A stretch of 64,000 nucleotides of DNA from positions 1 through 64,000 of the IMG/VR virus record IMGVR_UViG_3300030099_004448; one strand, given 5' to 3'. Shown piece by piece: positions 1 to 64,000 of this stretch (within the stretch, counting starts at the first letter, position 1; each line of letters begins with the position of its first letter). Source of the DNA: a virus. Under the pieces are notes generated by a model, which was not told the origin of the DNA, made no database searches, and saw only the letters and a list, made by a program, of their open reading frames with translations. Both the position numbers and the translations under genes were made by a program.

Positions 1-334
1 TGTGCTGAGGTCTTGTGATCTTAGCGCGCACGCTATCATAAACTCGCAAAAAAGTCAAGCACTCCCACGAAAAAAAGTCACGAGTCTCGCACATAATTAC
101 TCCGAGAATCTCCGAGAGTTGCCATAGCGTACTCATACAATGTACAATGACTCTGTGGAGTTTCAATCAGTCCCCTTAAGTTGCTCAAATGCCTCAGAGT
201 CCTTATCTGCTTACCATGGATGAGTTCTAAAGTCAATAGCTCCGAACCAGTTTAATAACCTGCACAAGGTATCTGGAAAGACCCTCAGAATCGTGTATCT
301 TATAAGAGTCAAAGGAACACCACTTCTCGACCTC
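1..334. other. Leader region without a supported gene
   Basis: No convincing coding frame is visible on either strand in this stretch. It holds a GC-rich patch near 23-33, two tandem copies of CTCCGAGA at 100-107 and 110-117, and a possible sigma70-type promoter at 119-148. The CTCCGA motif recurs after both of the next two genes. The stretch reads as regulatory DNA leading into the small genes that follow. The window edge may cut off the end of an upstream feature. Confidence 0.5.
119..148 (+). promoter_or_regulatory. Possible sigma70-type early promoter
   Basis: TTGCCA (119-124) and TACAAT (143-148) are separated by 18 bases. Each matches five of six bases of the bacterial -35 and -10 consensus. 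It points toward the small gene at 335. Host RNA polymerase would use such a site early in infection. This is seen by eye only, and AT-rich DNA gives chance matches. Confidence 0.35.
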
Positions 335-667
335 ATGCGTAAGATCGAACAACAGATGAATTCCGCAATTCAGAACAATGAGAATTGGACATCTGGAAAC
401 ACTGCGGTTTACTTTAACGAGGAAGATCAGGTGTCTATTGTACGTCTTCACGGTAACAAGATTGCGGAGATTGGTGACACTTTCATTCGTCTTTTTGACG
501 GTGGTTATCAGTCAAACACCACTAAATCTCGTCTCAATGCAATCCTCTCAGAACACGGAGAATGTGGTGACAAAGTGTTTGCAAAGAACTTCAATTGGTT
601 CGTGCAAATGAACACTGTCCAGGGTCTCACTGTTGTACCTTTCTTCTCCTCAATGCGTCTCGGTTAA
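335..667 (+). CDS. Conserved cyanophage hypothetical protein, about 110 aa
   Basis: A small soluble protein without signal peptide or membrane segment. It contains the pattern VRLHGNKIAEIGD, then FDGGY and TTKSRLNA. I recognise this layout (LHG-x-IA, then DGG-x-x-x-x-TTKSRLNA) from small uncharacterised proteins common in T4-like cyanophages. The ATG at 335 is preferred because the product then begins MRKIEQQM, like those relatives. A GTG at 293 in the same frame would add 14 residues. No clear ribosome binding site decides between the two. The function is unknown. It lies downstream of a possible early promoter, together with other small genes of the kind that often act early in infection. 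Confidence 0.65.
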   Translation: MRKIEQQMNSAIQNNENWTSGNTAVYFNEEDQVSIVRLHGNKIAEIGDTFIRLFDGGYQSNTTKSRLNAILSEHGECGDKVFAKNFNWFVQMNTVQGLTVVPFFSSMRLG

Positions 668-703
668 TTCTCACAAACTCTCCGAACACTTCTCTACTTT
701 CTC

Positions 704-928
704 ATGACCATTTCTGAACTCGGATCTGCTACTAAACTCGACCTCTTGGTTGCAGACACTCAAGGACAAATTAAGTACACTGTGCTTAAACCTTCCAAGA
801 GAGGTGTGAAAGCACTGAGTGGAAAACGTGCGTGGTCCAATGCAGCTCCTAAGGGTTCATTTATGCACGGTTCAGTTGCAGGAACTCCTGGGGTCACTAA
901 TAACAACAAATGCAACCAAGTTATGTGA
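704..928 (+). CDS. Small hypothetical protein, 74 aa
   Basis: Starts at an ATG 36 bases after the previous stop. The product is basic, with several Lys and Arg residues in the middle (KPSKRGVKALSGKRAW), and has no membrane segment. I do not recognise the family. The same direction and similar spacing as the preceding gene suggest co-transcription. The gap before it carries a CTCTCCGA motif that is repeated just after its stop as part of a hairpin. Confidence is moderate because there is no family support. Confidence 0.5.
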   Translation: MTISELGSATKLDLLVADTQGQIKYTVLKPSKRGVKALSGKRAWSNAAPKGSFMHGSVAGTPGVTNNNKCNQVM

Positions 929-942
929 GAAGTTGACAGAAA

Positions 943-973
943 CTCTCCGAGGGTTTATGATACTCTCGGGGAG
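943..973 (+). terminator. 12-bp hairpin after the small hypothetical gene
   Basis: CTCTCCGAGGGT (943-954) can pair with ACTCTCGGGGAG (962-973) over 12 positions, including two G-T pairs, around a 7-base loop. It lies 15 bases after the stop at 928. No run of T follows, so it may be a processing or stability element rather than a classical intrinsic terminator. Confidence 0.5.
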
Positions 974-1006
974 CACAGTTTGAGCAGTTAATTCGCGTTC
1001 TTATGT

Positions 1007-1027
1007 GTTAGCGCGCGGGCGCGTAAC
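1007..1027 (+). other. GC-rich inverted repeat in a non-coding gap
   Basis: GTTA and CGCG (1007-1015, with one bulged G) can pair with CGCGTAAC (1020-1027) around CGGG. A second small palindrome, CGTTTT/AAAACG, follows at about 1031-1044. The stretch from 929 to 1191 has no supported gene and is much richer in GC at this spot than its surroundings. Its role is unknown; a terminator or a protein-binding site is possible. Confidence 0.4.
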
Positions 1028-1081
1028 CCCCGTTTTAAAAAACGCTAACTACCCTAACCTACAACGAACCCAAATCGCGAT

Positions 1082-1088
1082 CTAAATA
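1082..1088 (+). promoter_or_regulatory. CTAAATA motif, possible late-promoter variant
   Basis: CTAAATA lies in the gap upstream of the small gene pair at 1192 and 1328. The same heptamer occurs at three other gene-upstream positions in this window (35786, 51187, 55520). It resembles the NATAAATA late promoter with one change. Promoter activity is an inference. Confidence 0.3.
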
Positions 1089-1191
1089 TCACGAAGTAAA
1101 AAAAATTTTGCCCAGAAAAATTCCGAGTGCCAGGGTCCGCTCAAAAAATCTGTTGTCTATATAACATTTGAGGATGATTGAAGAGTCTACG

Positions 1192-1341
1192 ATGAAATTA
1201 GAACTCGACTTCTATGACAAGGAGGTCCTCGTCGATTGTATAGAATATCGTCTTCAGAACGACTTAGAGTTGATCACTAATGATTCACTCAGAGAAGAGA
1301 TTGAAGACTTACTTACAATTATCGAAGATGAACTTGTATAA
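1192..1341 (+). CDS. Small acidic hypothetical protein, 49 aa
   Basis: ATG at 1192 to TAA at 1339-1341. The product begins MKLELDFYDKEVLVDCIEYR and is rich in Glu, Asp, Leu and Ile, with a predicted helical second half (SLREEIEDLLTIIEDELV). The gene is supported by its 14-base overlap with the following gene, which is typical of translationally coupled phage genes, and by its coding-like composition. It is not a family I can name. The acidic helical character could suit a small regulator or inhibitor, but nothing visible proves that. Confidence 0.55.
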   Translation: MKLELDFYDKEVLVDCIEYRLQNDLELITNDSLREEIEDLLTIIEDELV

Positions 1342-1498
1342 AATCTTAGTTGACGGTCACGTAGTTGCTGAGAATGTAACGAAGTGTGATTTACAACATA
1401 AGATCGAGATGGTCAGAGCGGCGTGCAATCTTGAATACGATCTAAGATTTTCCAAGGTTACTCACGAACTGATAAATAACCCAGAAACCATTGCATGA
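1328..1498 (+). CDS. Small hypothetical protein, 56 aa
   Basis: ATG at 1328 lies inside the end of the previous gene in another frame. The frame is open further upstream to 1280, but that part overlaps the upstream gene and reads as non-coding. The product begins MNLYKILVDGHVVAENVTK and has a short beta-strand-like start followed by a helix (DLQHKIEMVRAAC). Similar tiny proteins occur in cyanophages, and I know no function. It forms a coupled pair with the gene before it, and its end overlaps a possible promoter for the glycosyltransferase. Confidence 0.55.
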   Translation: MNLYKILVDGHVVAENVTKCDLQHKIEMVRAACNLEYDLRFSKVTHELINNPETIA

Positions 1499-1519
1499 AT
1501 TGATTTGTGGTGGTAGAAT
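1491..1519 (+). promoter_or_regulatory. Possible extended -10 promoter for the glycosyltransferase gene
   Basis: TGGTAGAAT (1511-1519) fits an extended -10 element (TGn followed by five of six bases of TATAAT). TTGCAT (1491-1496) sits 17 bases upstream of the -10 hexamer as a weak -35. The start codon of the next gene is 24 bases downstream. No clear ribosome binding site precedes that ATG. This is a pattern match only. Confidence 0.4.
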
Positions 1520-1542
1520 AACAACATTGCAATTCTAAATTA

Positions 1543-2295
1543 ATGTCTAAAGGATTTACAATTAAAGCGAAAGCTCCTGCTGTCAAGAAAAAAGAAGATG
1601 AGTTTGATCTTCAAGCAGCCAAGGAGATGATCAAAGGTAAGAATATTGTATTCTGTCTACCTGGAAGAGGAGTTTCTTACATCTATTTGAAGAACTTCGT
1701 ATCACTGTGTTTTGATATTGTACAGAACGGTGGTAGCATTCAAATTTCTCAGGACTATTCGTCCATGGTTAACTTTGCACGTTGTAAGGTATTAGGTGCG
1801 AATGTTCTCCGTGGCCCGAAGCAGATTCCTTGGGATGGTAAACTGAAATATGATTATCAACTTTGGATTGACTCTGATATCGTTTTTAATACTGAGTCTT
1901 TCTATCGTCTAATTGCAATGGACAAAGATATTGCAGCAGGTTGGTATATGACTGAAGATGGGAACACTACTTCCGTTGCTCACTGGCTTGAAGAAGATGA
2001 CTTCAAGAACAACGGTGGTGTGATGAACCATGAAACTGGTGAGACCATGAGCAAACGTCGCAAACCCTTTACAGTTGACTACACTGGTTTTGGATGGGTT
2101 CTGATTAAGAACGGCGTCTTTGAGAACTTGGAGTATCCTTGGTTTGCTCCGAAGATGCAGGTGTTTGACTCTGGTGAAGTTCAAGACATGTGCGGCGAGG
2201 ACGTATCTTTCTGTCTTGATGCGAAGGAAGCGGGTTATGAGATCTGGTGTGATCCGAAGATCCGTGTGGGTCATGAGAAGACTCGTATTCTTTGA
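1543..2295 (+). CDS. GT-A-type glycosyltransferase, 250 aa
   Basis: Likely transfers a sugar from a nucleotide sugar. Residues 108-114 (WIDSDIV) match the metal-binding DxD motif of GT-A enzymes. Residues 182-188 (GFGWVLI) and GEDVSF (218-223) correspond to the acceptor-side and late acidic motifs, and a conserved-looking His is at 244. The first 22 residues are Lys-rich and probably disordered. There is no signal peptide or membrane segment, so it would act in the cytoplasm. Related proteins are common in T4-like cyanophages, usually without a known substrate. Its place just before the baseplate block suggests modification of a virion protein or host surface glycan, but DNA-base glycosylation cannot be excluded. 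The general class is fairly sure; the substrate is unknown. Confidence 0.75.
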   Translation: MSKGFTIKAKAPAVKKKEDEFDLQAAKEMIKGKNIVFCLPGRGVSYIYLKNFVSLCFDIVQNGGSIQISQDYSSMVNFARCKVLGANVLRGPKQIPWDGKLKYDYQLWIDSDIVFNTESFYRLIAMDKDIAAGWYMTEDGNTTSVAHWLEEDDFKNNGGVMNHETGETMSKRRKPFTVDYTGFGWVLIKNGVFENLEYPWFAPKMQVFDSGEVQDMCGEDVSFCLDAKEAGYEIWCDPKIRVGHEKTRIL

Positions 2296-2302
2296 TAAAA
2301 AA

Positions 2303-2321
2303 TCGGCGCGTTTCGGCGCGT
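2303..2321 (+). repeat. Two direct copies of TCGGCGCGT
   Basis: TCGGCGCGT at 2303-2311 and again at 2313-2321, just after the glycosyltransferase stop. CGCG in each copy could pair weakly. An A-rich stretch follows. It resembles in base content the GC-rich patches near 23 and 1011, in otherwise AT-rich DNA. The function is unknown. Confidence 0.4.
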
Positions 2322-2367
2322 CAAAAACCGCAAAAAAATCGCAAACGTATTCTAAGGTATTTTAATT

Positions 2368-2517
2368 ATGGCAGTTAAGTCGAAAGTGGGTCTCTCTGGT
2401 GCAAACTTTATGCCTGGGAAGCCGAAGAAAACTCGTCAAGGAACTTCCGCGAACACGAAACTTTCAGCATCTTCGCGTAACGGTAAAAAGAAAGCATATC
2501 GTGGTCAAGGTCGTTGA
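2368..2517 (+). CDS. Small basic conserved cyanophage protein, 49 aa
   Basis: ATG at 2368, TGA at 2515-2517. The product begins MAVKSKVGLSGANFMPGKPK and ends KKKAYRGQGR. It is strongly basic, rich in Ser, Gly and Lys, and probably unstructured. I recognise the pattern (MAVK-x-KVGLSG, a central RQG-S-x-NTK, and a basic RGQG end) as a small protein conserved beside the baseplate genes of T4-like cyanophages. Its role is unknown; its charge would allow nucleic-acid binding. Its stop overlaps the start of the next gene by one base, so the two are probably translated together. Confidence 0.7.
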   Translation: MAVKSKVGLSGANFMPGKPKKTRQGTSANTKLSASSRNGKKKAYRGQGR

Positions 2518-3260
2518 TGCTTGATAAGAATGTTGCTAGAGCAGCACCTGGACCAATGGCAGACTTCATGTACCCTGGTCAAGTAATTGACGAAACGGGA
2601 CGTGAAGTCTTTGAGTCATTCACTGATAGAATTAAAGGCAAATACATTGCAGAAAAAGTTCTAGTAGAAAAACCAAGAACAAAGATTGCAATCTATGGTG
2701 ATAGTTTTGCAGCAGTTGGTGAAAATTCACAATCAAATAGAATGTTAGATTGTGAAGGTGGGTCTTGGATTTACTTCTTAGCAAATATTCTAGAAGTTGA
2801 GTGTCACTCTTACGCAGTATCATGTTCTGGTGAGGGTGACATTTCTCATTATGTTCATAACACCTTGGATAGAGATGAGTATGGTTATGTAATCATCTTT
2901 CATACTGATCCTACAAGACCATCTCGATATTGTGATGATGAACATTCTTTTAAGAACTGCAAAAGAATGATGGATGACTTGAAAGATTATAATGTCTTAC
3001 ACATATATTGGGATGAATGTCATCAGTTCTTTAATTATTCCGATGGTAAGAACAAAGAAACTTTTATCTCAACTTATCATCTTACGAATCCAAACAATCC
3101 ACCCGATTTTGTAAGTCCCTCTGATCCGTATGCAGAATATCCCCCAAATCCTTTAGATAATCGATATGGACTTCGTTGCAATGGATTCAATCATATGAGT
3201 GAAAGAGGAAACTTAAGACTTGCTATTGAGATTAGTAAAATTATCGATAAATACCTGTAA
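2517..3260 (+). CDS. SGNH/GDSL-type hydrolase-like protein, 247 aa
   Basis: Predicted ester or acyl hydrolase. A beta strand followed by GDS (KIAIYGDSFA, residues 56-65) matches block I with the nucleophile Ser63. GFNHMSERGN (223-232) matches the block V pattern in which His226 would be catalytic. The GDS-to-His distance suits the SGNH fold. Ser and His are plain to see; the Gly and Asn oxyanion positions are less certain (candidates near SGEGD at 104-108). There is no signal peptide. The ATG at 2517 is used; a TTG three bases earlier is in frame. It is coupled to the preceding basic-protein gene and sits next to the baseplate block. It could remove acyl groups from a host polysaccharide, or modify a virion glycan together with the nearby glycosyltransferase. 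Confidence 0.65.
   Translation: MLDKNVARAAPGPMADFMYPGQVIDETGREVFESFTDRIKGKYIAEKVLVEKPRTKIAIYGDSFAAVGENSQSNRMLDCEGGSWIYFLANILEVECHSYAVSCSGEGDISHYVHNTLDRDEYGYVIIFHTDPTRPSRYCDDEHSFKNCKRMMDDLKDYNVLHIYWDECHQFFNYSDGKNKETFISTYHLTNPNNPPDFVSPSDPYAEYPPNPLDNRYGLRCNGFNHMSERGNLRLAIEISKIIDKYL
3246..3253 (+). promoter_or_regulatory. T4-type late promoter GATAAATA
   Basis: A match to NATAAATA inside the end of the hydrolase gene, 27 bases before the next ATG. AAATAC (3249-3254) can pair with GTATTT (3262-3267) around a 7-base loop. The promoter therefore overlaps the first arm of a hairpin, as at several other late promoters here. Confidence 0.55.
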
Positions 3261-3279
3261 CGTATTTTAAAGGTGTATC

Positions 3280-3423
3280 ATGGGAGCAAAAGGACCAAAT
3301 CCAGGAGATAATCCACCTGCAACTCCAGAAGGAACTTTGGATGCAAAGTATGATGTTGCACAAAATGCAAAAGCACGTTCTCAAACCAAGAAAAATACTG
3401 CATCACCTTTAGCAGCAGGATGA
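3280..3423 (+). CDS. Small hypothetical protein, 47 aa
   Basis: ATG at 3280, TGA at 3421-3423. The product begins MGAKGPNPGDNPPATPEGTL and has a Lys/Arg-rich middle (NAKARSQTKKNT). It is rich in Pro, Gly and Ala and probably unstructured. AAAGG lies about 7 bases before the ATG as a ribosome binding site, and a late promoter lies just upstream, so it is probably a late gene. The next gene starts 5 bases after its stop. I do not recognise a function; similar short proteins occur beside gp25 in cyanophages. Confidence 0.6.
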   Translation: MGAKGPNPGDNPPATPEGTLDAKYDVAQNAKARSQTKKNTASPLAAG

Positions 3424-3427
3424 TCTA

Positions 3428-3952
3428 ATGACTGAACGTGAATCTTATGTCCATGAGTGGATTGAACAACTTTCTGTTCAACATAAAGAATTAGGTGGTT
3501 TTGCCATTTGCCCTTATGCATCTGGATCAGATACTCTAATTAAAGATATTGGTATTGATGATATTGTACCCGAACCTGGGTATGATGTCATCATTTTTAT
3601 TGTCGAAGATTTTTGGAAACCTGCAAAAGTCCGCAAATGGGTGAAAAGATATAACGAAGAGTATCCTCTTTATTGGTTTGTAGAAGATTTGTCATGCGAA
3701 AACACTTATATTAATGGAATCAAGACAAATAATTCAAAACTTAACATTATTTTGTGTCAATCAAAGAGAAAGATTGCACAAATGCGTAAAAAATTAGCAA
3801 AAACTGACTATTACAACTACTGGAATGAAGATTATTTGAATGAAGTTTTGGGTGATGACGTTAAATTGATTGAAAAAGTGAAGAATCCTTGTCCTTATCA
3901 AGCGAAAAAAGCGTTAATTGAGGAAGTATTGGATTACGAATCTTCCAAATAG
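3428..3952 (+). CDS. Conserved cyanophage hypothetical protein, 174 aa
   Basis: A soluble alpha/beta protein. Near the start is EWIEQLSVQHKELGGFAICPYA (about residues 10-31), followed by a beta strand with acidic residues (YDVIIFIVEDFW). The N-terminal pattern W-x-E-x-L-S-x-x-x-x-x-x-GG-x-x-ICPYA is one I recognise from uncharacterised proteins of cyanophages and some marine bacteria. The single Cys in ICPYA and others at NPCPYQ near the end could bind metal, but the spacing is not that of a known finger. It sits 5 bases after the previous gene and 36 bases before gp25, so it is probably co-expressed with the baseplate block. Function unknown. Confidence 0.65.
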   Translation: MTERESYVHEWIEQLSVQHKELGGFAICPYASGSDTLIKDIGIDDIVPEPGYDVIIFIVEDFWKPAKVRKWVKRYNEEYPLYWFVEDLSCENTYINGIKTNNSKLNIILCQSKRKIAQMRKKLAKTDYYNYWNEDYLNEVLGDDVKLIEKVKNPCPYQAKKALIEEVLDYESSK

Positions 3953-3988
3953 TCTTATACATATATTAAGACCTTTTGATAGCACTAA

Positions 3989-4429
3989 ATGGCCTTAGGA
4001 CTTAGGGACATAGACAACTCAGCCTTCAAGTATAGGAAAACATCTCGTCAATTTAAGGACATTAGTCTTTCATTTACGAGAAATCCTGTTACTGGTGACA
4101 TATTGCCTCTTAGAAATGAGGATGCTATCAAGAAATCTGTTATGAATCTAGTGAAAACTAGAATTGGTGAACGGTTTTTCAACAATTTGTTGGGTACTAG
4201 TCTCCAAGATACATTATTTGACCTTGGATCTCAAGCTCTTGCACTAAGTCTTGAATCAAGTATACAAACTTTACTTGAAAACTTTGAACCAAGAGTTGCA
4301 AAAATTGAAGTTGAGGTTAGATTTGAACCCGATGGTAATGATTTGTTTGTAAAAATTAATTATGATATCGTTGGATTACCAGTTCCAGCACAAGAAATAG
4401 AGTTTATCTTAGAACCCACTAGAATCTAA
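3989..4429 (+). CDS. 25: Baseplate wedge protein gp25
   Basis: A baseplate wedge subunit of the gp25 / P2 gpW family, part of the wedge core with gp6 that links the baseplate to the sheath. At 146 residues it is close to T4 gp25 (132). DISLSFTRNPVTGDI near residues 24-38 and the helix DAIKKSVMNLVKTRIGER are the hallmark stretch, followed by a beta-rich lysozyme-fold-like C-terminus without catalytic residues. The next gene begins in its stop codon (1-base overlap), as expected for the gp25-gp6 pair. The call is firm. Confidence 0.93.
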   Translation: MALGLRDIDNSAFKYRKTSRQFKDISLSFTRNPVTGDILPLRNEDAIKKSVMNLVKTRIGERFFNNLLGTSLQDTLFDLGSQALALSLESSIQTLLENFEPRVAKIEVEVRFEPDGNDLFVKINYDIVGLPVPAQEIEFILEPTRI

Positions 4430-6300
4430 TGTCCTTCAATCAGTTTACTAACTTAGATTTTAATGATCTAAGAACACAAATTAAAGATTATCTTAGATCC
4501 AGTAGCGATTTTAGTGATTTTGACTTTGAAGGATCTAATTTTTCGGTCTTAATTGACCTGTTAGCATATAATTCATACATCACTGCGTTCAATACGAACA
4601 TGACAGTGAATGAAGTGTTCCTTGATAGTGCAACATTGAGAGAAAATGTTGTTGCATTAGCTAGAAACATTGGTTATACACCCAGATCGGTTCGTGCAGC
4701 ACGTGCCAGAACCACTTTTAACATCATTTTGACCGATACAACTGATGTTAGAACGGTTACTCTTCAAGCCGGACAAGTTGCATTAGGTAATTTAATAAAC
4801 ACGAGTTATATTTACTCAATTCCTGAAGATTTTACGACTTTAGTTGATAGTCAGGGGGAAGCATCCTTTGATAACCTCGAAATTTATGAAGGAGTTTTTG
4901 TTACAAACACTTTTACAGTCGATTCTTCAATTCCAAATCAAAGATTTATCCTTCCAAACGCAAATATTGACACTACTACGGTTAGAGTCAAGGTAAAAAC
5001 AAATGTCACGGAACAATATGCTCTTTATGAAGACATTTTGAATGTTGATGGCAACTCAAGACTCTTTTTATTGGAAGAAGTTACTGATCAGAGGTATGAA
5101 GTTCGCTTTGGTGATGGAGTTTTAGGTAAAAAACCCTCTTCTGGGTCAATCGTTGAAGTTACTTACATTGTCAGTAATGGTAGGTCTGGAAATGGAGCTA
5201 AAAATTTCACTTTTTCTGGAATTTTAAAAGATAATAACGCAAATCCAATTACATCGGGTATTTCTCTACTGCAAACTATCAGTGAATCTCAAAATGGTGA
5301 TGATATTGAGAGTTTAGACTCTATTAAGTACCTGGCACCCCGTGTATACTCCTCACAGTTCCGTGCCGTGACCGCCAGTGACTATAAAGGACTCATTCCA
5401 TACATTTACACTAACGTTGATTCTGTGACCGCCTACGGGGGTGAGGAGTTAGATCCCCCAGAGTATGGAAAAGTGTTCATTTCTATCAAACCGAGAGGAG
5501 CAAATACTCTTTCTCAAATTACAAAGGAAGAAATTTCAAGATCTTTAAAGCAATACTCCATTGCAGGTATTAAACCCGAACTTATTGATCTTAAGTATTT
5601 GTTTGTTGAATTTGACACTACAATTTACTATAACAAGAACCAAACTTCAGATGTTTCTGAAATTAGAACAAAAGTACTTAATACTTTGACAAATTATTCA
5701 AAATCTAGCGATACAAATAATTTTGGCGGAAGAGTTAAGTATTCTAAGATTAATGCTTTGATTGATGCAACCGATACTGCGATTACATCAAATATTACGA
5801 AAGTAAAAATGCGTAGAGACATGTCTCCCGCATTCAATACTTTTGCAACGTATGAAGTTTGTTTTGGAAACAGAATTTATATCAAGAAAGATGGATATTC
5901 TATTAAATCTTCTGGATTTAAAATTTCTGGGGTAAATGACACTCTCTACATGGGTGACATTGCTGAAAGTGATAGTTCAGGAAGAGTATTTTTCTTCAAG
6001 TTGGTGAATAATATTCCATCAATTGTTAAAGTTAATGCAGGAACTATTGATTATATTAAAGGAGAAATCCTTTTGGACGTTGTAAATATAGAATCTACTG
6101 CGTTAAATAATAATGTTATCGAAGTTGAGGCAGTTCCAGACTCAAATGATATTATTGGACTGAAAGACCTATATCTTCAAATTGACGTTGGCAATTCTGT
6201 GGTAAATACAGTTGAGGATACTATTACCTCAGGCGAGAATACTGCTGCAACATTGTTTGTTCCTACATCTAGCTACCTAAACGGACAGTTCACAAGATAA
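4429..6300 (+). CDS. 6: Baseplate wedge protein gp6
   Basis: A baseplate J-family protein that forms the inner iris of the baseplate with gp7 and gp25. At 623 residues it compares with 660 in T4. The N-terminus has the typical helical start (FTNLDFNDLRTQIKDYLRSS), then LIDLLAYNSYITAFNTNM and LDSATLRENVVALARNIGYTPRS, which are gp6 hallmarks. A conserved central stretch (YLAPRVYSSQFRAVTASDY) follows. The DNA at about 5325-5470 encoding this stretch is visibly richer in GC than the rest of the gene. It overlaps gp25 by one base, and the gp7-like gene starts one base after its stop. The identity is firm. Confidence 0.92.
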   Translation: MSFNQFTNLDFNDLRTQIKDYLRSSSDFSDFDFEGSNFSVLIDLLAYNSYITAFNTNMTVNEVFLDSATLRENVVALARNIGYTPRSVRAARARTTFNIILTDTTDVRTVTLQAGQVALGNLINTSYIYSIPEDFTTLVDSQGEASFDNLEIYEGVFVTNTFTVDSSIPNQRFILPNANIDTTTVRVKVKTNVTEQYALYEDILNVDGNSRLFLLEEVTDQRYEVRFGDGVLGKKPSSGSIVEVTYIVSNGRSGNGAKNFTFSGILKDNNANPITSGISLLQTISESQNGDDIESLDSIKYLAPRVYSSQFRAVTASDYKGLIPYIYTNVDSVTAYGGEELDPPEYGKVFISIKPRGANTLSQITKEEISRSLKQYSIAGIKPELIDLKYLFVEFDTTIYYNKNQTSDVSEIRTKVLNTLTNYSKSSDTNNFGGRVKYSKINALIDATDTAITSNITKVKMRRDMSPAFNTFATYEVCFGNRIYIKKDGYSIKSSGFKISGVNDTLYMGDIAESDSSGRVFFFKLVNNIPSIVKVNAGTIDYIKGEILLDVVNIESTALNNNVIEVEAVPDSNDIIGLKDLYLQIDVGNSVVNTVEDTITSGENTAATLFVPTSSYLNGQFTR

Positions 6301-6301
6301 A

Positions 6302-9300
6302 ATGACAGAAAAGAGAGTTAGCATCAACGAGATTATCGAATCTCTGATTCCTGATTTCCTACTTCAGGATTCTCCTACGTTTACTAGTTTTCTTAAACAA
6401 TACTATAAGTCTTTGGACTATAGAGGTGGTGCGGCTGATCTTGCGGTAAATTTAAAGGGATATAAAAATATTGAGGAGTTTACTACTCAAAATTTAATTC
6501 CATTTACTGTATTACAGCAACAATTAACCATTCTTACAGATACGATTTCGGTAGTTAGTACTGAAGGTTGGCCAGATAAAAATGGTTTGTTAAAAATTGA
6601 TAATGAAATTATTCACTATAAGACTAAAACAGCGACAACTTTTGAAGGTTGTTCCAGAGGTTTTAGTGGTATTGATTCTATCAAATCTGCAGATAATTCT
6701 GAATTTTTAAGTTTTTCGTCAACAACAACAGATTCTCACTCTGCTGGTGTACTTGTTTATAATTTAAGTAATCTATTTTTAAGAGAATTCTTCATTAAGT
6801 TCAAATCTGAGTTTCTTCCTGGATTTGAAAATAGAGACTTTTTTGAAGGCATTGACATTCAAAATATATTAACCAGAGCAAAAGACTTTTACAAGTCTAA
6901 AGGAACAGATACTTCATATAAAATTTTATTTAAACTTCTCTTTGGGGAAGATATTGAAATTATTAAACCACAGGATTTTACACTAATTCCTTCTGATAAT
7001 AATTATTTTATTACTAAGAATGTTCTTTTAGAAAAGGTAAGTGGTGGAGATCCTTTACTTATCAAAGGAAGTCCTCTTTTTCAAGATATAAGCGGAATCG
7101 GTACAGTATCATCTTCCATCTACAACATTGAGTATAGACCTATAGATGGAAAGGACTTCTATGAGGTCTCACTGGACTCTGCGGACTTTAACAACCTCTT
7201 CGAGGCATCTGGAAAAACAAAACTGTTAGAGGACGTTCCAGCGGGGTCTGACACCATTCTAGTAGACTCTACCGTTGGATTTTCAAAAGCCGGTAACGTT
7301 CATATCAAACCAAAAGGTTCTGATTTTTATATCAACGTTTCTTACACCGATAAAACTGTCAATCAGTTTTTAGGATGTCAGGGAATTAATGCTGAGTTAG
7401 AAGTAAACTCTTCTATTGTTGAAGATAAATTTGCTTACAGTTATATTGGATTTGGTCAAACATCTAAGGTAGATTTTTTACTTACAAATGTTGTAGATAG
7501 TGTTGATTTTAGTAACACTTCAAATCTAAAGGTAGATGATCTTGTAACTCTTTCTGGATTTGGTAAAGACCTTAGAGATTTTAGAGAGTTTAATAGTTGG
7601 TTCTATAACATTCCCACAGATCACAGTATTAATACTGTAAATCAGGTATCTTCTAATAGTTACAGAGTTACTTTATTTGATACAATTATTTTTTATATCG
7701 GTGAGAATGTAAGCCTCTCCGATAAGTTTGATAAAACTTCAAATGGAACTATTGTTGATATTGTATATCCAAGTGCTAGTGAAACAAAGAAATATGCCCA
7801 AGAAGTAGTAGTACAGATTACAACACCAAATCATACTATTACAGATTCTGTTATTTTATCAAAAAAAGTAACTAAAGGTAGTCACTACACAAGTCAATAC
7901 GATTACATATCTAAAATTCCTACAGGAGTTCAAAACACTTATATTACTCCCGATGAAAAGAATTTTTATGTAGCATCTACTGGACTGCCAAATTATCAAA
8001 TATTTGCAACCGATACTCGAAAGGATTTAACAGTTGTTGGCGTGAATACAACTGAAATAATTGATTCGACAAATCATGGATTCTATGATGGTGAAAATGT
8101 TTACTTCATACCTACCAATTCTTCTGCTATTGGTGTAGACACTGGATTTTATTTTGTAAGTTATATTAGTGATGATAAGTTATCCTTATCTTTCAGTAAG
8201 GCAGATTCTTTCGGCAACAAACACGTTTCATTTACTCCTAGTGGTGGGTCAGTTGGCCAACTCTTTAGAGCTTCTTATGAGAATAAAGAGATACAGAATC
8301 AAAAACTATTCAAAAAGTTTAGTTTGAAGGAAGAGAAGACTTTCTTCGACGATAAAAACCGCAGATCCACTGATAACAAGTATATTGGAATGCTTGGTAA
8401 TGGTGCGGAAATATTATCACCAACTTTATTTGATGAAAATGTTTACTATGGAAGACTGACTGATATTGAAGTTACTAATTCTGGTGAAGACTATGATGTT
8501 ATTAATCCGCCAGAATTAGAAGTTGTTGACTCTCAGGGATCTGGATGTAAAGCACACGTCAATGTAAGTGGATCTGTTCAGGAAATTAAAGTACTTAAAG
8601 CCGGTGTTGGATACGCAACCAAACCAGAAATTTCCATCAAAGGTGGTAACGGTACTGGTTGCGTTTTAGAATCAAACTTAGTTAAGACTAGAACGGTTCT
8701 GCAATTTAAGCCAACTCAACCTGGTATTGATATTGCTGCAAATACTATCAACTTTGGAGCAAATCATAATTTACAAATTGGCGAAGAAGTCATTTATAAC
8801 AGTAATAAAAACTCCAATATTGGTGGTTTAGTTGGTGACGCACATTATTATGTCTCTACACCTACTGCACAAATTGTAAAACTTCACAGTACTCCACAAG
8901 ATGCTACTTCTGGTATTAATACAATTAGTATTACTGGAATTAGTTCTGGTTTCCACTCTATTGAGAGTCTAACTGTAAAAAATACTATAAGCACTGTTTA
9001 TGTAAAAGAAAAAGGAGAGGGGTATTCAAACAGAGCTGTTAAAATTCCATCCGAAAATACTTTTGGTAATACTGCCGGCATTAACACATATGATTCTTAC
9101 ATCTATGCAAGAAGACATGGATTTAATAATGGTGATATAGTTCATTATTTTACTTCAGATACTCCTCTATCTGGAATGAGCACAACTTCTGATTATTATA
9201 TTACAGTACTTAATGCAAATCAATTTAGAGTTTCTGTTGCAGGAACTATCGAACCAACATCAAACTATACTGAAGGTAACTACGTCAACTTTACCGACAT

Positions 9301-12300
9301 TGGAGTTGGTACTCATACCTTTGCTTATCCAAAAATTACTATCACCATAAACGCTACTTCAGAACAAGGTGATATTGATATTGTAGTTCCAGAACTAGAA
9401 GCTAAGATTCTAGGTTCTATTGATGATGTTTTTGTGGAGGATGGTGGTGTTTCATATGGATGTACTAGTCAACTCAACTATCATAGAAGACCTGATGTAA
9501 GAACTAAACAAATTAGTTCTAGAGCTCTAATCGCTCCTATTATCGTTGATGGTACTATTGTAGACGTTAAGATTATTAATAAAGGTCATGGATATAGACT
9601 TGATTCCGACATTATAGTTACTGGAGATGGTAATTTTGCCGACCTGGTTCCTACGGTTGAAGATGGGAAGATTACATCGGTCAGAGTTCTTAATGGTGGT
9701 GTGGGTTATAATAATGCCAATACTGTACTCACTGTTGAAGCCAGAGGTCGGGACGCCAAGTTCTTGGGCAATGTAACTAACTGGAAAGTAAATCAAGTAG
9801 AAAAACTGAAAGATCAGTTCTCTGATGAAGATGATGGATTCCTACTTCCAAGTAGAAATGAATCTTTAGGACTTCAATTCGTTAATTTCTTTGTTCCTAA
9901 AAAACTTAGAGTTCAATTGAGTGATAACTTTACTCAAAATAATGTAGAAACTCCTAACGATAAAGTACACTCTCCAATCATAGGATTTGCTTATGATGGC
10001 AATCCAATTTATGGACCATATGGATATCAAAATCCTCTTGGTGGAGGTATCAAACAGTTACAGGCTGGATACGAAGTTTTAGTGGATAATACTCCTGGAA
10101 TAAGACCAACATCTTCAAAATTTATTGCTGGATTCTTTGTAAATGATTATGTTTATACAGGAACTGGAGATCTGGATGAAAGTAATGGAAGATATTGCAA
10201 AACACCTGAATATCCTGATGGAGTTTATGCATACTTTGTTTCTCAAACAACAGATCAAAGTGGAAAATCTGAACCAACTTTCCCATATTTAATCGGACCT
10301 TATTTCCATTCACAACCCATTGAAGAAAATTTCTTACCTTCAATAAATCAAGATGTTGATTTTACTGATCATGGTCTAACAAGGAATGTATCTCAATATT
10401 ACATTACCTCAAATAATTCTAAGTATAGACCAATTGATAAAGTTGATGAAAAGTTCAAACAAGAATTCAGAGTTTCTGAAATTAGAACATCTGGTATTCA
10501 AGACACTGCAGTCTTCTCTCCAGGGGATAATTACAAAACTGGTGATACACTTGTAATTAAAAATAGAGGTGAAAGTGGTAGTGGTGCAAATATTGCTGTT
10601 TCAAAGATCAAAGGCAAAACTGTAAGTTCATTCTCTGTGAATGAAACTGTAACTTCTGGTGTAGTATTTGATCTCAAAAAGTCAGATACCATTGAATGTA
10701 AACTTACAGATCCTCATGAAATTTTAAATAATGAAATTATCAATATTTCTGGAATTTCAACAACTTCTTCCAAATCTATTGAAGGTAATAGATCCGTTTC
10801 TATAAGGAACAAAACTACTAAGTTGACTGCTGATATGATCAGCGCCACTGGTGTAACTACGACAATTTATGTAAATGATATAAGTGGATTCCGTGTCGAA
10901 GACATGATTGGAATTGGCACTGAAGTTTGTAGAATTATTAGAATTGATCCAAAGAATAATTCTTTCGATATTAATAGACTTCAGTATCCTGGAATTCATA
11001 CAGCGTTTAATGATAATCATCTGATTAGTTTAAAACCAACTGTCTTTGAGATTAAAATTGGCCCAGATGAAATCCCAAATGATTATGTTTATACTAATGA
11101 AGTAACTTATTTTGATCCAAAAGTTACAGTAGGAACTGGAACTACTGGATCTGTTAGAAGTATATTGGGAGTTGGTGGAACTATTGTTGAATATCGAACT
11201 GTTCCTAATAGTGCAATTTATATTCCAGAACACAAATTCTTTACAGGTCAAGAACTCAAATATCATGTAGGACTTGCTGGCACTTCTCTATACATTAACA
11301 ATGTTGGTTCTGGTGTTTCCATACCACTTACTGATGGTCAAACTGTATATGCAGTGAATCTAGGAAAAGATCATGTTGGTATTTCTACTATCGGATTTAC
11401 TTCAACTACTGGAATTGGCACACAATTAAATGCTGCAGAATTTGTAAACTTTGATTCTAGTTTCCCCTTGGTAGGTGCTGCACACTCTCTTTCTACCACT
11501 AATCTAGAAATTACTGGAACTATTGAAAGATATAGTGCATCTGTCGGTACTGCAGTAAGTCATGGATTGACTTCCAGTGATAGAATAACTTTCTCTATCA
11601 ATAACCGAGAAGTTGATAGTATATCTGTATTCTATAACCCCGTCATTAGAAAAATGATTACGGGTCCAGTATCATTTGGAAGTAGTGATATTTCAATATC
11701 TGATAATACGATTGATCTTTCTGGTGAACAAATCGAACAGGGAGAAAAAGTAGTCTATAAAGCAACCACTCCCGCTACTGGACTTTCTAATGATAAAATT
11801 TATTATGTACTCAAAACTGATAAAGATAAAATTAAGTTAACTGAGAAATTCAGTGATATTGATAAAAATATTGTTATTGACATTGATAGTGTTGGTGGAG
11901 CTGATCACGAACTTTACAGAATAAATCCACCACTCAGATTTATTAAAAATGATACTATTTCTTTTGATGTTTCGGATGTAAGTCTTTCTGAAATGGATCT
12001 TGAATTCTATGAAGATCCAGATTTTACTAGAAGGTTAGAACTTATTGGTAACTCTGAAGATGGATTTGCAATTGAAAGAACTAATAAACCAGGAGAAACC
12101 GATGCTAAGGTAGAAATTAAGACCACAAACAGTCTTATTCCTTCTGCACTTTATTACACACTAATTCCAAAAGGACCTACTGACGTTAGAAAAAATCAAA
12201 TTTCTAGAGATTTGGAAGTAGTAGGTTCTAATAAAATTGATATTGTACCACACTCTTTAAATACGGATTATCTTGTTACTGTAAGTGACAATAGTACTTT

Positions 12301-15300
12301 CTTGTTCAATTTATTGAGAAAACCCAGTGATTCTGAAAAGTCTTCTTATAATAGCGCAAACACAACTGTAACTTATACAACCACTTCAAAAACTGCAGAT
12401 GGACCTATTGATAAACTTAGAATTAACTTTGCAGGAGTTGGATATGACAGACTGCCTATCATTGAAAGCATTAAAACCGTAAATGGAAAGAATGCAAATA
12501 TCAAGTTAATTTCTGACGATATTGGTAAAGTCGAGAAGTATGCAAGAGTTAAAGATGGATTTGATTATCCAACTGATCCAACCTTATCTCCACTTCTGAG
12601 CACTCCATCGGTTGTGGGTATTAAAGATATCAGAACGATTGATTACATCGGTATTACAACTGGTGGTAGAGGATATAATCAAACACCAACTCTTATTGTT
12701 CCTGATAACACAAGTATTAAGTTAATTCCTACATTGGAAGGTGGTTCCATTACCAAAGTTGATGTTGCTCAAAATGCAATTGATTTTAGTGAACCTCTTG
12801 ATATTGTAACTATTCACCATTCCCAGGGATATGATATCGATTTCTTTACCATCAACGGTAGTTTGATAACGGCAGAACTTTCAAATACAGACATTCTAAC
12901 TTCAGGTGTTACTACAGCGTTCCCATTTGATGTTGGAGATGAAGTTTACGTTGAAGGTTGTAGATTAACTGCAGATTCGGATCACTTAGCAAACTTTAAC
13001 TCTGATGTATATGGTTATAAGTTCTTTAAGGTAACTGGAATTAGCACTACAAATAATACCGTCACATATGATATGACTGGTATTGCTACTGGAACATTTG
13101 GTGTATATGAAGATGGAATTACTCTTGGATATCTTGTTAATAAAAAACAAGTTCCACAATTTGAAATGGTATTGAAAGATGATGTTAAGTATCTTTCAAA
13201 AGAAAAAGTTACTGGTCCAACTTTTGTTGGCAGAGTCATGGAAGGTGGATGGGATAATGATCTCAACCAGTTGCGTGTTGGAAATTCATTTGGTCAACTT
13301 AGAGATGGTGATAAACTTACTGGAGAAAGTTCTAAAGTCATTGGAACTATAGAATATTTTAGCATCTTTAACTTACGCTCTACTCTTGGAGTTTCTAGAG
13401 ACAAAGTTGGAGAACTTGATAGATCTGTTGGAATTTTAAATGATTTCCAACAAAGAATATCTGATAATTTCTATTATCAAAAGTTCTCTTATTCAATCAA
13501 GAGTCAACTGAGTTATGATAAGTGGAAAGAACCAGTAAGATCTTTAATTCATCCTTCTGGATTCAAAGAATTCTCTGATTTTGAGTTTATTACTCAGCCA
13601 ACTCCTCAAGAAGTAAGTGTTGGTATTGCTAAGTCTGCCGACCTAAAACCAATTGTTGTCGATAGCACTTCTTCTCTATTGGTAAACGTTGATAAAGAAG
13701 TTTCTTTTAACGATAGAATTGGTTTTAACATGGTTTATGAGGAAGATCTACTTCCAGACGGATCTACTCAAAAAATCTATATGGATGGTGGAATTCCAAT
13801 TAAGAGTTATATTCTGAGTAAAACGAACAAGGTTATTAAGATTGACAATATTGATGATCAATTTGATGGAACATCCGTACAACAATTAGATGGAACTTAT
13901 GCAGACGCTTCTGATCTTTTAGATCTGAATAGACAATTCTTAATTGATGAAGTTCTTGCAAAAGTGAATTATAATTATGTTGCATTCTCCACCAGTGCAA
14001 GTTATGACGAAGCTGCATTTAAAGCAAAAACTGGTAGATTAGTTGATGCAGTTTCTTCTGATCTTAAGTATAATGCAAACAGTCATACTGTTAGTGTTGC
14101 ATCTTCTTATTGGAGTGGTGGTAACTCTATTGGCATCAATACCACTGAAACTATCTACGGATTTAATTATCTGCGTTTCCTTGGACAATATGTTGTAAAT
14201 AACCAGACACCTCCAACATATTATCAAACAGGAACACCTCAACTCTTTAATCTGAGTGTTCTTCAAGATCCTGCAAATGATTATTTCGTTCTTAATCATG
14301 ACGCAAGAGATCTTATTGTTGAAAATAAAAGAGAAATTCTTGATAAGGCTCTTGCATCGGTTGCTGTTCCTTATCCAACATTCATTATTCCAGGTAGTAC
14401 TGCTAATGAGGAACAAAATAGATATGCAATTGGTTATAAACTAGTCAAAGAAAATACACAACAAATCATTAATGAATCATACAACGCTAGTGTAGCTCAA
14501 TATACTGGAATTGCTACTCAAGAAACTAAAGCTAGAAATGTTCTAGCACGATTTGTTGATGCAGTTGCAACTGATCTGTTTACTGGTGGTAACAGATATG
14601 CACGTCAAGAAGCACTTTATTACTTCGATGGACCAATACCTGATAATGACAAGTTAGTCATTAAGGCAGAAGAAACTAATTATCTTTTCAATCAAGCGAA
14701 AGAAAAGATGAGACTTGCCGTTAGAAACGGATTGGGTGTTACTTATGCCGCTTCTGAAGGACCACCAATATATGGTGTTGGTACAACAGTTGGAAATAAT
14801 GAATTAAATACCTGTCAAGATGTCCAAAATACAATTATTACACTTTCTGCTGTTGTAACTGGACCTATTGGTATTGCAACACTCACTTCTTTACCTGCAG
14901 AGAATGTTGGAACTTATTCCACTGGTGTTGCTAAGTGTTTCAGAGATCTTAAATTTATAGTTGATGGTGTTGCACAAGATATTGCATATGACAGCAATCA
15001 ACATACGATAAGAAACACCAAGTTCTACTTCGATGCACAGGGCAATCAAAAGACTGATGGTCTTGTCTATGAAGAAGCTGAGTCTATCTACATCTTCAGA
15101 ACCGCAATGGATTACATGAAGAAAGCGGTTAGAAATGAGTTGTACTATACTGATGATACTATTGTTCCTCTTAATCTACCTGGTGTTGGTGCTAGTGCAT
15201 ACACTGCAAGTATTCAAACCGACATTGAATCCCTAGTTGGTATTCTGACGGTTGCAATTGGAAATAGTAGTCTTGCTTCAATCCCCACGGTTGGATTTGG

Positions 15301-18300
15301 TACAGGTGATTGTGCTAACGTTAGACAGTCACTACGTACCTACGTTGGTATTGCAACTAACATTATTGGAATTGGTACAGATTATGGTCCTGGAACCGTT
15401 ACATATCCTTCCCTGTCTAAGGGTGGAATTATTGTTGGTCTATCATCATTCAAACTTAAGTCTGATGGTCAACCATTGTTTAAGAAGACTTTCGATTCTT
15501 CCGATACTTCTATTGTTAATACGGTAGATAATATTCTTACTTTTGCAAATCATAACTTCCAATCTGGTCAAGAGATGGTTTATAACCCTCTTGGTGGAAC
15601 TAGAATTGGTATTGCAACTACCTCATATGCGACGGGTGATAAAGATATTATCATGGAAGTTGATAATATTTCTGGTAGTGGAGTTAAGAATAATGGAATT
15701 GGTCAACCAGTTACGGTGACGGGTGTTGCAACTGTTCTTGTACCAGCAGGACCAAATACGCAACTCTTCAATGATGTTGTTGGTACTGGAGCTACCAATG
15801 GCGAAGGAGTTGTAGTTGATGTTATCGTGACATATGATCCTTCAAGTGGAGTTGCAATCTCTACTGCTGGATCACTTGTAAAAGCTGGTAAGGGCTTCGG
15901 TGTAGGTGAAGTTGTAACAATTGGCGGTACATTTTTTAATGGATCTTCTCCTGCAAATGACTATACATTTACAGTAACTGCTGTTGGACCTAGTGGAATT
16001 CAAACTGAAGCTAACAATACTTACACAAATGTTCCTGGTGTTTCTGTAGTTGGTACTGGTGCATCCTTTACTATCACTAGAAATAATACTGGACAAATTC
16101 TGGATGTAACCGTAAGTAAGGGTGGTTCTGGATATACCAATACTGGTATTGTTACTATTTCTGGTGCAAATCTTGGTGGCGCTGCTCCTGGTGATAATAT
16201 TACTTTTATTCCAAGTGTTCTCGGAAGAAATACCCTTCCAAATACAGTCTTCGTACTCAAACAAAGTGATTCGGAATTCAAGTTATCTGGATTATCCACT
16301 GCACTTCCTTTTGATATTACTTCTGTCGGTCTGGGAACTGCAACTATTCAACTTAAAGATCCTAATCCAAACACCAGTATTGCAATTGACGGTATTGTTC
16401 AAAATCAACTCAGAAGAAAGAATCTTGAAATTACTCTTGGATCAGCTGTTGGATTGTCAACGAACTTAATTCAAGTCGCTGTTGGTATTAATTCACTTGT
16501 CACTGATGATATTATCAATATTGATAATGAGTACATTTTAGTTAAGTCTGTTGGTACGGCAGGCACCGATATCTTGGAGGTCGAGAGAAACTATCTTGGT
16601 ACGGTGGGTGCAGCATATACCGTTGGTGCTGCTACCACAATTATGAGTGGCGATTACAATATTGTTGGCGATACCATCTTCTTCACTACTCCACCTTACG
16701 GTAAAATTGGTCCAGTTGGTCTTGAAACGGGATCTACTTTTAATGGTAGAGCATTCAGTAGAAGATTTGATCCAGATAAGACTGAAGATCAGAATGTAGT
16801 ATTTGATGATATTTCCCTTGCATTTACTGGTATCGCAGCTACTGAATTTACTCTTAAGGTTCAAGGTGATACTACTACTGCAGCATATAACGATGTAAAC
16901 AAAGGAACTGATATCAATAACAATCCTTTTGTCTTTATCAACAATGTATTCCAACGTCCTAGACAAGACTTCACTGTTGATGGATCTTCTGCAAACGTTT
17001 TGAGATTCCTCACAGGAACTCCAAGTGCAGGTAGAATTTCTAAGGTTGCAATCACCACTGGATTTGGTTATCAAACACCTCTGGCTGCATCTGGTATTGC
17101 AAGTGTTGGTAATGGTATTTCTGGAGTAACTACTTCAATTTCTACAGTCGCTGAAGACGGACAAGCACTAACGTTTAGTGCTGACGGTACTAAATTCCTT
17201 GTTGGTGATAAGACTGGTGATCCTGATGCAATTTTTGTTGGTACTTTATCAACCGCATGGGCAATTGATAGTGTTTCTGGAATTACTTCCGTTTCTTTCA
17301 ATCATGATGGTGGTATACATGGTATGGTATTCAATGATGATGGAACTGAATTGTGGTTCACTGGCACATCAAATGACTCTATTAAGAAAATAACTCTTGC
17401 AACTCCATATGATTATACGACAAATGTAGGAACTTCTACGAACACAGTTTCTTCTGCTGATCTTAGTGCCATTCAGGACCCAGTAGTGAGTGGGCCAATA
17501 TCCCCAAGAGGGCTTGGTATTTCTTCCACAGGATCTTATGTTTATGTACTCGAACTGAATGGTATTGTCCAGGTTAAATTGGACACTCCTTGGGATCTTG
17601 ATTCTTATAATGTTGGACTGAGTACTTATGTTCAAGTTGATGGTTCAAATGGTGTCACGGAGTTTGCTGGTGGACCAACATTGGACAACCCCAGGGGAAT
17701 TACATTTGCTCACAATGACACTTACATGTATCTCGTCGATTTAACCCTCGATGCTGTACTTGAATATAAGTTATCTACTCCTGGTGATGTACGAACAGCA
17801 TCTTATGTAAGATCTCAATCTGCTCCCAATAATCCAACTGATTGTTTCTTTGGGGATAACAAGTTCTTTGTATTGCAGGAAGAATCATTGAGCACTCTTG
17901 ACTATACGGGTCAACCAGGAACAATCTATGATGTTAAGTTGACTGGTTCTGGTAGAGGATATCAATTTAAACCAGGAGTAAGTATTGCATCGTCTATCGT
18001 TGGAACTGCGGCATCTATTACTACAGTCCTGGGCGCTGGTGGTACTGTAACTTCCTTTATTGTGAGTGAAGTTGGTGCTGGTTACAGTGCATCTTCTCCA
18101 GTTTCTCTCCTTGTGACTCAACCAACTGGATATTCAAATATGGATCTCCACTACGCTGGTGTAAGTACTGGTATTGGTATTGAGGCAACTGCAAAAGTTA
18201 AGATAGGAGTTGGTTCAAGTATTGTAGATTTTGAAATCGATGATCACGGAAGAGCTTACAAGGTAGGCGATAAACTAATTGTTCCTGGATTGATTCAAGA

Positions 18301-20935
18301 TCCAAATGCAGGTTCCTTTGAAGAGTTCCAGATTACAGTGGAAGAAGTTCAGACGGATAAGTTTGCTGGATTCTATCCTGGTCAGTTTATCCTCTTTGAT
18401 GATTTCTCATCACAATTCAATGGATTCAGGAAGAAGTTTACTCTAACTCAAACTGAGAACGGAGTTACGGACATCGTAAGTCTTAAGAAACTAGATGGTT
18501 CTGATCTGGTTCTTGAAAATAATCTATTCATCTATGTTAACGATATTCTTCAAGAACCTAGAAAGGCATACAACTTCCGTGGATCTAGAGTTATCTTCAC
18601 TGAGGCTCCAAAACCAAACTCAACATGTACTGTCATGTTCTATAGAGGATCCAGTCTTGATGTTGAAACTGTAATCCCACCAGAAAGCATTAAGAGAGGT
18701 GATGGTGTTATTATTGCAGAGAACAGAAACGATCCTTTTGATAGAGACCAATTTGAAAGAATTGTTAAAGATATTAAAGCATCTGACGAATTCGATACAT
18801 TCTCTTACGCAAGTGTTGGTATTGATACTAATCCTGATAATGTTAGACCTTTGACCTGGAAAAAACAAGAGTTTGATAGAATTATTAATGGTTCTATCAT
18901 TTCTAAATCTAGACCAGGACTTTCTGGAAGAGTCATTCCAAATGCAAGAGTAATTAATGATGTAAAACTTACTGACACTGAAGTTTATGTTGACAACGCA
19001 TTCCCAATCTTCAGTGAACTTGACACAATTTCAGAAGATGATAGAAATATTTTTATAGTAGAAGATAGAACAACTCAAGTAGCAATCGCAACTGCAGTTG
19101 TTTCCAGTGCTTCAACTATCAGTTCTTTTGTTATTAATGATGCTGGTGTAGGATACGCTTATACTGATAGTCCAATTATTAATATTTCTTCTACTGCGAT
19201 TAAATCAAAAGACCCAATCAATGATTGGAAGACAACTTCTGGAATTGGTTCTACCACTATTACGTTTAACTCCATTGAAAAGGGCAATGTATCGATTATA
19301 GTTGGTAGTGGATCCAGATATGCATTTAGTGCTGGTTCTGACGTTTGGTTTGATAATACTCTTGGATTTGGTCATACAATCACTTTCAACTCAGTTGCAG
19401 TTGGTGGAACTAATGTTTACATGGTTGTTGGTCAATATGGTTATATTAGAAGATCTATTGGTTATGGTCAAACCATTGATACTTCCTGGACTACCATGGC
19501 ACTCAAGGAAGATAGATCAATACCCGCTCAGGGAATTGTAAACATTGTTAATAGTACATATGGAGAATCTGGTCAATCTTTCAATGATGTAGTTTATTCT
19601 CCTTTCTTGAATAAGTGGGCTGCAGTAGGAACTGCTGGATCCATCTTCAGTGCAACTGGACTTTCGACTGATAGATTTATAAGTGTAACTTCTAACTCCA
19701 TTCAGAGTATTAACAGCGTTGTTGCAACTGGTGAAGGTATTATTGCAGTTGGAAACAATGGAACTGTATTGACTTCTCCCAATGGTCAAATTTATTCATC
19801 TCTAGGAATCGCAGGATTGGCTGGATTTAATCTGAATAAGATTATTTACTCCAATGGTAAATATGTAATTTGTGGATCTGGTGGTGTTATTGCTACAGGT
19901 GATAAATTCTCGACGATCACAAAAGTTGCAACGAACTTAACTACGGAGATTGTCAGTGTTGATTATCAAGATATCTATGTTGCAATTGATGTAAATGGTG
20001 ATCTATATTATTCATTCGATGCATCAACTTGGATTCAAAGAGACGTTGCAAATGTTGGATCAAACACTTTGAAAGATCTTTCTTTTGCACCAGAATATGG
20101 TGTGGATGGTAGATACATTGTAGTTGGTTCTGGTTCTACAGTCATAATTTCTGATCAGGTGTTCAATAGAGCAACTGGAGAAACATCCCAGACTAGTGGA
20201 ATTATAACTTCTATTACTGTTACCAATGGTGGATTTGGTTATTCTCAAGATAACCCACCAGCTGTATTGGTTGAAAGTCCACGTATTAAGAAAGAGAAAA
20301 TTGATTCCATTAAAGCAGTTGGTGATTTTGGTACAATTATTGGAATTAATACATTCGGCGCAGGAACCGTTGGATTTGGAACCACGACGCCTAAGATGGA
20401 ATTTGTTCTCAAGTCTGAAACTTATGACAATAGTGCTCTTGGAATTGGTTATTCTTCACTGAATACCTTCGGTGTATCTTATTCTCAACTTTCTAAGGGT
20501 GATTATTTTGTAATTCAGAATAGTAACGTCGCAATTGGACGTACATTAGTTGGAATTACTACGCTGGATGGATTAAATGGAATGGCTAATTATCCAGATT
20601 CTATTGTCGGTATCATGCGTACCGAACAAGGATTCATTGATGGTGTCTATCGAGTTGAACACGTAACAACCGCCCAGGCGGGTATTGTTACTGTAACATG
20701 CAACTTTAACAGCAACGATGCTTCTGTTGCTGGTGAATCTATCCAAGTTTACAAAAGAGGTGCTGACGTTAGTGGAGTCAATACCAATGGATTCTATGGA
20801 CACTATAGTTGGGGTAAAATCTACGACTTTAGAAATAGAATTTTAGGAAAACCCCAGTCATTTACAGTTGATAGAGACCAAGGAATTGTTGGATTGGAGA
20901 CTGCTCCATTCGTTTACAGATCTAGGTCAATTTAA
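6302..20935 (+). CDS. 7: Giant gp7-like baseplate wedge protein, 4877 aa
   Basis: Baseplate wedge initiator homologue nearly five times the length of T4 gp7 (1032). Residues about 17-225 (DFLLQDSPTFTSF, then DFYKSKGTDTSYKILFKLLF) match the C-terminal half of T4 gp7. The next piece of that T4 region (SYSIKSQLSYDKWKEPVRSL, then HPSGF) appears only near residues 2365-2430. Between them lie about 2,100 inserted residues of beta modules, including a YHYH-like domain (about 1223-1345; GFAYDGNPIYGPYGY). After residue 2430 come a helical repeat module shared with the long fibre (about 2538-3030), GxGY repeats, a propeller-like region (about 3597-3877) and a second, BNR-like one (about 4310-4620). The frame is open throughout. 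It sits between gp6 and gp8 as gp7 does in T4. Core identity is good; the extra domains probably decorate the baseplate rim or bind host glycans. Confidence 0.85.
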   Translation: MTEKRVSINEIIESLIPDFLLQDSPTFTSFLKQYYKSLDYRGGAADLAVNLKGYKNIEEFTTQNLIPFTVLQQQLTILTDTISVVSTEGWPDKNGLLKIDNEIIHYKTKTATTFEGCSRGFSGIDSIKSADNSEFLSFSSTTTDSHSAGVLVYNLSNLFLREFFIKFKSEFLPGFENRDFFEGIDIQNILTRAKDFYKSKGTDTSYKILFKLLFGEDIEIIKPQDFTLIPSDNNYFITKNVLLEKVSGGDPLLIKGSPLFQDISGIGTVSSSIYNIEYRPIDGKDFYEVSLDSADFNNLFEASGKTKLLEDVPAGSDTILVDSTVGFSKAGNVHIKPKGSDFYINVSYTDKTVNQFLGCQGINAELEVNSSIVEDKFAYSYIGFGQTSKVDFLLTNVVDSVDFSNTSNLKVDDLVTLSGFGKDLRDFREFNSWFYNIPTDHSINTVNQVSSNSYRVTLFDTIIFYIGENVSLSDKFDKTSNGTIVDIVYPSASETKKYAQEVVVQITTPNHTITDSVILSKKVTKGSHYTSQYDYISKIPTGVQNTYITPDEKNFYVASTGLPNYQIFATDTRKDLTVVGVNTTEIIDSTNHGFYDGENVYFIPTNSSAIGVDTGFYFVSYISDDKLSLSFSKADSFGNKHVSFTPSGGSVGQLFRASYENKEIQNQKLFKKFSLKEEKTFFDDKNRRSTDNKYIGMLGNGAEILSPTLFDENVYYGRLTDIEVTNSGEDYDVINPPELEVVDSQGSGCKAHVNVSGSVQEIKVLKAGVGYATKPEISIKGGNGTGCVLESNLVKTRTVLQFKPTQPGIDIAANTINFGANHNLQIGEEVIYNSNKNSNIGGLVGDAHYYVSTPTAQIVKLHSTPQDATSGINTISITGISSGFHSIESLTVKNTISTVYVKEKGEGYSNRAVKIPSENTFGNTAGINTYDSYIYARRHGFNNGDIVHYFTSDTPLSGMSTTSDYYITVLNANQFRVSVAGTIEPTSNYTEGNYVNFTDIGVGTHTFAYPKITITINATSEQGDIDIVVPELEAKILGSIDDVFVEDGGVSYGCTSQLNYHRRPDVRTKQISSRALIAPIIVDGTIVDVKIINKGHGYRLDSDIIVTGDGNFADLVPTVEDGKITSVRVLNGGVGYNNANTVLTVEARGRDAKFLGNVTNWKVNQVEKLKDQFSDEDDGFLLPSRNESLGLQFVNFFVPKKLRVQLSDNFTQNNVETPNDKVHSPIIGFAYDGNPIYGPYGYQNPLGGGIKQLQAGYEVLVDNTPGIRPTSSKFIAGFFVNDYVYTGTGDLDESNGRYCKTPEYPDGVYAYFVSQTTDQSGKSEPTFPYLIGPYFHSQPIEENFLPSINQDVDFTDHGLTRNVSQYYITSNNSKYRPIDKVDEKFKQEFRVSEIRTSGIQDTAVFSPGDNYKTGDTLVIKNRGESGSGANIAVSKIKGKTVSSFSVNETVTSGVVFDLKKSDTIECKLTDPHEILNNEIINISGISTTSSKSIEGNRSVSIRNKTTKLTADMISATGVTTTIYVNDISGFRVEDMIGIGTEVCRIIRIDPKNNSFDINRLQYPGIHTAFNDNHLISLKPTVFEIKIGPDEIPNDYVYTNEVTYFDPKVTVGTGTTGSVRSILGVGGTIVEYRTVPNSAIYIPEHKFFTGQELKYHVGLAGTSLYINNVGSGVSIPLTDGQTVYAVNLGKDHVGISTIGFTSTTGIGTQLNAAEFVNFDSSFPLVGAAHSLSTTNLEITGTIERYSASVGTAVSHGLTSSDRITFSINNREVDSISVFYNPVIRKMITGPVSFGSSDISISDNTIDLSGEQIEQGEKVVYKATTPATGLSNDKIYYVLKTDKDKIKLTEKFSDIDKNIVIDIDSVGGADHELYRINPPLRFIKNDTISFDVSDVSLSEMDLEFYEDPDFTRRLELIGNSEDGFAIERTNKPGETDAKVEIKTTNSLIPSALYYTLIPKGPTDVRKNQISRDLEVVGSNKIDIVPHSLNTDYLVTVSDNSTFLFNLLRKPSDSEKSSYNSANTTVTYTTTSKTADGPIDKLRINFAGVGYDRLPIIESIKTVNGKNANIKLISDDIGKVEKYARVKDGFDYPTDPTLSPLLSTPSVVGIKDIRTIDYIGITTGGRGYNQTPTLIVPDNTSIKLIPTLEGGSITKVDVAQNAIDFSEPLDIVTIHHSQGYDIDFFTINGSLITAELSNTDILTSGVTTAFPFDVGDEVYVEGCRLTADSDHLANFNSDVYGYKFFKVTGISTTNNTVTYDMTGIATGTFGVYEDGITLGYLVNKKQVPQFEMVLKDDVKYLSKEKVTGPTFVGRVMEGGWDNDLNQLRVGNSFGQLRDGDKLTGESSKVIGTIEYFSIFNLRSTLGVSRDKVGELDRSVGILNDFQQRISDNFYYQKFSYSIKSQLSYDKWKEPVRSLIHPSGFKEFSDFEFITQPTPQEVSVGIAKSADLKPIVVDSTSSLLVNVDKEVSFNDRIGFNMVYEEDLLPDGSTQKIYMDGGIPIKSYILSKTNKVIKIDNIDDQFDGTSVQQLDGTYADASDLLDLNRQFLIDEVLAKVNYNYVAFSTSASYDEAAFKAKTGRLVDAVSSDLKYNANSHTVSVASSYWSGGNSIGINTTETIYGFNYLRFLGQYVVNNQTPPTYYQTGTPQLFNLSVLQDPANDYFVLNHDARDLIVENKREILDKALASVAVPYPTFIIPGSTANEEQNRYAIGYKLVKENTQQIINESYNASVAQYTGIATQETKARNVLARFVDAVATDLFTGGNRYARQEALYYFDGPIPDNDKLVIKAEETNYLFNQAKEKMRLAVRNGLGVTYAASEGPPIYGVGTTVGNNELNTCQDVQNTIITLSAVVTGPIGIATLTSLPAENVGTYSTGVAKCFRDLKFIVDGVAQDIAYDSNQHTIRNTKFYFDAQGNQKTDGLVYEEAESIYIFRTAMDYMKKAVRNELYYTDDTIVPLNLPGVGASAYTASIQTDIESLVGILTVAIGNSSLASIPTVGFGTGDCANVRQSLRTYVGIATNIIGIGTDYGPGTVTYPSLSKGGIIVGLSSFKLKSDGQPLFKKTFDSSDTSIVNTVDNILTFANHNFQSGQEMVYNPLGGTRIGIATTSYATGDKDIIMEVDNISGSGVKNNGIGQPVTVTGVATVLVPAGPNTQLFNDVVGTGATNGEGVVVDVIVTYDPSSGVAISTAGSLVKAGKGFGVGEVVTIGGTFFNGSSPANDYTFTVTAVGPSGIQTEANNTYTNVPGVSVVGTGASFTITRNNTGQILDVTVSKGGSGYTNTGIVTISGANLGGAAPGDNITFIPSVLGRNTLPNTVFVLKQSDSEFKLSGLSTALPFDITSVGLGTATIQLKDPNPNTSIAIDGIVQNQLRRKNLEITLGSAVGLSTNLIQVAVGINSLVTDDIINIDNEYILVKSVGTAGTDILEVERNYLGTVGAAYTVGAATTIMSGDYNIVGDTIFFTTPPYGKIGPVGLETGSTFNGRAFSRRFDPDKTEDQNVVFDDISLAFTGIAATEFTLKVQGDTTTAAYNDVNKGTDINNNPFVFINNVFQRPRQDFTVDGSSANVLRFLTGTPSAGRISKVAITTGFGYQTPLAASGIASVGNGISGVTTSISTVAEDGQALTFSADGTKFLVGDKTGDPDAIFVGTLSTAWAIDSVSGITSVSFNHDGGIHGMVFNDDGTELWFTGTSNDSIKKITLATPYDYTTNVGTSTNTVSSADLSAIQDPVVSGPISPRGLGISSTGSYVYVLELNGIVQVKLDTPWDLDSYNVGLSTYVQVDGSNGVTEFAGGPTLDNPRGITFAHNDTYMYLVDLTLDAVLEYKLSTPGDVRTASYVRSQSAPNNPTDCFFGDNKFFVLQEESLSTLDYTGQPGTIYDVKLTGSGRGYQFKPGVSIASSIVGTAASITTVLGAGGTVTSFIVSEVGAGYSASSPVSLLVTQPTGYSNMDLHYAGVSTGIGIEATAKVKIGVGSSIVDFEIDDHGRAYKVGDKLIVPGLIQDPNAGSFEEFQITVEEVQTDKFAGFYPGQFILFDDFSSQFNGFRKKFTLTQTENGVTDIVSLKKLDGSDLVLENNLFIYVNDILQEPRKAYNFRGSRVIFTEAPKPNSTCTVMFYRGSSLDVETVIPPESIKRGDGVIIAENRNDPFDRDQFERIVKDIKASDEFDTFSYASVGIDTNPDNVRPLTWKKQEFDRIINGSIISKSRPGLSGRVIPNARVINDVKLTDTEVYVDNAFPIFSELDTISEDDRNIFIVEDRTTQVAIATAVVSSASTISSFVINDAGVGYAYTDSPIINISSTAIKSKDPINDWKTTSGIGSTTITFNSIEKGNVSIIVGSGSRYAFSAGSDVWFDNTLGFGHTITFNSVAVGGTNVYMVVGQYGYIRRSIGYGQTIDTSWTTMALKEDRSIPAQGIVNIVNSTYGESGQSFNDVVYSPFLNKWAAVGTAGSIFSATGLSTDRFISVTSNSIQSINSVVATGEGIIAVGNNGTVLTSPNGQIYSSLGIAGLAGFNLNKIIYSNGKYVICGSGGVIATGDKFSTITKVATNLTTEIVSVDYQDIYVAIDVNGDLYYSFDASTWIQRDVANVGSNTLKDLSFAPEYGVDGRYIVVGSGSTVIISDQVFNRATGETSQTSGIITSITVTNGGFGYSQDNPPAVLVESPRIKKEKIDSIKAVGDFGTIIGINTFGAGTVGFGTTTPKMEFVLKSETYDNSALGIGYSSLNTFGVSYSQLSKGDYFVIQNSNVAIGRTLVGITTLDGLNGMANYPDSIVGIMRTEQGFIDGVYRVEHVTTAQAGIVTVTCNFNSNDASVAGESIQVYKRGADVSGVNTNGFYGHYSWGKIYDFRNRILGKPQSFTVDRDQGIVGLETAPFVYRSRSI
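13913..15390 (+). repeat. Module in the gp7-like gene shared with the long fibre
   Basis: Encodes about 490 residues that parallel 39672-41244 of the fibre gene in order and wording. Matches are IDEVLAKVNYNY with VDEVVGKVEFNY, QYVVNNQTPPTYY with QYVVNNQTPPTFY, KFYFDAQGNQKTDGLVYEE with KFYFDGAGNPKTDGLVAEE, and GDCANVRQSLRTYVGIAT with ADCADVRQSIYNYVGIVT. Inside it, a unit with the pattern DAV-x-x-D...NxxxRxxxxYFD recurs about three times. Confidence 0.75.
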
Positions 20936-20938
20936 TTC

Positions 20939-20946
20939 AATAAATA
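20939..20946 (+). promoter_or_regulatory. T4-type late promoter AATAAATA upstream of gp8
   Basis: Matches NATAAATA in the 41-base gap between the gp7-like gene and gp8, 31 bases before the gp8 ATG. No matching hairpin arm follows it. A purine-rich AGAAGGA lies between promoter and start but is further from the ATG than a usual ribosome binding site. Confidence 0.6.
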
Positions 20947-20976
20947 CTAAGAAGGAAACCCCCTGTTTGTTCTAAA

Positions 20977-22572
20977 ATGCCTGCAATTATATCGGATCAA
21001 TTTAGGATTCTTAACGCCGAGAATTTCGTAAAGAACATCACCGGCGCTGCGAGTACTACTGATAAGTATTATACGTTCATTGGTATGCCCAATGCCTTGG
21101 AACCGCAGGCAGGTGGCACATCAGATTGGCCAACTAATACTCCATCTCCATTAGATGGATTTAAAGAAGAAAACGAAATCAAGCAATCAATTATTGCAAT
21201 GAAACAAATTACGTCGCAAGACGTAAGAAGACTTTGTAGAAAGATTGAATGGGTTTCGGGTACAACATATGAAATGTATAGACACGATTACAGTGTCTAT
21301 AATAGAACTCCAGTTAATGAAGCAACTTCATTATATCAATCAAATTATTATGTTATTAACGATGATTTGAGAGTTTATATTTGTCTGCAGAATGGCACTG
21401 ATCCAGAAAATCCTGCAGGAAAACCATCATACGATGTACCCAATTTCATCGATTTAGAACCAAGAGCTGCAGGTACTTCTGGTGACGGTTATATTTGGAA
21501 ATATTTGTTTACTATCAAACCATCCGAAATTGTAAAGTTCGACTCTATCGAATATATTCCAGTTCCTGAGAATTGGGGTAGTTCCACTGAAACTGCATCT
21601 ACTAAGAATAATGCAGTTGACGGTAAAGTGGAAACAATTATTATTGATAATAGAGGTTCCAACTATCAGCCAATTTCCACATCTTTCTCAAACGTACCAA
21701 TCTTAGGTGATGGTACTGGAGGAAAAGCAACTATTACTATCGATTCCTTTGGAAAGGTTTCTGAAGTATTTGTAACTGATGGTGGTAAAGATTACACTTA
21801 TGGAACCATTCAGTTTTATCCTGGTGCTCCAGAATCAAATGCTGGAGAATCACTTGCTAACTTAGCAAATACAGGAATTGGAACAACTTCATTTGCACAA
21901 TTTAGCGTAATCATGCCACCGAAGGGAGGTCATGGTCATGATGTTTATAGAGAACTGGGTGCATATAGAGTTCTTCTCTTTTCGAGATATGAGACGATTG
22001 AAACTAATCCAGATATCATTCTCGGGAATGACTTTGCTAGAGTTGGTATTTTGAAAAATCCAACTATTCCAAATAGCAATACTGAGATATTAAGTCAAAA
22101 TATGGTTAGTGGTCTTGGTGCCCTTAAGTTATCTGGTGTCACTACAGCAACGACATATGCCGTTGATTCTGTTATTAAACAGACTGTTGGTCTTGGATCT
22201 ACTGCTATTGGATTTGTTGCTTCTTGGGATAAAACAACTGGTGTTCTTAAGTACTATCAACCAACAGGTCTAGCGTCAAGTGAATCTGGATTCAAAATTA
22301 TTCCATTCACTTCATCACCAGAACCAGGTTATGGTGTAACAATTAATTGTAATTCCATCGTAGGACCGGCTCTATCGATTGATACTGCATTCCAAGGTAT
22401 TACTACCTCAATAAATAATAAGATATACCAATTAGGTCTAGACTTTGTAGCTGGTATTGGATCTGCAGAATTTAATAAAAAGTCTGGTGAACTAATCTAC
22501 ATAGATAACAGGGCCCCAATCCCTAGATCCGCTAGCCAAAAAGAAGATATCAAAGTTGTACTGGAGTTCTAA
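20977..22572 (+). CDS. 8: Baseplate wedge protein gp8
   Basis: A wedge subunit binding gp7 and gp10 in T4. Two stretches match T4 gp8 closely: GDGYIWKYLFTIKPS from residue 169 (T4 GDGYVWEYLFEIPPD), and near the C-terminus LIYIDNRAPIPRS followed by IKVVLEF (T4 MIYMENRPPI, then INILFTF). The N-terminus SDQFRILNAENFVKNI also fits. At 531 residues it is longer than T4 gp8 (334). The extra part lies around residues 210-480 and includes a GxxY-type beta repeat (IIIDNRGSNYQP, then VFVTDGGKDYTYG). It has its own late promoter and is followed 6 bases later by the next structural gene. Confidence 0.88.
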   Translation: MPAIISDQFRILNAENFVKNITGAASTTDKYYTFIGMPNALEPQAGGTSDWPTNTPSPLDGFKEENEIKQSIIAMKQITSQDVRRLCRKIEWVSGTTYEMYRHDYSVYNRTPVNEATSLYQSNYYVINDDLRVYICLQNGTDPENPAGKPSYDVPNFIDLEPRAAGTSGDGYIWKYLFTIKPSEIVKFDSIEYIPVPENWGSSTETASTKNNAVDGKVETIIIDNRGSNYQPISTSFSNVPILGDGTGGKATITIDSFGKVSEVFVTDGGKDYTYGTIQFYPGAPESNAGESLANLANTGIGTTSFAQFSVIMPPKGGHGHDVYRELGAYRVLLFSRYETIETNPDIILGNDFARVGILKNPTIPNSNTEILSQNMVSGLGALKLSGVTTATTYAVDSVIKQTVGLGSTAIGFVASWDKTTGVLKYYQPTGLASSESGFKIIPFTSSPEPGYGVTINCNSIVGPALSIDTAFQGITTSINNKIYQLGLDFVAGIGSAEFNKKSGELIYIDNRAPIPRSASQKEDIKVVLEF

Positions 22573-22578
22573 ATCAAC

Positions 22579-25500
22579 ATGGCACAGAATATCAATCTAA
22601 ACGCTTCTCCATACTTTGACGATTTTGATGCGTCAAATAGTTATCAGAGGGTTTTATTCAAGCCAGGAACTCCTATTCAGGCAAGAGAACTTACTACCCT
22701 ACAGTCAATTCTACAAGATCAAGTAGAACAGTTTGGTAAACACTTCTTTAAAGAAGGATCAGTCGTAATTCCTGGTCAAATTGCATATGACCCAGACTAT
22801 TTTTATGTTCAAATTGATGCAAACCACTTAGGAGTTCCAGTAGAAATTTATTTGGATGCTTTGGTTGGTCAAACAATCAAAGGCCAAATTAGTGGTGTCA
22901 AGGCAAAAGTTGTAAATTACATTACCTCAAATACATCTGAAAGAGGAAATGCAACTCTTTATGTAAAATATTCAACTGGCAGTGAGAATGATGAGGGTGT
23001 TAATGGAAATCAAAAAACCGTTTTTGATGCTGGTGAAAATCTTGTAGTTACTCAAGACGTAAAGTATTCACTATCTACTATTAGATCTGAGTCTACTTTT
23101 GCTACTACTCTTCTTACCGATTCAGTCGGCGAGGGTTCTGTTGCAAAAATTGCAGAAGGTGTCTATTTTATTAGAGGATTTTTTGTAAATGTTCCTGCTC
23201 AAGAAGTAATTCTTGATCAATATGGAGATACTCCTTCCTATAGGGTTGGTCTCTTTATAAATGAAGAAATTACGGTTGCATCTACAGAGAATCCAGATCT
23301 ATTTGATAATGCAAGAGGATTCTCAAACTTTGCTGCACCAGGTGCAGATAGACTAAAAATAACTACAACTCTAATTAAAAAGAGTTTAGATGATCTAAAT
23401 GATGAGGATTTTATTGAATTATTGAGAATTGAAAATGGTATAGTTCAAAAATTTGTAAAAGATAATCCATATAATATTCTTAATGATGAGTTAGCTAGAA
23501 GAACATATGATGAATCGGGTCACTATTATGTAACTCCTTTCTCGATTGAAGTAAAAGAATCTCTAAATGATCAAATTGGAAATGATGGTGTTTATTTGCC
23601 AAATCAACAAACACAATCTGGAATAACTCCTTCTGACGATTTTATATCTTTACAAATTTCCCCAGGTAAAGCATATGTTAGAGGATATGAAATAGAAACA
23701 ATTAGCACCACCTCTCTTGATGTACCTAAAGCCAGAACTACAGAATTAAAAGAAAATTCAAGTATTCCATTCACTCTGGGTAGACAATTTGAACTGAATA
23801 ATGTTCATGGTTCTCTACCAGTAGGATTCTCAACGTCAACAGTTTCATTACGTTCGGAAAGAACTGCAAGTGGGGGAACTGCAGCGGGTCTCGAAATTGG
23901 TGTTGCAAGAGTTTATGATTTAAAACTCAAAAATGCTGATTATCAAAATGATGCTACTCCATTCGTAGTATCATTATACGACGTACAGACTTATAATTAT
24001 ATCAATCTTAACTCTACCATTGATTTAACACTACCAGCTTATATCGAAGGTAAGAATAGTAGTGCTCATGGATACCTTGTAGAAGCAGTATCTGGAAGCA
24101 ACCAATTGAAATTGTATCAGGTATCTGGTACTTTTATTCCTAACGAACAGATTAAAATTAATGGTGAAGATGATTCCAGAACCATTAAAGATGTAAGAGA
24201 TTACAGCATGAATGATGTTAAACAACTTCATTCTAGCACCGCAGCATTCACTGCAGATGTTCTTCTGAACAGAGGTATTGCTATTGCTCCTCAAGGAGAT
24301 CAATTTAGTATTACTTCTGGTGGTGTAATTAAATCACCAAATCAAACATTTAGTGTAGGTATTCAAACGGGTGATATTGTTGCATATGCACAAGAAGGCG
24401 ATACTGTACCTACTTTTAACAAAGTAACTGCCGTGAGTGCATCTGCAAAAACAGTTACAGTAAGTGCTACTACATCGGTCACTGGAGTTTCTAATGGTGC
24501 TTTACCTGGTGGTACAATTACAGTAACTAATGTTTTAAAACTAGTTCCTCAGGAATTTAATCTTAATGAAGCATATCTCTATGCACCTCTTGAAGAAATC
24601 AATGTTTCTGATACTAACCTATCGGAGTCTAATATTGTAGTCAGAAAGGCATATGATGTTACCATCTCTGGTAATGGTTTAAATCAGACTCTTGAAACTG
24701 ATAACAGTATGACTCTGGAACCATTTGATGAGGAGGATTATAACCTTACTTATACTAGCACTGGTGCAATTGAAAGTCTTGATAATAGTAAGTTGACTGT
24801 AAATGGTAGAACTATTACGTTACAAGATCTTAGTGTGGCTAGTGGTTCTGCAAGATTAACAGTAACTTTCAAGAAGAAAGATCTTACTCCAAAGAGTAAA
24901 GTATATAATAGAAATGCCGTATTGATTGTAGATAAGTCTTCTAAGGAAGGTTCTGGTACTGCAACCACTTCATTCCAAGATGGTCTTACTTTTGGTAAAA
25001 TATTTGGAACTAGAGTTCAAGATAAACAAATTTCTCTTAATGTACCAGATGTTCAGGACGTTCTTGCTGTATTTGAGTCTAATGACGAGAATGAACCAGA
25101 ACTACCAAAACTCACACTAACCAACTTCAATGCTAATATTCTCAATACTATAAAAGGCGAGTATATTAGGGGTGAAACTAGTGGAGCGGTTGCTACAGTT
25201 GTTGTTAATAACGCAACAAATCAAGTAGATTTTGTTTATCTAAACGAGCAGTCTTTCCAGGTAGACGAAAAAGTAACTTTTGCAGAATCGCAAGTTACCG
25301 CAAATGTTTCTGCAATTTCTGTTGGTGATAGAGATATTCTTCCAAACTTTAGTTTGGTTCCAAATCAAAAACCACAATTCTGTGATTACTCTTTCCTAGA
25401 AAGAAACAGCGATAGTGCTCCGCCAACCAGAAAGTTAAAAATTATTTTTAATCACTATGTTCTAAATGCTGATGATCCTGGCGACTTCGTAACCGTAGAT

Positions 25501-28500
25501 TCTTATGAGAAGCAAAGATATAAGTCGGAAATTCCTATTTTAGAAGATGGAGTTGCAGGTTGTGATATTATTGATGTTAGACCAAGAGTTGTGCCATTTG
25601 ATGTAGCTACCGCTACAAGATCTCCATTTGAATATAATGCAAGAGCTTTTGCAAAGGCTACAAACTCCTCACCATTTAACTTTGTATCTGATAAAGCAAT
25701 TAACTTAGATTATAATTTCTATCTTGGTCGAATTGATAGAGTTTATCTGAATAAAGATGGTGAGTTCTTCCTAGCGGAAGGTGTACCATCTAAAGAACCT
25801 AAGGAACCTCAAGTGATTGATGGGTCTTTGGATGTGGGAACTATTACAGTTCCACCATATGTATTTAAAACTGATGATGTGGAAGTAGTTCTTACTCCAC
25901 ATAAGAGATATAGAATGATCGATATCTCCCAACTTGAAGATAGACTTACAACTGTTGAAAATTATACTGCACTTTCTTTACTTGAAACTGAAACTAAAAA
26001 CTTAACCATCAGAGACTCTCAGACTGGTTTAGATAGATTTAAGTCTGGATTCTTTGTTGATAACTTTAGATCAGTATTTGGTGGCGAGACTGCTGCATCC
26101 GACTACAGATGTTCTATTGACACTCTTGAAGGTCACTTAAGACCAACTCATTATACTACTGCTGTTGATTTACTTCTCGGATCTGAAGCGGTTATTGGTT
26201 CATCTGGAACACCAGATCCAGCAGCCGATCTTAGATTTGTTCAAGATCTTGGAACTCCTAATACTATTAAAAAAGGTGATGTTATTTGTTTAAACTATGA
26301 TGATGTAGTTTACTTTGCAAATAAATTTGCTACTAGATCCGAAAACGTTAATCCTTTCCATGTTGTTAACTGGATTGGTGCTATTGAACTTAATCCAGCA
26401 ACTGATACTTGGATTGAAACTAAAAAAACCAAGAGAACTGCAGACATTGAAGGCAATTACAAGACAACTATGCAGCAAACTGGTGCTGATAGTAATACTG
26501 GTTTAGCTCCTGTAGAGTGGGGTTCTTGGAATACAACTTGGAGAGGAACACAGGTAACGGGAAGAACTCGTACTAGAACTAGGATTGATAGTAGAAGGAT
26601 TGGTAGAACTACAACCAGAGGACCTAGAAGAAGTAGAGGTAGACTAGAGACGACTAGAACTACAAGGAGAGATACCTTTATCCAGTTTACAAATACCACA
26701 ACTCTTACTACTAGAAGACAACAGAGAACTGGTACTCAACTTAAAGTTACTGAAAGATTTGACTCTACAAATCTAGGGGACAGAGTTGTTTCTACTGAAG
26801 TTATTCATACAATGAGAAGTAGAAACATTGAATTTATTGCAAGAAGAATGAAACCTAATGGTAGGGTTTATCCATTCTTCGATAATGTGGATATGTCCAA
26901 GTACGTTATCCCCAAACTCATTGAAATTGAAATGATATCTGGAACTTTCCAAGTTGGTGAAGTTCTTGTTGGTAATAGTGGTGCTGTTTCAGTACGAGTT
27001 AGAGTTGCAAAAGCAGACCATAAGTATGGTCCTTATAACGCACCAAGTCAAACTTATAAACAGAATCCATACAAGACTGGTGAAATTCTACCAAAAGCAT
27101 ATTCAACCACTTCTTCAGTTCTAAACATTGATACTGCAGGTTTGGAACTTCAATCTGCTTCTGGTTATTATGGATATATTGTGAAGGATATGAAACTTGT
27201 AGGTCAATCCAGTGGTGCAGTTGCGAAAATTAAAGAAATAAGACTTAAAGCTGATAATTCTGGAACTATTATTGGTTCTCTATTCTTACCAGACCCAACT
27301 CTTTCATCTACACCATCTTTCAGTACTGGAACGAAGACTTTCTCTCTAACTTCTAGTAAAACCAAGTCAACTATTGTTGGCACTAAGGATAGTGAAGCAG
27401 AAACCACATACAGTGCTTCTGGAACTCTACAAAATGTGGAGAATCTAACCCTTAGAATGAGAAATGCAGATGTTGAAAGAAATACTCAAACTCAGGGAAG
27501 AACTAGAACTAGTTCGAGAACTAGACAGAGAGCTCGCACAACCTTCAGAGATAGAACTACCACTCAGAGAAGATGGGTTGACCCACTTGCACAATCATTT
27601 GAAGTTCCAGATACAAATGGTATCTTTATCTCTAAGGTAGATTTCTTCTTCAGAACAGTTGATACTGCAGGTCTTCCAGTTACTTGTCAGATCAGAACAA
27701 TGCAAACTGGTCTGCCAACTCAAACAATTGTTCCGTTTGGCGAAACTGTATTAACTCCAGATCAAGTTAGTGTTTCCAACGATTCAAGTGTACCAACTAC
27801 ATTTGAGTTCCCATCTCCAGTTTATCTTGCACCAAACCAAGCATATTGTTTCGTTCTCCTATCTGCATCTAATGAATATAATGTTTGGATTTCGAGAATG
27901 GGTGAAGTAGATGTTTCTACCTTGGATAAGGCAGAATCTGAACAAATTATTGTTGCACAACAACCACTATTAGGTTCCCTATTTAAATCTCAGAATGGTG
28001 CAACATGGGATCCTGCACAATATGAAGATCTTAAGTTGACTGCATATAGAGCAGAATTCTTTGAAGGTTCTTCTACTGCAAGATTTTACAATCCAGATCT
28101 TGATATTGGTAATAATCAAATTGCAAGTCTCGATCTGAATCCACTGGAGACTACTTCTAAATCTATTCTCGTAGGTATCGCTAAGAGTCTATCCACTGCG
28201 GAAACTGGAGCTTTAACTCCAGGTGTTAAAGTATTGCAACAAAGTAATCCTGGATTCTCTGGAAATCTAAGAAGTCTTGTAGGTGCTATTGGTATCAGTA
28301 GTGATTTAACCATTACTAATGCAGGAACTGCATTTACTTCTGCAAGCACTACCTATGCTAATGTAGATCTGATTTCTCTTACTGGTAAAGGTAGTGGTGC
28401 AAAAGCAACAGTTACTGTCAATGGTGGTGTTGCAGTTGCTGCTACAGTATCGATTGGTGGTACTGGTTATGCATTTGGTGACTCTTTGACAGTAGATTAT

Positions 28501-30087
28501 GCAGATACTGGAAACTTTGGTAAGAATTTGATTCTATCAATTCCAAATACTGTTGGCGTTATCTCTGCATTTAACTCACTAATCATTGATAGAGTTCAAG
28601 GTAATATTGCAGTTGATGCTTCATCCACTCTATTCTATGTTGGTACTGGTGGAACTGCAAATATCAGTGGTGCATCAAATGTTAAGTATGCAGAAACTCT
28701 AAGTGATGGACTTCATCTTAAAGTTCGTCATTCAAATCACGGAATGTATTCTGTTAATAACTTTGTTACTCTATCTGGAATTCAACCAGATCAAAAACCA
28801 TCAAAGATTGAAGCAAAGTATACTCCATCATCAACTGGAGATTTGGTTGTAGAAAATGTCGGCATTTTCACTAGTTTTGAAAATATTCCAGTCGATAATA
28901 CAAATCCTGGTTATATTATTATTGATGATGAAATCATTAAATATACTGGAGTAAATACTGCTGCAAATTCCTTACAAGGAATCAGCAGAGCACAAGATAA
29001 TACTATTTCTGCAGAACACTCAATCAATGAACCAGTGTATAAGTATGAAATGAATGGTGTTTCTCTTAGAAGAATCAATAAAAAACATGATTTTTCCGAA
29101 GTTAATCACTCACTATTCCCAATTGACATGGATTCTTATCATATTAAGATTGATGCATCCGAGTCTGGAACAGATAGAACTACTGGAAATGCCAATTCAT
29201 TCCCAGTTCTATTCTTCAATGAAGATAAGAAGTGTGGTTCTTATGATCAACTATCACTTAAGAATTCTAATAGAACCCCACATGCAACTCAAAACATCCC
29301 ATTTAATGCTCTAACTCCTAATTTACAAACTGCAATTCCTGAAGGAACTACAGTTTCTGCGAAAGTTAGAACTTTCTCTGGAGGTTCTCCCGACAATCTT
29401 ACTCAAATATCATTCAATGATCAAGGATTTGAACCTATCAGTTTAGAGAGTACTAATTTCTTCGAGACTCCAAGAATAATTTGTTCTAAAGTCAATGAAG
29501 ATGAACATCTACAAGATTTCCCTGGTAAGAAATCATTCACAATTGAAGTTGCTCTTGAAACCACTGATCCAAAAGTTTCTCCAATGATCGACTTGGATAG
29601 AGTCAATGCTATTTTGACCACAAATAGAATCAACTCTAAGATCACGAATTTCTCTACTGATGGTAGAGTTAACTCCTTGACAGAAGATCCAAGTGCAGCA
29701 ACTTATGTTACCAAGATTATTAAACTTGAAAAAGGATCTGATAATTTGAAAGTATTCTTTGATGCATATAGACATTCTAGTAATGATATCAGAGTTCTTT
29801 ACAGACTGTTTAGAACAGATACTGATGAATCTAATCAATCCTACGAGTTGTTCCCTGGTTATAAGAACCTTGACGCAAATGGAAATGTAGTCAGTACTTC
29901 AGATAATGATGGTCTACCAGATAAGATCGTCGATTTCTCTAATACTGATGATGATTTTAGGAGTTATGAATATACTGCGAAAAATCTCCCCCTATTTAAT
30001 GGATTCCAAGTTAAAATCGTTATGAATGGAACTAATTTGGCAAAAGTTCCCTTGATTCGTGATCTCAGAGTTATCGCAACTGCTTAA
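22579..30087 (+). CDS. DUF4815-type virion structural protein, 2502 aa
   Basis: Large baseplate or fibre-connecting protein. The N-terminus (INLNASPYFDDFDASNSYQR, then LFKPGTPIQARELTTLQSIL) is the signature of phage DUF4815 proteins. The middle carries MKPNGRVYPFFDNVDMS, found in the same group. Two Arg/Thr-rich stretches flank this (residues about 1324-1370 and 1641-1664). A jelly-roll-like part begins at WVDPLAQSFEVPDT (about 1668). A GxGY repeat and an IDDEIIKYTGV...ISRAQ module follow at about 1950-2150. By position after gp8 it stands where gp9/gp10 lie in T4, but I see no direct match to those proteins. No signal peptide. Structural role is secure; the exact T4 equivalent is not. Confidence 0.8.
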   Translation: MAQNINLNASPYFDDFDASNSYQRVLFKPGTPIQARELTTLQSILQDQVEQFGKHFFKEGSVVIPGQIAYDPDYFYVQIDANHLGVPVEIYLDALVGQTIKGQISGVKAKVVNYITSNTSERGNATLYVKYSTGSENDEGVNGNQKTVFDAGENLVVTQDVKYSLSTIRSESTFATTLLTDSVGEGSVAKIAEGVYFIRGFFVNVPAQEVILDQYGDTPSYRVGLFINEEITVASTENPDLFDNARGFSNFAAPGADRLKITTTLIKKSLDDLNDEDFIELLRIENGIVQKFVKDNPYNILNDELARRTYDESGHYYVTPFSIEVKESLNDQIGNDGVYLPNQQTQSGITPSDDFISLQISPGKAYVRGYEIETISTTSLDVPKARTTELKENSSIPFTLGRQFELNNVHGSLPVGFSTSTVSLRSERTASGGTAAGLEIGVARVYDLKLKNADYQNDATPFVVSLYDVQTYNYINLNSTIDLTLPAYIEGKNSSAHGYLVEAVSGSNQLKLYQVSGTFIPNEQIKINGEDDSRTIKDVRDYSMNDVKQLHSSTAAFTADVLLNRGIAIAPQGDQFSITSGGVIKSPNQTFSVGIQTGDIVAYAQEGDTVPTFNKVTAVSASAKTVTVSATTSVTGVSNGALPGGTITVTNVLKLVPQEFNLNEAYLYAPLEEINVSDTNLSESNIVVRKAYDVTISGNGLNQTLETDNSMTLEPFDEEDYNLTYTSTGAIESLDNSKLTVNGRTITLQDLSVASGSARLTVTFKKKDLTPKSKVYNRNAVLIVDKSSKEGSGTATTSFQDGLTFGKIFGTRVQDKQISLNVPDVQDVLAVFESNDENEPELPKLTLTNFNANILNTIKGEYIRGETSGAVATVVVNNATNQVDFVYLNEQSFQVDEKVTFAESQVTANVSAISVGDRDILPNFSLVPNQKPQFCDYSFLERNSDSAPPTRKLKIIFNHYVLNADDPGDFVTVDSYEKQRYKSEIPILEDGVAGCDIIDVRPRVVPFDVATATRSPFEYNARAFAKATNSSPFNFVSDKAINLDYNFYLGRIDRVYLNKDGEFFLAEGVPSKEPKEPQVIDGSLDVGTITVPPYVFKTDDVEVVLTPHKRYRMIDISQLEDRLTTVENYTALSLLETETKNLTIRDSQTGLDRFKSGFFVDNFRSVFGGETAASDYRCSIDTLEGHLRPTHYTTAVDLLLGSEAVIGSSGTPDPAADLRFVQDLGTPNTIKKGDVICLNYDDVVYFANKFATRSENVNPFHVVNWIGAIELNPATDTWIETKKTKRTADIEGNYKTTMQQTGADSNTGLAPVEWGSWNTTWRGTQVTGRTRTRTRIDSRRIGRTTTRGPRRSRGRLETTRTTRRDTFIQFTNTTTLTTRRQQRTGTQLKVTERFDSTNLGDRVVSTEVIHTMRSRNIEFIARRMKPNGRVYPFFDNVDMSKYVIPKLIEIEMISGTFQVGEVLVGNSGAVSVRVRVAKADHKYGPYNAPSQTYKQNPYKTGEILPKAYSTTSSVLNIDTAGLELQSASGYYGYIVKDMKLVGQSSGAVAKIKEIRLKADNSGTIIGSLFLPDPTLSSTPSFSTGTKTFSLTSSKTKSTIVGTKDSEAETTYSASGTLQNVENLTLRMRNADVERNTQTQGRTRTSSRTRQRARTTFRDRTTTQRRWVDPLAQSFEVPDTNGIFISKVDFFFRTVDTAGLPVTCQIRTMQTGLPTQTIVPFGETVLTPDQVSVSNDSSVPTTFEFPSPVYLAPNQAYCFVLLSASNEYNVWISRMGEVDVSTLDKAESEQIIVAQQPLLGSLFKSQNGATWDPAQYEDLKLTAYRAEFFEGSSTARFYNPDLDIGNNQIASLDLNPLETTSKSILVGIAKSLSTAETGALTPGVKVLQQSNPGFSGNLRSLVGAIGISSDLTITNAGTAFTSASTTYANVDLISLTGKGSGAKATVTVNGGVAVAATVSIGGTGYAFGDSLTVDYADTGNFGKNLILSIPNTVGVISAFNSLIIDRVQGNIAVDASSTLFYVGTGGTANISGASNVKYAETLSDGLHLKVRHSNHGMYSVNNFVTLSGIQPDQKPSKIEAKYTPSSTGDLVVENVGIFTSFENIPVDNTNPGYIIIDDEIIKYTGVNTAANSLQGISRAQDNTISAEHSINEPVYKYEMNGVSLRRINKKHDFSEVNHSLFPIDMDSYHIKIDASESGTDRTTGNANSFPVLFFNEDKKCGSYDQLSLKNSNRTPHATQNIPFNALTPNLQTAIPEGTTVSAKVRTFSGGSPDNLTQISFNDQGFEPISLESTNFFETPRIICSKVNEDEHLQDFPGKKSFTIEVALETTDPKVSPMIDLDRVNAILTTNRINSKITNFSTDGRVNSLTEDPSAATYVTKIIKLEKGSDNLKVFFDAYRHSSNDIRVLYRLFRTDTDESNQSYELFPGYKNLDANGNVVSTSDNDGLPDKIVDFSNTDDDFRSYEYTAKNLPLFNGFQVKIVMNGTNLAKVPLIRDLRVIATA

Positions 30088-30088
30088 T

Positions 30089-30316
30089 ATGGAAAAACGA
30101 CCAGTTAAAGACGTTCCTGGGTTATTTCGTTTAGACAGCGGAGCAATCGTAAATTGCTCCGACTCTGAATATAATAATTATATGGAAGCAAAAAAACTCA
30201 AGTTAAAAGAACTTGAAGAAAAACAAAGTGAAAAAGAAGAAATCCAACAATTAAAGTCGGATGTGGAAGATTTAAAAGACATGTTAAAACTGGTCTTAAA
30301 TAAATTGGATAAATAA
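30089..30316 (+). CDS. Small conserved protein with coiled coil, 75 aa
   Basis: Starts at ATG 30089 (MEKRPVKDVPGLFRLDSGAI); the frame is open further upstream, but that part overlaps the previous gene. Residues 1-32 include the pattern PGLFR...SGAIVNCSDSEYNNY, which I recognise from a small conserved protein of T4-like cyanophages. Residues 36-75 form a strongly charged heptad-like helix (LEEKQSEKEEIQQLKSDVED and on), a coiled coil that could drive oligomerisation. It directly follows the DUF4815 gene with a 1-base gap and precedes a late promoter. Probably a minor virion or assembly protein; function unknown. Confidence 0.7.
   Translation: MEKRPVKDVPGLFRLDSGAIVNCSDSEYNNYMEAKKLKLKELEEKQSEKEEIQQLKSDVEDLKDMLKLVLNKLDK
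30308..30315 (+). promoter_or_regulatory. T4-type late promoter GATAAATA
   Basis: Matches NATAAATA and overlaps the stop codon of the coiled-coil protein gene. It is 23 bases before the next ATG at 30338. Confidence 0.6.
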
Positions 30317-30337
30317 CTAAAACTGTAAGTTCTAATA

Positions 30338-30673
30338 ATGGCGGCAAGGAATGTAAATCTAGTTCTTGAGCAGGGTGTTGACTTTCAAGCCACTTTTACC
30401 ATTAATAATGCATTTAACAATGCACCTTTGAATCTTACTGGTTATACTGGAATCTCTTCCATAAGAAAACACCCATCCTCAACAACTGCGTATCCACTGA
30501 CAGTATCTTTTCCAGATCGTTTGAAGGGAAAGGTAAAAGTTTCTATGGGATACACTGCCTCAAGTGCAATTGAAGGTGGTCGTTATGTTTATGATCTAAT
30601 TTTGGTGTCCACGAACGATTATAGAACAAGAGCTGTTCAAGGTAATGTTCTAGTAACCCCAGGTGTTGTCTGA
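30338..30673 (+). CDS. Small beta-rich virion-type protein, 111 aa
   Basis: The start MAARNVNLVLEQGVDFQATF, then NLTGYTGISSIRKHPSS, resembles a widespread phage protein type whose first strand reads L-x-I-E-Q-G-x-x-F and continues to DLTGYTxxxxIR, usually an Ig-like or BppU-N-like beta sandwich next to tail fibre genes. No signal or membrane segment. It has a late promoter just upstream and shares one base with the next gene, so the two are probably translated together. The exact role is unknown; an accessory fibre or baseplate protein is likely. Confidence 0.65.
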   Translation: MAARNVNLVLEQGVDFQATFTINNAFNNAPLNLTGYTGISSIRKHPSSTTAYPLTVSFPDRLKGKVKVSMGYTASSAIEGGRYVYDLILVSTNDYRTRAVQGNVLVTPGVV

Positions 30674-31350
30674 TGGCAGAATACGTAGTATCGGTAGATC
30701 AAAGTCCAGAATATGATGTTGGTGTCAATTATGAGATACCATCAAAATCTATTCAGAATGCCAATCTTATTCTGGATCATCTGAACTCTCAGTTCGATGG
30801 ATCAAAGACATTATTTGCACTAACTCATAATAACAATGTCTATGCTCCTATAAATGATCAACAAATTATAGTTGTTAAAAACAATTTGGTCCTAGAACCA
30901 CTTGAAGATTATAATATTTCTGGTAGTAATATACAGTTTGCTGTTGCACCTACCTCAACTGATGATGTATTCATTATTGCTTTACAGTATACAGCTGATC
31001 TAACCAGAACAGTTAATTTTATCGTAGATTCTGGATCTGCAGATATGAATACAGGTTTGAAAGGTTCACTTACATTAGATGTAACGGGCACTATTGAACA
31101 CGTTCAAATAATGTCGGATCAAATTGGTAGTGTTCAGGTGGATATTAAAAAATCGGATTACACATCCTTTCCAACAAGCAATAGCATAACAAATAGTCAA
31201 TATATCAGTATAAGTAATGGTCAAATTGTCAGAGATGATACCCTAAATAATTGGGATAATATAATCCGATCGGGTGACATACTGCAATTTGAAGTCATTT
31301 CGGTCAGTAATATCAGGAGATTTCTAATCTCTTTGAAATTAAATTTATAA
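30673..31350 (+). CDS. Virion-type beta protein, 225 aa
   Basis: Beta-rich protein without signal peptide. Residues about 55-100 (QQIIVVKNNLVLEPLEDYNI, then GSNIQFAVAPTSTDDVFII) follow a pattern seen twice in the gp7-like protein (INNVFQRPRQDF near 16930 and VNDILQEPRKAYNF near 18540): a strand, N-x-x-L-x-x-P-x-x-x-Y, then a G-x-x-I-x-F strand. This marks it as part of the same virion module set. It overlaps the preceding gene by one base and ends inside a late promoter. Probably an accessory fibre or baseplate component. Confidence 0.65.
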   Translation: MAEYVVSVDQSPEYDVGVNYEIPSKSIQNANLILDHLNSQFDGSKTLFALTHNNNVYAPINDQQIIVVKNNLVLEPLEDYNISGSNIQFAVAPTSTDDVFIIALQYTADLTRTVNFIVDSGSADMNTGLKGSLTLDVTGTIEHVQIMSDQIGSVQVDIKKSDYTSFPTSNSITNSQYISISNGQIVRDDTLNNWDNIIRSGDILQFEVISVSNIRRFLISLKLNL

Positions 31351-31353
31351 ATA
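31346..31353 (+). promoter_or_regulatory. T4-type late promoter TATAAATA
   Basis: Exact match to the T4 late consensus, 44 bases before the ATG at 31397. AAATAAC (31349-31355) pairs with GTTATTT (31360-31366) around AATA, so the promoter overlaps the first arm of a 7-bp hairpin. The expected start point lies beyond that arm. AAGAAGGGAG near 31379-31388 supplies a ribosome binding site for the downstream gene. Confidence 0.75.
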
Positions 31354-31396
31354 ACAATAGTTATTTCATCTGTAGCCAAGAAGGGAGTTGTTTTAA

Positions 31397-32404
31397 ATGG
31401 CACTATTAGTCCCCAATATTGGAGAACTTGAATCACTAAGGTACTTGGTTGCAAATAACAACCACGTTCCTACTCTTGGTGATCAGTCCCCCAGAAACCT
31501 TGTTCTCAAACTGTTCACATCGAACACCACCCCAGCGGAGTCTGACGTACCTTCGCCAACCGCATATTTTGAACCATATGGTGTAGGTAACACCAATGCA
31601 TACGGTTATGCACCTACAACTGGTTATCCGTTCTGCGTAAATAACAGAACTGATCAGTCGTATACCCAACAAACAGGTATCCTTCTTAACGGTTCTCGTT
31701 GGACCATTGCTCAGGTTGGTTCTGGTACTACTGCAACGTATCCAGAGCAAACTTTCACATTCGATGGTGCTGCTGGTGACGTATACGGCTACTACGTTAC
31801 TCGTGCTAACAACATGCCATCTACTGTACAAGGTGTTGTACATGGAGCAGATGTTGGTATTGGAACCACAGTAAGCCTTGGAAACAACTCTGACCCCGTT
31901 ATCGGTGTTATTGGTAACTCATATCTCACAGTTGATGCTAACCAGAGTGTAGATAGTATCACTCTTGGAATGGTTGTTGGAGGTAATGCTGGTATTGTAA
32001 CGGGAACTAAGGTTATTGGTGTTGACAGAGCACTGAAAGTTATCTATTTGGATAATGCACTGATCGATAACATTCAGGTTGCAACCGACCCCGATGTTAC
32101 ATTCAGTTTCTCCAAAATTTCTGCAACTAATCACGGATTAGTCGCTGGTGACATCATTTATATTGCTGCAGGTACTGCAAACACCACTACCTCAGCTGGA
32201 ACTTATACCGTATTCAACGTACCAAACAATAACGAGTTTACAACAACTCCTGCACTTAACCCAACTCAAAATGCTGTTGGTGGTGCTGGAACATGTACCC
32301 TCTACTCCAGCATCATGTATGCTGAGAGATTCACCAACGGACCATACACGATCCAAAATAACGGTGACCAAATTAAGATCACACTGAATGTCGCACTTGA
32401 CTGA
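31397..32404 (+). CDS. Conserved virion structural protein, 335 aa
   Basis: Begins MALLVPNIGELESLRYL, a start I recognise from a conserved virion protein of cyanophages and other marine phages. The rest is beta-rich and low in charge. Residues about 240-300 contain an NHGLVAGDIIY module also found in the gp7-like protein and the long fibre. The gene stands alone between an exact late promoter with a good ribosome binding site and a strong 13-bp hairpin. Its codons use more C at third positions (AAC, TAC, ACC) than most neighbours, as gp23 does. These features point to a product made in large amounts, such as a fibre or surface decoration protein. Exact role unknown. Confidence 0.75.
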   Translation: MALLVPNIGELESLRYLVANNNHVPTLGDQSPRNLVLKLFTSNTTPAESDVPSPTAYFEPYGVGNTNAYGYAPTTGYPFCVNNRTDQSYTQQTGILLNGSRWTIAQVGSGTTATYPEQTFTFDGAAGDVYGYYVTRANNMPSTVQGVVHGADVGIGTTVSLGNNSDPVIGVIGNSYLTVDANQSVDSITLGMVVGGNAGIVTGTKVIGVDRALKVIYLDNALIDNIQVATDPDVTFSFSKISATNHGLVAGDIIYIAAGTANTTTSAGTYTVFNVPNNNEFTTTPALNPTQNAVGGAGTCTLYSSIMYAERFTNGPYTIQNNGDQIKITLNVALD

Positions 32405-32443
32405 TATTATATCTTGTTTCTTAATTTAATAGTTTTGAATTGT

Positions 32444-32475
32444 GAGGGGGTTGCTTATTATGAAGCGATCCCCTC
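32444..32475 (+). terminator. Strong hairpin terminator after the 335-aa virion gene
   Basis: GAGGGGGTTGCTT (32444-32456) pairs with AAGCGATCCCCTC (32463-32475) over 13 positions with two G-T pairs and a 6-base loop. A short, T-rich but imperfect tail (CTTTG) follows. It lies 40 bases after the stop and 37 bases before the next ATG. Confidence 0.75.
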
Positions 32476-32511
32476 CTTTGTGATCTCTAAACTATATGTT
32501 AGGTCGTACTG

Positions 32512-35500
32512 ATGCCAAGCGTCTATAAGTATAATCTGGAACAAGCGGATTTTCCTTATGAACAGGAAGATTATGGAACTCTTTCGGGTTCTGTATCATC
32601 TACTGTTGATTATGGAAGTGGTTTGCCTGTTCAGAGTATACCAGATTATAGTACGGACCTGTATTATCCTCCAACTCCAATTCCCTCTACTCCGCCAGGG
32701 TTACCTTATTTAAATTTCGGATTTATTTACGAAACCCAGGATCAATATCCTGGCGGCGGTCTCACTACAAGTGGATTGATTGGAGAGGCTAAGACTACTA
32801 AAGATTATACACCCCCACTTGACCTTTACATTATTCTTGCTGGAGAAGTACTCAAGAAACTTGTTAAGGTCTGGGTTGGTACTGGTCAACTCTTCGAGAT
32901 AAGAGAAGACGGTGGTATAAGATTAATAAGACAAACTGGCGAAGCTTCGGGAACTCTCCGATTCGACGAAAGCACCGTGGGTGCTACGGAGAAAGTCTCT
33001 TTTAACCCACCAGAGAACAACCAACTATACAGCATTTCGGGCTCTTCTGTTGAGAAGTTTGTAGCTAATACTCCAGAAGATACCATACTGTTCTCTGCTG
33101 GTGGCGTTGGTCTAACCAGACAAGAGTGGAATTACGGTTATTACGGAGACGACAACGATCCTGGCACATCAGGTATTGTTACACTTGGTGCAGGTTCTGT
33201 ACCTACTGGTGTTTCATTCATCGTCGAACTGGACGGTAATGGATCACTATTCAGTCTTGGCGAGAAAGACGAAAGTGTAACTTGGAGTTATAACAAATCT
33301 TCTATCGGATTTGGCACAGAAGATTGGGGTTATGTTTACGAACAGGCAGCTCCAATTAATTGGGGATTTATTACCGATCCCGTTGGTGGAAGTGATCAGA
33401 ACTGGGGACTTATTACCGAAACGGATTTCACCGAGTTACCGTTCGGTTCAATCCTCTTCGATCAGACTGTAGAAGGCGATACAAGACTATTATATCTCTA
33501 TCAAGTTACTGGTGCTGGTACTTCTGGTGGTATCACCATCTCAGGCAGACCTCTCGTCCACCCAGACGTAGATTATACGCCTCATTATGGTATTGATCAG
33601 AATATTGGTATAGGGACCACTGGCATCCAGATTAGTGGTGAGATTGAAAATCCAACTAGAACCTTTTCACATGAGGCTTCTGGTAATATCAAGTTCCTAC
33701 GATCCATATTCGAGGGTAGTAATCTCACTCTTGATGGATCAACTCCAACATTTGATAGTGATCAACAATATTGGGATTCCACTCAAGGCACTGCAGCCAA
33801 AGAAAGCTTTACTGGAGATCCCCCAGAAGAAGTTATACTTTACAATACTTCTGGTACTGCATCTGAGACATTTATTGCTCAAACTCCAGAAGATGTCGTT
33901 CTCTTCAGAATATCTGGAGAAATTGAAGAACCTCTTCTCACGTTCAGTGAAGTTGGTGTTCCTGGAGTTATTACTCTCACAGGAACCGCTGTCGAACGTC
34001 AGACTGATGATTATGCTGGTGTTGGAATTGCGACCTTTGTTGGAGATGCAGCCACCAGACCGATTGGTGTATTTGGTCAAGGTGGCACCTCCACTGACGG
34101 TGGCGGTATTACCATCCTCGGCGAACTTAATCATCCAAATATTGATTACACGCCACATTATGGTATTGACCAGAATATTGGCGTTGGTACAACTGGTATC
34201 CTGTTCTCCATCGGTCCAGGTGGATTTGATATTGCCGGAAATCCAATTGGTGGAAGATACTACTCACCAATTTACCCAGGCAATGCAGGTGGAGTTGAAG
34301 GACCTGGTAGTCCTGGCATTGGCACCTTCAGACTTAATGATGATAGAGAACTTACTATCACTAGAGCTCTACTACCATACTTTGGTAGAGGCACTATTAA
34401 TGTCACAGGTATTGCTTCTGAGGCATTCGGCAATCAAGTCGATGATGATGTAAATGTAATCCTATTCGATATAAGTGGAGACGCTATAGAGCGTCCTGTT
34501 CAGGTATATGGTTACTATGGCGATGATCGTGATCCAGGTACTTCTGGAATTATCACCATATCTACCCAAACTACTGAAACGGTAGAGAAAGTTGTATATG
34601 ATTATGTTGGATCTGGAAATGCCAACTTCTCTGGTGCTGCTTCTGATGTCAGATTAGTAACTGCATATGAGGCATCTGGAACTCTATTCGTTCAGGGAGG
34701 ATCCGCAGAGGCAAGAACTGCAGATCCTGCAGATGAAACAGTACTCTATACTTTCTCTGGAAACGCTCTAGAATCTTACAACAGAGCTCCTGTTATTGGA
34801 TCAGGAACTCTGACTGTAAGTGGTGCTGTTTCCGATATCAAGACTACCTTTGATGAGGTCGGATCTGGTACGATTGAGTTTAGTGATAGTGCTATCGCTC
34901 AAGTTAGATACGTTCCTTCAATCTTTGGCAGTGTACTGTTCAAAGTTGGACTAAATCTCGATATTACTTGTGATAATGATGTATTTGAGTGCGATCACTT
35001 TAGTGATGCTCTATACTCATTCACTAAGAATCTTACTGATGAGAACGAAACTGCATCTCTCACAGTTTCTGGTTCTGCTGGAACTAGAGAGGTTGACCTC
35101 TTCCAGGATTATACAACTACTGGAAATCTTACATTCTCCAGTTCTGCAACAGAAAGGTTTACATTTACTCCAGAAACTTCTGGTACGTTCTCCATTACAG
35201 GAATTGCAGAAGAATCTTATTCGAGAGCAAACTTCTCTGGTTCTGGAACATTCTCTACTCTCAATGGAGCTGCAGAGAAATTCAGATTCAATCCAGTTGG
35301 TGGAACTATTCTTTATGACATTGGTGGATCTTCTACCACAAGAATTGAAAAAGAATACACAGCAGTTGGACTCGGATTTGCAACGTTCTCTGGTTCTGCA
35401 GAAACTAGAATCGAAAGAGAACTTAGAGTTTCTAACACTGTTCTATTCCAAGTTTCTGGTGAACTTAATCATCCAAACATTCAATATATTCCCCACTATA

Positions 35501-35781
35501 GAGGTGGCGGAACAATCACCATACTTGGATCTGGGGATGAATCTATTGCCAGAACTCACAAAGGAACGGGAGGACTATTCGGTCTTGCGTCTGGACTCGA
35601 AGCTTATGCACGTACACCTTACATCGGTGTTGGTACGATTTATATCGGTAAGTATGATCCTAATGGTGAGGCAGCTCAGGGTGCTGGCGGATTAGGTGGT
35701 CTCGCTGGTGGCGGATTGTCAGGTGGCGGAACGGAAAAACGCAACTTTGAACCACCAAGAGTATTTGTGTCCATAATTTAA
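32512..35781 (+). CDS. Repetitive virion structural protein, 1089 aa
   Basis: A long beta protein built of imperfect repeats. One unit reads roughly SG-x-A-x-E-x-F-x-x-x-x-PE-x-x-LF-x-x-SG and recurs many times. Longer near-copies include DYTPHYGIDQNIG (near residues 357 and 544; a diverged YIPHYRGGG near 987) and YGYYGDD-x-DPGTSGI (near 209 and 664). The first 75 residues are Tyr/Pro-rich, and the C-terminus is a Gly-rich stretch (GGLGGLAGGGLSGGG) before a short end. No signal peptide. Similar proteins stand next to long fibre genes in cyanophages. The repeat pattern fits an elongated fibre or surface protein. It follows a terminator, and no clear NATAAATA promoter was seen in the gap. Confidence 0.7.
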   Translation: MPSVYKYNLEQADFPYEQEDYGTLSGSVSSTVDYGSGLPVQSIPDYSTDLYYPPTPIPSTPPGLPYLNFGFIYETQDQYPGGGLTTSGLIGEAKTTKDYTPPLDLYIILAGEVLKKLVKVWVGTGQLFEIREDGGIRLIRQTGEASGTLRFDESTVGATEKVSFNPPENNQLYSISGSSVEKFVANTPEDTILFSAGGVGLTRQEWNYGYYGDDNDPGTSGIVTLGAGSVPTGVSFIVELDGNGSLFSLGEKDESVTWSYNKSSIGFGTEDWGYVYEQAAPINWGFITDPVGGSDQNWGLITETDFTELPFGSILFDQTVEGDTRLLYLYQVTGAGTSGGITISGRPLVHPDVDYTPHYGIDQNIGIGTTGIQISGEIENPTRTFSHEASGNIKFLRSIFEGSNLTLDGSTPTFDSDQQYWDSTQGTAAKESFTGDPPEEVILYNTSGTASETFIAQTPEDVVLFRISGEIEEPLLTFSEVGVPGVITLTGTAVERQTDDYAGVGIATFVGDAATRPIGVFGQGGTSTDGGGITILGELNHPNIDYTPHYGIDQNIGVGTTGILFSIGPGGFDIAGNPIGGRYYSPIYPGNAGGVEGPGSPGIGTFRLNDDRELTITRALLPYFGRGTINVTGIASEAFGNQVDDDVNVILFDISGDAIERPVQVYGYYGDDRDPGTSGIITISTQTTETVEKVVYDYVGSGNANFSGAASDVRLVTAYEASGTLFVQGGSAEARTADPADETVLYTFSGNALESYNRAPVIGSGTLTVSGAVSDIKTTFDEVGSGTIEFSDSAIAQVRYVPSIFGSVLFKVGLNLDITCDNDVFECDHFSDALYSFTKNLTDENETASLTVSGSAGTREVDLFQDYTTTGNLTFSSSATERFTFTPETSGTFSITGIAEESYSRANFSGSGTFSTLNGAAEKFRFNPVGGTILYDIGGSSTTRIEKEYTAVGLGFATFSGSAETRIERELRVSNTVLFQVSGELNHPNIQYIPHYRGGGTITILGSGDESIARTHKGTGGLFGLASGLEAYARTPYIGVGTIYIGKYDPNGEAAQGAGGLGGLAGGGLSGGGTEKRNFEPPRVFVSII

Positions 35782-35785
35782 GATA

Positions 35786-35792
35786 CTAAATA
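35786..35792 (+). promoter_or_regulatory. CTAAATA motif upstream of the long fibre gene
   Basis: One of four gene-upstream copies of this heptamer in the window; it lies in the 48-base gap, 38 bases before the next ATG. A possible variant late promoter; activity is inferred. Confidence 0.35.
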
Positions 35793-35829
35793 TATCAGAG
35801 AAAGTAGTAGTTGAAGAGCACGTCGTACT

Positions 35830-38800
35830 ATGACCAAACAGGTACAACTTAGAAGGGGTACAGCAGCCGAACATGCTGTTTTCACGGGTGCGGTCGGAGA
35901 ACTAACAATTGATACCACTAATGATGTGGCAATCGTACATGATGGTGTGACTCAAGGAGGTCTTCCCCTAGTTGGAACCTTAGCAGAGCAAAAAATATTA
36001 AATAAAACCGCAATTGGTATTGGAACGGGATCACTTAACGAAGGTCTATATGTAAAAGGGAAGACTGACATCAGGGGCGATCTCTTCATGCTCCCTGATC
36101 CTACATTAACTTATACTGGTATTATTTCTTATTTCGATAGTCAGAATACCATCACTGGTATTGCTACTGCTGGCGTTGATATTGGAAATAGATTTGCTCT
36201 TGGACCACAAGTTCACGTTGGTAGTGGTGCAACTATTGGTGCTGGTGCGACTACTTCAACTGTCACGGGTGTTGGACAATCAACTATTACTCTCTCCGAC
36301 ACCTTTGATACTGGATATTTTGCCACTCAAGATGGTGAATTAGACGGATTTTATGATGGTGTAGACCCCACCACTGGTCCAGAATTCATTGTCGGTATTG
36401 ATACTAGTGGTATTGCTGCTTCTTGGAGGGTGACTGGACCTGGTATCCAAGATGATACTAGAGTTTTCGCAGTTGGTGCTGGTCAAGTTCAAATTGATAA
36501 ATTAGCTTTTAATACTACTGCTGGTAGAACAATTCAAGCAGGTGACACAACTGCAGGATCTAATATCATTACTATTGATGATACTGGGGAAGGTATTGCT
36601 ACAGGAATGGTCGTTACTGACGACATTAATGGAACAGCAAATATTCCTGCAAATACAACAATTACTCAAATTATTAATGGCACTAATATCAGAATAAGCA
36701 ATAATGCTATTCTGAGTACATCAACTGACATTAAGATGACCAATCGCCAAACTTTTAAGTTTGGTGAATTCTCTAATATTTCTTTCACCGCATATTTTGA
36801 TAGTGCTGGTATCGGTAGTATTGGTGCGGGTAATCTTCAACTAACTAAGTTTGCTAAAATTGGTGAAGATCTAGAAGTTTCTGGTATCGCAACCATTGGT
36901 GCAGGTCTTTCTGTTTTATCGGGAAGAATATTCAGTGCTGGAGAAATTTTTGGACAGTCTACTGGTCAAGTTGCTGGACAATGGACTGCAAATAGACTTA
37001 TTTCAGAGAACGACATAACAGGTGTCGGTCTCACCATGCAGAACTACGTTGTTTCTGACAGATGTTACTTCAACATCAGTGATAACGGTATTGTTCGCAT
37101 GAACTCTGGTATTGCGACTTCTTTCAATACTCAGAGTCTCACAGTTACCACTGGTATTGTAACGTCACTAACTGCAGTCAATTTAGCGGTTGAACAAACA
37201 GGTACATTTGGCGACAACGTTATCCTTAATAATGGTAACTTAAATGTCAATAGTGGATTCATCTTTGGTGCAGGTGACCTTGATATTGGGGGACAAGCTG
37301 AGATAGGTGGCGACCTCAATGTAACTGGATTTACAACAGTTGGTGGCGGTGCAACGTTTACTCAGGGTATTTGGGTATCTGCAGCTGCTACTGTTATTAA
37401 TAATGTAGAGATTCGTGATGGAAATCTGACCGTATCCAGCATTGGATTTGGAACTGTTACTTCATATAAAGGACATGGTTTATCCATAGAACCAAATGTA
37501 AACATTGGTGGAGATGGTGGACCTGGCATTTTAACTGCAAAGTATATTGTAGCAAATAATACTGGAGATATTGCAAAAACTGGTAGTACAGTCGATTATC
37601 TACCATTCCAAATTACTGGTATTGACACTTCTAATATTTTCCGTGGAGATAGAGTATCTGCAGCAGGCACAGTATCTGTATATACGATTAAAAACCCTGC
37701 TATAGTTACTGATATTGGTGTTAGTAAAATATTTGTAAGCCAACCAATTGAAAGAACTGGATCTATTACAACTAGTTTCGGTTACTTGGATGGAGGTCCA
37801 GGTATTTCCACTATCAGCGGTATTAACACGACAGGTGCTGTCGTAGGATACGGTATCACTTTCGGAGCAACAGCGGAAGGAACTACCATTGCTGCTATTG
37901 GTGTTAGTGCTATTACTTTATCCGCACCCGCAACAAATACTAGAGATGAATTATTTACAGTCACTGGTGGATCCATCGGTCTTGGTCTTACTGTAATTAC
38001 TGGTGTTAATACATCTAATGTTGAAATTGGTGATATTGTTGAAAACCCAATTGCATTTACAGGGGTCCCTCCAATTGTAGGTTCTATTGGAGTTGGTAGT
38101 ATTACAGTTTCCTATGGTGCAGCTGCTGCGGTATCCAATGGAAGTTTCCAAATCTCACTTAAGAGGGACGTTTATTGGGGTCCCGCAACTGGTATTACAT
38201 CAGACTTCTTGGTAACAAATCCAAATTATGGAAGATTTGAAGGCACTCACCTAGAAGTTGAAAGAGTAGGAACTATTAATGTAACTGCTAGTGATATTAC
38301 GGCAGCAAGTGGTATTATCACTTCACTAATATCTACAAATCTAAATTATGATGTTTCTTATGGTGGCACTGCTTACATTAATAGTGGTATCGTAACCAAC
38401 CTTAATATCACCAACTCTGTAATCGGTGAAGTTGGCATTACCACTTCCTATACAGATCTTTCAAACTTTGATGTTGGTATTGGTACTGTACTTCATGTAA
38501 CTGATGTCTATGCAACCAATGTTTATGCAAACGTTGGTGTTGCGACTGCTCTTGATACCCCATTACTACAAGTAGGAACTGCAAATATTGCTGCTGGTAT
38601 CATTACTTCTGCTGGAATTAGTAGTGCTTACATCGATCGAACAGAAATTAATACTGGTATCATTACAGCTGCAGCTATAGAAGAGGTTGCAACTCCTCTT
38701 GCATACATTAATTCTGGTATCTTTACTGATGTCAACGTAACTACTCAAAATACCAACGAACTAAGATTCAATACTGGTTTTGCTACCAACTTCACGGTCA

Positions 38801-41800
38801 GCGAAAATATAAACGCAACTAGAATTACTGCAACTGACACCGTTTCTCTTGGTTCTTCTGTTGGTATTGGTAGTGTAGTTATCGATAATGCTTTCGTAAA
38901 TACTGGCATCTTTACTGATATTGGTGTAAGTACTGCTAGATTTGATAATCTATACTTCAATAACGGTATTGGTACATACCTCGGACTTACTACTGGATTT
39001 GCAGATGGTTTAGGTATCCATAGTGTATATGCTAACACTGGTATCTTTACCGCAGTTCAAATTCAAGGAAGTAACATTGCAAATTCTGCAAACTTTGAAC
39101 GTGCAGTTATCGGTATTCTTACAGTAACTCAGGACATCTTTGGTGTTGATCAAAAGAATACTGGTGTTTCTACTTTTGGATCTGCAACCATCAATGGTGT
39201 AGGTCAAACTGATTTCCATATGACTGGCGATATGAGAGTCAGTGGAGAAGTCAAGATTGGTATTGGAACCACTGGTATTACTATCGATGGAGATTCTACC
39301 GATATAGTTGGTGTCAGTACTTTCGTAGCGAATGCTGGCATTATGTCATCTGTGACAATATCTGGTATTAACACAACTACAGGTCTTTCTAGAAATGTAA
39401 CTCTGAAGACTTCTTCTTCTGGTATTGCAACGGATTATACACTAACGTTACCTGCAAGACTTGGTAAAGTTGGTCAGGTTCTTTCTCTACAAGAAGATAA
39501 TACCATTGGATTTAACACTGGTGGTCAAGGTCTGTATGAAAACAGATATTATGTATCTGCAGTTAACGGTGATGACACCAACGATGGTAAGACTCTACCA
39601 ACCAAGTCCATCAGAAGGGCTGCACAATTGGCATCCTTCGATTCATTCGTAATTCCAGGTCAGAGATATCTGGATGCTGGTGATTTGATGGAGAACAACA
39701 AAGACTTCATTGTTGATGAAGTTGTTGGTAAAGTTGAATTTAACTATGAAAATATTGGTCTTTCAACCATTTTCCCAGACTATAATCAGTCCATTTGGAA
39801 GACTTACGTTGGGGACACATTAGATGATCTAATCTATAACATCAGATTCGGTGGAAACAACCAAATCAGAGCACGTGCTGTAGGTTTTGGTACTACTACT
39901 TTCTCAACCACTACCGAACCTGCACTATATGCTTTTGAATATCTGAGATATATCACTCAGTATGTTGTTAATAATCAAACTCCACCAACATTCTACAGTG
40001 ATCCTTCTGTAACTCAACAGAGTTTTGACTTTACGATCACCCAAGATCCAGAAAATAATAATGCAAACTATTTCAATAGAAATAAGAGCGCAAGACTTCT
40101 TCTAAGTGGAAACAGACAAGAAATTATTGATAAGTCACTTGCATCCGTCGCAATTGGTGTTACCGATGTTCCCTCGTTCTACTTCCCAGGCGATGACGGT
40201 CCTGTAACTGATAGATCCAGATTCTACACTGCATATCGTTTAATCCAGAAGAACAGACAAGAAATCATTGATTATGCATGGGCAGCAACTGTTGCAACCT
40301 ATCCTGGCATTTCTTCTACGGAAGTTAAGTGTAAGAGAGACCTTGGATACTTTGTTGATGCAATTTCGACTGATATCTTCTGCGGTAGTAACGAATACGC
40401 AAGAAGATTCATGGGATTCTACTTCGATGCGAACGGAAACCCAACAGGAAATGGTTTACTCGGTGAAGAAACAGAGTCTGTATTTGCATTCACAGAAGCT
40501 GCGGTTGGTATGTCCTCTGCAGTCTGTAACTTGCTTGCAGTAACAGATCTAACAGCACCAAGTGATCCTCTTACAGGAAGTAATAATAATGCATCCAATT
40601 GTGCTAACGTAAGGTCCACAATCACCACACTGACTGGTATTGTTACCACAACCGTCGCAGCAGGTTCTACTTCTGGAATCTCCACTACTCCAAACTATGG
40701 TTACTTTGTCGTTGATTATGAAACCAACGTTCGCGGAAACGTAGGTATTGCAACTACCATGGTCACAGGTGGTAGAAAGTGTGCAAGAGACCTTGGATAT
40801 ATCATTGATGCAGTCACAATGGATGTATCGTTTGGTAGTAACCAACATATTCAACGTGCAACTAAGTTCTACTTTGATGGTGCTGGTAATCCTAAGACTG
40901 ATGGATTGGTTGCAGAAGAAGCGATTTCTGGTTATGCATTTACAAGTCTTGCCTACTATGCTAAGAAGGCAATTACTAACCAATTAAACTTCCAAGACTT
41001 TACCAGACCATTTGATCCTGGTATTGGAACTAACAAAGGTGATTTGGTCTGTGCAAACACTCAGGCATCAATCGATAACTTAGTTGGTATCCTTACAACT
41101 GCTGTACTTAGTGGATCACTGGCAGGTATTCCAACCTCAATTAACTTCGGTATTGCAGATTGTGCTGATGTAAGACAGTCAATCTATAACTACGTCGGTA
41201 TTGTTACAACTGCAGTTAGTGGAATCGGTTCTATCCCAGCACTCGATAATCCCCAAACACAATCACAACCAGTTTGTATCTTCGTTGAGGCTGGTAACTA
41301 CGTAGAAGACAACCCAATCATCCTTTATGATGATATCGCAGTTGTTGGTGATAACCTAAGAAACACCATCATTAGACCTAAGAACCAAGGTAAGGACCTC
41401 TTCCGTGTAAGAAACGGTATGTATCTGACTGGTTTCGCGATGAAGGATGCGATTGATGCTGCAGGTATTCCTCAGTCTACTTGGAGATTCGCAGTTGCAT
41501 TTGACGATCCATCAGATACATCGGTCTCCAGAACTGGTTATGCAACCAAACTGGATAAACCAATTATCAGTAGATCTCCTTATATTCAGAACTGTTCGAT
41601 TCTTTCTTTCCTTGGAGGTAACGGTATTCTGGTTGACGGTGCTAAGGTACAGTCACCAAACACTCCAATTATTAAAGAAGAAGTCGAACTCAACGCAGAC
41701 AGTGTACAACCTGAACAGGGTAAGTCCATGGTTGCTGCGGCATTCACCATGGTTTCCTTCGGTGGTATTGGTTGGCGTGTTATTAACGATGGTTATTCTC

Positions 41801-44800
41801 AGGTTGTTTCCTGTTTCCAAATCTTCTGTAGATATGGTTCACTTGCACAGTCTGGTGGTTATCTCTCAATTACTAACTCCGCAACCAACTTTGGTTTCTA
41901 CTCTCTAAGGGCGACAGGATTCTCTAGAAACTCCTTTATCTTCGATAGAGGTAGAATCGCTGCAACTGGTACTGCAGGTGGTCTACAGACCCTTAAGGCA
42001 GTAGGTTACGGACGTTCTGACATCGATAACTATGTTCTTAGATTCTTCGATGATAGTTTAGTAGATAGAACTAACCTATTCAAACCCACTACAACTCAGA
42101 AGGACTTTAATGCAGCAACTGCGGTCAACACGGTTGCAGAAACTCTCACAATCACCAACCACGGATTTACCAATGGTGATCCTGTTGTTTACAATGGAGA
42201 TGAGGACGCACAACCACAAAGAATTATCGGTGGTCTTGTTAATGATAACCAGTATTATGTTGGTTACATTGATGCAAATACCATTCAACTTTATGAAGAT
42301 GACTCTCTTGCACTTCTAGTTGATCTACAAGATACTGGTGGCGGTGGTATCCATACCCTGACGAAGGCAGCACAAGACTTCTTCGCAACTCAGGTTACCG
42401 ACGCACACAACTCTTATCAGATGTTGACCCTAGCGGGTGTTGGTTCTACTGCAAACTTCCAGTCAGGTAGACTTATTCAACAGACTGTTGCTAGTGGTAC
42501 TGCAATTGGTTACGCTGTAACTTACTACGATTCTAGTAGAGAACTTCTAGTTGGTCTGGAACTATCTGGTGGTATCAGAAGACCATTCGCAGTTTCCGAT
42601 GGTGTTAGTAATTTAACAGTTACCGATCACACCTCACCAAACCCAATTGCAATTGGTATTACTGTTGTTGCGGGACTATCTACTTATTGGACCGTTGAGT
42701 TTAAGGTTGACTCCACCACAACTGGTAACCAGATTCTTAATGTTGCAGATCTACCCGAAGATTATAGACTACACTTCCATAGACCTTCCATCGTTAACTC
42801 TTCTGCACATACCTGGGAATACTCTGGTTCTGGTATTGACTATAACGCTCTACCAGAAAATGGAGGTAAATCCGATCCAAATACTGAGCAGGTCTCTGAA
42901 CTTGGTGGACGAGTTTACTCCTCAGGTACTAACGAACTGGGTGACTTTAAGGTTGGTGATGCAATTACCGCATTCAACAGAACAGGTAATATTATCTTTA
43001 ACAACACCGTTACCATCGGTACATTGGATTCTATCCGACTGTCCCTATCTGGTGGTGCTGTTATTGAAGAGTTCTCCACTGATGTTGGTCTTGGAGACAA
43101 TGAAACTGGTGGTGCTAAGAACACCAGAATTTCAACTCAGTTAGCAATCAGATCGTTCCTCAACAACAGACTTGGTTCTGTTCTTGATAAGACCGTATCA
43201 ACTAACGCAATTCCAAACGCAATTGTTCAGTTGAATGCAATTGGTCAGATCAACGCTGACCTAGTTCCACCAAGATCTGTAAATTACTTCAGATCTGATA
43301 ATGATGGCGGCAGAATTCAACTTGTAAACTTGATTCCTGCAACTAATCTCAATCAGGGTGATACCGTTGTTGAACCAACTGACTCCTTCGTTCTAATCTC
43401 CGACTTGCTCGGACAATACCTGATTCTTGATTCCACTAATGATGCTGGTATTGCACTTACAGATTTCAGTTTCAGTAACGGATTTGAAGTTGTATCTGCG
43501 GTTACTGGTGGTGGTGCAATTGGTCTCGTTACAGGACCTCCAGGAGTTGGTGTTAATACAACCGTTGTAGACCCTGCAATTGGTTATGGCACAACTGGTC
43601 TAGTTAAGGGTGTACCAATTGCAGTTACTAATCTACAAGGTGGTTCTGGATATTCTAACCCAGGCATTTACACTGGCGTAAGACTGGATCAATCTTCTGG
43701 TATTGGTACTGGAACGAGTGCTAAGATTACCATTGGACCTTCTGGTAACGTAACAAACGTTGCTATCCAAACTGGTGGATTTAAATATGCAGTTGGTGAT
43801 ACTCTAACTCTGAATGATCCAAATGTAATTGGTGGTAGAGTTGGTGGATCTAACTTCACAATTGATGTTGGTGAAGTTGAAACAAGACTATATCTTGCAC
43901 TGCAAGAAGGCAGCGCAGGTACTCAGAAGTTCCCTGGTAGTACTGTTCTTCCAGATTACATCGCTGATGAAAGTGCAGTTGGATATTCAACGAACATTGG
44001 TATTGCACTAACTGAGACATTTACTCCAACCGATTATCTTGTCTCTGGTAGCGTTGACTTTGCAAATGATCGCATCATTCTTGGTTCTGGTCACCCATTT
44101 GTTGATGGAGACCCAGTTCTTTACAAAACGAACGGTGGTGTTGTAATTAGTGATCTACTTGATAGTGAAATTTATTACATCAAGACAGTTGGTATTACAT
44201 CAGTTCAACTGTACACTACTTACGCACTCACGACCGTCAAGTCACTTCTCAGTTCTGGTACTGGAACACACTCTCTAAGTAGAGTTGGTGTTACAACTCA
44301 AACTGATCAGATCATATTCAAAAACCACCCATTTACTCAGGGTGATGCCATTAGAATTCAAGTTGGAAGTGCAGCGCCAATTGGTGTTACAACTGGAAAC
44401 TTCTATTACATTGGTTCTACGACAACCAACTCCTTCACACTACATACCACAAGAAATCAAGCACTGGGTTCTGTTAACGGTCTTATCCTTAACACTATTG
44501 ATCTGGACACTGCATACGGAGCAAACGTTGGTGTCGTAACCTTCCAGGAACAAAATGTTGTTTACACCAAGTCTGTAAACACTTCTTCTTCAGACGTTAG
44601 TAACTTCTCTCTACTTTCCTCCAGTTCACTTGATGCTCAGAATATCATTTCTGGTGTATTTGATCCTGCTAGACTGGGTTCTGGAACTGCAAACGCAGAA
44701 GTTGTTCTTTACGGTGATTCTTCCTTTAAGAAGGTTATCAAGTCTGTTGGTATTGGAACAACTCAACCAATTGGTGTAACTTACACCTCTGCAGATCTAG

Positions 44801-46575
44801 CACCTGGTGGTATAGGAATCAACACCTACTATGGTGATATTCAACTGACTCTCAACAGAGTTGTTTCTACTCCAGATGATTATTCTACAGTTGGTATTTC
44901 TAAGTTCAAGTTAAGTACATTTGCAGTCGGAACTGATGGTGAAATAACAATTAGATCTTCTACCAATAGTGGTGATGTTGATGCCGCGACCCTGGGTGGA
45001 CAGAACGGTGCATATTACTTAGATATTAACAACAGTACTGGACAACTTTCTATCGCAAGAGGTGGTACGGGCCTAGGCGCGTTACCAGGTAACGGTAGTA
45101 TGTTGATTGGTAATGGTTCTACTTACACATTGACTGGAGATCCAACGCTTTCTGGAACAATGTCCGCAGGATTTACAGTCCTCGGTGGTAAGGATATTAC
45201 CTTCACTAACTCCTCTTCATTTACTGGAGATTCATCGGGTAGAATTCAACTTTATAACAATTCACTTTACCTCCAGTACAACACTTCAATTATCTTCAGA
45301 GAGTCTACTGGTAGTACCGATGTTGCAAACATCAACAACAGTGGAGATCTAACCTCTATTGGTGACATGCAGTTCCGTAGAGGAACCTTCACCCAGGCAA
45401 CTGGAACCGCACCATTCAGTGTTTCTTCTACCACACTGGTTAATAATCTGAACGCAGACCTACTTGATGGTATTCAGGCATCATCTTTCGTAAGAGCTGA
45501 TGCAAATGATACGGTTGCGAATAACCTGAGTTTCACTTCAGTCACTACTCCAATCACAACGAACTCCATCAAGTTCAATAACTCTGAAATGAGTTCTTCG
45601 TACTATACGGAAGCAGTTGGAGTACTTGCATTTGACGAAAACTTCTATAATGATAGTGCATATGGTTCGGAGGCCACCGCGCCCGCGCAAACCTTCACCA
45701 CAAACGGTGGTGGTCTTGTAATCAAGAACGAAGATGGATGGGGTGCAGTTCTTACCTCACAAAACATTGGCTGGTGCCAAGGCAACTTCGCTAACCTAGA
45801 AATCGGTGGTAACCAGGTATTCCACACTGGAAACGACGGTTCTGGATCTGGTCTTGACGCGGATACCGTTGATGGAATCCAAGGTGCATCATTCCTCAGA
45901 TCTGATGCTGCAGACACTCTAGACGCAGTTATGACTGTTGGTCAAAATGGAAGAATTGACTTCTCAGATATCTCTACCGTACCTGATAATCCTTCAAACC
46001 AACAGGCAGATTACATCAGATTCGGTTCTAACGGATCTATCTCACAGGTTTCTGGTCGTGGAGGTTTGATGATCGCATCATCTGATGATGGTATGGTCAT
46101 TGCAAACGGTGATGTTGGTAGAGGATTTACAGATTCTAATATCAATATAGACATTGAAGATACTTTCATTCTTTCCGACTTCAAGATTGAGTTGTGGACA
46201 AATCTTCAAAATGGATTTGGAAATCAACAAGCGTTTGTCTTTAGAACAGACGGTGAATTTAGAGCTCCTGTAACAGTTCAGGCAAACTCTGATATCAAAC
46301 TCAAGACTAACCTCAGACCTCTTGAAAATTGCCTAGATAAGATCTCGCGCATCACTGGATATCGTTACGAACGTATCGATCTTAACAACAAAGAACAAAT
46401 CGGTGTTGTCGCGCAGGAAGTTGAGAAGGAGTTCCCAGAACTCGTAAGTGAGGAGAAGGGAATTAAGGCAGTATCCTACGGAAACCTCGTTGCCGTCGCG
46501 TTTGAGGCGATCAAGGAACTTAAGGCAGAGGTTGATACCCTCCGCGAAGAGATCCGCGAACTGAAGGGAGAGTAA
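35830..46575 (+). CDS. Very long tail fibre with S74 self-cleaving chaperone, 3581 aa
   Basis: Residues 1-49 (QVQLRRGTAAEHAVFTGAVG, then ELTIDT) match the attachment-type start found in many phage fibres, including the Mtd N-terminal type. A long stretch of TGIxT/NxGI repeats (about 390-1190) suits a trimeric beta shaft. A parallel-beta-helix-like part follows: YVSAVNGDDTNDGK near 1238 and FVEAGNYVEDNPII near 1817. Between these lies the module shared with the gp7-like protein. The end is a peptidase S74 chaperone: the dyad is Ser3487 in SDIKLK with Lys3492, followed by GVVAQEVEKEFPEL and a coiled coil. Family knowledge says the last 95 or so residues help trimer folding and are then cut off before the Ser. 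It is the likely receptor-binding long fibre. Confidence 0.85.
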   Translation: MTKQVQLRRGTAAEHAVFTGAVGELTIDTTNDVAIVHDGVTQGGLPLVGTLAEQKILNKTAIGIGTGSLNEGLYVKGKTDIRGDLFMLPDPTLTYTGIISYFDSQNTITGIATAGVDIGNRFALGPQVHVGSGATIGAGATTSTVTGVGQSTITLSDTFDTGYFATQDGELDGFYDGVDPTTGPEFIVGIDTSGIAASWRVTGPGIQDDTRVFAVGAGQVQIDKLAFNTTAGRTIQAGDTTAGSNIITIDDTGEGIATGMVVTDDINGTANIPANTTITQIINGTNIRISNNAILSTSTDIKMTNRQTFKFGEFSNISFTAYFDSAGIGSIGAGNLQLTKFAKIGEDLEVSGIATIGAGLSVLSGRIFSAGEIFGQSTGQVAGQWTANRLISENDITGVGLTMQNYVVSDRCYFNISDNGIVRMNSGIATSFNTQSLTVTTGIVTSLTAVNLAVEQTGTFGDNVILNNGNLNVNSGFIFGAGDLDIGGQAEIGGDLNVTGFTTVGGGATFTQGIWVSAAATVINNVEIRDGNLTVSSIGFGTVTSYKGHGLSIEPNVNIGGDGGPGILTAKYIVANNTGDIAKTGSTVDYLPFQITGIDTSNIFRGDRVSAAGTVSVYTIKNPAIVTDIGVSKIFVSQPIERTGSITTSFGYLDGGPGISTISGINTTGAVVGYGITFGATAEGTTIAAIGVSAITLSAPATNTRDELFTVTGGSIGLGLTVITGVNTSNVEIGDIVENPIAFTGVPPIVGSIGVGSITVSYGAAAAVSNGSFQISLKRDVYWGPATGITSDFLVTNPNYGRFEGTHLEVERVGTINVTASDITAASGIITSLISTNLNYDVSYGGTAYINSGIVTNLNITNSVIGEVGITTSYTDLSNFDVGIGTVLHVTDVYATNVYANVGVATALDTPLLQVGTANIAAGIITSAGISSAYIDRTEINTGIITAAAIEEVATPLAYINSGIFTDVNVTTQNTNELRFNTGFATNFTVSENINATRITATDTVSLGSSVGIGSVVIDNAFVNTGIFTDIGVSTARFDNLYFNNGIGTYLGLTTGFADGLGIHSVYANTGIFTAVQIQGSNIANSANFERAVIGILTVTQDIFGVDQKNTGVSTFGSATINGVGQTDFHMTGDMRVSGEVKIGIGTTGITIDGDSTDIVGVSTFVANAGIMSSVTISGINTTTGLSRNVTLKTSSSGIATDYTLTLPARLGKVGQVLSLQEDNTIGFNTGGQGLYENRYYVSAVNGDDTNDGKTLPTKSIRRAAQLASFDSFVIPGQRYLDAGDLMENNKDFIVDEVVGKVEFNYENIGLSTIFPDYNQSIWKTYVGDTLDDLIYNIRFGGNNQIRARAVGFGTTTFSTTTEPALYAFEYLRYITQYVVNNQTPPTFYSDPSVTQQSFDFTITQDPENNNANYFNRNKSARLLLSGNRQEIIDKSLASVAIGVTDVPSFYFPGDDGPVTDRSRFYTAYRLIQKNRQEIIDYAWAATVATYPGISSTEVKCKRDLGYFVDAISTDIFCGSNEYARRFMGFYFDANGNPTGNGLLGEETESVFAFTEAAVGMSSAVCNLLAVTDLTAPSDPLTGSNNNASNCANVRSTITTLTGIVTTTVAAGSTSGISTTPNYGYFVVDYETNVRGNVGIATTMVTGGRKCARDLGYIIDAVTMDVSFGSNQHIQRATKFYFDGAGNPKTDGLVAEEAISGYAFTSLAYYAKKAITNQLNFQDFTRPFDPGIGTNKGDLVCANTQASIDNLVGILTTAVLSGSLAGIPTSINFGIADCADVRQSIYNYVGIVTTAVSGIGSIPALDNPQTQSQPVCIFVEAGNYVEDNPIILYDDIAVVGDNLRNTIIRPKNQGKDLFRVRNGMYLTGFAMKDAIDAAGIPQSTWRFAVAFDDPSDTSVSRTGYATKLDKPIISRSPYIQNCSILSFLGGNGILVDGAKVQSPNTPIIKEEVELNADSVQPEQGKSMVAAAFTMVSFGGIGWRVINDGYSQVVSCFQIFCRYGSLAQSGGYLSITNSATNFGFYSLRATGFSRNSFIFDRGRIAATGTAGGLQTLKAVGYGRSDIDNYVLRFFDDSLVDRTNLFKPTTTQKDFNAATAVNTVAETLTITNHGFTNGDPVVYNGDEDAQPQRIIGGLVNDNQYYVGYIDANTIQLYEDDSLALLVDLQDTGGGGIHTLTKAAQDFFATQVTDAHNSYQMLTLAGVGSTANFQSGRLIQQTVASGTAIGYAVTYYDSSRELLVGLELSGGIRRPFAVSDGVSNLTVTDHTSPNPIAIGITVVAGLSTYWTVEFKVDSTTTGNQILNVADLPEDYRLHFHRPSIVNSSAHTWEYSGSGIDYNALPENGGKSDPNTEQVSELGGRVYSSGTNELGDFKVGDAITAFNRTGNIIFNNTVTIGTLDSIRLSLSGGAVIEEFSTDVGLGDNETGGAKNTRISTQLAIRSFLNNRLGSVLDKTVSTNAIPNAIVQLNAIGQINADLVPPRSVNYFRSDNDGGRIQLVNLIPATNLNQGDTVVEPTDSFVLISDLLGQYLILDSTNDAGIALTDFSFSNGFEVVSAVTGGGAIGLVTGPPGVGVNTTVVDPAIGYGTTGLVKGVPIAVTNLQGGSGYSNPGIYTGVRLDQSSGIGTGTSAKITIGPSGNVTNVAIQTGGFKYAVGDTLTLNDPNVIGGRVGGSNFTIDVGEVETRLYLALQEGSAGTQKFPGSTVLPDYIADESAVGYSTNIGIALTETFTPTDYLVSGSVDFANDRIILGSGHPFVDGDPVLYKTNGGVVISDLLDSEIYYIKTVGITSVQLYTTYALTTVKSLLSSGTGTHSLSRVGVTTQTDQIIFKNHPFTQGDAIRIQVGSAAPIGVTTGNFYYIGSTTTNSFTLHTTRNQALGSVNGLILNTIDLDTAYGANVGVVTFQEQNVVYTKSVNTSSSDVSNFSLLSSSSLDAQNIISGVFDPARLGSGTANAEVVLYGDSSFKKVIKSVGIGTTQPIGVTYTSADLAPGGIGINTYYGDIQLTLNRVVSTPDDYSTVGISKFKLSTFAVGTDGEITIRSSTNSGDVDAATLGGQNGAYYLDINNSTGQLSIARGGTGLGALPGNGSMLIGNGSTYTLTGDPTLSGTMSAGFTVLGGKDITFTNSSSFTGDSSGRIQLYNNSLYLQYNTSIIFRESTGSTDVANINNSGDLTSIGDMQFRRGTFTQATGTAPFSVSSTTLVNNLNADLLDGIQASSFVRADANDTVANNLSFTSVTTPITTNSIKFNNSEMSSSYYTEAVGVLAFDENFYNDSAYGSEATAPAQTFTTNGGGLVIKNEDGWGAVLTSQNIGWCQGNFANLEIGGNQVFHTGNDGSGSGLDADTVDGIQGASFLRSDAADTLDAVMTVGQNGRIDFSDISTVPDNPSNQQADYIRFGSNGSISQVSGRGGLMIASSDDGMVIANGDVGRGFTDSNINIDIEDTFILSDFKIELWTNLQNGFGNQQAFVFRTDGEFRAPVTVQANSDIKLKTNLRPLENCLDKISRITGYRYERIDLNNKEQIGVVAQEVEKEFPELVSEEKGIKAVSYGNLVAVAFEAIKELKAEVDTLREEIRELKGE
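39672..41244 (+). repeat. Module in the long fibre gene shared with the gp7-like gene
   Basis: Paralogue of 13913-15390. It contains two clear copies of the internal unit: CKRDLGYFVDAISTDIF...FYFDANGN (near 40330-40440) and CARDLGYIIDAVTMDVS...FYFDGAGNP (near 40780-40890). A more diverged one lies near 39810. It ends with ASIDNLVGILTTAVLSG and ADCADVRQS, the counterparts of which end the other copy. Confidence 0.75.
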
Positions 46576-46591
46576 GAACTCTCTCATGGTT

Positions 46592-46599
46592 TATAAATA
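46592..46599 (+). promoter_or_regulatory. T4-type late promoter TATAAATA for gp13
   Basis: Exact T4 late consensus. Its AAATA is the outer part of the first arm of the terminator that follows. In T4 the start lies about six bases past the last A, here near 46605, so RNA made from this promoter would lack nearly all of that arm and begin about 22 bases before the gp13 ATG. Confidence 0.8.
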
Positions 46600-46626
46600 C
46601 CTCTAGGAAACTAGAGGTATTTTTTT
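46595..46626 (+). terminator. Intrinsic terminator between long fibre gene and gp13
   Basis: AAATACCTCTAG (46595-46606) pairs perfectly with CTAGAGGTATTT (46611-46622) around GAAA, and the T run continues to 46626. The gp13 ATG is the next base. The second arm holds AGAGG, a ribosome binding site for gp13. Read-through RNA from the fibre gene can fold the hairpin and stop; RNA from the overlapping promoter cannot. Confidence 0.85.
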
Positions 46627-47451
46627 ATGGCGCAACCATCTAGTAGAGCGGAGTTGAAAGAATACTGCCTCAAACAACTAGGTAAGCCAGTCTTAGAAAT
46701 AAACGTAGATGACGATCAAATTGACAATCTAATTGATGATGCGATCCAATACTTTCATGAGCGTCACTATGATGGTATTGAACGTGTTTACCTAAAACAT
46801 AAATTAACACCAGCAGAAAAAACTACAATAAGACAAACTGGAATATCTACAACTCAGTCTGCAACCGTTGTTGGCGCTGGATTAACTTCTGCAGAATATG
46901 TTGAAGGTGTAAATTATTTGCCTTTACCAGATTCTATCATTGGTGTTAACTCAATATTAAAATTGAATTCTAGTACCATATCTGATGGATTGTTCAATAT
47001 TAAATATCAATTGTTTTTAAATGATGTTTATTATTATGGTGCCTTGGATTTATTGAATTATTCAATGGTCAAAAGATATCTTGAAGATCTTGACCACCTG
47101 TTAAATCCACAGGCAATGATTAGATTTAATAAGACTAATCACAAGTTATATCTTGATATTGACTGGAGTGAAGTTGGTGAAAATGAATATATAATTATTG
47201 ATTGTTACAGGATTGTGAATCCTGCTGATGCTAGTAAAGTTTACAATGATTTTTGGTTAAAGAGGTATCTTACTGCACTAATTAAAAAACAGTGGGGCAT
47301 GAATATGATTAAGTTCCAGGGAGTTACTCTTCCAGGTGGAGTTCAACTCAATGGAAGACAAATTTATGAAGATGGTCTTGCAGAAATAGAAAAACTGGAA
47401 GAGCAACTTAAGAATGAATATGAGTTACCACCAATCGATCTAATAGGCTGA
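46627..47451 (+). CDS. 13: Neck protein gp13
   Basis: Head-completion protein that binds below the portal and, with gp14, closes the filled head. At 274 residues it compares with 309 in T4. The N-terminus (SRAELKEYCLKQLGKPVLEI, then NVDDDQIDNLIDDAIQYF) and YLTALIKKQWGMNM, KFQGVTLPGGVQLNGRQIYE near the C-terminus are typical of gp13. The start codon follows directly on a terminator T run. gp14 starts two bases after its stop, so the pair is probably translated together. Confidence 0.9.
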   Translation: MAQPSSRAELKEYCLKQLGKPVLEINVDDDQIDNLIDDAIQYFHERHYDGIERVYLKHKLTPAEKTTIRQTGISTTQSATVVGAGLTSAEYVEGVNYLPLPDSIIGVNSILKLNSSTISDGLFNIKYQLFLNDVYYYGALDLLNYSMVKRYLEDLDHLLNPQAMIRFNKTNHKLYLDIDWSEVGENEYIIIDCYRIVNPADASKVYNDFWLKRYLTALIKKQWGMNMIKFQGVTLPGGVQLNGRQIYEDGLAEIEKLEEQLKNEYELPPIDLIG

Positions 47452-47452
47452 T

Positions 47453-49714
47453 ATGTCTCCACTAAATTCTTATTTTCTCCAAGGATCTCCTGGTGAGCAG
47501 AGACTCATTCAGGATTTAGTCAATGAACAGTTAAAAATGTATGGCGAGGACGTACTGTACTTGCCAAGAAAGATCATTGGGGAAAATACTGTTATACGAG
47601 AAAACACTGCTGCAAAGTTTGACGATAGTTTCAGAATCGAAGCATATCTGATGAACTATGAGGGGTTCCAGGGTGCAAGCGCAGAACTCCTCACAAAGTT
47701 TGGCGTTAGAAATACAGATGAATTAACTCTTGTCATATCAAAGGAAAGATATGATGATTTTGTTCAACCAATTATCGATCAGTTCCCAGTTGGAGAAAGA
47801 AAGAAGGCTAAAAGACCTAATGAAGGAGACCTGATCTTTTTCCCTTTAGAGGGAGCACTTTTTGAAATTAAATTTGTAGAAGGAAAAAAACCTTTCTATC
47901 AACTCAGAAATCTATATGTTTATGAACTCTTATGTGAGAGATTTGAATTTGAAGATGAGATTATTGACGTTGCACAAGTAGATAATGAAGGATCTACAGT
48001 CAATGAGACTGTATCTAAGTTTGGTAATGTTCTGACGCTTAATCTTGTAGGAACTGGTGCAACAACTGCGGTAGCTTCTGTTTCAGGAATTGTTACTGAT
48101 ACGACTTACGAGTCTCTACAATACGTAGATCTAATCCATGATGGTGCATATGTAACTACACCCACAGTTAAGATACAAAAACCTTTCTTTGGTATCGGTG
48201 TAACTGCTACAGCTAGTGCAATTCTTAATGTTGATGGTAGTATTGAAACTTTTAATATCACCAATTCAGGAACACAATATATCGGTGTTGCAACAGTTTC
48301 AATTTCCACAACGCCAACAATTCCAAATGAATATGTCCTCGACTATCCTATCAATTCAATTGATAGTGATTACTCTCTCAAGATCGATGATAGGGAGTGG
48401 CAATTAGATACGACTCGTGGAGTAACAACACAAAAATCGGTAGGAACTGTAAAATTCTATTATTACTATGCAGGATCTACTCCAACTAGTGGATATCTGT
48501 ATAGATCAAACTTCGTAAATGTCAAGTGGACTGCGGATAGTACCGTTAGTGTAGAAATAAGAAGAACAGATAATGCACAGTTTGATACAGCAATATTAAA
48601 TGAACCAATATCACTCACTAATGGGTGGAATAGACTTGAGTTTAGTTGGGATGGAACTACCTTCTCCATGTGGAATGATCCTCTAGGAAGCACTAGAGTT
48701 AGACAATTTTATGAAAATCTTTCTGGTACAAATTATGAAAATCAAAAATTTATTGATGATAATGTAGTATCACTTGGATCAACTACTGGTGGTATCCAGT
48801 ACTTTGATCATTTTGAAATATATGATACAGCATCAGTTTATAATGGAGTTGGAGCAACTGAGGGTTCTAGAATTTACTTAGATAGTTTTGAGAAAGGTGA
48901 ACAGGCTACTGCAACTGTAACTGTATCTGCTGGTGGTATTTCTAGTATTACTTTCGATCAGAACGACAGAATTGGTATTGGATATACGATAGCACCAACA
49001 ATAACTTTCTCCAGCCCAGTAAACGGAGCAACTGCAACCGCAGTTGCAATTATGACTTCCAGAACTGTAAATAATAAGAGGGGTATTGACCGAGTACTTA
49101 TAACAAATCCTGGTTACGGTTATACGGAATCGCCAACTATTGAATTTATTAGTTCAAACGGGTCTGGTGGTATTGCTACTGCAGTTATGAATACAGGAGT
49201 TCTGCCAGTTGTTGCGATTAGTAGTGGTGGTGTAGGTTATACTACCGATCCACAAGTATTCATTGAACCAATATTTGTTGCAGAATCTGTTGGGGTTGGT
49301 TCTGAAATCAATAATGCAAAGGCGGAAGTAGTTCGCAATACAAACGGAGAAGTATCTCAGATTCTTTATTCTAACGCTGGGGCAGGTTATACATTTACTC
49401 CAAGCATTACCTTTACTTCTCCAACGTCGGATACTTATGGTTATTATGAATACAATGAAGTAGTTACTGGTCAGCGTTCTGGAGCTACTGGATATGTAAG
49501 AGAATGGGATGCTGATGACCGCATTCTAAAGTTAGCTACTGTCAATGGAACATTCCAAAGAGGAGAATCTGTCGTAGGAGCTGCAGGAAGTTATAAAGTA
49601 TCTACTGTTGATTCAAATGAATTCTTAGATGCATTTGCAGATAATATAGATATTGAATCAGAAGCTGACGAAATTATTGACTTTAGTCAAACCAATCCCT
49701 TTGGAGAATTCTAA
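47453..49714 (+). CDS. 14: Neck protein gp14 with inserted beta domains, 753 aa
   Basis: Neck/head-completion protein. Residues 1-175 (LVNEQLKMYGEDVLYLPRKI, later EGDLIFFPLEGALFEIKFVE, KPFYQLRNLYVYELL) match T4 gp14 (256 aa), and the last 30 residues (ADEIIDFSQTNPFGEF) match its C-terminus. Between them about 530 extra residues are inserted. They include a LamG/concanavalin-like part at about 300-460 (YSLKIDDREW, LTNGWNRLEFSWDGTTFSMW, FDHFEIYD), flanked by GxGY beta repeats (VLITNPGYGYTESPTIEF near 550). The insert may bind glycan or decorate the neck like whiskers. It overlaps gp15 by one base. Confidence 0.88.
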   Translation: MSPLNSYFLQGSPGEQRLIQDLVNEQLKMYGEDVLYLPRKIIGENTVIRENTAAKFDDSFRIEAYLMNYEGFQGASAELLTKFGVRNTDELTLVISKERYDDFVQPIIDQFPVGERKKAKRPNEGDLIFFPLEGALFEIKFVEGKKPFYQLRNLYVYELLCERFEFEDEIIDVAQVDNEGSTVNETVSKFGNVLTLNLVGTGATTAVASVSGIVTDTTYESLQYVDLIHDGAYVTTPTVKIQKPFFGIGVTATASAILNVDGSIETFNITNSGTQYIGVATVSISTTPTIPNEYVLDYPINSIDSDYSLKIDDREWQLDTTRGVTTQKSVGTVKFYYYYAGSTPTSGYLYRSNFVNVKWTADSTVSVEIRRTDNAQFDTAILNEPISLTNGWNRLEFSWDGTTFSMWNDPLGSTRVRQFYENLSGTNYENQKFIDDNVVSLGSTTGGIQYFDHFEIYDTASVYNGVGATEGSRIYLDSFEKGEQATATVTVSAGGISSITFDQNDRIGIGYTIAPTITFSSPVNGATATAVAIMTSRTVNNKRGIDRVLITNPGYGYTESPTIEFISSNGSGGIATAVMNTGVLPVVAISSGGVGYTTDPQVFIEPIFVAESVGVGSEINNAKAEVVRNTNGEVSQILYSNAGAGYTFTPSITFTSPTSDTYGYYEYNEVVTGQRSGATGYVREWDADDRILKLATVNGTFQRGESVVGAAGSYKVSTVDSNEFLDAFADNIDIESEADEIIDFSQTNPFGEF

Positions 49715-50769
49715 TGTTTGGAACTTATTTTTATCACGAAATTTTAAGAAAGACTATCATAGCTTTCGGTACATTATTCAATAATATTGAAATTAAACAC
49801 AAAGATACCTCTGGAAACGGATTTAGTCAATTAAAGGTCCCTATTGCATATGGACCTATGCAAAAGTTTTTGGCGAGAATAGAACAATCTCCAAATCTTA
49901 GAAAAGAAGTTGCAATAACTCTTCCTAGAATGGCATTTGAGATGGTAGGTATTTCATATGATCCAACCAGAAAATCTTCAACCATGCAAACTTTTAAGGT
50001 TGTAGATCAGGAAAAGAACAAGATGACCAAGGCTTTTATGCCTGTTCCATATAATGTAAATATCAGATTGTCAATTATGACAAAACTGAATGAAGATGCA
50101 CTACAGATAGTGGAACAAATATTACCATATTTTCAACCCCACTTTAATCTAACAGTCAACCTAGTAGAACAAATAGGTGAAACCAGAGATATTCCAATGG
50201 TCTTGAATAGTATTCAGATGGATGATGATTACGAGGGGGATTTCACTACAAGAAGGTCCCTGGTATACACATTAGACTTTACTGCAAAAACATATCTATT
50301 TGGTCCAGTTGACACAGGTAACGATAGTATAATCAAAAAAGTTCAAGTCGATTATTATACGAATACATCAAGAAAAAATGCATCCAGAGAACTTCGTTAT
50401 GTTGCAACTCCTAAAGCTCTTAAAGATTACAATTCTGATGGTGCAACCCAACTTTCTGAAGATATTGCAGCAAACGTCACGGAGTTTAGTGTTGAATTTG
50501 GAACTCAGTTGATTTCTAAGACTTACATACAAATTGGTGAAGAAGTAATGTTTATCAGGGAAATTGCTGGTAATGTTATTAAGGTAAATAGAGGTGAGAA
50601 CGGTACTATCGCTACCACTCATGAAGCATTGGATGTTGTTAACGCAATCGATGCCGCAGACGATGAACTGATTGATCTTGATGATGATTTTGGATTCAAT
50701 GAATCTACATTCAATTTTAATGATGGAAAAATCTACAGTACAACTAAACAAACTGACGTGGACGCATGA
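49714..50769 (+). CDS. 15: Tail sheath stabiliser gp15
   Basis: Caps the tail tube and sheath and joins the tail to the head. Hallmarks are MFGTYFYHEILRKTIIAFGT at the start, VPIAYGPMQKFLARIEQSP, and DDDYEGDFTTRRSLVYTLDF near 170-189. At 351 residues it exceeds T4 gp15 (272). The extra C-terminal part contains a module (YIQIGEEVMFIREI...VNRGENGTIATTHE) that also occurs in the gp7-like and DUF4815 proteins, then an acidic tail. Start and stop overlap gp14 and gp16 by one and four bases, a tightly coupled string. Confidence 0.92.
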   Translation: MFGTYFYHEILRKTIIAFGTLFNNIEIKHKDTSGNGFSQLKVPIAYGPMQKFLARIEQSPNLRKEVAITLPRMAFEMVGISYDPTRKSSTMQTFKVVDQEKNKMTKAFMPVPYNVNIRLSIMTKLNEDALQIVEQILPYFQPHFNLTVNLVEQIGETRDIPMVLNSIQMDDDYEGDFTTRRSLVYTLDFTAKTYLFGPVDTGNDSIIKKVQVDYYTNTSRKNASRELRYVATPKALKDYNSDGATQLSEDIAANVTEFSVEFGTQLISKTYIQIGEEVMFIREIAGNVIKVNRGENGTIATTHEALDVVNAIDAADDELIDLDDDFGFNESTFNFNDGKIYSTTKQTDVDA

Positions 50770-51194
50770 AGTACGATGAAATAGATGATGCTTTGGATAT
50801 TACACCCACAGAGGTTAAGTCTGAAAAAATTATCAAGAAAGAACCAGAGGTAACTGAAGTCGTTACTTCCACTCAAGAACAACTCAAAAAAGATTATGAA
50901 TATACTCGGGGTAATCTTTACTCCTTGATTGAAAAAGGCCAAGAAGCGGTTGATGGGATCCTAGAACTTGCACAAGAATCAGATTCTCCCAGAGCATTTG
51001 AGGTTGCGGGACAACTTATCAAACATGTTGGTGATGTTGCTGATAAGTTGGTAGATCTTCAGAAAAAAGTAAAAGACATCGAAAAGGACGATGGAAAATC
51101 ATCTAAAGCAACAAACGTTACAAACAATGCGGTTTTCTTTGGCTCTACAGCGGATCTCCAAAAATTTCTCAAAAATAATGGAGATTCTAAATAG
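50766..51194 (+). CDS. 16: Terminase small subunit gp16
   Basis: Helps load DNA into the packaging motor and stimulates gp17. At 142 residues it compares with 164 in T4. The core (QLKKDYEYTRGNLYSLIEKG, then EVAGQLIKHVGDVADKLVDL and QKKVKDIEK) matches gp16 and is helical with coiled-coil character. The tail ends NAVFFGSTADLQKFLKNN, a pattern also typical for gp16. It overlaps gp15 by four bases (ATGA). Firm call. Confidence 0.92.
   Translation: MKYDEIDDALDITPTEVKSEKIIKKEPEVTEVVTSTQEQLKKDYEYTRGNLYSLIEKGQEAVDGILELAQESDSPRAFEVAGQLIKHVGDVADKLVDLQKKVKDIEKDDGKSSKATNVTNNAVFFGSTADLQKFLKNNGDSK
51187..51193 (+). promoter_or_regulatory. CTAAATA motif at the gp16 stop
   Basis: The heptamer overlaps the gp16 stop codon, 23 bases before the ATG of the next gene. 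Possible variant late promoter; inferred only. Confidence 0.35.
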
Positions 51195-51216
51195 ATAGAG
51201 GACATACTTACCTAAT

Positions 51217-53430
51217 ATGACCAAAGCTAAATCTTGTCCCCCAGGGAAGTACTGGTGTTATACTGATAAAAAATGTAAAAAAATTCCCATGGGATTTTAT
51301 GTGGGTCGTGGCGGTTATTTGTCAAGAGAAGATGAGAATGGTGAAGATGGTAAAAAGAACGGTAAGAAAAATGGTGGTGTTTCTAACGGCAATGGTAATG
51401 GGAATGGTGGTAATGGGAATGGGGGTGGTTCTTCTGGATCCAACGGGGGCAACGGCGGAGGAGGAATGAGTGAGGAATCAAATCCTCGTATTCCAAGAAA
51501 GAAGGGACAACCTGCGAATTCTAAGAAACACTCGGATTTATATACAGACGAAAATCCCAAGGGTACAATTCATGGACTTGGATTCAAAGATGTTGAAACT
51601 GCTAAAGCATCTGTATCTAAAATTCGCAATTCATCAAGATCTCATGCTCACAAAATCCAGGCAGCAGTTGCTATGGAACAGAGAGCAAGAGAAATGGGCA
51701 AAACTTCGGAAGCAGCAGTCTATCGAAAGTATATCAATTCCATGAAAAAGAAGACTAAAAAAATGAACGAAGAAATCATCACTGAAAAACGTGATGGTAA
51801 ATCTGCCAAGGACAAGGGTTATTCTCTCCGCGACTGGTTCAAAGGTGGTGGTTGGAAACAAACTGGTGGTAAATATGATGGTAAACCCTGTGCGAAACAA
51901 CCAGGTCAAAAAACTAAACCATTTTGTCGTGATGCAGATGATCGTGCTGCAATGAGTAAAGACGAAAGAAATAGAAGAGCCGCTAAAAAGCGCAGAGAAG
52001 ACCCAAATCCCGATAGAAAAGGAAAGGCAAAAATGGTAACCGATTCATACGATTTTTCAAACTGGAGAGACGAGTTCAAAGCACTCGAATTTGAAACTGT
52101 TGATATTATTGGCACAGAACCACTGAAACCAACTGAAGGTCTCGGAAGTGAGATGATTGAGGCAAAGGATAATTGCGGTTGTGGGAAAAATCCTTGCGAA
52201 ACCTATGGTGAGGGTGAACAAATTCCTAAAAATGTAAAGAAAATTGCTAAAGAATTAGACAAGGCAGTTGCCATGCATAAGGATCAAGCAAAAAGATTAA
52301 GAGCAGCAGGTATTTCTGAAGAAAATATTGATGAAAAATGTTGGAAAGGTTATGAAAAGAAAGGTATGAAGACCATGTTTGGTAAGAGATATCCAAACTG
52401 TGTCAAGAAAGAAGAAACAGAAGTCACAAAAGAGGGTGTCCTTGATGCCGCTCTGGAGACTGATAAGAAAATGGGTGAACTTCATAAGAAAGTTGACAAT
52501 GATGTCAAACGAATGAAGAAGGGTAAGAAGTTCAAAGAAGAATTAGAAGGCAACTTGAAAGAGATGTCTTCAGAAAAAGATATTAATAAAAAACTTCAGA
52601 AGAAGGTAAACTCTAAAGATCTAAATCCTTCAGAATATATTAAAAATACAAGACTGATGCCTGGTTCTGGTATTATTAAAAAATTACCAGAAGGAAATGC
52701 TGGACCAAGTACTCCCGTAAAACAATATGATGGTAAGTTTATGCCTAACCCAGGTGCTGGTAGACCTGGTAAGGTTAGGCTAAAACCAGGAACTCCTGCA
52801 GCATTAAGACTTGCTCATAAAGAGTATTCTGATTGGAGAACTGAACTCTTTGAAGGCGATGGTGATCATGAATACGAAATGGCCCGTCGTCAATTAGCAA
52901 CCATTAAAAATGCAGTTTCTCGTCTTGAGAAAAAGATGGGTGAAACTGGAGAGGGTGAACTCAAAGCATGGGTTCAGTCAAAGTTAACAAGATCTGCAGA
53001 TGACATCGATACAGTTGCAGATTATATGACTAACGAGGAGAATATCCAGGAAGGGGAAAAAGACGCTTGTTACCACAAAGTCAAGTCTCGTTATTCCGTA
53101 TGGCCTTCTGCATACGCATCTGGTGCATTAGTCAAGTGTCGTAAAGTCGGTGCAAAAAATTGGGGCAATAAGACTAAGAAAGAAGAAATTCAGTATATGA
53201 ACACTGAAGACTATCAAAGGATACAGGAATATGGTAACGTTTACACTATAATAGTGTTATGGAGAGGTAAGTCCCATCGCTTGCAACTTTTCTTCCAGGG
53301 TACGGCAAGACCTTCCCGAGATGAAGTTAAGAACGAAGTAGAAAAGATTTACCCAGGTGGAATGGTGAGTTACTACTTCCCCAGCGCCACCGATCCAGGT
53401 AAACCAATTATTGTTTCTACAAGGAGTTGA
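51217..53430 (+). CDS. Mosaic Lys/Cys-rich protein between gp16 and gp17, 737 aa
   Basis: No enzyme motif seen. It is a string of short basic modules: a Cys-containing start (SCPPGKYWCYTDKKCKKIP); a Gly/Asn-rich linker (about 47-83); a helical part (TIHGLGFKDVETAKASVSKI, about 115-187); YSLRDWFKGGGWKQTGGKYD with Cys pairs (from 202), which I recognise as DUF5872-like; CWKGYEKKGMKTMFGKRYPN (375-394), common in marine phage proteins; CYHKVKSRYSVWPSAYASGA (618-637), also known from large DNA viruses; and a beta C-terminus (VYTIIVLWRGKSHRLQLFFQ). The charge and Cys pattern fit DNA or metal binding, perhaps packaged in the head. The location between the terminase genes suggests a packaging or capsid role. 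Function unknown. Confidence 0.75.
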   Translation: MTKAKSCPPGKYWCYTDKKCKKIPMGFYVGRGGYLSREDENGEDGKKNGKKNGGVSNGNGNGNGGNGNGGGSSGSNGGNGGGGMSEESNPRIPRKKGQPANSKKHSDLYTDENPKGTIHGLGFKDVETAKASVSKIRNSSRSHAHKIQAAVAMEQRAREMGKTSEAAVYRKYINSMKKKTKKMNEEIITEKRDGKSAKDKGYSLRDWFKGGGWKQTGGKYDGKPCAKQPGQKTKPFCRDADDRAAMSKDERNRRAAKKRREDPNPDRKGKAKMVTDSYDFSNWRDEFKALEFETVDIIGTEPLKPTEGLGSEMIEAKDNCGCGKNPCETYGEGEQIPKNVKKIAKELDKAVAMHKDQAKRLRAAGISEENIDEKCWKGYEKKGMKTMFGKRYPNCVKKEETEVTKEGVLDAALETDKKMGELHKKVDNDVKRMKKGKKFKEELEGNLKEMSSEKDINKKLQKKVNSKDLNPSEYIKNTRLMPGSGIIKKLPEGNAGPSTPVKQYDGKFMPNPGAGRPGKVRLKPGTPAALRLAHKEYSDWRTELFEGDGDHEYEMARRQLATIKNAVSRLEKKMGETGEGELKAWVQSKLTRSADDIDTVADYMTNEENIQEGEKDACYHKVKSRYSVWPSAYASGALVKCRKVGAKNWGNKTKKEEIQYMNTEDYQRIQEYGNVYTIIVLWRGKSHRLQLFFQGTARPSRDEVKNEVEKIYPGGMVSYYFPSATDPGKPIIVSTRS

Positions 53431-53432
53431 TC

Positions 53433-53600
53433 ATGCAAGACGACATCGAACTTTCAAACTTGACCAAAGCACTTGAGTACGAACGTCAATCTAGAGAGAT
53501 TGATAAGATGACTCTAACTGAAGCGAGAGAGTTCGCAAAGTCTTATTTAAAACTCTACTTTAAACAACAGGAAGTAATAGGTTCTATAGCAAACATGTGA
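53433..53600 (+). CDS. NblA-like small protein, 55 aa
   Basis: ATG at 53433 has a good ribosome binding site (AAGGAG, 53421-53426, inside the end of the previous gene), and TGA is at 53598-53600. The product begins MQDDIELSNLTKALEYERQS and is predicted as two helices with a turn at KMTLTEA. Length, the N-terminal E-L-S, the charged first helix, the M-T/S-x-x-x-A-R-E-F turn and the second helix with an aromatic/Gln end resemble NblA, the adaptor that directs phycobilisomes to proteolysis. NblA is known from some cyanophages. The match is by eye and weak at single positions. The alternative is a small helical packaging-associated protein, since small genes upstream of gp17 are common. The gene itself is well supported; its function is tentative. 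Confidence 0.6.
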   Translation: MQDDIELSNLTKALEYERQSREIDKMTLTEAREFAKSYLKLYFKQQEVIGSIANM

Positions 53601-53604
53601 TTTT

Positions 53605-55251
53605 ATGAGTGACGTATATCTTGGTAATCCTAATCTAAAAAAAGCGAATACACCAATTGAATTCACGGAAGAACAAATCCGTGAATTCATGAAGTGTAAA
53701 GAAGATCCTGTTTATTTCGCGAACAATTATATCAAGATTGTTTCACTAGACGAAGGTTTAACACAATTCCATCCATATCATTTCCAAGAGAAACTGATTA
53801 ATCGATTTCATGAGAATCGATTTAATATCTGTAAGATGCCACGACAGACAGGTAAGTCTACCACCGTGGTGTCTTATCTTTTACACTACGCAGTTTTCAA
53901 CGATAGTGTCAACATTGGTATTCTTGCAAACAAAGCGGCAACCGCAAGAGAACTTCTAGGAAGGTTACAAACTGCATACGAGAACTTACCTAAATGGATG
54001 CAACAGGGTATTATAGCCTGGAACAAAGGATCAATGGAGTTGGAAAATGGGAGTAAGATATTGGCAGCTTCTACGTCTGCGAGTGCTGTCCGAGGTATGT
54101 CATTCAACGTCCTCTTTCTCGACGAGTTCGCGTTCGTCCCAAATCACGTCGCTGATGACTTCTTTGCCTCTGTTTATCCTACTATTACTTCTGGTAAAAA
54201 CACCAAAGTAATCATTGTATCTACCCCGCACGGTATGAATCACTTCTACCGTATGTGGCATGATGCGGAAAAGAGTAAGAACGATTATATTCCAACTGAT
54301 GTTCACTGGTCTGAAGTCCCTGGTAGGGATTTGGAATGGAAAGAACAAACAATTAAGAACACATCTGAACAACAATTCAAAATCGAGTTTGAGTGCGAGT
54401 TCTTAGGATCTATTGATACTTTGATTACCGCAGCGAAATTAAAGTCTCTTGTTTATGATGATCCAATCAAAAGAAATGCAGGATTGGATATCTATGAAGA
54501 ACCAAAAGAAGATCACACATATGTTGTTACCGTTGACGTTGCAAGAGGTGTAGAAAAAGACTACTCTGCATTTTGTGTATGCGACACAACGTCATTTCCC
54601 TATAAGTTAGTTGCTAAGTATAGAAATAATACGATTAAACCAATTCTGTTTCCAAATATTATTAGAGATGTATCGAAGGCATACAATCAAGCATTTATAT
54701 TGGTAGAAGTTAATGACATTGGAGACCAAGTAGCATCGATCATTCACATGGACTTAGAGTATGACAACATACTCATGTGTTCCATGAGAGGTCGTGCGGG
54801 TCAAGTAGTTGGTCAAGGATTTTCTGGTAAGAAGACACAATTAGGTGTCAAGATGTCCAAAACCGTAAAGAAGATTGGATCTCTAAATCTAAAAGCGCTG
54901 ATTGAGGACGATAAGTTACTAGTATCTGATCTAGATGTAATTAGTGAGTTAACAACGTTTATCCAAAAATCAGGATCATTCGAGGCAGAAGAAGGTTGTA
55001 ATGATGATCTTGCAATGTGTCTTGTCATCTTTGCTTGGTTAGTTCAACAGGACTACTTTAAAGAAATGACGGACAACGATGTTCGTAAAAAAATATATGA
55101 AGACCAAAGAGATCAGATCGAAGCTGATATGGCACCATTTGGATTTATCAGTGATGGTTTAGATGACGAAGGAGTCATTATAGAAAATGATGGAACAATG
55201 TGGAAGACAGATGAATATGGTGACATGTCATATATGTGGGAATATCACTGA
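53605..55251 (+). CDS. 17: Terminase large subunit gp17
   Basis: Packaging motor ATPase and nuclease that docks on the portal and cuts concatemeric DNA. At 548 residues it compares with 610 in T4. Walker A is MPRQTGKST (78-86), Walker B LFLDE (170-174) with catalytic Glu174, and the coupling motif is at STPHG (206-210). The RNase H-like nuclease begins with VTVDVARG, where Asp311 is the first metal ligand; later acidic sites are in VEVNDIGDQ and CNDDLAMC. It starts 4 bases after the NblA-like gene and overlaps the zinc-ribbon gene by one base. Certain identity. Confidence 0.97.
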   Translation: MSDVYLGNPNLKKANTPIEFTEEQIREFMKCKEDPVYFANNYIKIVSLDEGLTQFHPYHFQEKLINRFHENRFNICKMPRQTGKSTTVVSYLLHYAVFNDSVNIGILANKAATARELLGRLQTAYENLPKWMQQGIIAWNKGSMELENGSKILAASTSASAVRGMSFNVLFLDEFAFVPNHVADDFFASVYPTITSGKNTKVIIVSTPHGMNHFYRMWHDAEKSKNDYIPTDVHWSEVPGRDLEWKEQTIKNTSEQQFKIEFECEFLGSIDTLITAAKLKSLVYDDPIKRNAGLDIYEEPKEDHTYVVTVDVARGVEKDYSAFCVCDTTSFPYKLVAKYRNNTIKPILFPNIIRDVSKAYNQAFILVEVNDIGDQVASIIHMDLEYDNILMCSMRGRAGQVVGQGFSGKKTQLGVKMSKTVKKIGSLNLKALIEDDKLLVSDLDVISELTTFIQKSGSFEAEEGCNDDLAMCLVIFAWLVQQDYFKEMTDNDVRKKIYEDQRDQIEADMAPFGFISDGLDDEGVIIENDGTMWKTDEYGDMSYMWEYH

Positions 55252-55478
55252 TGACTTTTGAAGAGTCATTTGAATTAGAACACTTATTTCTAGAAGAAAG
55301 AAAGTGTAGATCTTGTGGTCAGATAAAAAATTTATTGAATGATTTTTACTTAACAAGAAAAGATCGAGGCACTTTACCATCTGCATATTCTTATGAATGT
55401 AAAGAATGTACGGTAAAAAGAATTAAAACATCACGATCTAAAAATAAACAAGTTTATTGGGAGTATCCTGATTGGTAG
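55251..55478 (+). CDS. Small zinc-ribbon protein between gp17 and gp18, 75 aa
   Basis: ATG at 55251 shares its first base with the gp17 stop. Four cysteines in two pairs (CRSCGQIK near residue 19 and CKEC near 53), with a FYLTRKDRGTLPSAYSYE stretch between, fit a treble-clef or zinc-ribbon finger like the N-terminal part of endonuclease VII/HNH-type proteins. The catalytic half of such nucleases is missing, so nuclease activity is unlikely. A Lys/Arg-rich tail follows the second pair, which suits nucleic-acid binding. Coupling to gp17 suggests a link with packaging. Conserved position in cyanophages from memory; function unknown. Confidence 0.7.
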   Translation: MTFEESFELEHLFLEERKCRSCGQIKNLLNDFYLTRKDRGTLPSAYSYECKECTVKRIKTSRSKNKQVYWEYPDW

Positions 55479-55519
55479 GGTGTTCATGTACTGTTTCCCC
55501 ATTTGAAGCATCCAAATTT

Positions 55520-55526
55520 CTAAATA
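55520..55526 (+). promoter_or_regulatory. CTAAATA motif upstream of gp18
   Basis: Lies 38 bases before the gp18 ATG in an 85-base gap and is the only promoter-like element there. AGAGGGG at 55551-55557 is a strong ribosome binding site for gp18, a protein needed in many copies. A variant late promoter is a fair inference. Confidence 0.4.
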
Positions 55527-55563
55527 GTTTCAGTCATATGAATCTTCTTTAGAGGGGAAAGAC

Positions 55564-57996
55564 ATGTCGCTAAACTTAGTATCACCAGGCGTAAAAGTTA
55601 GAGAAGTTGATCTTACTGTAGGCAGAATTGATGCAGTAAACGATCAGGTGGGAGCAATTGCAGGTCCTTTTGCTAGAGGTCCAATCGGAGTACCTGTACT
55701 GGTGGAAACAGAACAAGACCTTCTCAATACCTTCGGTAAACCACAAGATACCGATGGTCAATATGAATATTGGATGAGTGCATCCTCTTACCTTTCTTAT
55801 GGTGGAACACTAAGAGTCATCAGAACAGATGACGATAATCTAGTCAACGCACACACTGGTGTTGCTGGTACTGTTCTTTCCCTAAAGATTAAGTCTCAAG
55901 AAGATTACGCTAATTCATATTCATCTGCTACAGAGTGGTATTACGCTTCAAGACAAGCTGGAACTTGGGCAAACAATCTTAAAGTTTGCACCATCGACGC
56001 AGCTGCTGACCAAAGAGTTTCTATTGGTACTTTTGGTCTATCTGTTGGGATGGGACTTACCTGTGGATTCTCAACAAATTATGCTGATCCATTCGATGGA
56101 ACTGTAAAGACATTTAATGGTTATACAAAAGGTATTATCACTAAGGTCAATAAAGGATCTGTTGATGTTAAGATGCTCAGCAGAACCGATAGTGCTACTG
56201 GAGTAACCAGTGCAATCGATTATGCAGAATCTGGACTTAATAGAATATTTGCTCAGGTAGAACAAGAAACTGGTACTTATTGGCAAGCGTTCAATAGTGT
56301 CGGTGCTGCAACTTCTCTAGAGAAGTTCAGAATTGAAAATGACGCTAGTGTAGGACTCGGTACAACTGTAATTACCACCAGTAATGCCGATATTCAAACT
56401 AGAATCAAGGAAAAGTCCGCAACTTTCCCAGGAGACCTAATTAGATCCCTGAACGGAACTTTCTCCGCAAGAGTTGTTGGATTCACAACTGGAGGAATTA
56501 TTGTTGATACTGCATCACCAGTTGCACTTGCAGCTACAACTTTAGTCGTTACTTACACTAGAGACGCCAACGAAGCTACTGATGACAACGGAGAAGGTTT
56601 ACTTCCAACCTCATCAGCAAACCAAGTAAATGACTGGTATGATCAACAAACTTTAGGATTGGATAATTCTACAGTTCATTGGAAGAACATTGCACCTAGA
56701 CCAGGTACTTCACAGTATGCTGATGTTAGAAGTGGCAAAAATGATGAGATGCACGTTGTCATTGTTGATGACAATGGATCTGTAAGTGGTGTTTCTGGAA
56801 ACATTCTTGAGAAGTTCACCAACCTTTCTAAGGCTACTGACGCAAGAATTACTCCAAGTGAGAATATCTACTATAAGAACTACATTGCGAACAATTCGAG
56901 TTATCTCTTTGCAGGTGCAGTAGATTCTCTGTCATCACCAGAATTCACAACTCTAGATGGATATGTCCTCGCTAGTGGTGCAGATATCACATGGGGTCAA
57001 GAAGCAAGTGGAGTCACCTTCGGTCTTCTTGGAAATAAGACATACACTCTTGACAATGGTGCAGATTATGGTGCAACCAATGGATTTGCTCCAACACTTG
57101 CGAACGTAATTTCTAGTTATACAGTTCTAGAAAATCCCGCAGAATATGACGTAAACTTCTTGATTCAAGGACCAAGTGGTGGTGATACTCTGTTTGAATC
57201 ACAAGCAAAAGCAAACAAACTAATTGCAATTGCAGAAGGTAGAAAGGATTGTGTTGCTTGCATCTCTCCACATAGAGCGGGAGTTGTTAACGTAACGAAC
57301 CCAACAAACCAAACAAATAATATTATTAACTTCTTTGATTCTGTTACGTCAAGTTCTTATGCTGTGTTTGACAGTGGTTATAAGTACATGTTTGACAGAT
57401 TCAACAATCAGTTCAGATATGTTCCATTGAATGCTGACGTTGCTGGTTTGATGGCAAGAACTTCCATCAATAATTATCCATGGTTCTCTCCAGCAGGTGC
57501 TCAGAGAGGTGTTATTAACAACGCAATTAAACTTGCATATAACCCAACTCAAGCACAAAGAGATCTTCTCTATCCTAAGAGAATTAACCCTGTTATCTTC
57601 TCACCTGGTTCTGGAATTATCCTATTCGGCGATAAGACTGGTCTTTCCTATGCATCTGCATTCGATAGAATCAACGTTCGCCGTCTCTTCCTCACTATCG
57701 AAGATACCATCCAGAGAGCAGCAAGAGATCAACTCTTTGAATTCAACGATGCGTTAACAAGATCTAATTTTGTTAACGTTGTTGAACCATACCTCCGCGA
57801 TGTCAAAGCGAAGAGAGGTATCACCGAGTTCCTCGTTGTTTGCGACGAGTCAAATAACACTCCAGATGTTATTGACGCAAATCAGTTTAGGGCTGACATT
57901 TTCGTTAAACCTGCAAGATCAATCAACTTCATTGGTCTCACCTTCGTTGCTAACCGAACTGGAATTAGCTTTGAAGAAGTTGTTGGATCCGTCTAA
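55564..57996 (+). CDS. 18: Tail sheath protein gp18
   Basis: Forms the contractile sheath. The start SLNLVSPGVKVREVDLTVGR, then GPFARGPIGVPVLVE and the C-terminal FLVVCDESNNTPDVIDANQF, RADIFVKPARSINFIGLTFV are sheath hallmarks; the C-terminal handshake part is well conserved. At 810 residues it is longer than T4 gp18 (659); extra residues lie in the outward-facing middle (about 110-360). It has a strong ribosome binding site, and the end of the gene uses codons like those of gp23. Firm call. Confidence 0.95.
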   Translation: MSLNLVSPGVKVREVDLTVGRIDAVNDQVGAIAGPFARGPIGVPVLVETEQDLLNTFGKPQDTDGQYEYWMSASSYLSYGGTLRVIRTDDDNLVNAHTGVAGTVLSLKIKSQEDYANSYSSATEWYYASRQAGTWANNLKVCTIDAAADQRVSIGTFGLSVGMGLTCGFSTNYADPFDGTVKTFNGYTKGIITKVNKGSVDVKMLSRTDSATGVTSAIDYAESGLNRIFAQVEQETGTYWQAFNSVGAATSLEKFRIENDASVGLGTTVITTSNADIQTRIKEKSATFPGDLIRSLNGTFSARVVGFTTGGIIVDTASPVALAATTLVVTYTRDANEATDDNGEGLLPTSSANQVNDWYDQQTLGLDNSTVHWKNIAPRPGTSQYADVRSGKNDEMHVVIVDDNGSVSGVSGNILEKFTNLSKATDARITPSENIYYKNYIANNSSYLFAGAVDSLSSPEFTTLDGYVLASGADITWGQEASGVTFGLLGNKTYTLDNGADYGATNGFAPTLANVISSYTVLENPAEYDVNFLIQGPSGGDTLFESQAKANKLIAIAEGRKDCVACISPHRAGVVNVTNPTNQTNNIINFFDSVTSSSYAVFDSGYKYMFDRFNNQFRYVPLNADVAGLMARTSINNYPWFSPAGAQRGVINNAIKLAYNPTQAQRDLLYPKRINPVIFSPGSGIILFGDKTGLSYASAFDRINVRRLFLTIEDTIQRAARDQLFEFNDALTRSNFVNVVEPYLRDVKAKRGITEFLVVCDESNNTPDVIDANQFRADIFVKPARSINFIGLTFVANRTGISFEEVVGSV

Positions 57997-58041
57997 TTAC
58001 ATTTTTCTTATCTTATAACCCTATTCTACAGGTAACGTTCA

Positions 58042-58662
58042 ATGGCCAATTCACCAAAATTTTCAGAAAGAACATTAGAAGATTTTAAATCAAGACTGAT
58101 TGGGGGCGGCGCTCGCCCTAATCTGTTTGAATGTGACATTATATTCCCTACTTTTGCAACTCCTGAGGGAGACAGTGCAGCAGGTGTAAATGAAATCACT
58201 AGATTCATGTGCAAGGCTGCACAACTTCCTGCATCCAATGTTGCAGAAATTCCAGTTCCTTTTAGAGGTAGAGTTCTGAAGGTCGCAGGAGATCGTAGTT
58301 TCGATCCATGGACTATTACTGTTGTCAACGATGTTGATTTCAGAATCAGAACTGCTTTTGAAAAGTGGATGAACGGAATCAACAAGCATGACGATAACTC
58401 TGGTCTTATTAATCCAGTTGATTATCAAAGACAGGCTCATGTTAAGCAACTCGGTAGAGCTTCTGGAACTGATTCAATTCCAGTTCTAAAACAGTATGAA
58501 TTCTACGGTGTTTTCCCAACAAACGTCAGTGAGATCGAAGTCTCTTATGATTCTTCAGATATCATTGAAGAGTTTACTGTAACTTTACAAGTTCAGTGGT
58601 GGGATGCACAGAATCCTAATGGTGATACTCAACTCGGAACAGAAGAGCCCGCAGCTACCTAA
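58042..58662 (+). CDS. 19: Tail tube protein gp19
   Basis: Builds the inner tube through which DNA passes. The start PKFSERTLEDFKSRLIGGGA, then ARPNLFECDIIFP, later PFRGRVLKVAGDRSF, FDPWTITVVNDVDFRIRTAF and LQVQWWDAQN are typical of gp19. At 206 residues it compares with 163 in T4. It follows gp18 by 45 bases; a T-rich stretch lies between but no hairpin, so both are probably on one transcript. Firm call. Confidence 0.94.
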   Translation: MANSPKFSERTLEDFKSRLIGGGARPNLFECDIIFPTFATPEGDSAAGVNEITRFMCKAAQLPASNVAEIPVPFRGRVLKVAGDRSFDPWTITVVNDVDFRIRTAFEKWMNGINKHDDNSGLINPVDYQRQAHVKQLGRASGTDSIPVLKQYEFYGVFPTNVSEIEVSYDSSDIIEEFTVTLQVQWWDAQNPNGDTQLGTEEPAAT

Positions 58663-58671
58663 TTGATATCA

Positions 58672-58679
58672 CATAAATA
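58672..58679 (+). promoter_or_regulatory. T4-type late promoter CATAAATA for gp20
   Basis: Matches NATAAATA, 30 bases before the gp20 ATG. Its last A is the first base of the hairpin that follows, and the expected start near 58685 lies at the end of the first arm. Confidence 0.7.
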
Positions 58680-58699
58680 ATAGAACGAAGAGTTCTATT
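58679..58699 (+). terminator. Hairpin between gp19 and gp20 overlapping the promoter
   Basis: AATAGAAC (58679-58686) pairs with GTTCTATT (58692-58699) around GAAGA, 8 bp, followed by only one more T. It could weakly stop read-through from gp19. Confidence 0.5.
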
Positions 58700-58708
58700 T
58701 GAGAATTA

Positions 58709-60361
58709 ATGCCTAAATTATTTGGTTTTAAATTCAAGGAAGACGACGGATCCAAAAAGTCCGTCGTCTCTCCTGTGCCGGAGAATCAAGAAGATTCTTC
58801 GGATTATTATGTTTCTAGCGGTTTTTATGGACAGTATGTTGACATAGAAGGCGTATATAAGTCAGAGTTTGATTTAATTAAAAGATATCGAGAAATGGCA
58901 TTACATCCTGAGGTGGATGGTGCTATTGAAGATGTAATAAACGAAGCGATCGTTTCCGATCAAAATGATTCTCCTGTTGAAATTGATCTGGAGAATGCTC
59001 CTTGTACGGATAAACTGAAAAGTTTAATCAGAGACGAATTCAAAAATATCAAATCTTTATTGCACTTTGATGATAGGTGTCATGAGATTCTAAGAAACTG
59101 GTATGTTGATGGACGTATTTACTATCATAAAGTAATTGATTTTAAAAAACCAGAACAAGGTATTCAGGAACTAAGATACATAGATCCACAAAAGATTCGT
59201 CATATTAGAAGAATTAAAAAGGATAAAAATAATCCACTCGGTCCAGCGATTGCAACTGTAAAAGGTGCTGGTGAAGTTTCTGCTCCACAAATTGAAGAGT
59301 ATTACGAATATGATCCTAATGGTCGTATGGGTAAACAAGCAGGATCATTTAAAACTGGTGCAGGTGCAGTAACTAGAATCTCGAAAGATGCAATCACCTA
59401 TGTCCACTCTGGTCTGGTAGATAGAAATAAAAATACAGTTCTTTCATATCTCCACAAAGCAATCAAGGCACTCAATCAACTTAGAATGATTGAAGACTCT
59501 TTGGTTATCTACAGACTATCAAGAGCACCAGAACGTAGAATTTTTTACATTGATGTTGGTAATCTACCAAAGATCAAAGCAGAACAATATCTGCGTGAAG
59601 TCATGAACCGTTATCGTAATAAGTTGGTTTATGATGCGAACACTGGAGAAGTTCGTGATGATCGCAAAATGATGAGTATGCTGGAAGATTTCTGGCTCCC
59701 TCGTCGCGAAGGTGGACGTGGAACCGAGATTACTACTTTACCTGGTGGACAAAATCTTGGCGAACTTGCAGATATTGAATACTTCCAAAAGAAACTATAC
59801 AGAGCACTAGGTGTTCCCGAGTCTAGACTTGCATCAGGAACTGGATTTAATCTTGGACGTTCTTCCGAAATTCTAAGAGACGAAATTAAGTTCACAAAGT
59901 TTGTCGGAAGAATGAGAAAGAGATTCTCACAAATTTTCCATGATATGTTGAGAACTCAATTACTCCTCAAGAACATTGTTTCTATGGAAGATTGGGATGC
60001 ATTATCAGAACACATTCAATATGATTACGTTTATGATAATCATTTCTCTGAACTAAAAGAGAATGAATTAATGAATGAAAGAGTTCAAACTGCAACTGCA
60101 CTCGAACCTTATATTGGTAGATATTATTCTGCAGATTATGTGAGAAGACATGTATTCAAACAGACTGATCAAGAAATCATAGAAATTGATGAGCAGATAA
60201 AAAAAGAAATTAAAGACGGAATCATTCCAGATCCAAGTCAATCAGTAGATCCAAGTACGGGACTACCACTAGACACTACTAATCTAGGGGCTGGTGGTGA
60301 TCCACAAGATCCAGAGGTTGACGGATCTGCCACAGAATTACCAGATGGTGGCGAGATATAA
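58709..60361 (+). CDS. 20: Portal vertex protein gp20
   Basis: Twelve copies form the portal where head assembly starts and through which DNA enters. At 550 residues it compares with 524 in T4. The hallmarks are YKSEFDLIKRYREMALHPEV then DGAIEDVINEAIV near 50-84, RIYYHKVID, LRYIDPQKIRHIRR, and SRAPERRIFYIDVGNLPKIK and GVPESRLASGTGFNLGRSSE in the second half. The tail is acidic with Pro/Gly (residues about 505-550). Late promoter upstream; the next promoter overlaps its stop codon. Certain identity. Confidence 0.96.
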   Translation: MPKLFGFKFKEDDGSKKSVVSPVPENQEDSSDYYVSSGFYGQYVDIEGVYKSEFDLIKRYREMALHPEVDGAIEDVINEAIVSDQNDSPVEIDLENAPCTDKLKSLIRDEFKNIKSLLHFDDRCHEILRNWYVDGRIYYHKVIDFKKPEQGIQELRYIDPQKIRHIRRIKKDKNNPLGPAIATVKGAGEVSAPQIEEYYEYDPNGRMGKQAGSFKTGAGAVTRISKDAITYVHSGLVDRNKNTVLSYLHKAIKALNQLRMIEDSLVIYRLSRAPERRIFYIDVGNLPKIKAEQYLREVMNRYRNKLVYDANTGEVRDDRKMMSMLEDFWLPRREGGRGTEITTLPGGQNLGELADIEYFQKKLYRALGVPESRLASGTGFNLGRSSEILRDEIKFTKFVGRMRKRFSQIFHDMLRTQLLLKNIVSMEDWDALSEHIQYDYVYDNHFSELKENELMNERVQTATALEPYIGRYYSADYVRRHVFKQTDQEIIEIDEQIKKEIKDGIIPDPSQSVDPSTGLPLDTTNLGAGGDPQDPEVDGSATELPDGGEI

Positions 60362-60364
60362 ATA
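60357..60364 (+). promoter_or_regulatory. T4-type late promoter TATAAATA at the gp20 stop
   Basis: Exact consensus overlapping the gp20 stop codon, 28 bases before the next ATG. AAATAAT (60360-60366) pairs with ATTATTT (60378-60384) over 7 bp, again putting the promoter in the first arm of an inverted repeat. Confidence 0.75.
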
Positions 60365-60391
60365 ATTTGAGTTACTTATTATTTTAAGAAC

Positions 60392-60637
60392 ATGGATGAC
60401 GTAGTTGATATGATTGCTCAAGGTGCTTCGGCATCTGAAGTTAGTGATCGTTTGAAAGACATTTTGATGCAGAAGTCTGCTGCAAACATTGATGAAGTAA
60501 GACCACAAGTCGCTGCTTCAATGTTCGGTGCAACTCAAGCAGAAGTCGAAGCTGACGCCGAAGAAGAGGAAACTCCAGAAGCTTCTGCAGAAACAGAGAC
60601 TGAAGAAGAACCAACTCCAGAAGAGGAAACTGACTAA
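60392..60637 (+). CDS. 67: Prohead core protein, gp67-like, 81 aa
   Basis: Small acidic protein between portal and protease genes, where T4 has gp67, a core component cut to small peptides by gp21. The N-terminal half is helical (MDDVVDMIAQGASASEVSDR and following). The C-terminal half is almost all Glu, Thr, Pro and Ala (EEEETPEASAE). Length (81 against 80 in T4), charge and position agree; sequence similarity is too low for proof. VAASMFGATQAEVE resembles the gp67 pattern around ESLF. It has its own late promoter and shares one base with the next gene. Confidence 0.75.
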   Translation: MDDVVDMIAQGASASEVSDRLKDILMQKSAANIDEVRPQVAASMFGATQAEVEADAEEEETPEASAETETEEEPTPEEETD

Positions 60638-60909
60638 TGTCATATATCCGTCACGACGAAAACAATAATGAGGACTCATCTCAACCAGGAGTTACTACTG
60701 TTTCTTATCTTGGCGGTACGACTGGTTGGTCAACAGTGACCTATCAAAATTTTAATTCTGATTATATTGCATACACTTATAACAGTAATGCTGGAGTAGG
60801 AACTAGAACTCCTGCTTCATACCAACGTCATGATGAAAACAATCAGGCAGTTGGTGTGGGTACTTATCAGAGACATGACTCTAGTAATAACGCGATAACT
60901 AGTCCATAG
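60637..60909 (+). CDS. Small repeat protein in the gp68 position, 90 aa
   Basis: Overlaps the gp67-like gene by one base (TAATG). The product has three copies of Y-x-RHD-E/S-x-N (SYIRHDENN at the start, SYQRHDENN near 61, TYQRHDSSN near 76). It is rich in Asn, Ser and Tyr and beta or unstructured. T4 has gp68, a core protein, at this place, but there is no sequence match and the charge differs. Repeat proteins of this style occur at the same place in other cyanophages from memory. Role unknown; a prohead core or minor head protein is the likeliest. Confidence 0.6.
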   Translation: MSYIRHDENNNEDSSQPGVTTVSYLGGTTGWSTVTYQNFNSDYIAYTYNSNAGVGTRTPASYQRHDENNQAVGVGTYQRHDSSNNAITSP

Positions 60910-60910
60910 T

Positions 60911-60918
60911 CATAAATA
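60911..60918 (+). promoter_or_regulatory. T4-type late promoter CATAAATA for gp21
   Basis: Matches NATAAATA, 2 bases after the previous stop and 34 bases before the gp21 ATG. No strong hairpin overlaps it. Confidence 0.65.
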
Positions 60919-60944
60919 AAATATAAGACTCTACCAATAGTGAA

Positions 60945-61595
60945 ATGAAACTAATCAGGGAAGAAATAGAGAGTGTAGACGTTATCGTCGAATCTAGGGG
61001 TGGAAAAAAATCCCTTTATATCGAAGGTGTATTTCTACAGGGCGGAATCAAGAACCGTAATGGTCGCATGTATCCCGTCGAAACTCTAGCAAAAGAAGTA
61101 AATCGTTATAACGAGAACTTCACTGGAAAAGGTCGTGCATTAGGAGAACTCGGTCACCCCGATGGACCCACTGTAAACCTTGACCGTGTTTCTCACAAAA
61201 TCACGATGCTTGAACAAAGAGGTGATAACTTCTACGGAAAAGCAAAAATTCTTTCTACTCCCATGGGTAAAATTGCATCCTCACTTTTAGGTGAAGGTGT
61301 AAAACTAGGAGTCTCTTCCCGTGGTATCGGTTCACTAAAAGAAGATACTGATGGCATCAAAGTTGTTGGTGAAGACTTCATGTTGGCAACTGCTGCTGAC
61401 ATCGTAGCAGATCCTTCTGCACCTGATGCTTTTGTTGATGGAATCATGGAAGGAAAGGAGTGGGTATGGGAAGGTAGCATCCTTCGCGAAAAGAAAGCGG
61501 AAATAACTAAGACCCGTATAAATACCCTCGTAGACCAAGGAAGACTCGACGAACAGAAGTTAAATCTGTTCAATGACTTCTTGTCGTCACTATAA
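60945..61595 (+). CDS. 21: Prohead protease gp21
   Basis: Serine protease that digests the core and trims gp23 during head maturation. At 216 residues it compares with 212 in T4. The motif GELGHPDG (68-75) carries catalytic His71 and GVSSRGIG (122-129) carries the Ser (124 or 125), as in the herpesvirus-like assemblin family. KNRNGRMYPVETLAKEVNRY is a further hallmark of these proteases. Late promoter upstream; the stop codon lies in a small hairpin that overlaps the gp22 promoter. Firm call. Confidence 0.95.
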   Translation: MKLIREEIESVDVIVESRGGKKSLYIEGVFLQGGIKNRNGRMYPVETLAKEVNRYNENFTGKGRALGELGHPDGPTVNLDRVSHKITMLEQRGDNFYGKAKILSTPMGKIASSLLGEGVKLGVSSRGIGSLKEDTDGIKVVGEDFMLATAADIVADPSAPDAFVDGIMEGKEWVWEGSILREKKAEITKTRINTLVDQGRLDEQKLNLFNDFLSSL

Positions 61596-61610
61596 GTTGC
61601 TTCAACTTAT
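61592..61610 (+). other. Inverted repeat between gp21 and gp22
   Basis: ATAAGTTG (61592-61599) pairs with CAACTTAT (61603-61610) over 8 bp with a 3-base loop. It contains most of the gp21 stop codon and its second arm runs into the gp22 late promoter. No T run follows, so it may act on RNA stability or processing rather than termination. Confidence 0.5.
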
Positions 61611-61619
61611 AAATAAATA
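61608..61619 (+). promoter_or_regulatory. Two overlapping T4-type late promoters for gp22
   Basis: TATAAATA (61608-61615) and AATAAATA (61612-61619) overlap by four bases, 32-43 bases before the gp22 ATG. GGAG near 61640 is the ribosome binding site. Doubling of the element may raise output of the scaffold, which is needed in many copies. Confidence 0.7.
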
Positions 61620-61650
61620 AAGATTATACAAAGGTAATCGGAGAGTACAA

Positions 61651-62862
61651 ATGTCCAGTGGTAACGATTTACAAGAAATGGAAGTAGGCACAACTCAATC
61701 CAAAACCGCTGTTAATGCTAAAGCGGCTCCCGCTGCAGCACCTGAAACCAGTGCAACTCCTGTTGCGACCCCTGGACAGGCAGCATCTTACGAGGATCTG
61801 GGTGGACCAACTCCAGAAAACAGCAAGCCAGATGACGGCAGCAATATGCTGAAGACACCTGGTGCTACGCTGAAGCAGGTCAAAGATGTAGTAAACAAGG
61901 GTGCAGCCCCTGCTGATGCAGCAGATAGTTCTGCAACTCCAGTTTCTACCCCAGGTCAAGGCGGTAAAATGGAAGAGGTTGAAGCCGAAGGCGAAGTCGT
62001 CGCTGAAGAAGAGACTGCTGAAGAAGCAGTTGTTTCTGAAGAGGAGGCAACCGAAACCACCGACGAGACTGAAGTCGTAGCTGAGTCCGAGGAGACCACC
62101 GAAGAAGAAATTCTTACTGGTGAAGAACTCGATTCTGCAATTGAAGAAGATGTTAACGCACTTCTTTCTGGCGACGAGTCACTTTCCGAGGAGTTCAGAG
62201 AAAAGGCAAAACTAGTTTTTGAAGCTGCTCTGGGCGCCAAAGCCAAGGAAATCTCTGCAGAACTCGAAGAGCAGTATGCTACTGCACTTTCTGAGGAAGT
62301 TGCTGAAATCAAAGTAGAACTAACCGAGCGTGTAGATTCATACCTTGAGTATGTTTCTGCTGAGTGGTTAGAAGAAAATGCTCTATCTATCGAAAATGGT
62401 CTCAAGTCTGAGATCACGGAATCCTTCATTACTGGTATGAAGGGTCTCTTTGAAGAACATTATGTATCGATGCCTGAAGAAAAATATGATGTACTAGAGA
62501 GCATGGTACAGAAATTAGATGAAATGGAGACAAAACTCAACGAACAGATTGAGAAGAATATTTCTCTCAATAAGCAGCTTGGTGAATCCACAGCTGAATC
62601 TGTTTTCAACAGAGTTTGCGAAGGTCTTGCTGTTTCCCAAAAGGATAAGCTTCAGTCCCTCGTAGAGAATGTTGAGTTTGAGAGTGAAAATGACTATTAC
62701 CAGAAGCTGGTAACTCTTAGGGAGTCATACTTCCCAAGAAACGCTGGTACTCCAGCAAACGAAACGGAAGAAACACTAACCGAGGAAGCGGCACCAACGG
62801 AAGAATTATCTTCTACTATGGACGCTTATGTTCGCGCTCTTTCCACCGTTGCTAAAAAGTGA
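61651..62862 (+). CDS. 22: Prohead scaffold protein gp22
   Basis: Main core protein around which gp23 assembles, later degraded by gp21. At 403 residues it compares with 269 in T4. The first 100 residues hold two copies of an Ala/Pro-rich unit (TSATPVATPGQAA and SSATPVSTPGQGG). Residues about 105-155 are nearly all Glu, Thr and Val. The rest is a long helical, acidic, coiled-coil-like region (KAKLVFEAALGAKAKEISAE and FITGMKGLFEEHYVSMPEEK) that matches the gp22 style. The end (STMDAYVRALSTVAKK) is also typical for gp22. Position between gp21 and gp23 confirms the call. Confidence 0.93.
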   Translation: MSSGNDLQEMEVGTTQSKTAVNAKAAPAAAPETSATPVATPGQAASYEDLGGPTPENSKPDDGSNMLKTPGATLKQVKDVVNKGAAPADAADSSATPVSTPGQGGKMEEVEAEGEVVAEEETAEEAVVSEEEATETTDETEVVAESEETTEEEILTGEELDSAIEEDVNALLSGDESLSEEFREKAKLVFEAALGAKAKEISAELEEQYATALSEEVAEIKVELTERVDSYLEYVSAEWLEENALSIENGLKSEITESFITGMKGLFEEHYVSMPEEKYDVLESMVQKLDEMETKLNEQIEKNISLNKQLGESTAESVFNRVCEGLAVSQKDKLQSLVENVEFESENDYYQKLVTLRESYFPRNAGTPANETEETLTEEAAPTEELSSTMDAYVRALSTVAKK

Positions 62863-62920
62863 GTTTTAGATAATACTCAAACCGCACCTAACAACATCTT
62901 ACGAGGTATAGAAAAGTAAA

Positions 62921-64000
62921 ATGGACGGACAAAACCTACAACAATTACAGGAGAAGTGGGCTCCTATCCTTAATCACGAAAATTTCAGTGATATTGCCGA
63001 TTCCCACAAGAGAGGAGTTGTTGCACAGCTCCTAGAGAACCAAGAGAAAGAGTCTCAAGAGACCGCTTCCTTCCTTGGAGAAGCTGCACCAACTAACTCA
63101 GGTCATGCACCTGCAGGTTCTAACGTTGCTGGCTTCGATCCCGTTCTGATCTCCTTGATCAGACGCTCCATGCCTAACCTGATCGCATACGACATCTGCG
63201 GCGTTCAGCCAATGAGTGGTCCTACTGGACTTATCTTCGCAATGCGTTCCCGTCAGTCCGCTCAGGACGGAACCGAGACCTTCTTCGATGAAGTCGATTC
63301 CGCATTCTCTGGTCAGGACAACGACAGTTCCCTCACTGGTGGTTTCTCTGATGCCGCTGCTGGTATGGGTACTGATGCACAAGCAGGTACTAACCCAAGT
63401 GCGCTGAACCCAGTTGGTTCTGCAAACTCCCTCGGTTACACCGTTGGTCAGGGTATGTCCACCGCTGAGGCTGAAGCTCTCGGAGACGGTGCGAACAACC
63501 ACTTCAACCAGATGGCATTCTCTATCGAGAAAGTCACTGTAACCGCTAAGTCCAGAGCACTCAAAGCTGAGTACTCCTTGGAACTCGCACAAGACCTCAA
63601 GGCGATTCACGGTCTGAACGCTGAGGCTGAGTTGGCAAACATCCTGTCAACTGAGATCCTCGCTGAAATCAACCGCGAAGTCATCAGAACTATCTACAAG
63701 GTTGCTGAACAGGGTGCAACTGCAAACGTTGCAACCGCAGGTACTTTCGACCTCGACGTTGACTCCAACGGTCGTTGGTCTGTTGAGAAGTTCAAGGGTC
63801 TTCTGTTCCAAATCGAGCGCGATGCCAACGCAATCGCACAAAGAACTCGTAGAGGAAAGGGCAACACCATCATCTGCTCCGCAGACGTTGCTTCCGCTCT
63901 AACCATGGCTGGTGTACTCGATTACACCCCTGCACTCAACGCTAACCTTAACGTTGATGACACTGGTAACACCTTCGCTGGTGTTCTCCAAGGTAAGTAT
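62921..64000 (+). CDS. 23: Major capsid protein gp23, cut by the window edge
   Basis: First 360 codons; the frame is still open at 64000. The start MDGQNLQQLQEKWAPILNHE, then HKRGVVAQLLENQE, PNLIAYDICGVQPMSGPTGL, IFAMRSR and later ALKAEYSLELAQDLKAIHGL, AEAELANILSTEILAEINRE are gp23 hallmarks. FLGEAAPT (51-58) contains an L-x-E site like those cut by gp21, so the mature protein probably begins after Glu54. The gene is richer in C and G at third positions than most of the window, as expected for the most abundant protein. ACGAGG lies about 15 bases before the ATG. No NATAAATA lies in the 58-base gap, so it is probably read from the gp22 promoters or from a diverged one. Confidence 0.96.
   Translation, partial: MDGQNLQQLQEKWAPILNHENFSDIADSHKRGVVAQLLENQEKESQETASFLGEAAPTNSGHAPAGSNVAGFDPVLISLIRRSMPNLIAYDICGVQPMSGPTGLIFAMRSRQSAQDGTETFFDEVDSAFSGQDNDSSLTGGFSDAAAGMGTDAQAGTNPSALNPVGSANSLGYTVGQGMSTAEAEALGDGANNHFNQMAFSIEKVTVTAKSRALKAEYSLELAQDLKAIHGLNAEAELANILSTEILAEINREVIRTIYKVAEQGATANVATAGTFDLDVDSNGRWSVEKFKGLLFQIERDANAIAQRTRRGKGNTIICSADVASALTMAGVLDYTPALNANLNVDDTGNTFAGVLQGKY

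Follow-up and report, generated by a model that had tools for sequence, protein, structure and literature searches.

Cyanophage gp7 carries a T4-type wedge core in two pieces around a conserved insertion of about 2,150 residues

Known gp7-like wedge proteins and the cyanophage locus

The baseplate wedge protein gp7 of phage T4 (1032 aa) joins two gp6 chains through a helix bundle and a triangular trifurcation unit (PMC6300606). It is a very divergent protein (PMC3037559), and the equivalence in wedge position of XM1 gp17, T6SS TssG and the gp7-like part of AlgoCIS Alg12 comes from published structures (PMC10457771, PMC6300606, PMC8894135). XM1 encodes a minimal T4-gp7 orthologue of 242 aa, in which the tail spikes are held by an internal loop and a C-terminal tail (PMC10457771), and the gp7-like part of Alg12 lies exposed at the side, has fibres bound to it and has been called an evolutionary hotspot (PMC8894135); in both systems, it is this wedge protein that binds spikes or fibres. 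Short forms of the gp7 core occur in Stenotrophomonas phage Ps15 (503 aa), in Pseudomonas phage pf16 (523 aa) and in the Pfam family PF23786 (284 positions). Giant cyanophage gp7 genes have been annotated for years, for example in P-SSM2 (5,195 aa). A 2020 study stated that cyano- and pelagimyophages lack T4 gp7 and have VrlC in its stead (PMC7029224). A split of the gp7 core is described in no paper found among the open-access text searched.

The stretch of DNA analysed here (the window, 64,000 nucleotides) is part of a virus record of 238,937 bases, and its genes are ordered as in T4-like cyanophages. Its baseplate cluster has the order gp25-gp6-gp7-gp8, as in S-SSM7 and P-SSM2, and the following genes are relevant here:

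4429..6300, + strand: gp6, the wedge partner of gp7 (phrog_219, E 5.7e-196; Pfam Gp6 domains)
6302..20935, + strand: baseplate wedge protein gp7, flanked by gp6 and gp8, 4877 aa (matches phrog_2885, baseplate wedge, at 2327 bits, E=0)
20977..22572, + strand: gp8 (phrog_438 and PF09215)
22579..30087, + strand: VrlC homologue, 2502 aa (homologous to HTVC008M VrlC, E 2.8e-85)
35830-46575: tail-fibre ORF, 3581 aa, whose segment 39667..41232 (+ strand) is paralogous to gp7 residues 2533-3026

The match to phrog_2885 covers most of the profile, its best stretch aligning ORF residues 1-2524 with positions 5-2548 of 4179, and places the ORF among the giant cyanophage gp7 proteins. In close relatives, the ORF is intact, with single contigs (L005 and L092) that are collinear and gapless at 97-98% identity.

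Using HMMs of the core halves, the gp7 core of about 200 residues was found divided between residues 1-228 and 2377-2430, with a stretch referred to here as the slot separating the two pieces. Domain boundaries in gp7 are approximate.

6302..6475, + strand: core half 1a, the helical N-terminus at residues 1-58 (region 643-689 of the T4 helical domain)
6476..6748, + strand: small insertion within core half 1, residues ~59-149, boundary approximate (MAFFT alignment)
6749..6985, + strand: core half 1b, residues 150-228, with the motif FYxSKGTxxSYKxLFKxLFGE (HMM 74.1 bits; T4 725-760; PF23786 177-219)
6986..13429, + strand: slot, an insertion of 2148 residues, residues 229-2376 (core-half HMMs; collinear and conserved across cyanophages)
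13430..13591, + strand: core half 2, residues 2377-2430, YYQKFSYSIKS...WKEPVRSLIHPSGF (HMM 87.9 bits; T4 848-893; PF23786 205-278)

Within the ORF, the motifs named in an earlier note are present where it put them, at residues 20-24 (LLQDS), 195-214 (DFYKSKGTDTSYKILFKLLF), 2396-2415 (SYSIKSQLSYDKWKEPVRSL) and 2417-2421 (HPSGF). The exact LLQDS identity is a coincidence, for at this homologous position relatives carry INEES, VRSDF and other sequences. The small insertion is found in cyanophages, with a different one in HTVC008M, and is absent from T4, Cr30, phiM7, Ps15 and pf16 in the MAFFT alignment.

Compared with T4 gp7, the window protein has both core halves in the same order and between the same gene neighbours. 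However, T4 has an 87-residue slot and about 640 residues before the core, whereas the window protein has a slot of 2148 residues, nothing before the core and about 2,450 residues behind it. The earlier note, made from the sequence alone, had proposed that a huge insertion divides a conserved gp7 core from within and that a C-terminal extension of about 2,400 residues is present besides it; both proposals hold. It had also taken the two halves to lie side by side in T4. Both are present there and in the same order, yet they are not strictly adjacent, as the 87 residues between them include Pfam domain V (766-861). The insertion, put by the note at about 7100-13390, extends somewhat further on either side.

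The arrangement is read here as a small wedge core to which segments have been added at defined places, a reading given a probability of roughly 0.6. It builds on the homology and order of the core, the slot-length series, the conservation of the slot and the modularity of the C-terminal end, and it predicts an assembly role, a position in the virion and a site of host contact. The core (residues 1-58, 150-228 and 2377-2430) would most likely join two gp6 chains in the wedge, like T4 gp7 and the short orthologues.

A conserved slot between the core halves

The slot that comprises 87 residues in T4 would hold, in cyanophages, a chain of beta domains of about 2,150 residues. By the core-half HMMs, it is 244 residues long in pf16 and 262 in Ps15, the short forms having ~245-270 or about 250 overall, and PF23786 has almost no slot. 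Pelagiphages have 507-545 residues there, Caulobacter phage Cr30 has 550 and Sinorhizobium phage phiM7 804. Among pelagiphages, HTVC008M gp7 (1016 aa) resembles the window protein in having the two core halves, with GxGY units in the slot, but its slot is 524 residues long and its C-terminal part about 200. Wherever a cyanophage sequence is long enough for the measurement, in about 60 sequences, the slot has 2131-2329 residues. Residues 1-2523 of the window protein can be aligned over their full length to S-SSM7, S-CAM9 and P-SSM2, and residues 5-2426 to ACG-2014f, at 28-45% identity. Given this length series and these alignments, the split is a feature of the group and not of the window phage: every measured cyanophage gp7 has it, and the slot lengths are almost the same. 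Comparing the insertion with other cyanophage gp7 proteins, as suggested earlier, gives a collinear block, which keeps its near-constant length from Prochlorococcus to Synechococcus phages. In relatives of ~82% identity, the slot is 81-87% identical and core half 2 96-98%. The giant gp7 proteins of P-SSM2, S-SSM7, S-SCSM2R and S-CAM9 (phrog_2885) share the core, the block order and a slot length within about 8%, but differ in the content and length of the C-terminal extension, most of which is a separate gene in S-SSM7.

Several domains were located within the slot:

8450..9763, + strand: six GxGY beta units, residues 717-1154 (profile scores 19-28, shuffled sequences at most 3.5)
9953..10252, + strand: YHYH domain, residues 1218-1317 (PF14240, E 5.9e-23)
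12401..12712, + strand: two further GxGY units near the slot end, residues 2034-2137 (GxGY profile)

The eight GxGY units emerge only with a profile, as BLASTP comparison of gp7 with itself revealed no self-similarity; units of this type occur in the Ps15, Cr30, phiM7 and HTVC008M slots as well, and none in that of T4. The HTVC008M gp7 gene (L049:6919-9969) carries the annotation 'head closure Hc2', a label that may be explained by the GxGY units that it shares with phrog_460/3465. T4 domains V (766-861) and VI (920-1012) have no Pfam match in the window, and phrog_964 in phiM7 extends to T4 position 832. The candidate homology of the first slot domain to T4 domain V was rejected as a finding, with 184 of 1271 scored shuffles equalling T4, and is kept as a possibility only.

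An AlphaFold model of residues 150-1345 is beta-rich, with a mean pLDDT of 71.7 and much of it at 85-94. Against the PDB, T4-type gp7 ranks first (E 0.009) and fourth (E 0.028) for this model, above the usual threshold, the chains being taken as gp7 from the profile search (9f4a, 5iv5) and from chain lengths, so the ranking may serve as a hint only. A comparison with predicted viral structures gave the phage Bellamy baseplate wedge initiator as the best match. The model of HTVC008M gp7, a natural intermediate in size, has a core of low confidence (pLDDT about 30-63) and matched nothing in the PDB below E 0.35; a poor core could be anticipated of a chain folding together with gp6.

It could be speculated that the slot itself contacts the host, as an arm projecting from the baseplate, with YHYH and GxGY domains that attach to or cleave the host's surface. 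Its length and the beta-rich model would suit such an arm, as would the YHYH domain, predicted to be a tail-associated hydrolase (PMC7824862), and a propeller-type domain lies within the slot of S-SKS1. Yet despite the PF14240 match, the YHYH motif with its metal-binding histidines is degenerate, reading YAYF in 28 of 28 scored relatives, and the predicted metal site may have been lost. Moreover, collinearity and near-constant length are the opposite of the domain swapping seen at the C-terminal end. Host contact by the slot is thus considered unlikely. The conserved order and near-fixed length suggest instead that the slot would be a structural arm or an outer baseplate scaffold, not a variable receptor binder. 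The S-SKS1 domain, a relative of propeller-like domain 1 described below, sits at about window position 1817 and indicates that a slot is able to accept foreign domains.

A modular C-terminal end and the proposed architecture

Behind the core, three larger parts of the C-terminal extension were distinguished:

13898..15379, + strand: tail-fibre-like module, residues 2533-3026 (paralogue in the tail-fibre ORF; phrog_4527 short tail fibre)
17132..17917, + strand: propeller-like domain 1, residues 3611-3872 (visible repeats only; presence varies among close relatives)
19244..20236, + strand: propeller-like domain 2, residues 4315-4645 (visible repeats only)

The tail-fibre-like module starts about a hundred residues behind the core and matches residues 1280-1801 of the 3581-aa tail-fibre ORF at 37% identity (E 3e-74). 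A weak second match pairs residues 2546-2709 of the tail-fibre ORF with gp7 3887-4033. In other phages, the module lies within proteins annotated as short tail fibre or baseplate wedge initiator, and the gp7 alignments show it to be missing from S-SSM7 and S-CAM9. It is 89-90% identical in the ~82% relatives, and given this conservation, it may be structural.

The two propeller-like domains have the lowest identities within gp7. Both are named for their visible repeats alone, and neither has a Pfam or PDB match supporting a propeller fold. Domain 1 is cleanly missing in two relatives (L100 and L103) that are 74-81% identical around the gap, and unrelated repeats occupy the same spot in S-SSM7 (about 1,800 residues) and S-SCSM2R (about 540 residues). 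A DNA direct repeat at this junction was considered and rejected, with only an 8-base match there and no sign of a mobile element. Domain 2 evolves fastest, at 63% identity in the ~82% relatives compared with 82-88% in neighbouring parts. Coverage of the C-terminal extension by relatives is patchy, and the extension is the modular, polymorphic and exchangeable part of gp7. In S-SSM7, gp7 comprises two genes with a virion gene of ~340 residues between them (3007 + 340 + 3001 aa; L003:20001-39095), and the gp7 end is a separate gene in the same arrangement in contig L019.

Soon after the core, the extension would have a copied tail-fibre module, and beyond it GxGY units would frame interchangeable propeller-like or repeat domains; the extension most likely serves to dock fibres or to make contact with the host surface. 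By analogy with the pattern in the published T4, XM1 and AlgoCIS structures, the core would correspond to the wedge, the slot to an arm and the C-terminal end to the fibre or host part. The earlier proposal had been that gp7 may be a platform for host contact if the loop leaves the baseplate surface; the loop as the likely host-contact part is not supported by the comparison, and host contact is a better fit for the modular extension, with its tail-fibre paralogue and propeller-like domains, than for the collinear and conserved slot. A more far-reaching idea, which is doubtful at present, is that gp7 might be the scaffold of the whole outer baseplate in cyanomyoviruses: the slot arm would replace part of the T4 periphery, and a C-terminal receptor-binding cassette would swap domains with the tail fibre, so that the wedge protein would partly set host range.

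These results map the domains of a protein that ranks among the largest in abundant marine viruses, and they show that a wedge core can accommodate an insertion of 2,150 residues whose length hardly changes throughout a virus group. In looking for host-contact parts, attention moves from a conserved loop to a modular C-terminal end marked by whole-domain differences and fast divergence, and the long-standing question of how these phages recognise picocyanobacteria becomes testable at named residues.

Two halves of one core, as judged by sequence

A plain sequence search finds a single weak match to T4-type gp7, around the KGT motif. For more sensitive searches, the two core pieces were joined on paper in eleven phages other than T4 and made into a profile. 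Searched against 177,635 PDB sequences, this profile gave significant matches to T4-type gp7 only (E 1.5e-12 and 6.9e-12), as two collinear stretches at T4-type residues 647/650-760 and 855/862-892. XM1 gp17, TssG and Alg12 have no sequence match to the composite profile, the search for gp17 and TssG extending to E 10. By core homology to T4 gp7, as well as by its place between gp6 and gp8, the window ORF is a T4-type gp7.

When rejoined, the window halves form one PF23786 match, from 92-199 to profile positions 177-278, at 35.7 bits (curated cut-off 27), whereas singly they score 19.6 and 19.1 bits on adjoining parts of the profile. Ten decoy joins, nine to other pieces of the window and one to a shuffled second half, scored 20.2-20.8 bits and ended at the first half, one of them nine positions further. 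With the match running across the junction and the decoys negative, sequence comparison suggests one core domain made from both halves, and the single Pfam match is consistent with the halves packing together. Alternatively, the halves may be separate domains, each homologous to T4 gp7 and unpacked, so that the core is not really split; packing is seen in no model, and domain V already divides the halves in T4. However, a single alignment matches them to neighbouring stretches of the same short Pfam family and scores 15 bits above the decoy joins, and they co-occur in the same order in every gp7 long enough to check, making separate domains quite improbable. That gp7 is absent, with VrlC in its place and the ORF an unrelated giant structural protein, is hardly conceivable, for although it agrees with the published statement (PMC7029224) and with the short resemblance found by plain search, it conflicts with the profile match and the gene position, and a VrlC homologue occurs in addition to gp7 in both cyano- and pelagimyophages. 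Judged by homology, gp7 and a VrlC homologue are both present in the window, which contradicts that statement.

Some relatives differ in how the gp7 gene is laid out. In S-SKS1 (L162, record 130100-140291, minus strand), gp7 runs across several reading frames and is largely unannotated, reflecting either a real split or sequencing errors. Frame breaks in the metagenome contigs L057:4001-4669 (at the end of core half 1) and L014:15543 are probably sequencing errors. In P-SSM7 (L046:12168-28747), the annotated gp7 has about 7,124 aa and the core begins roughly 550 residues in, a possible third growth point at the gp7 N-terminus, as in T4.
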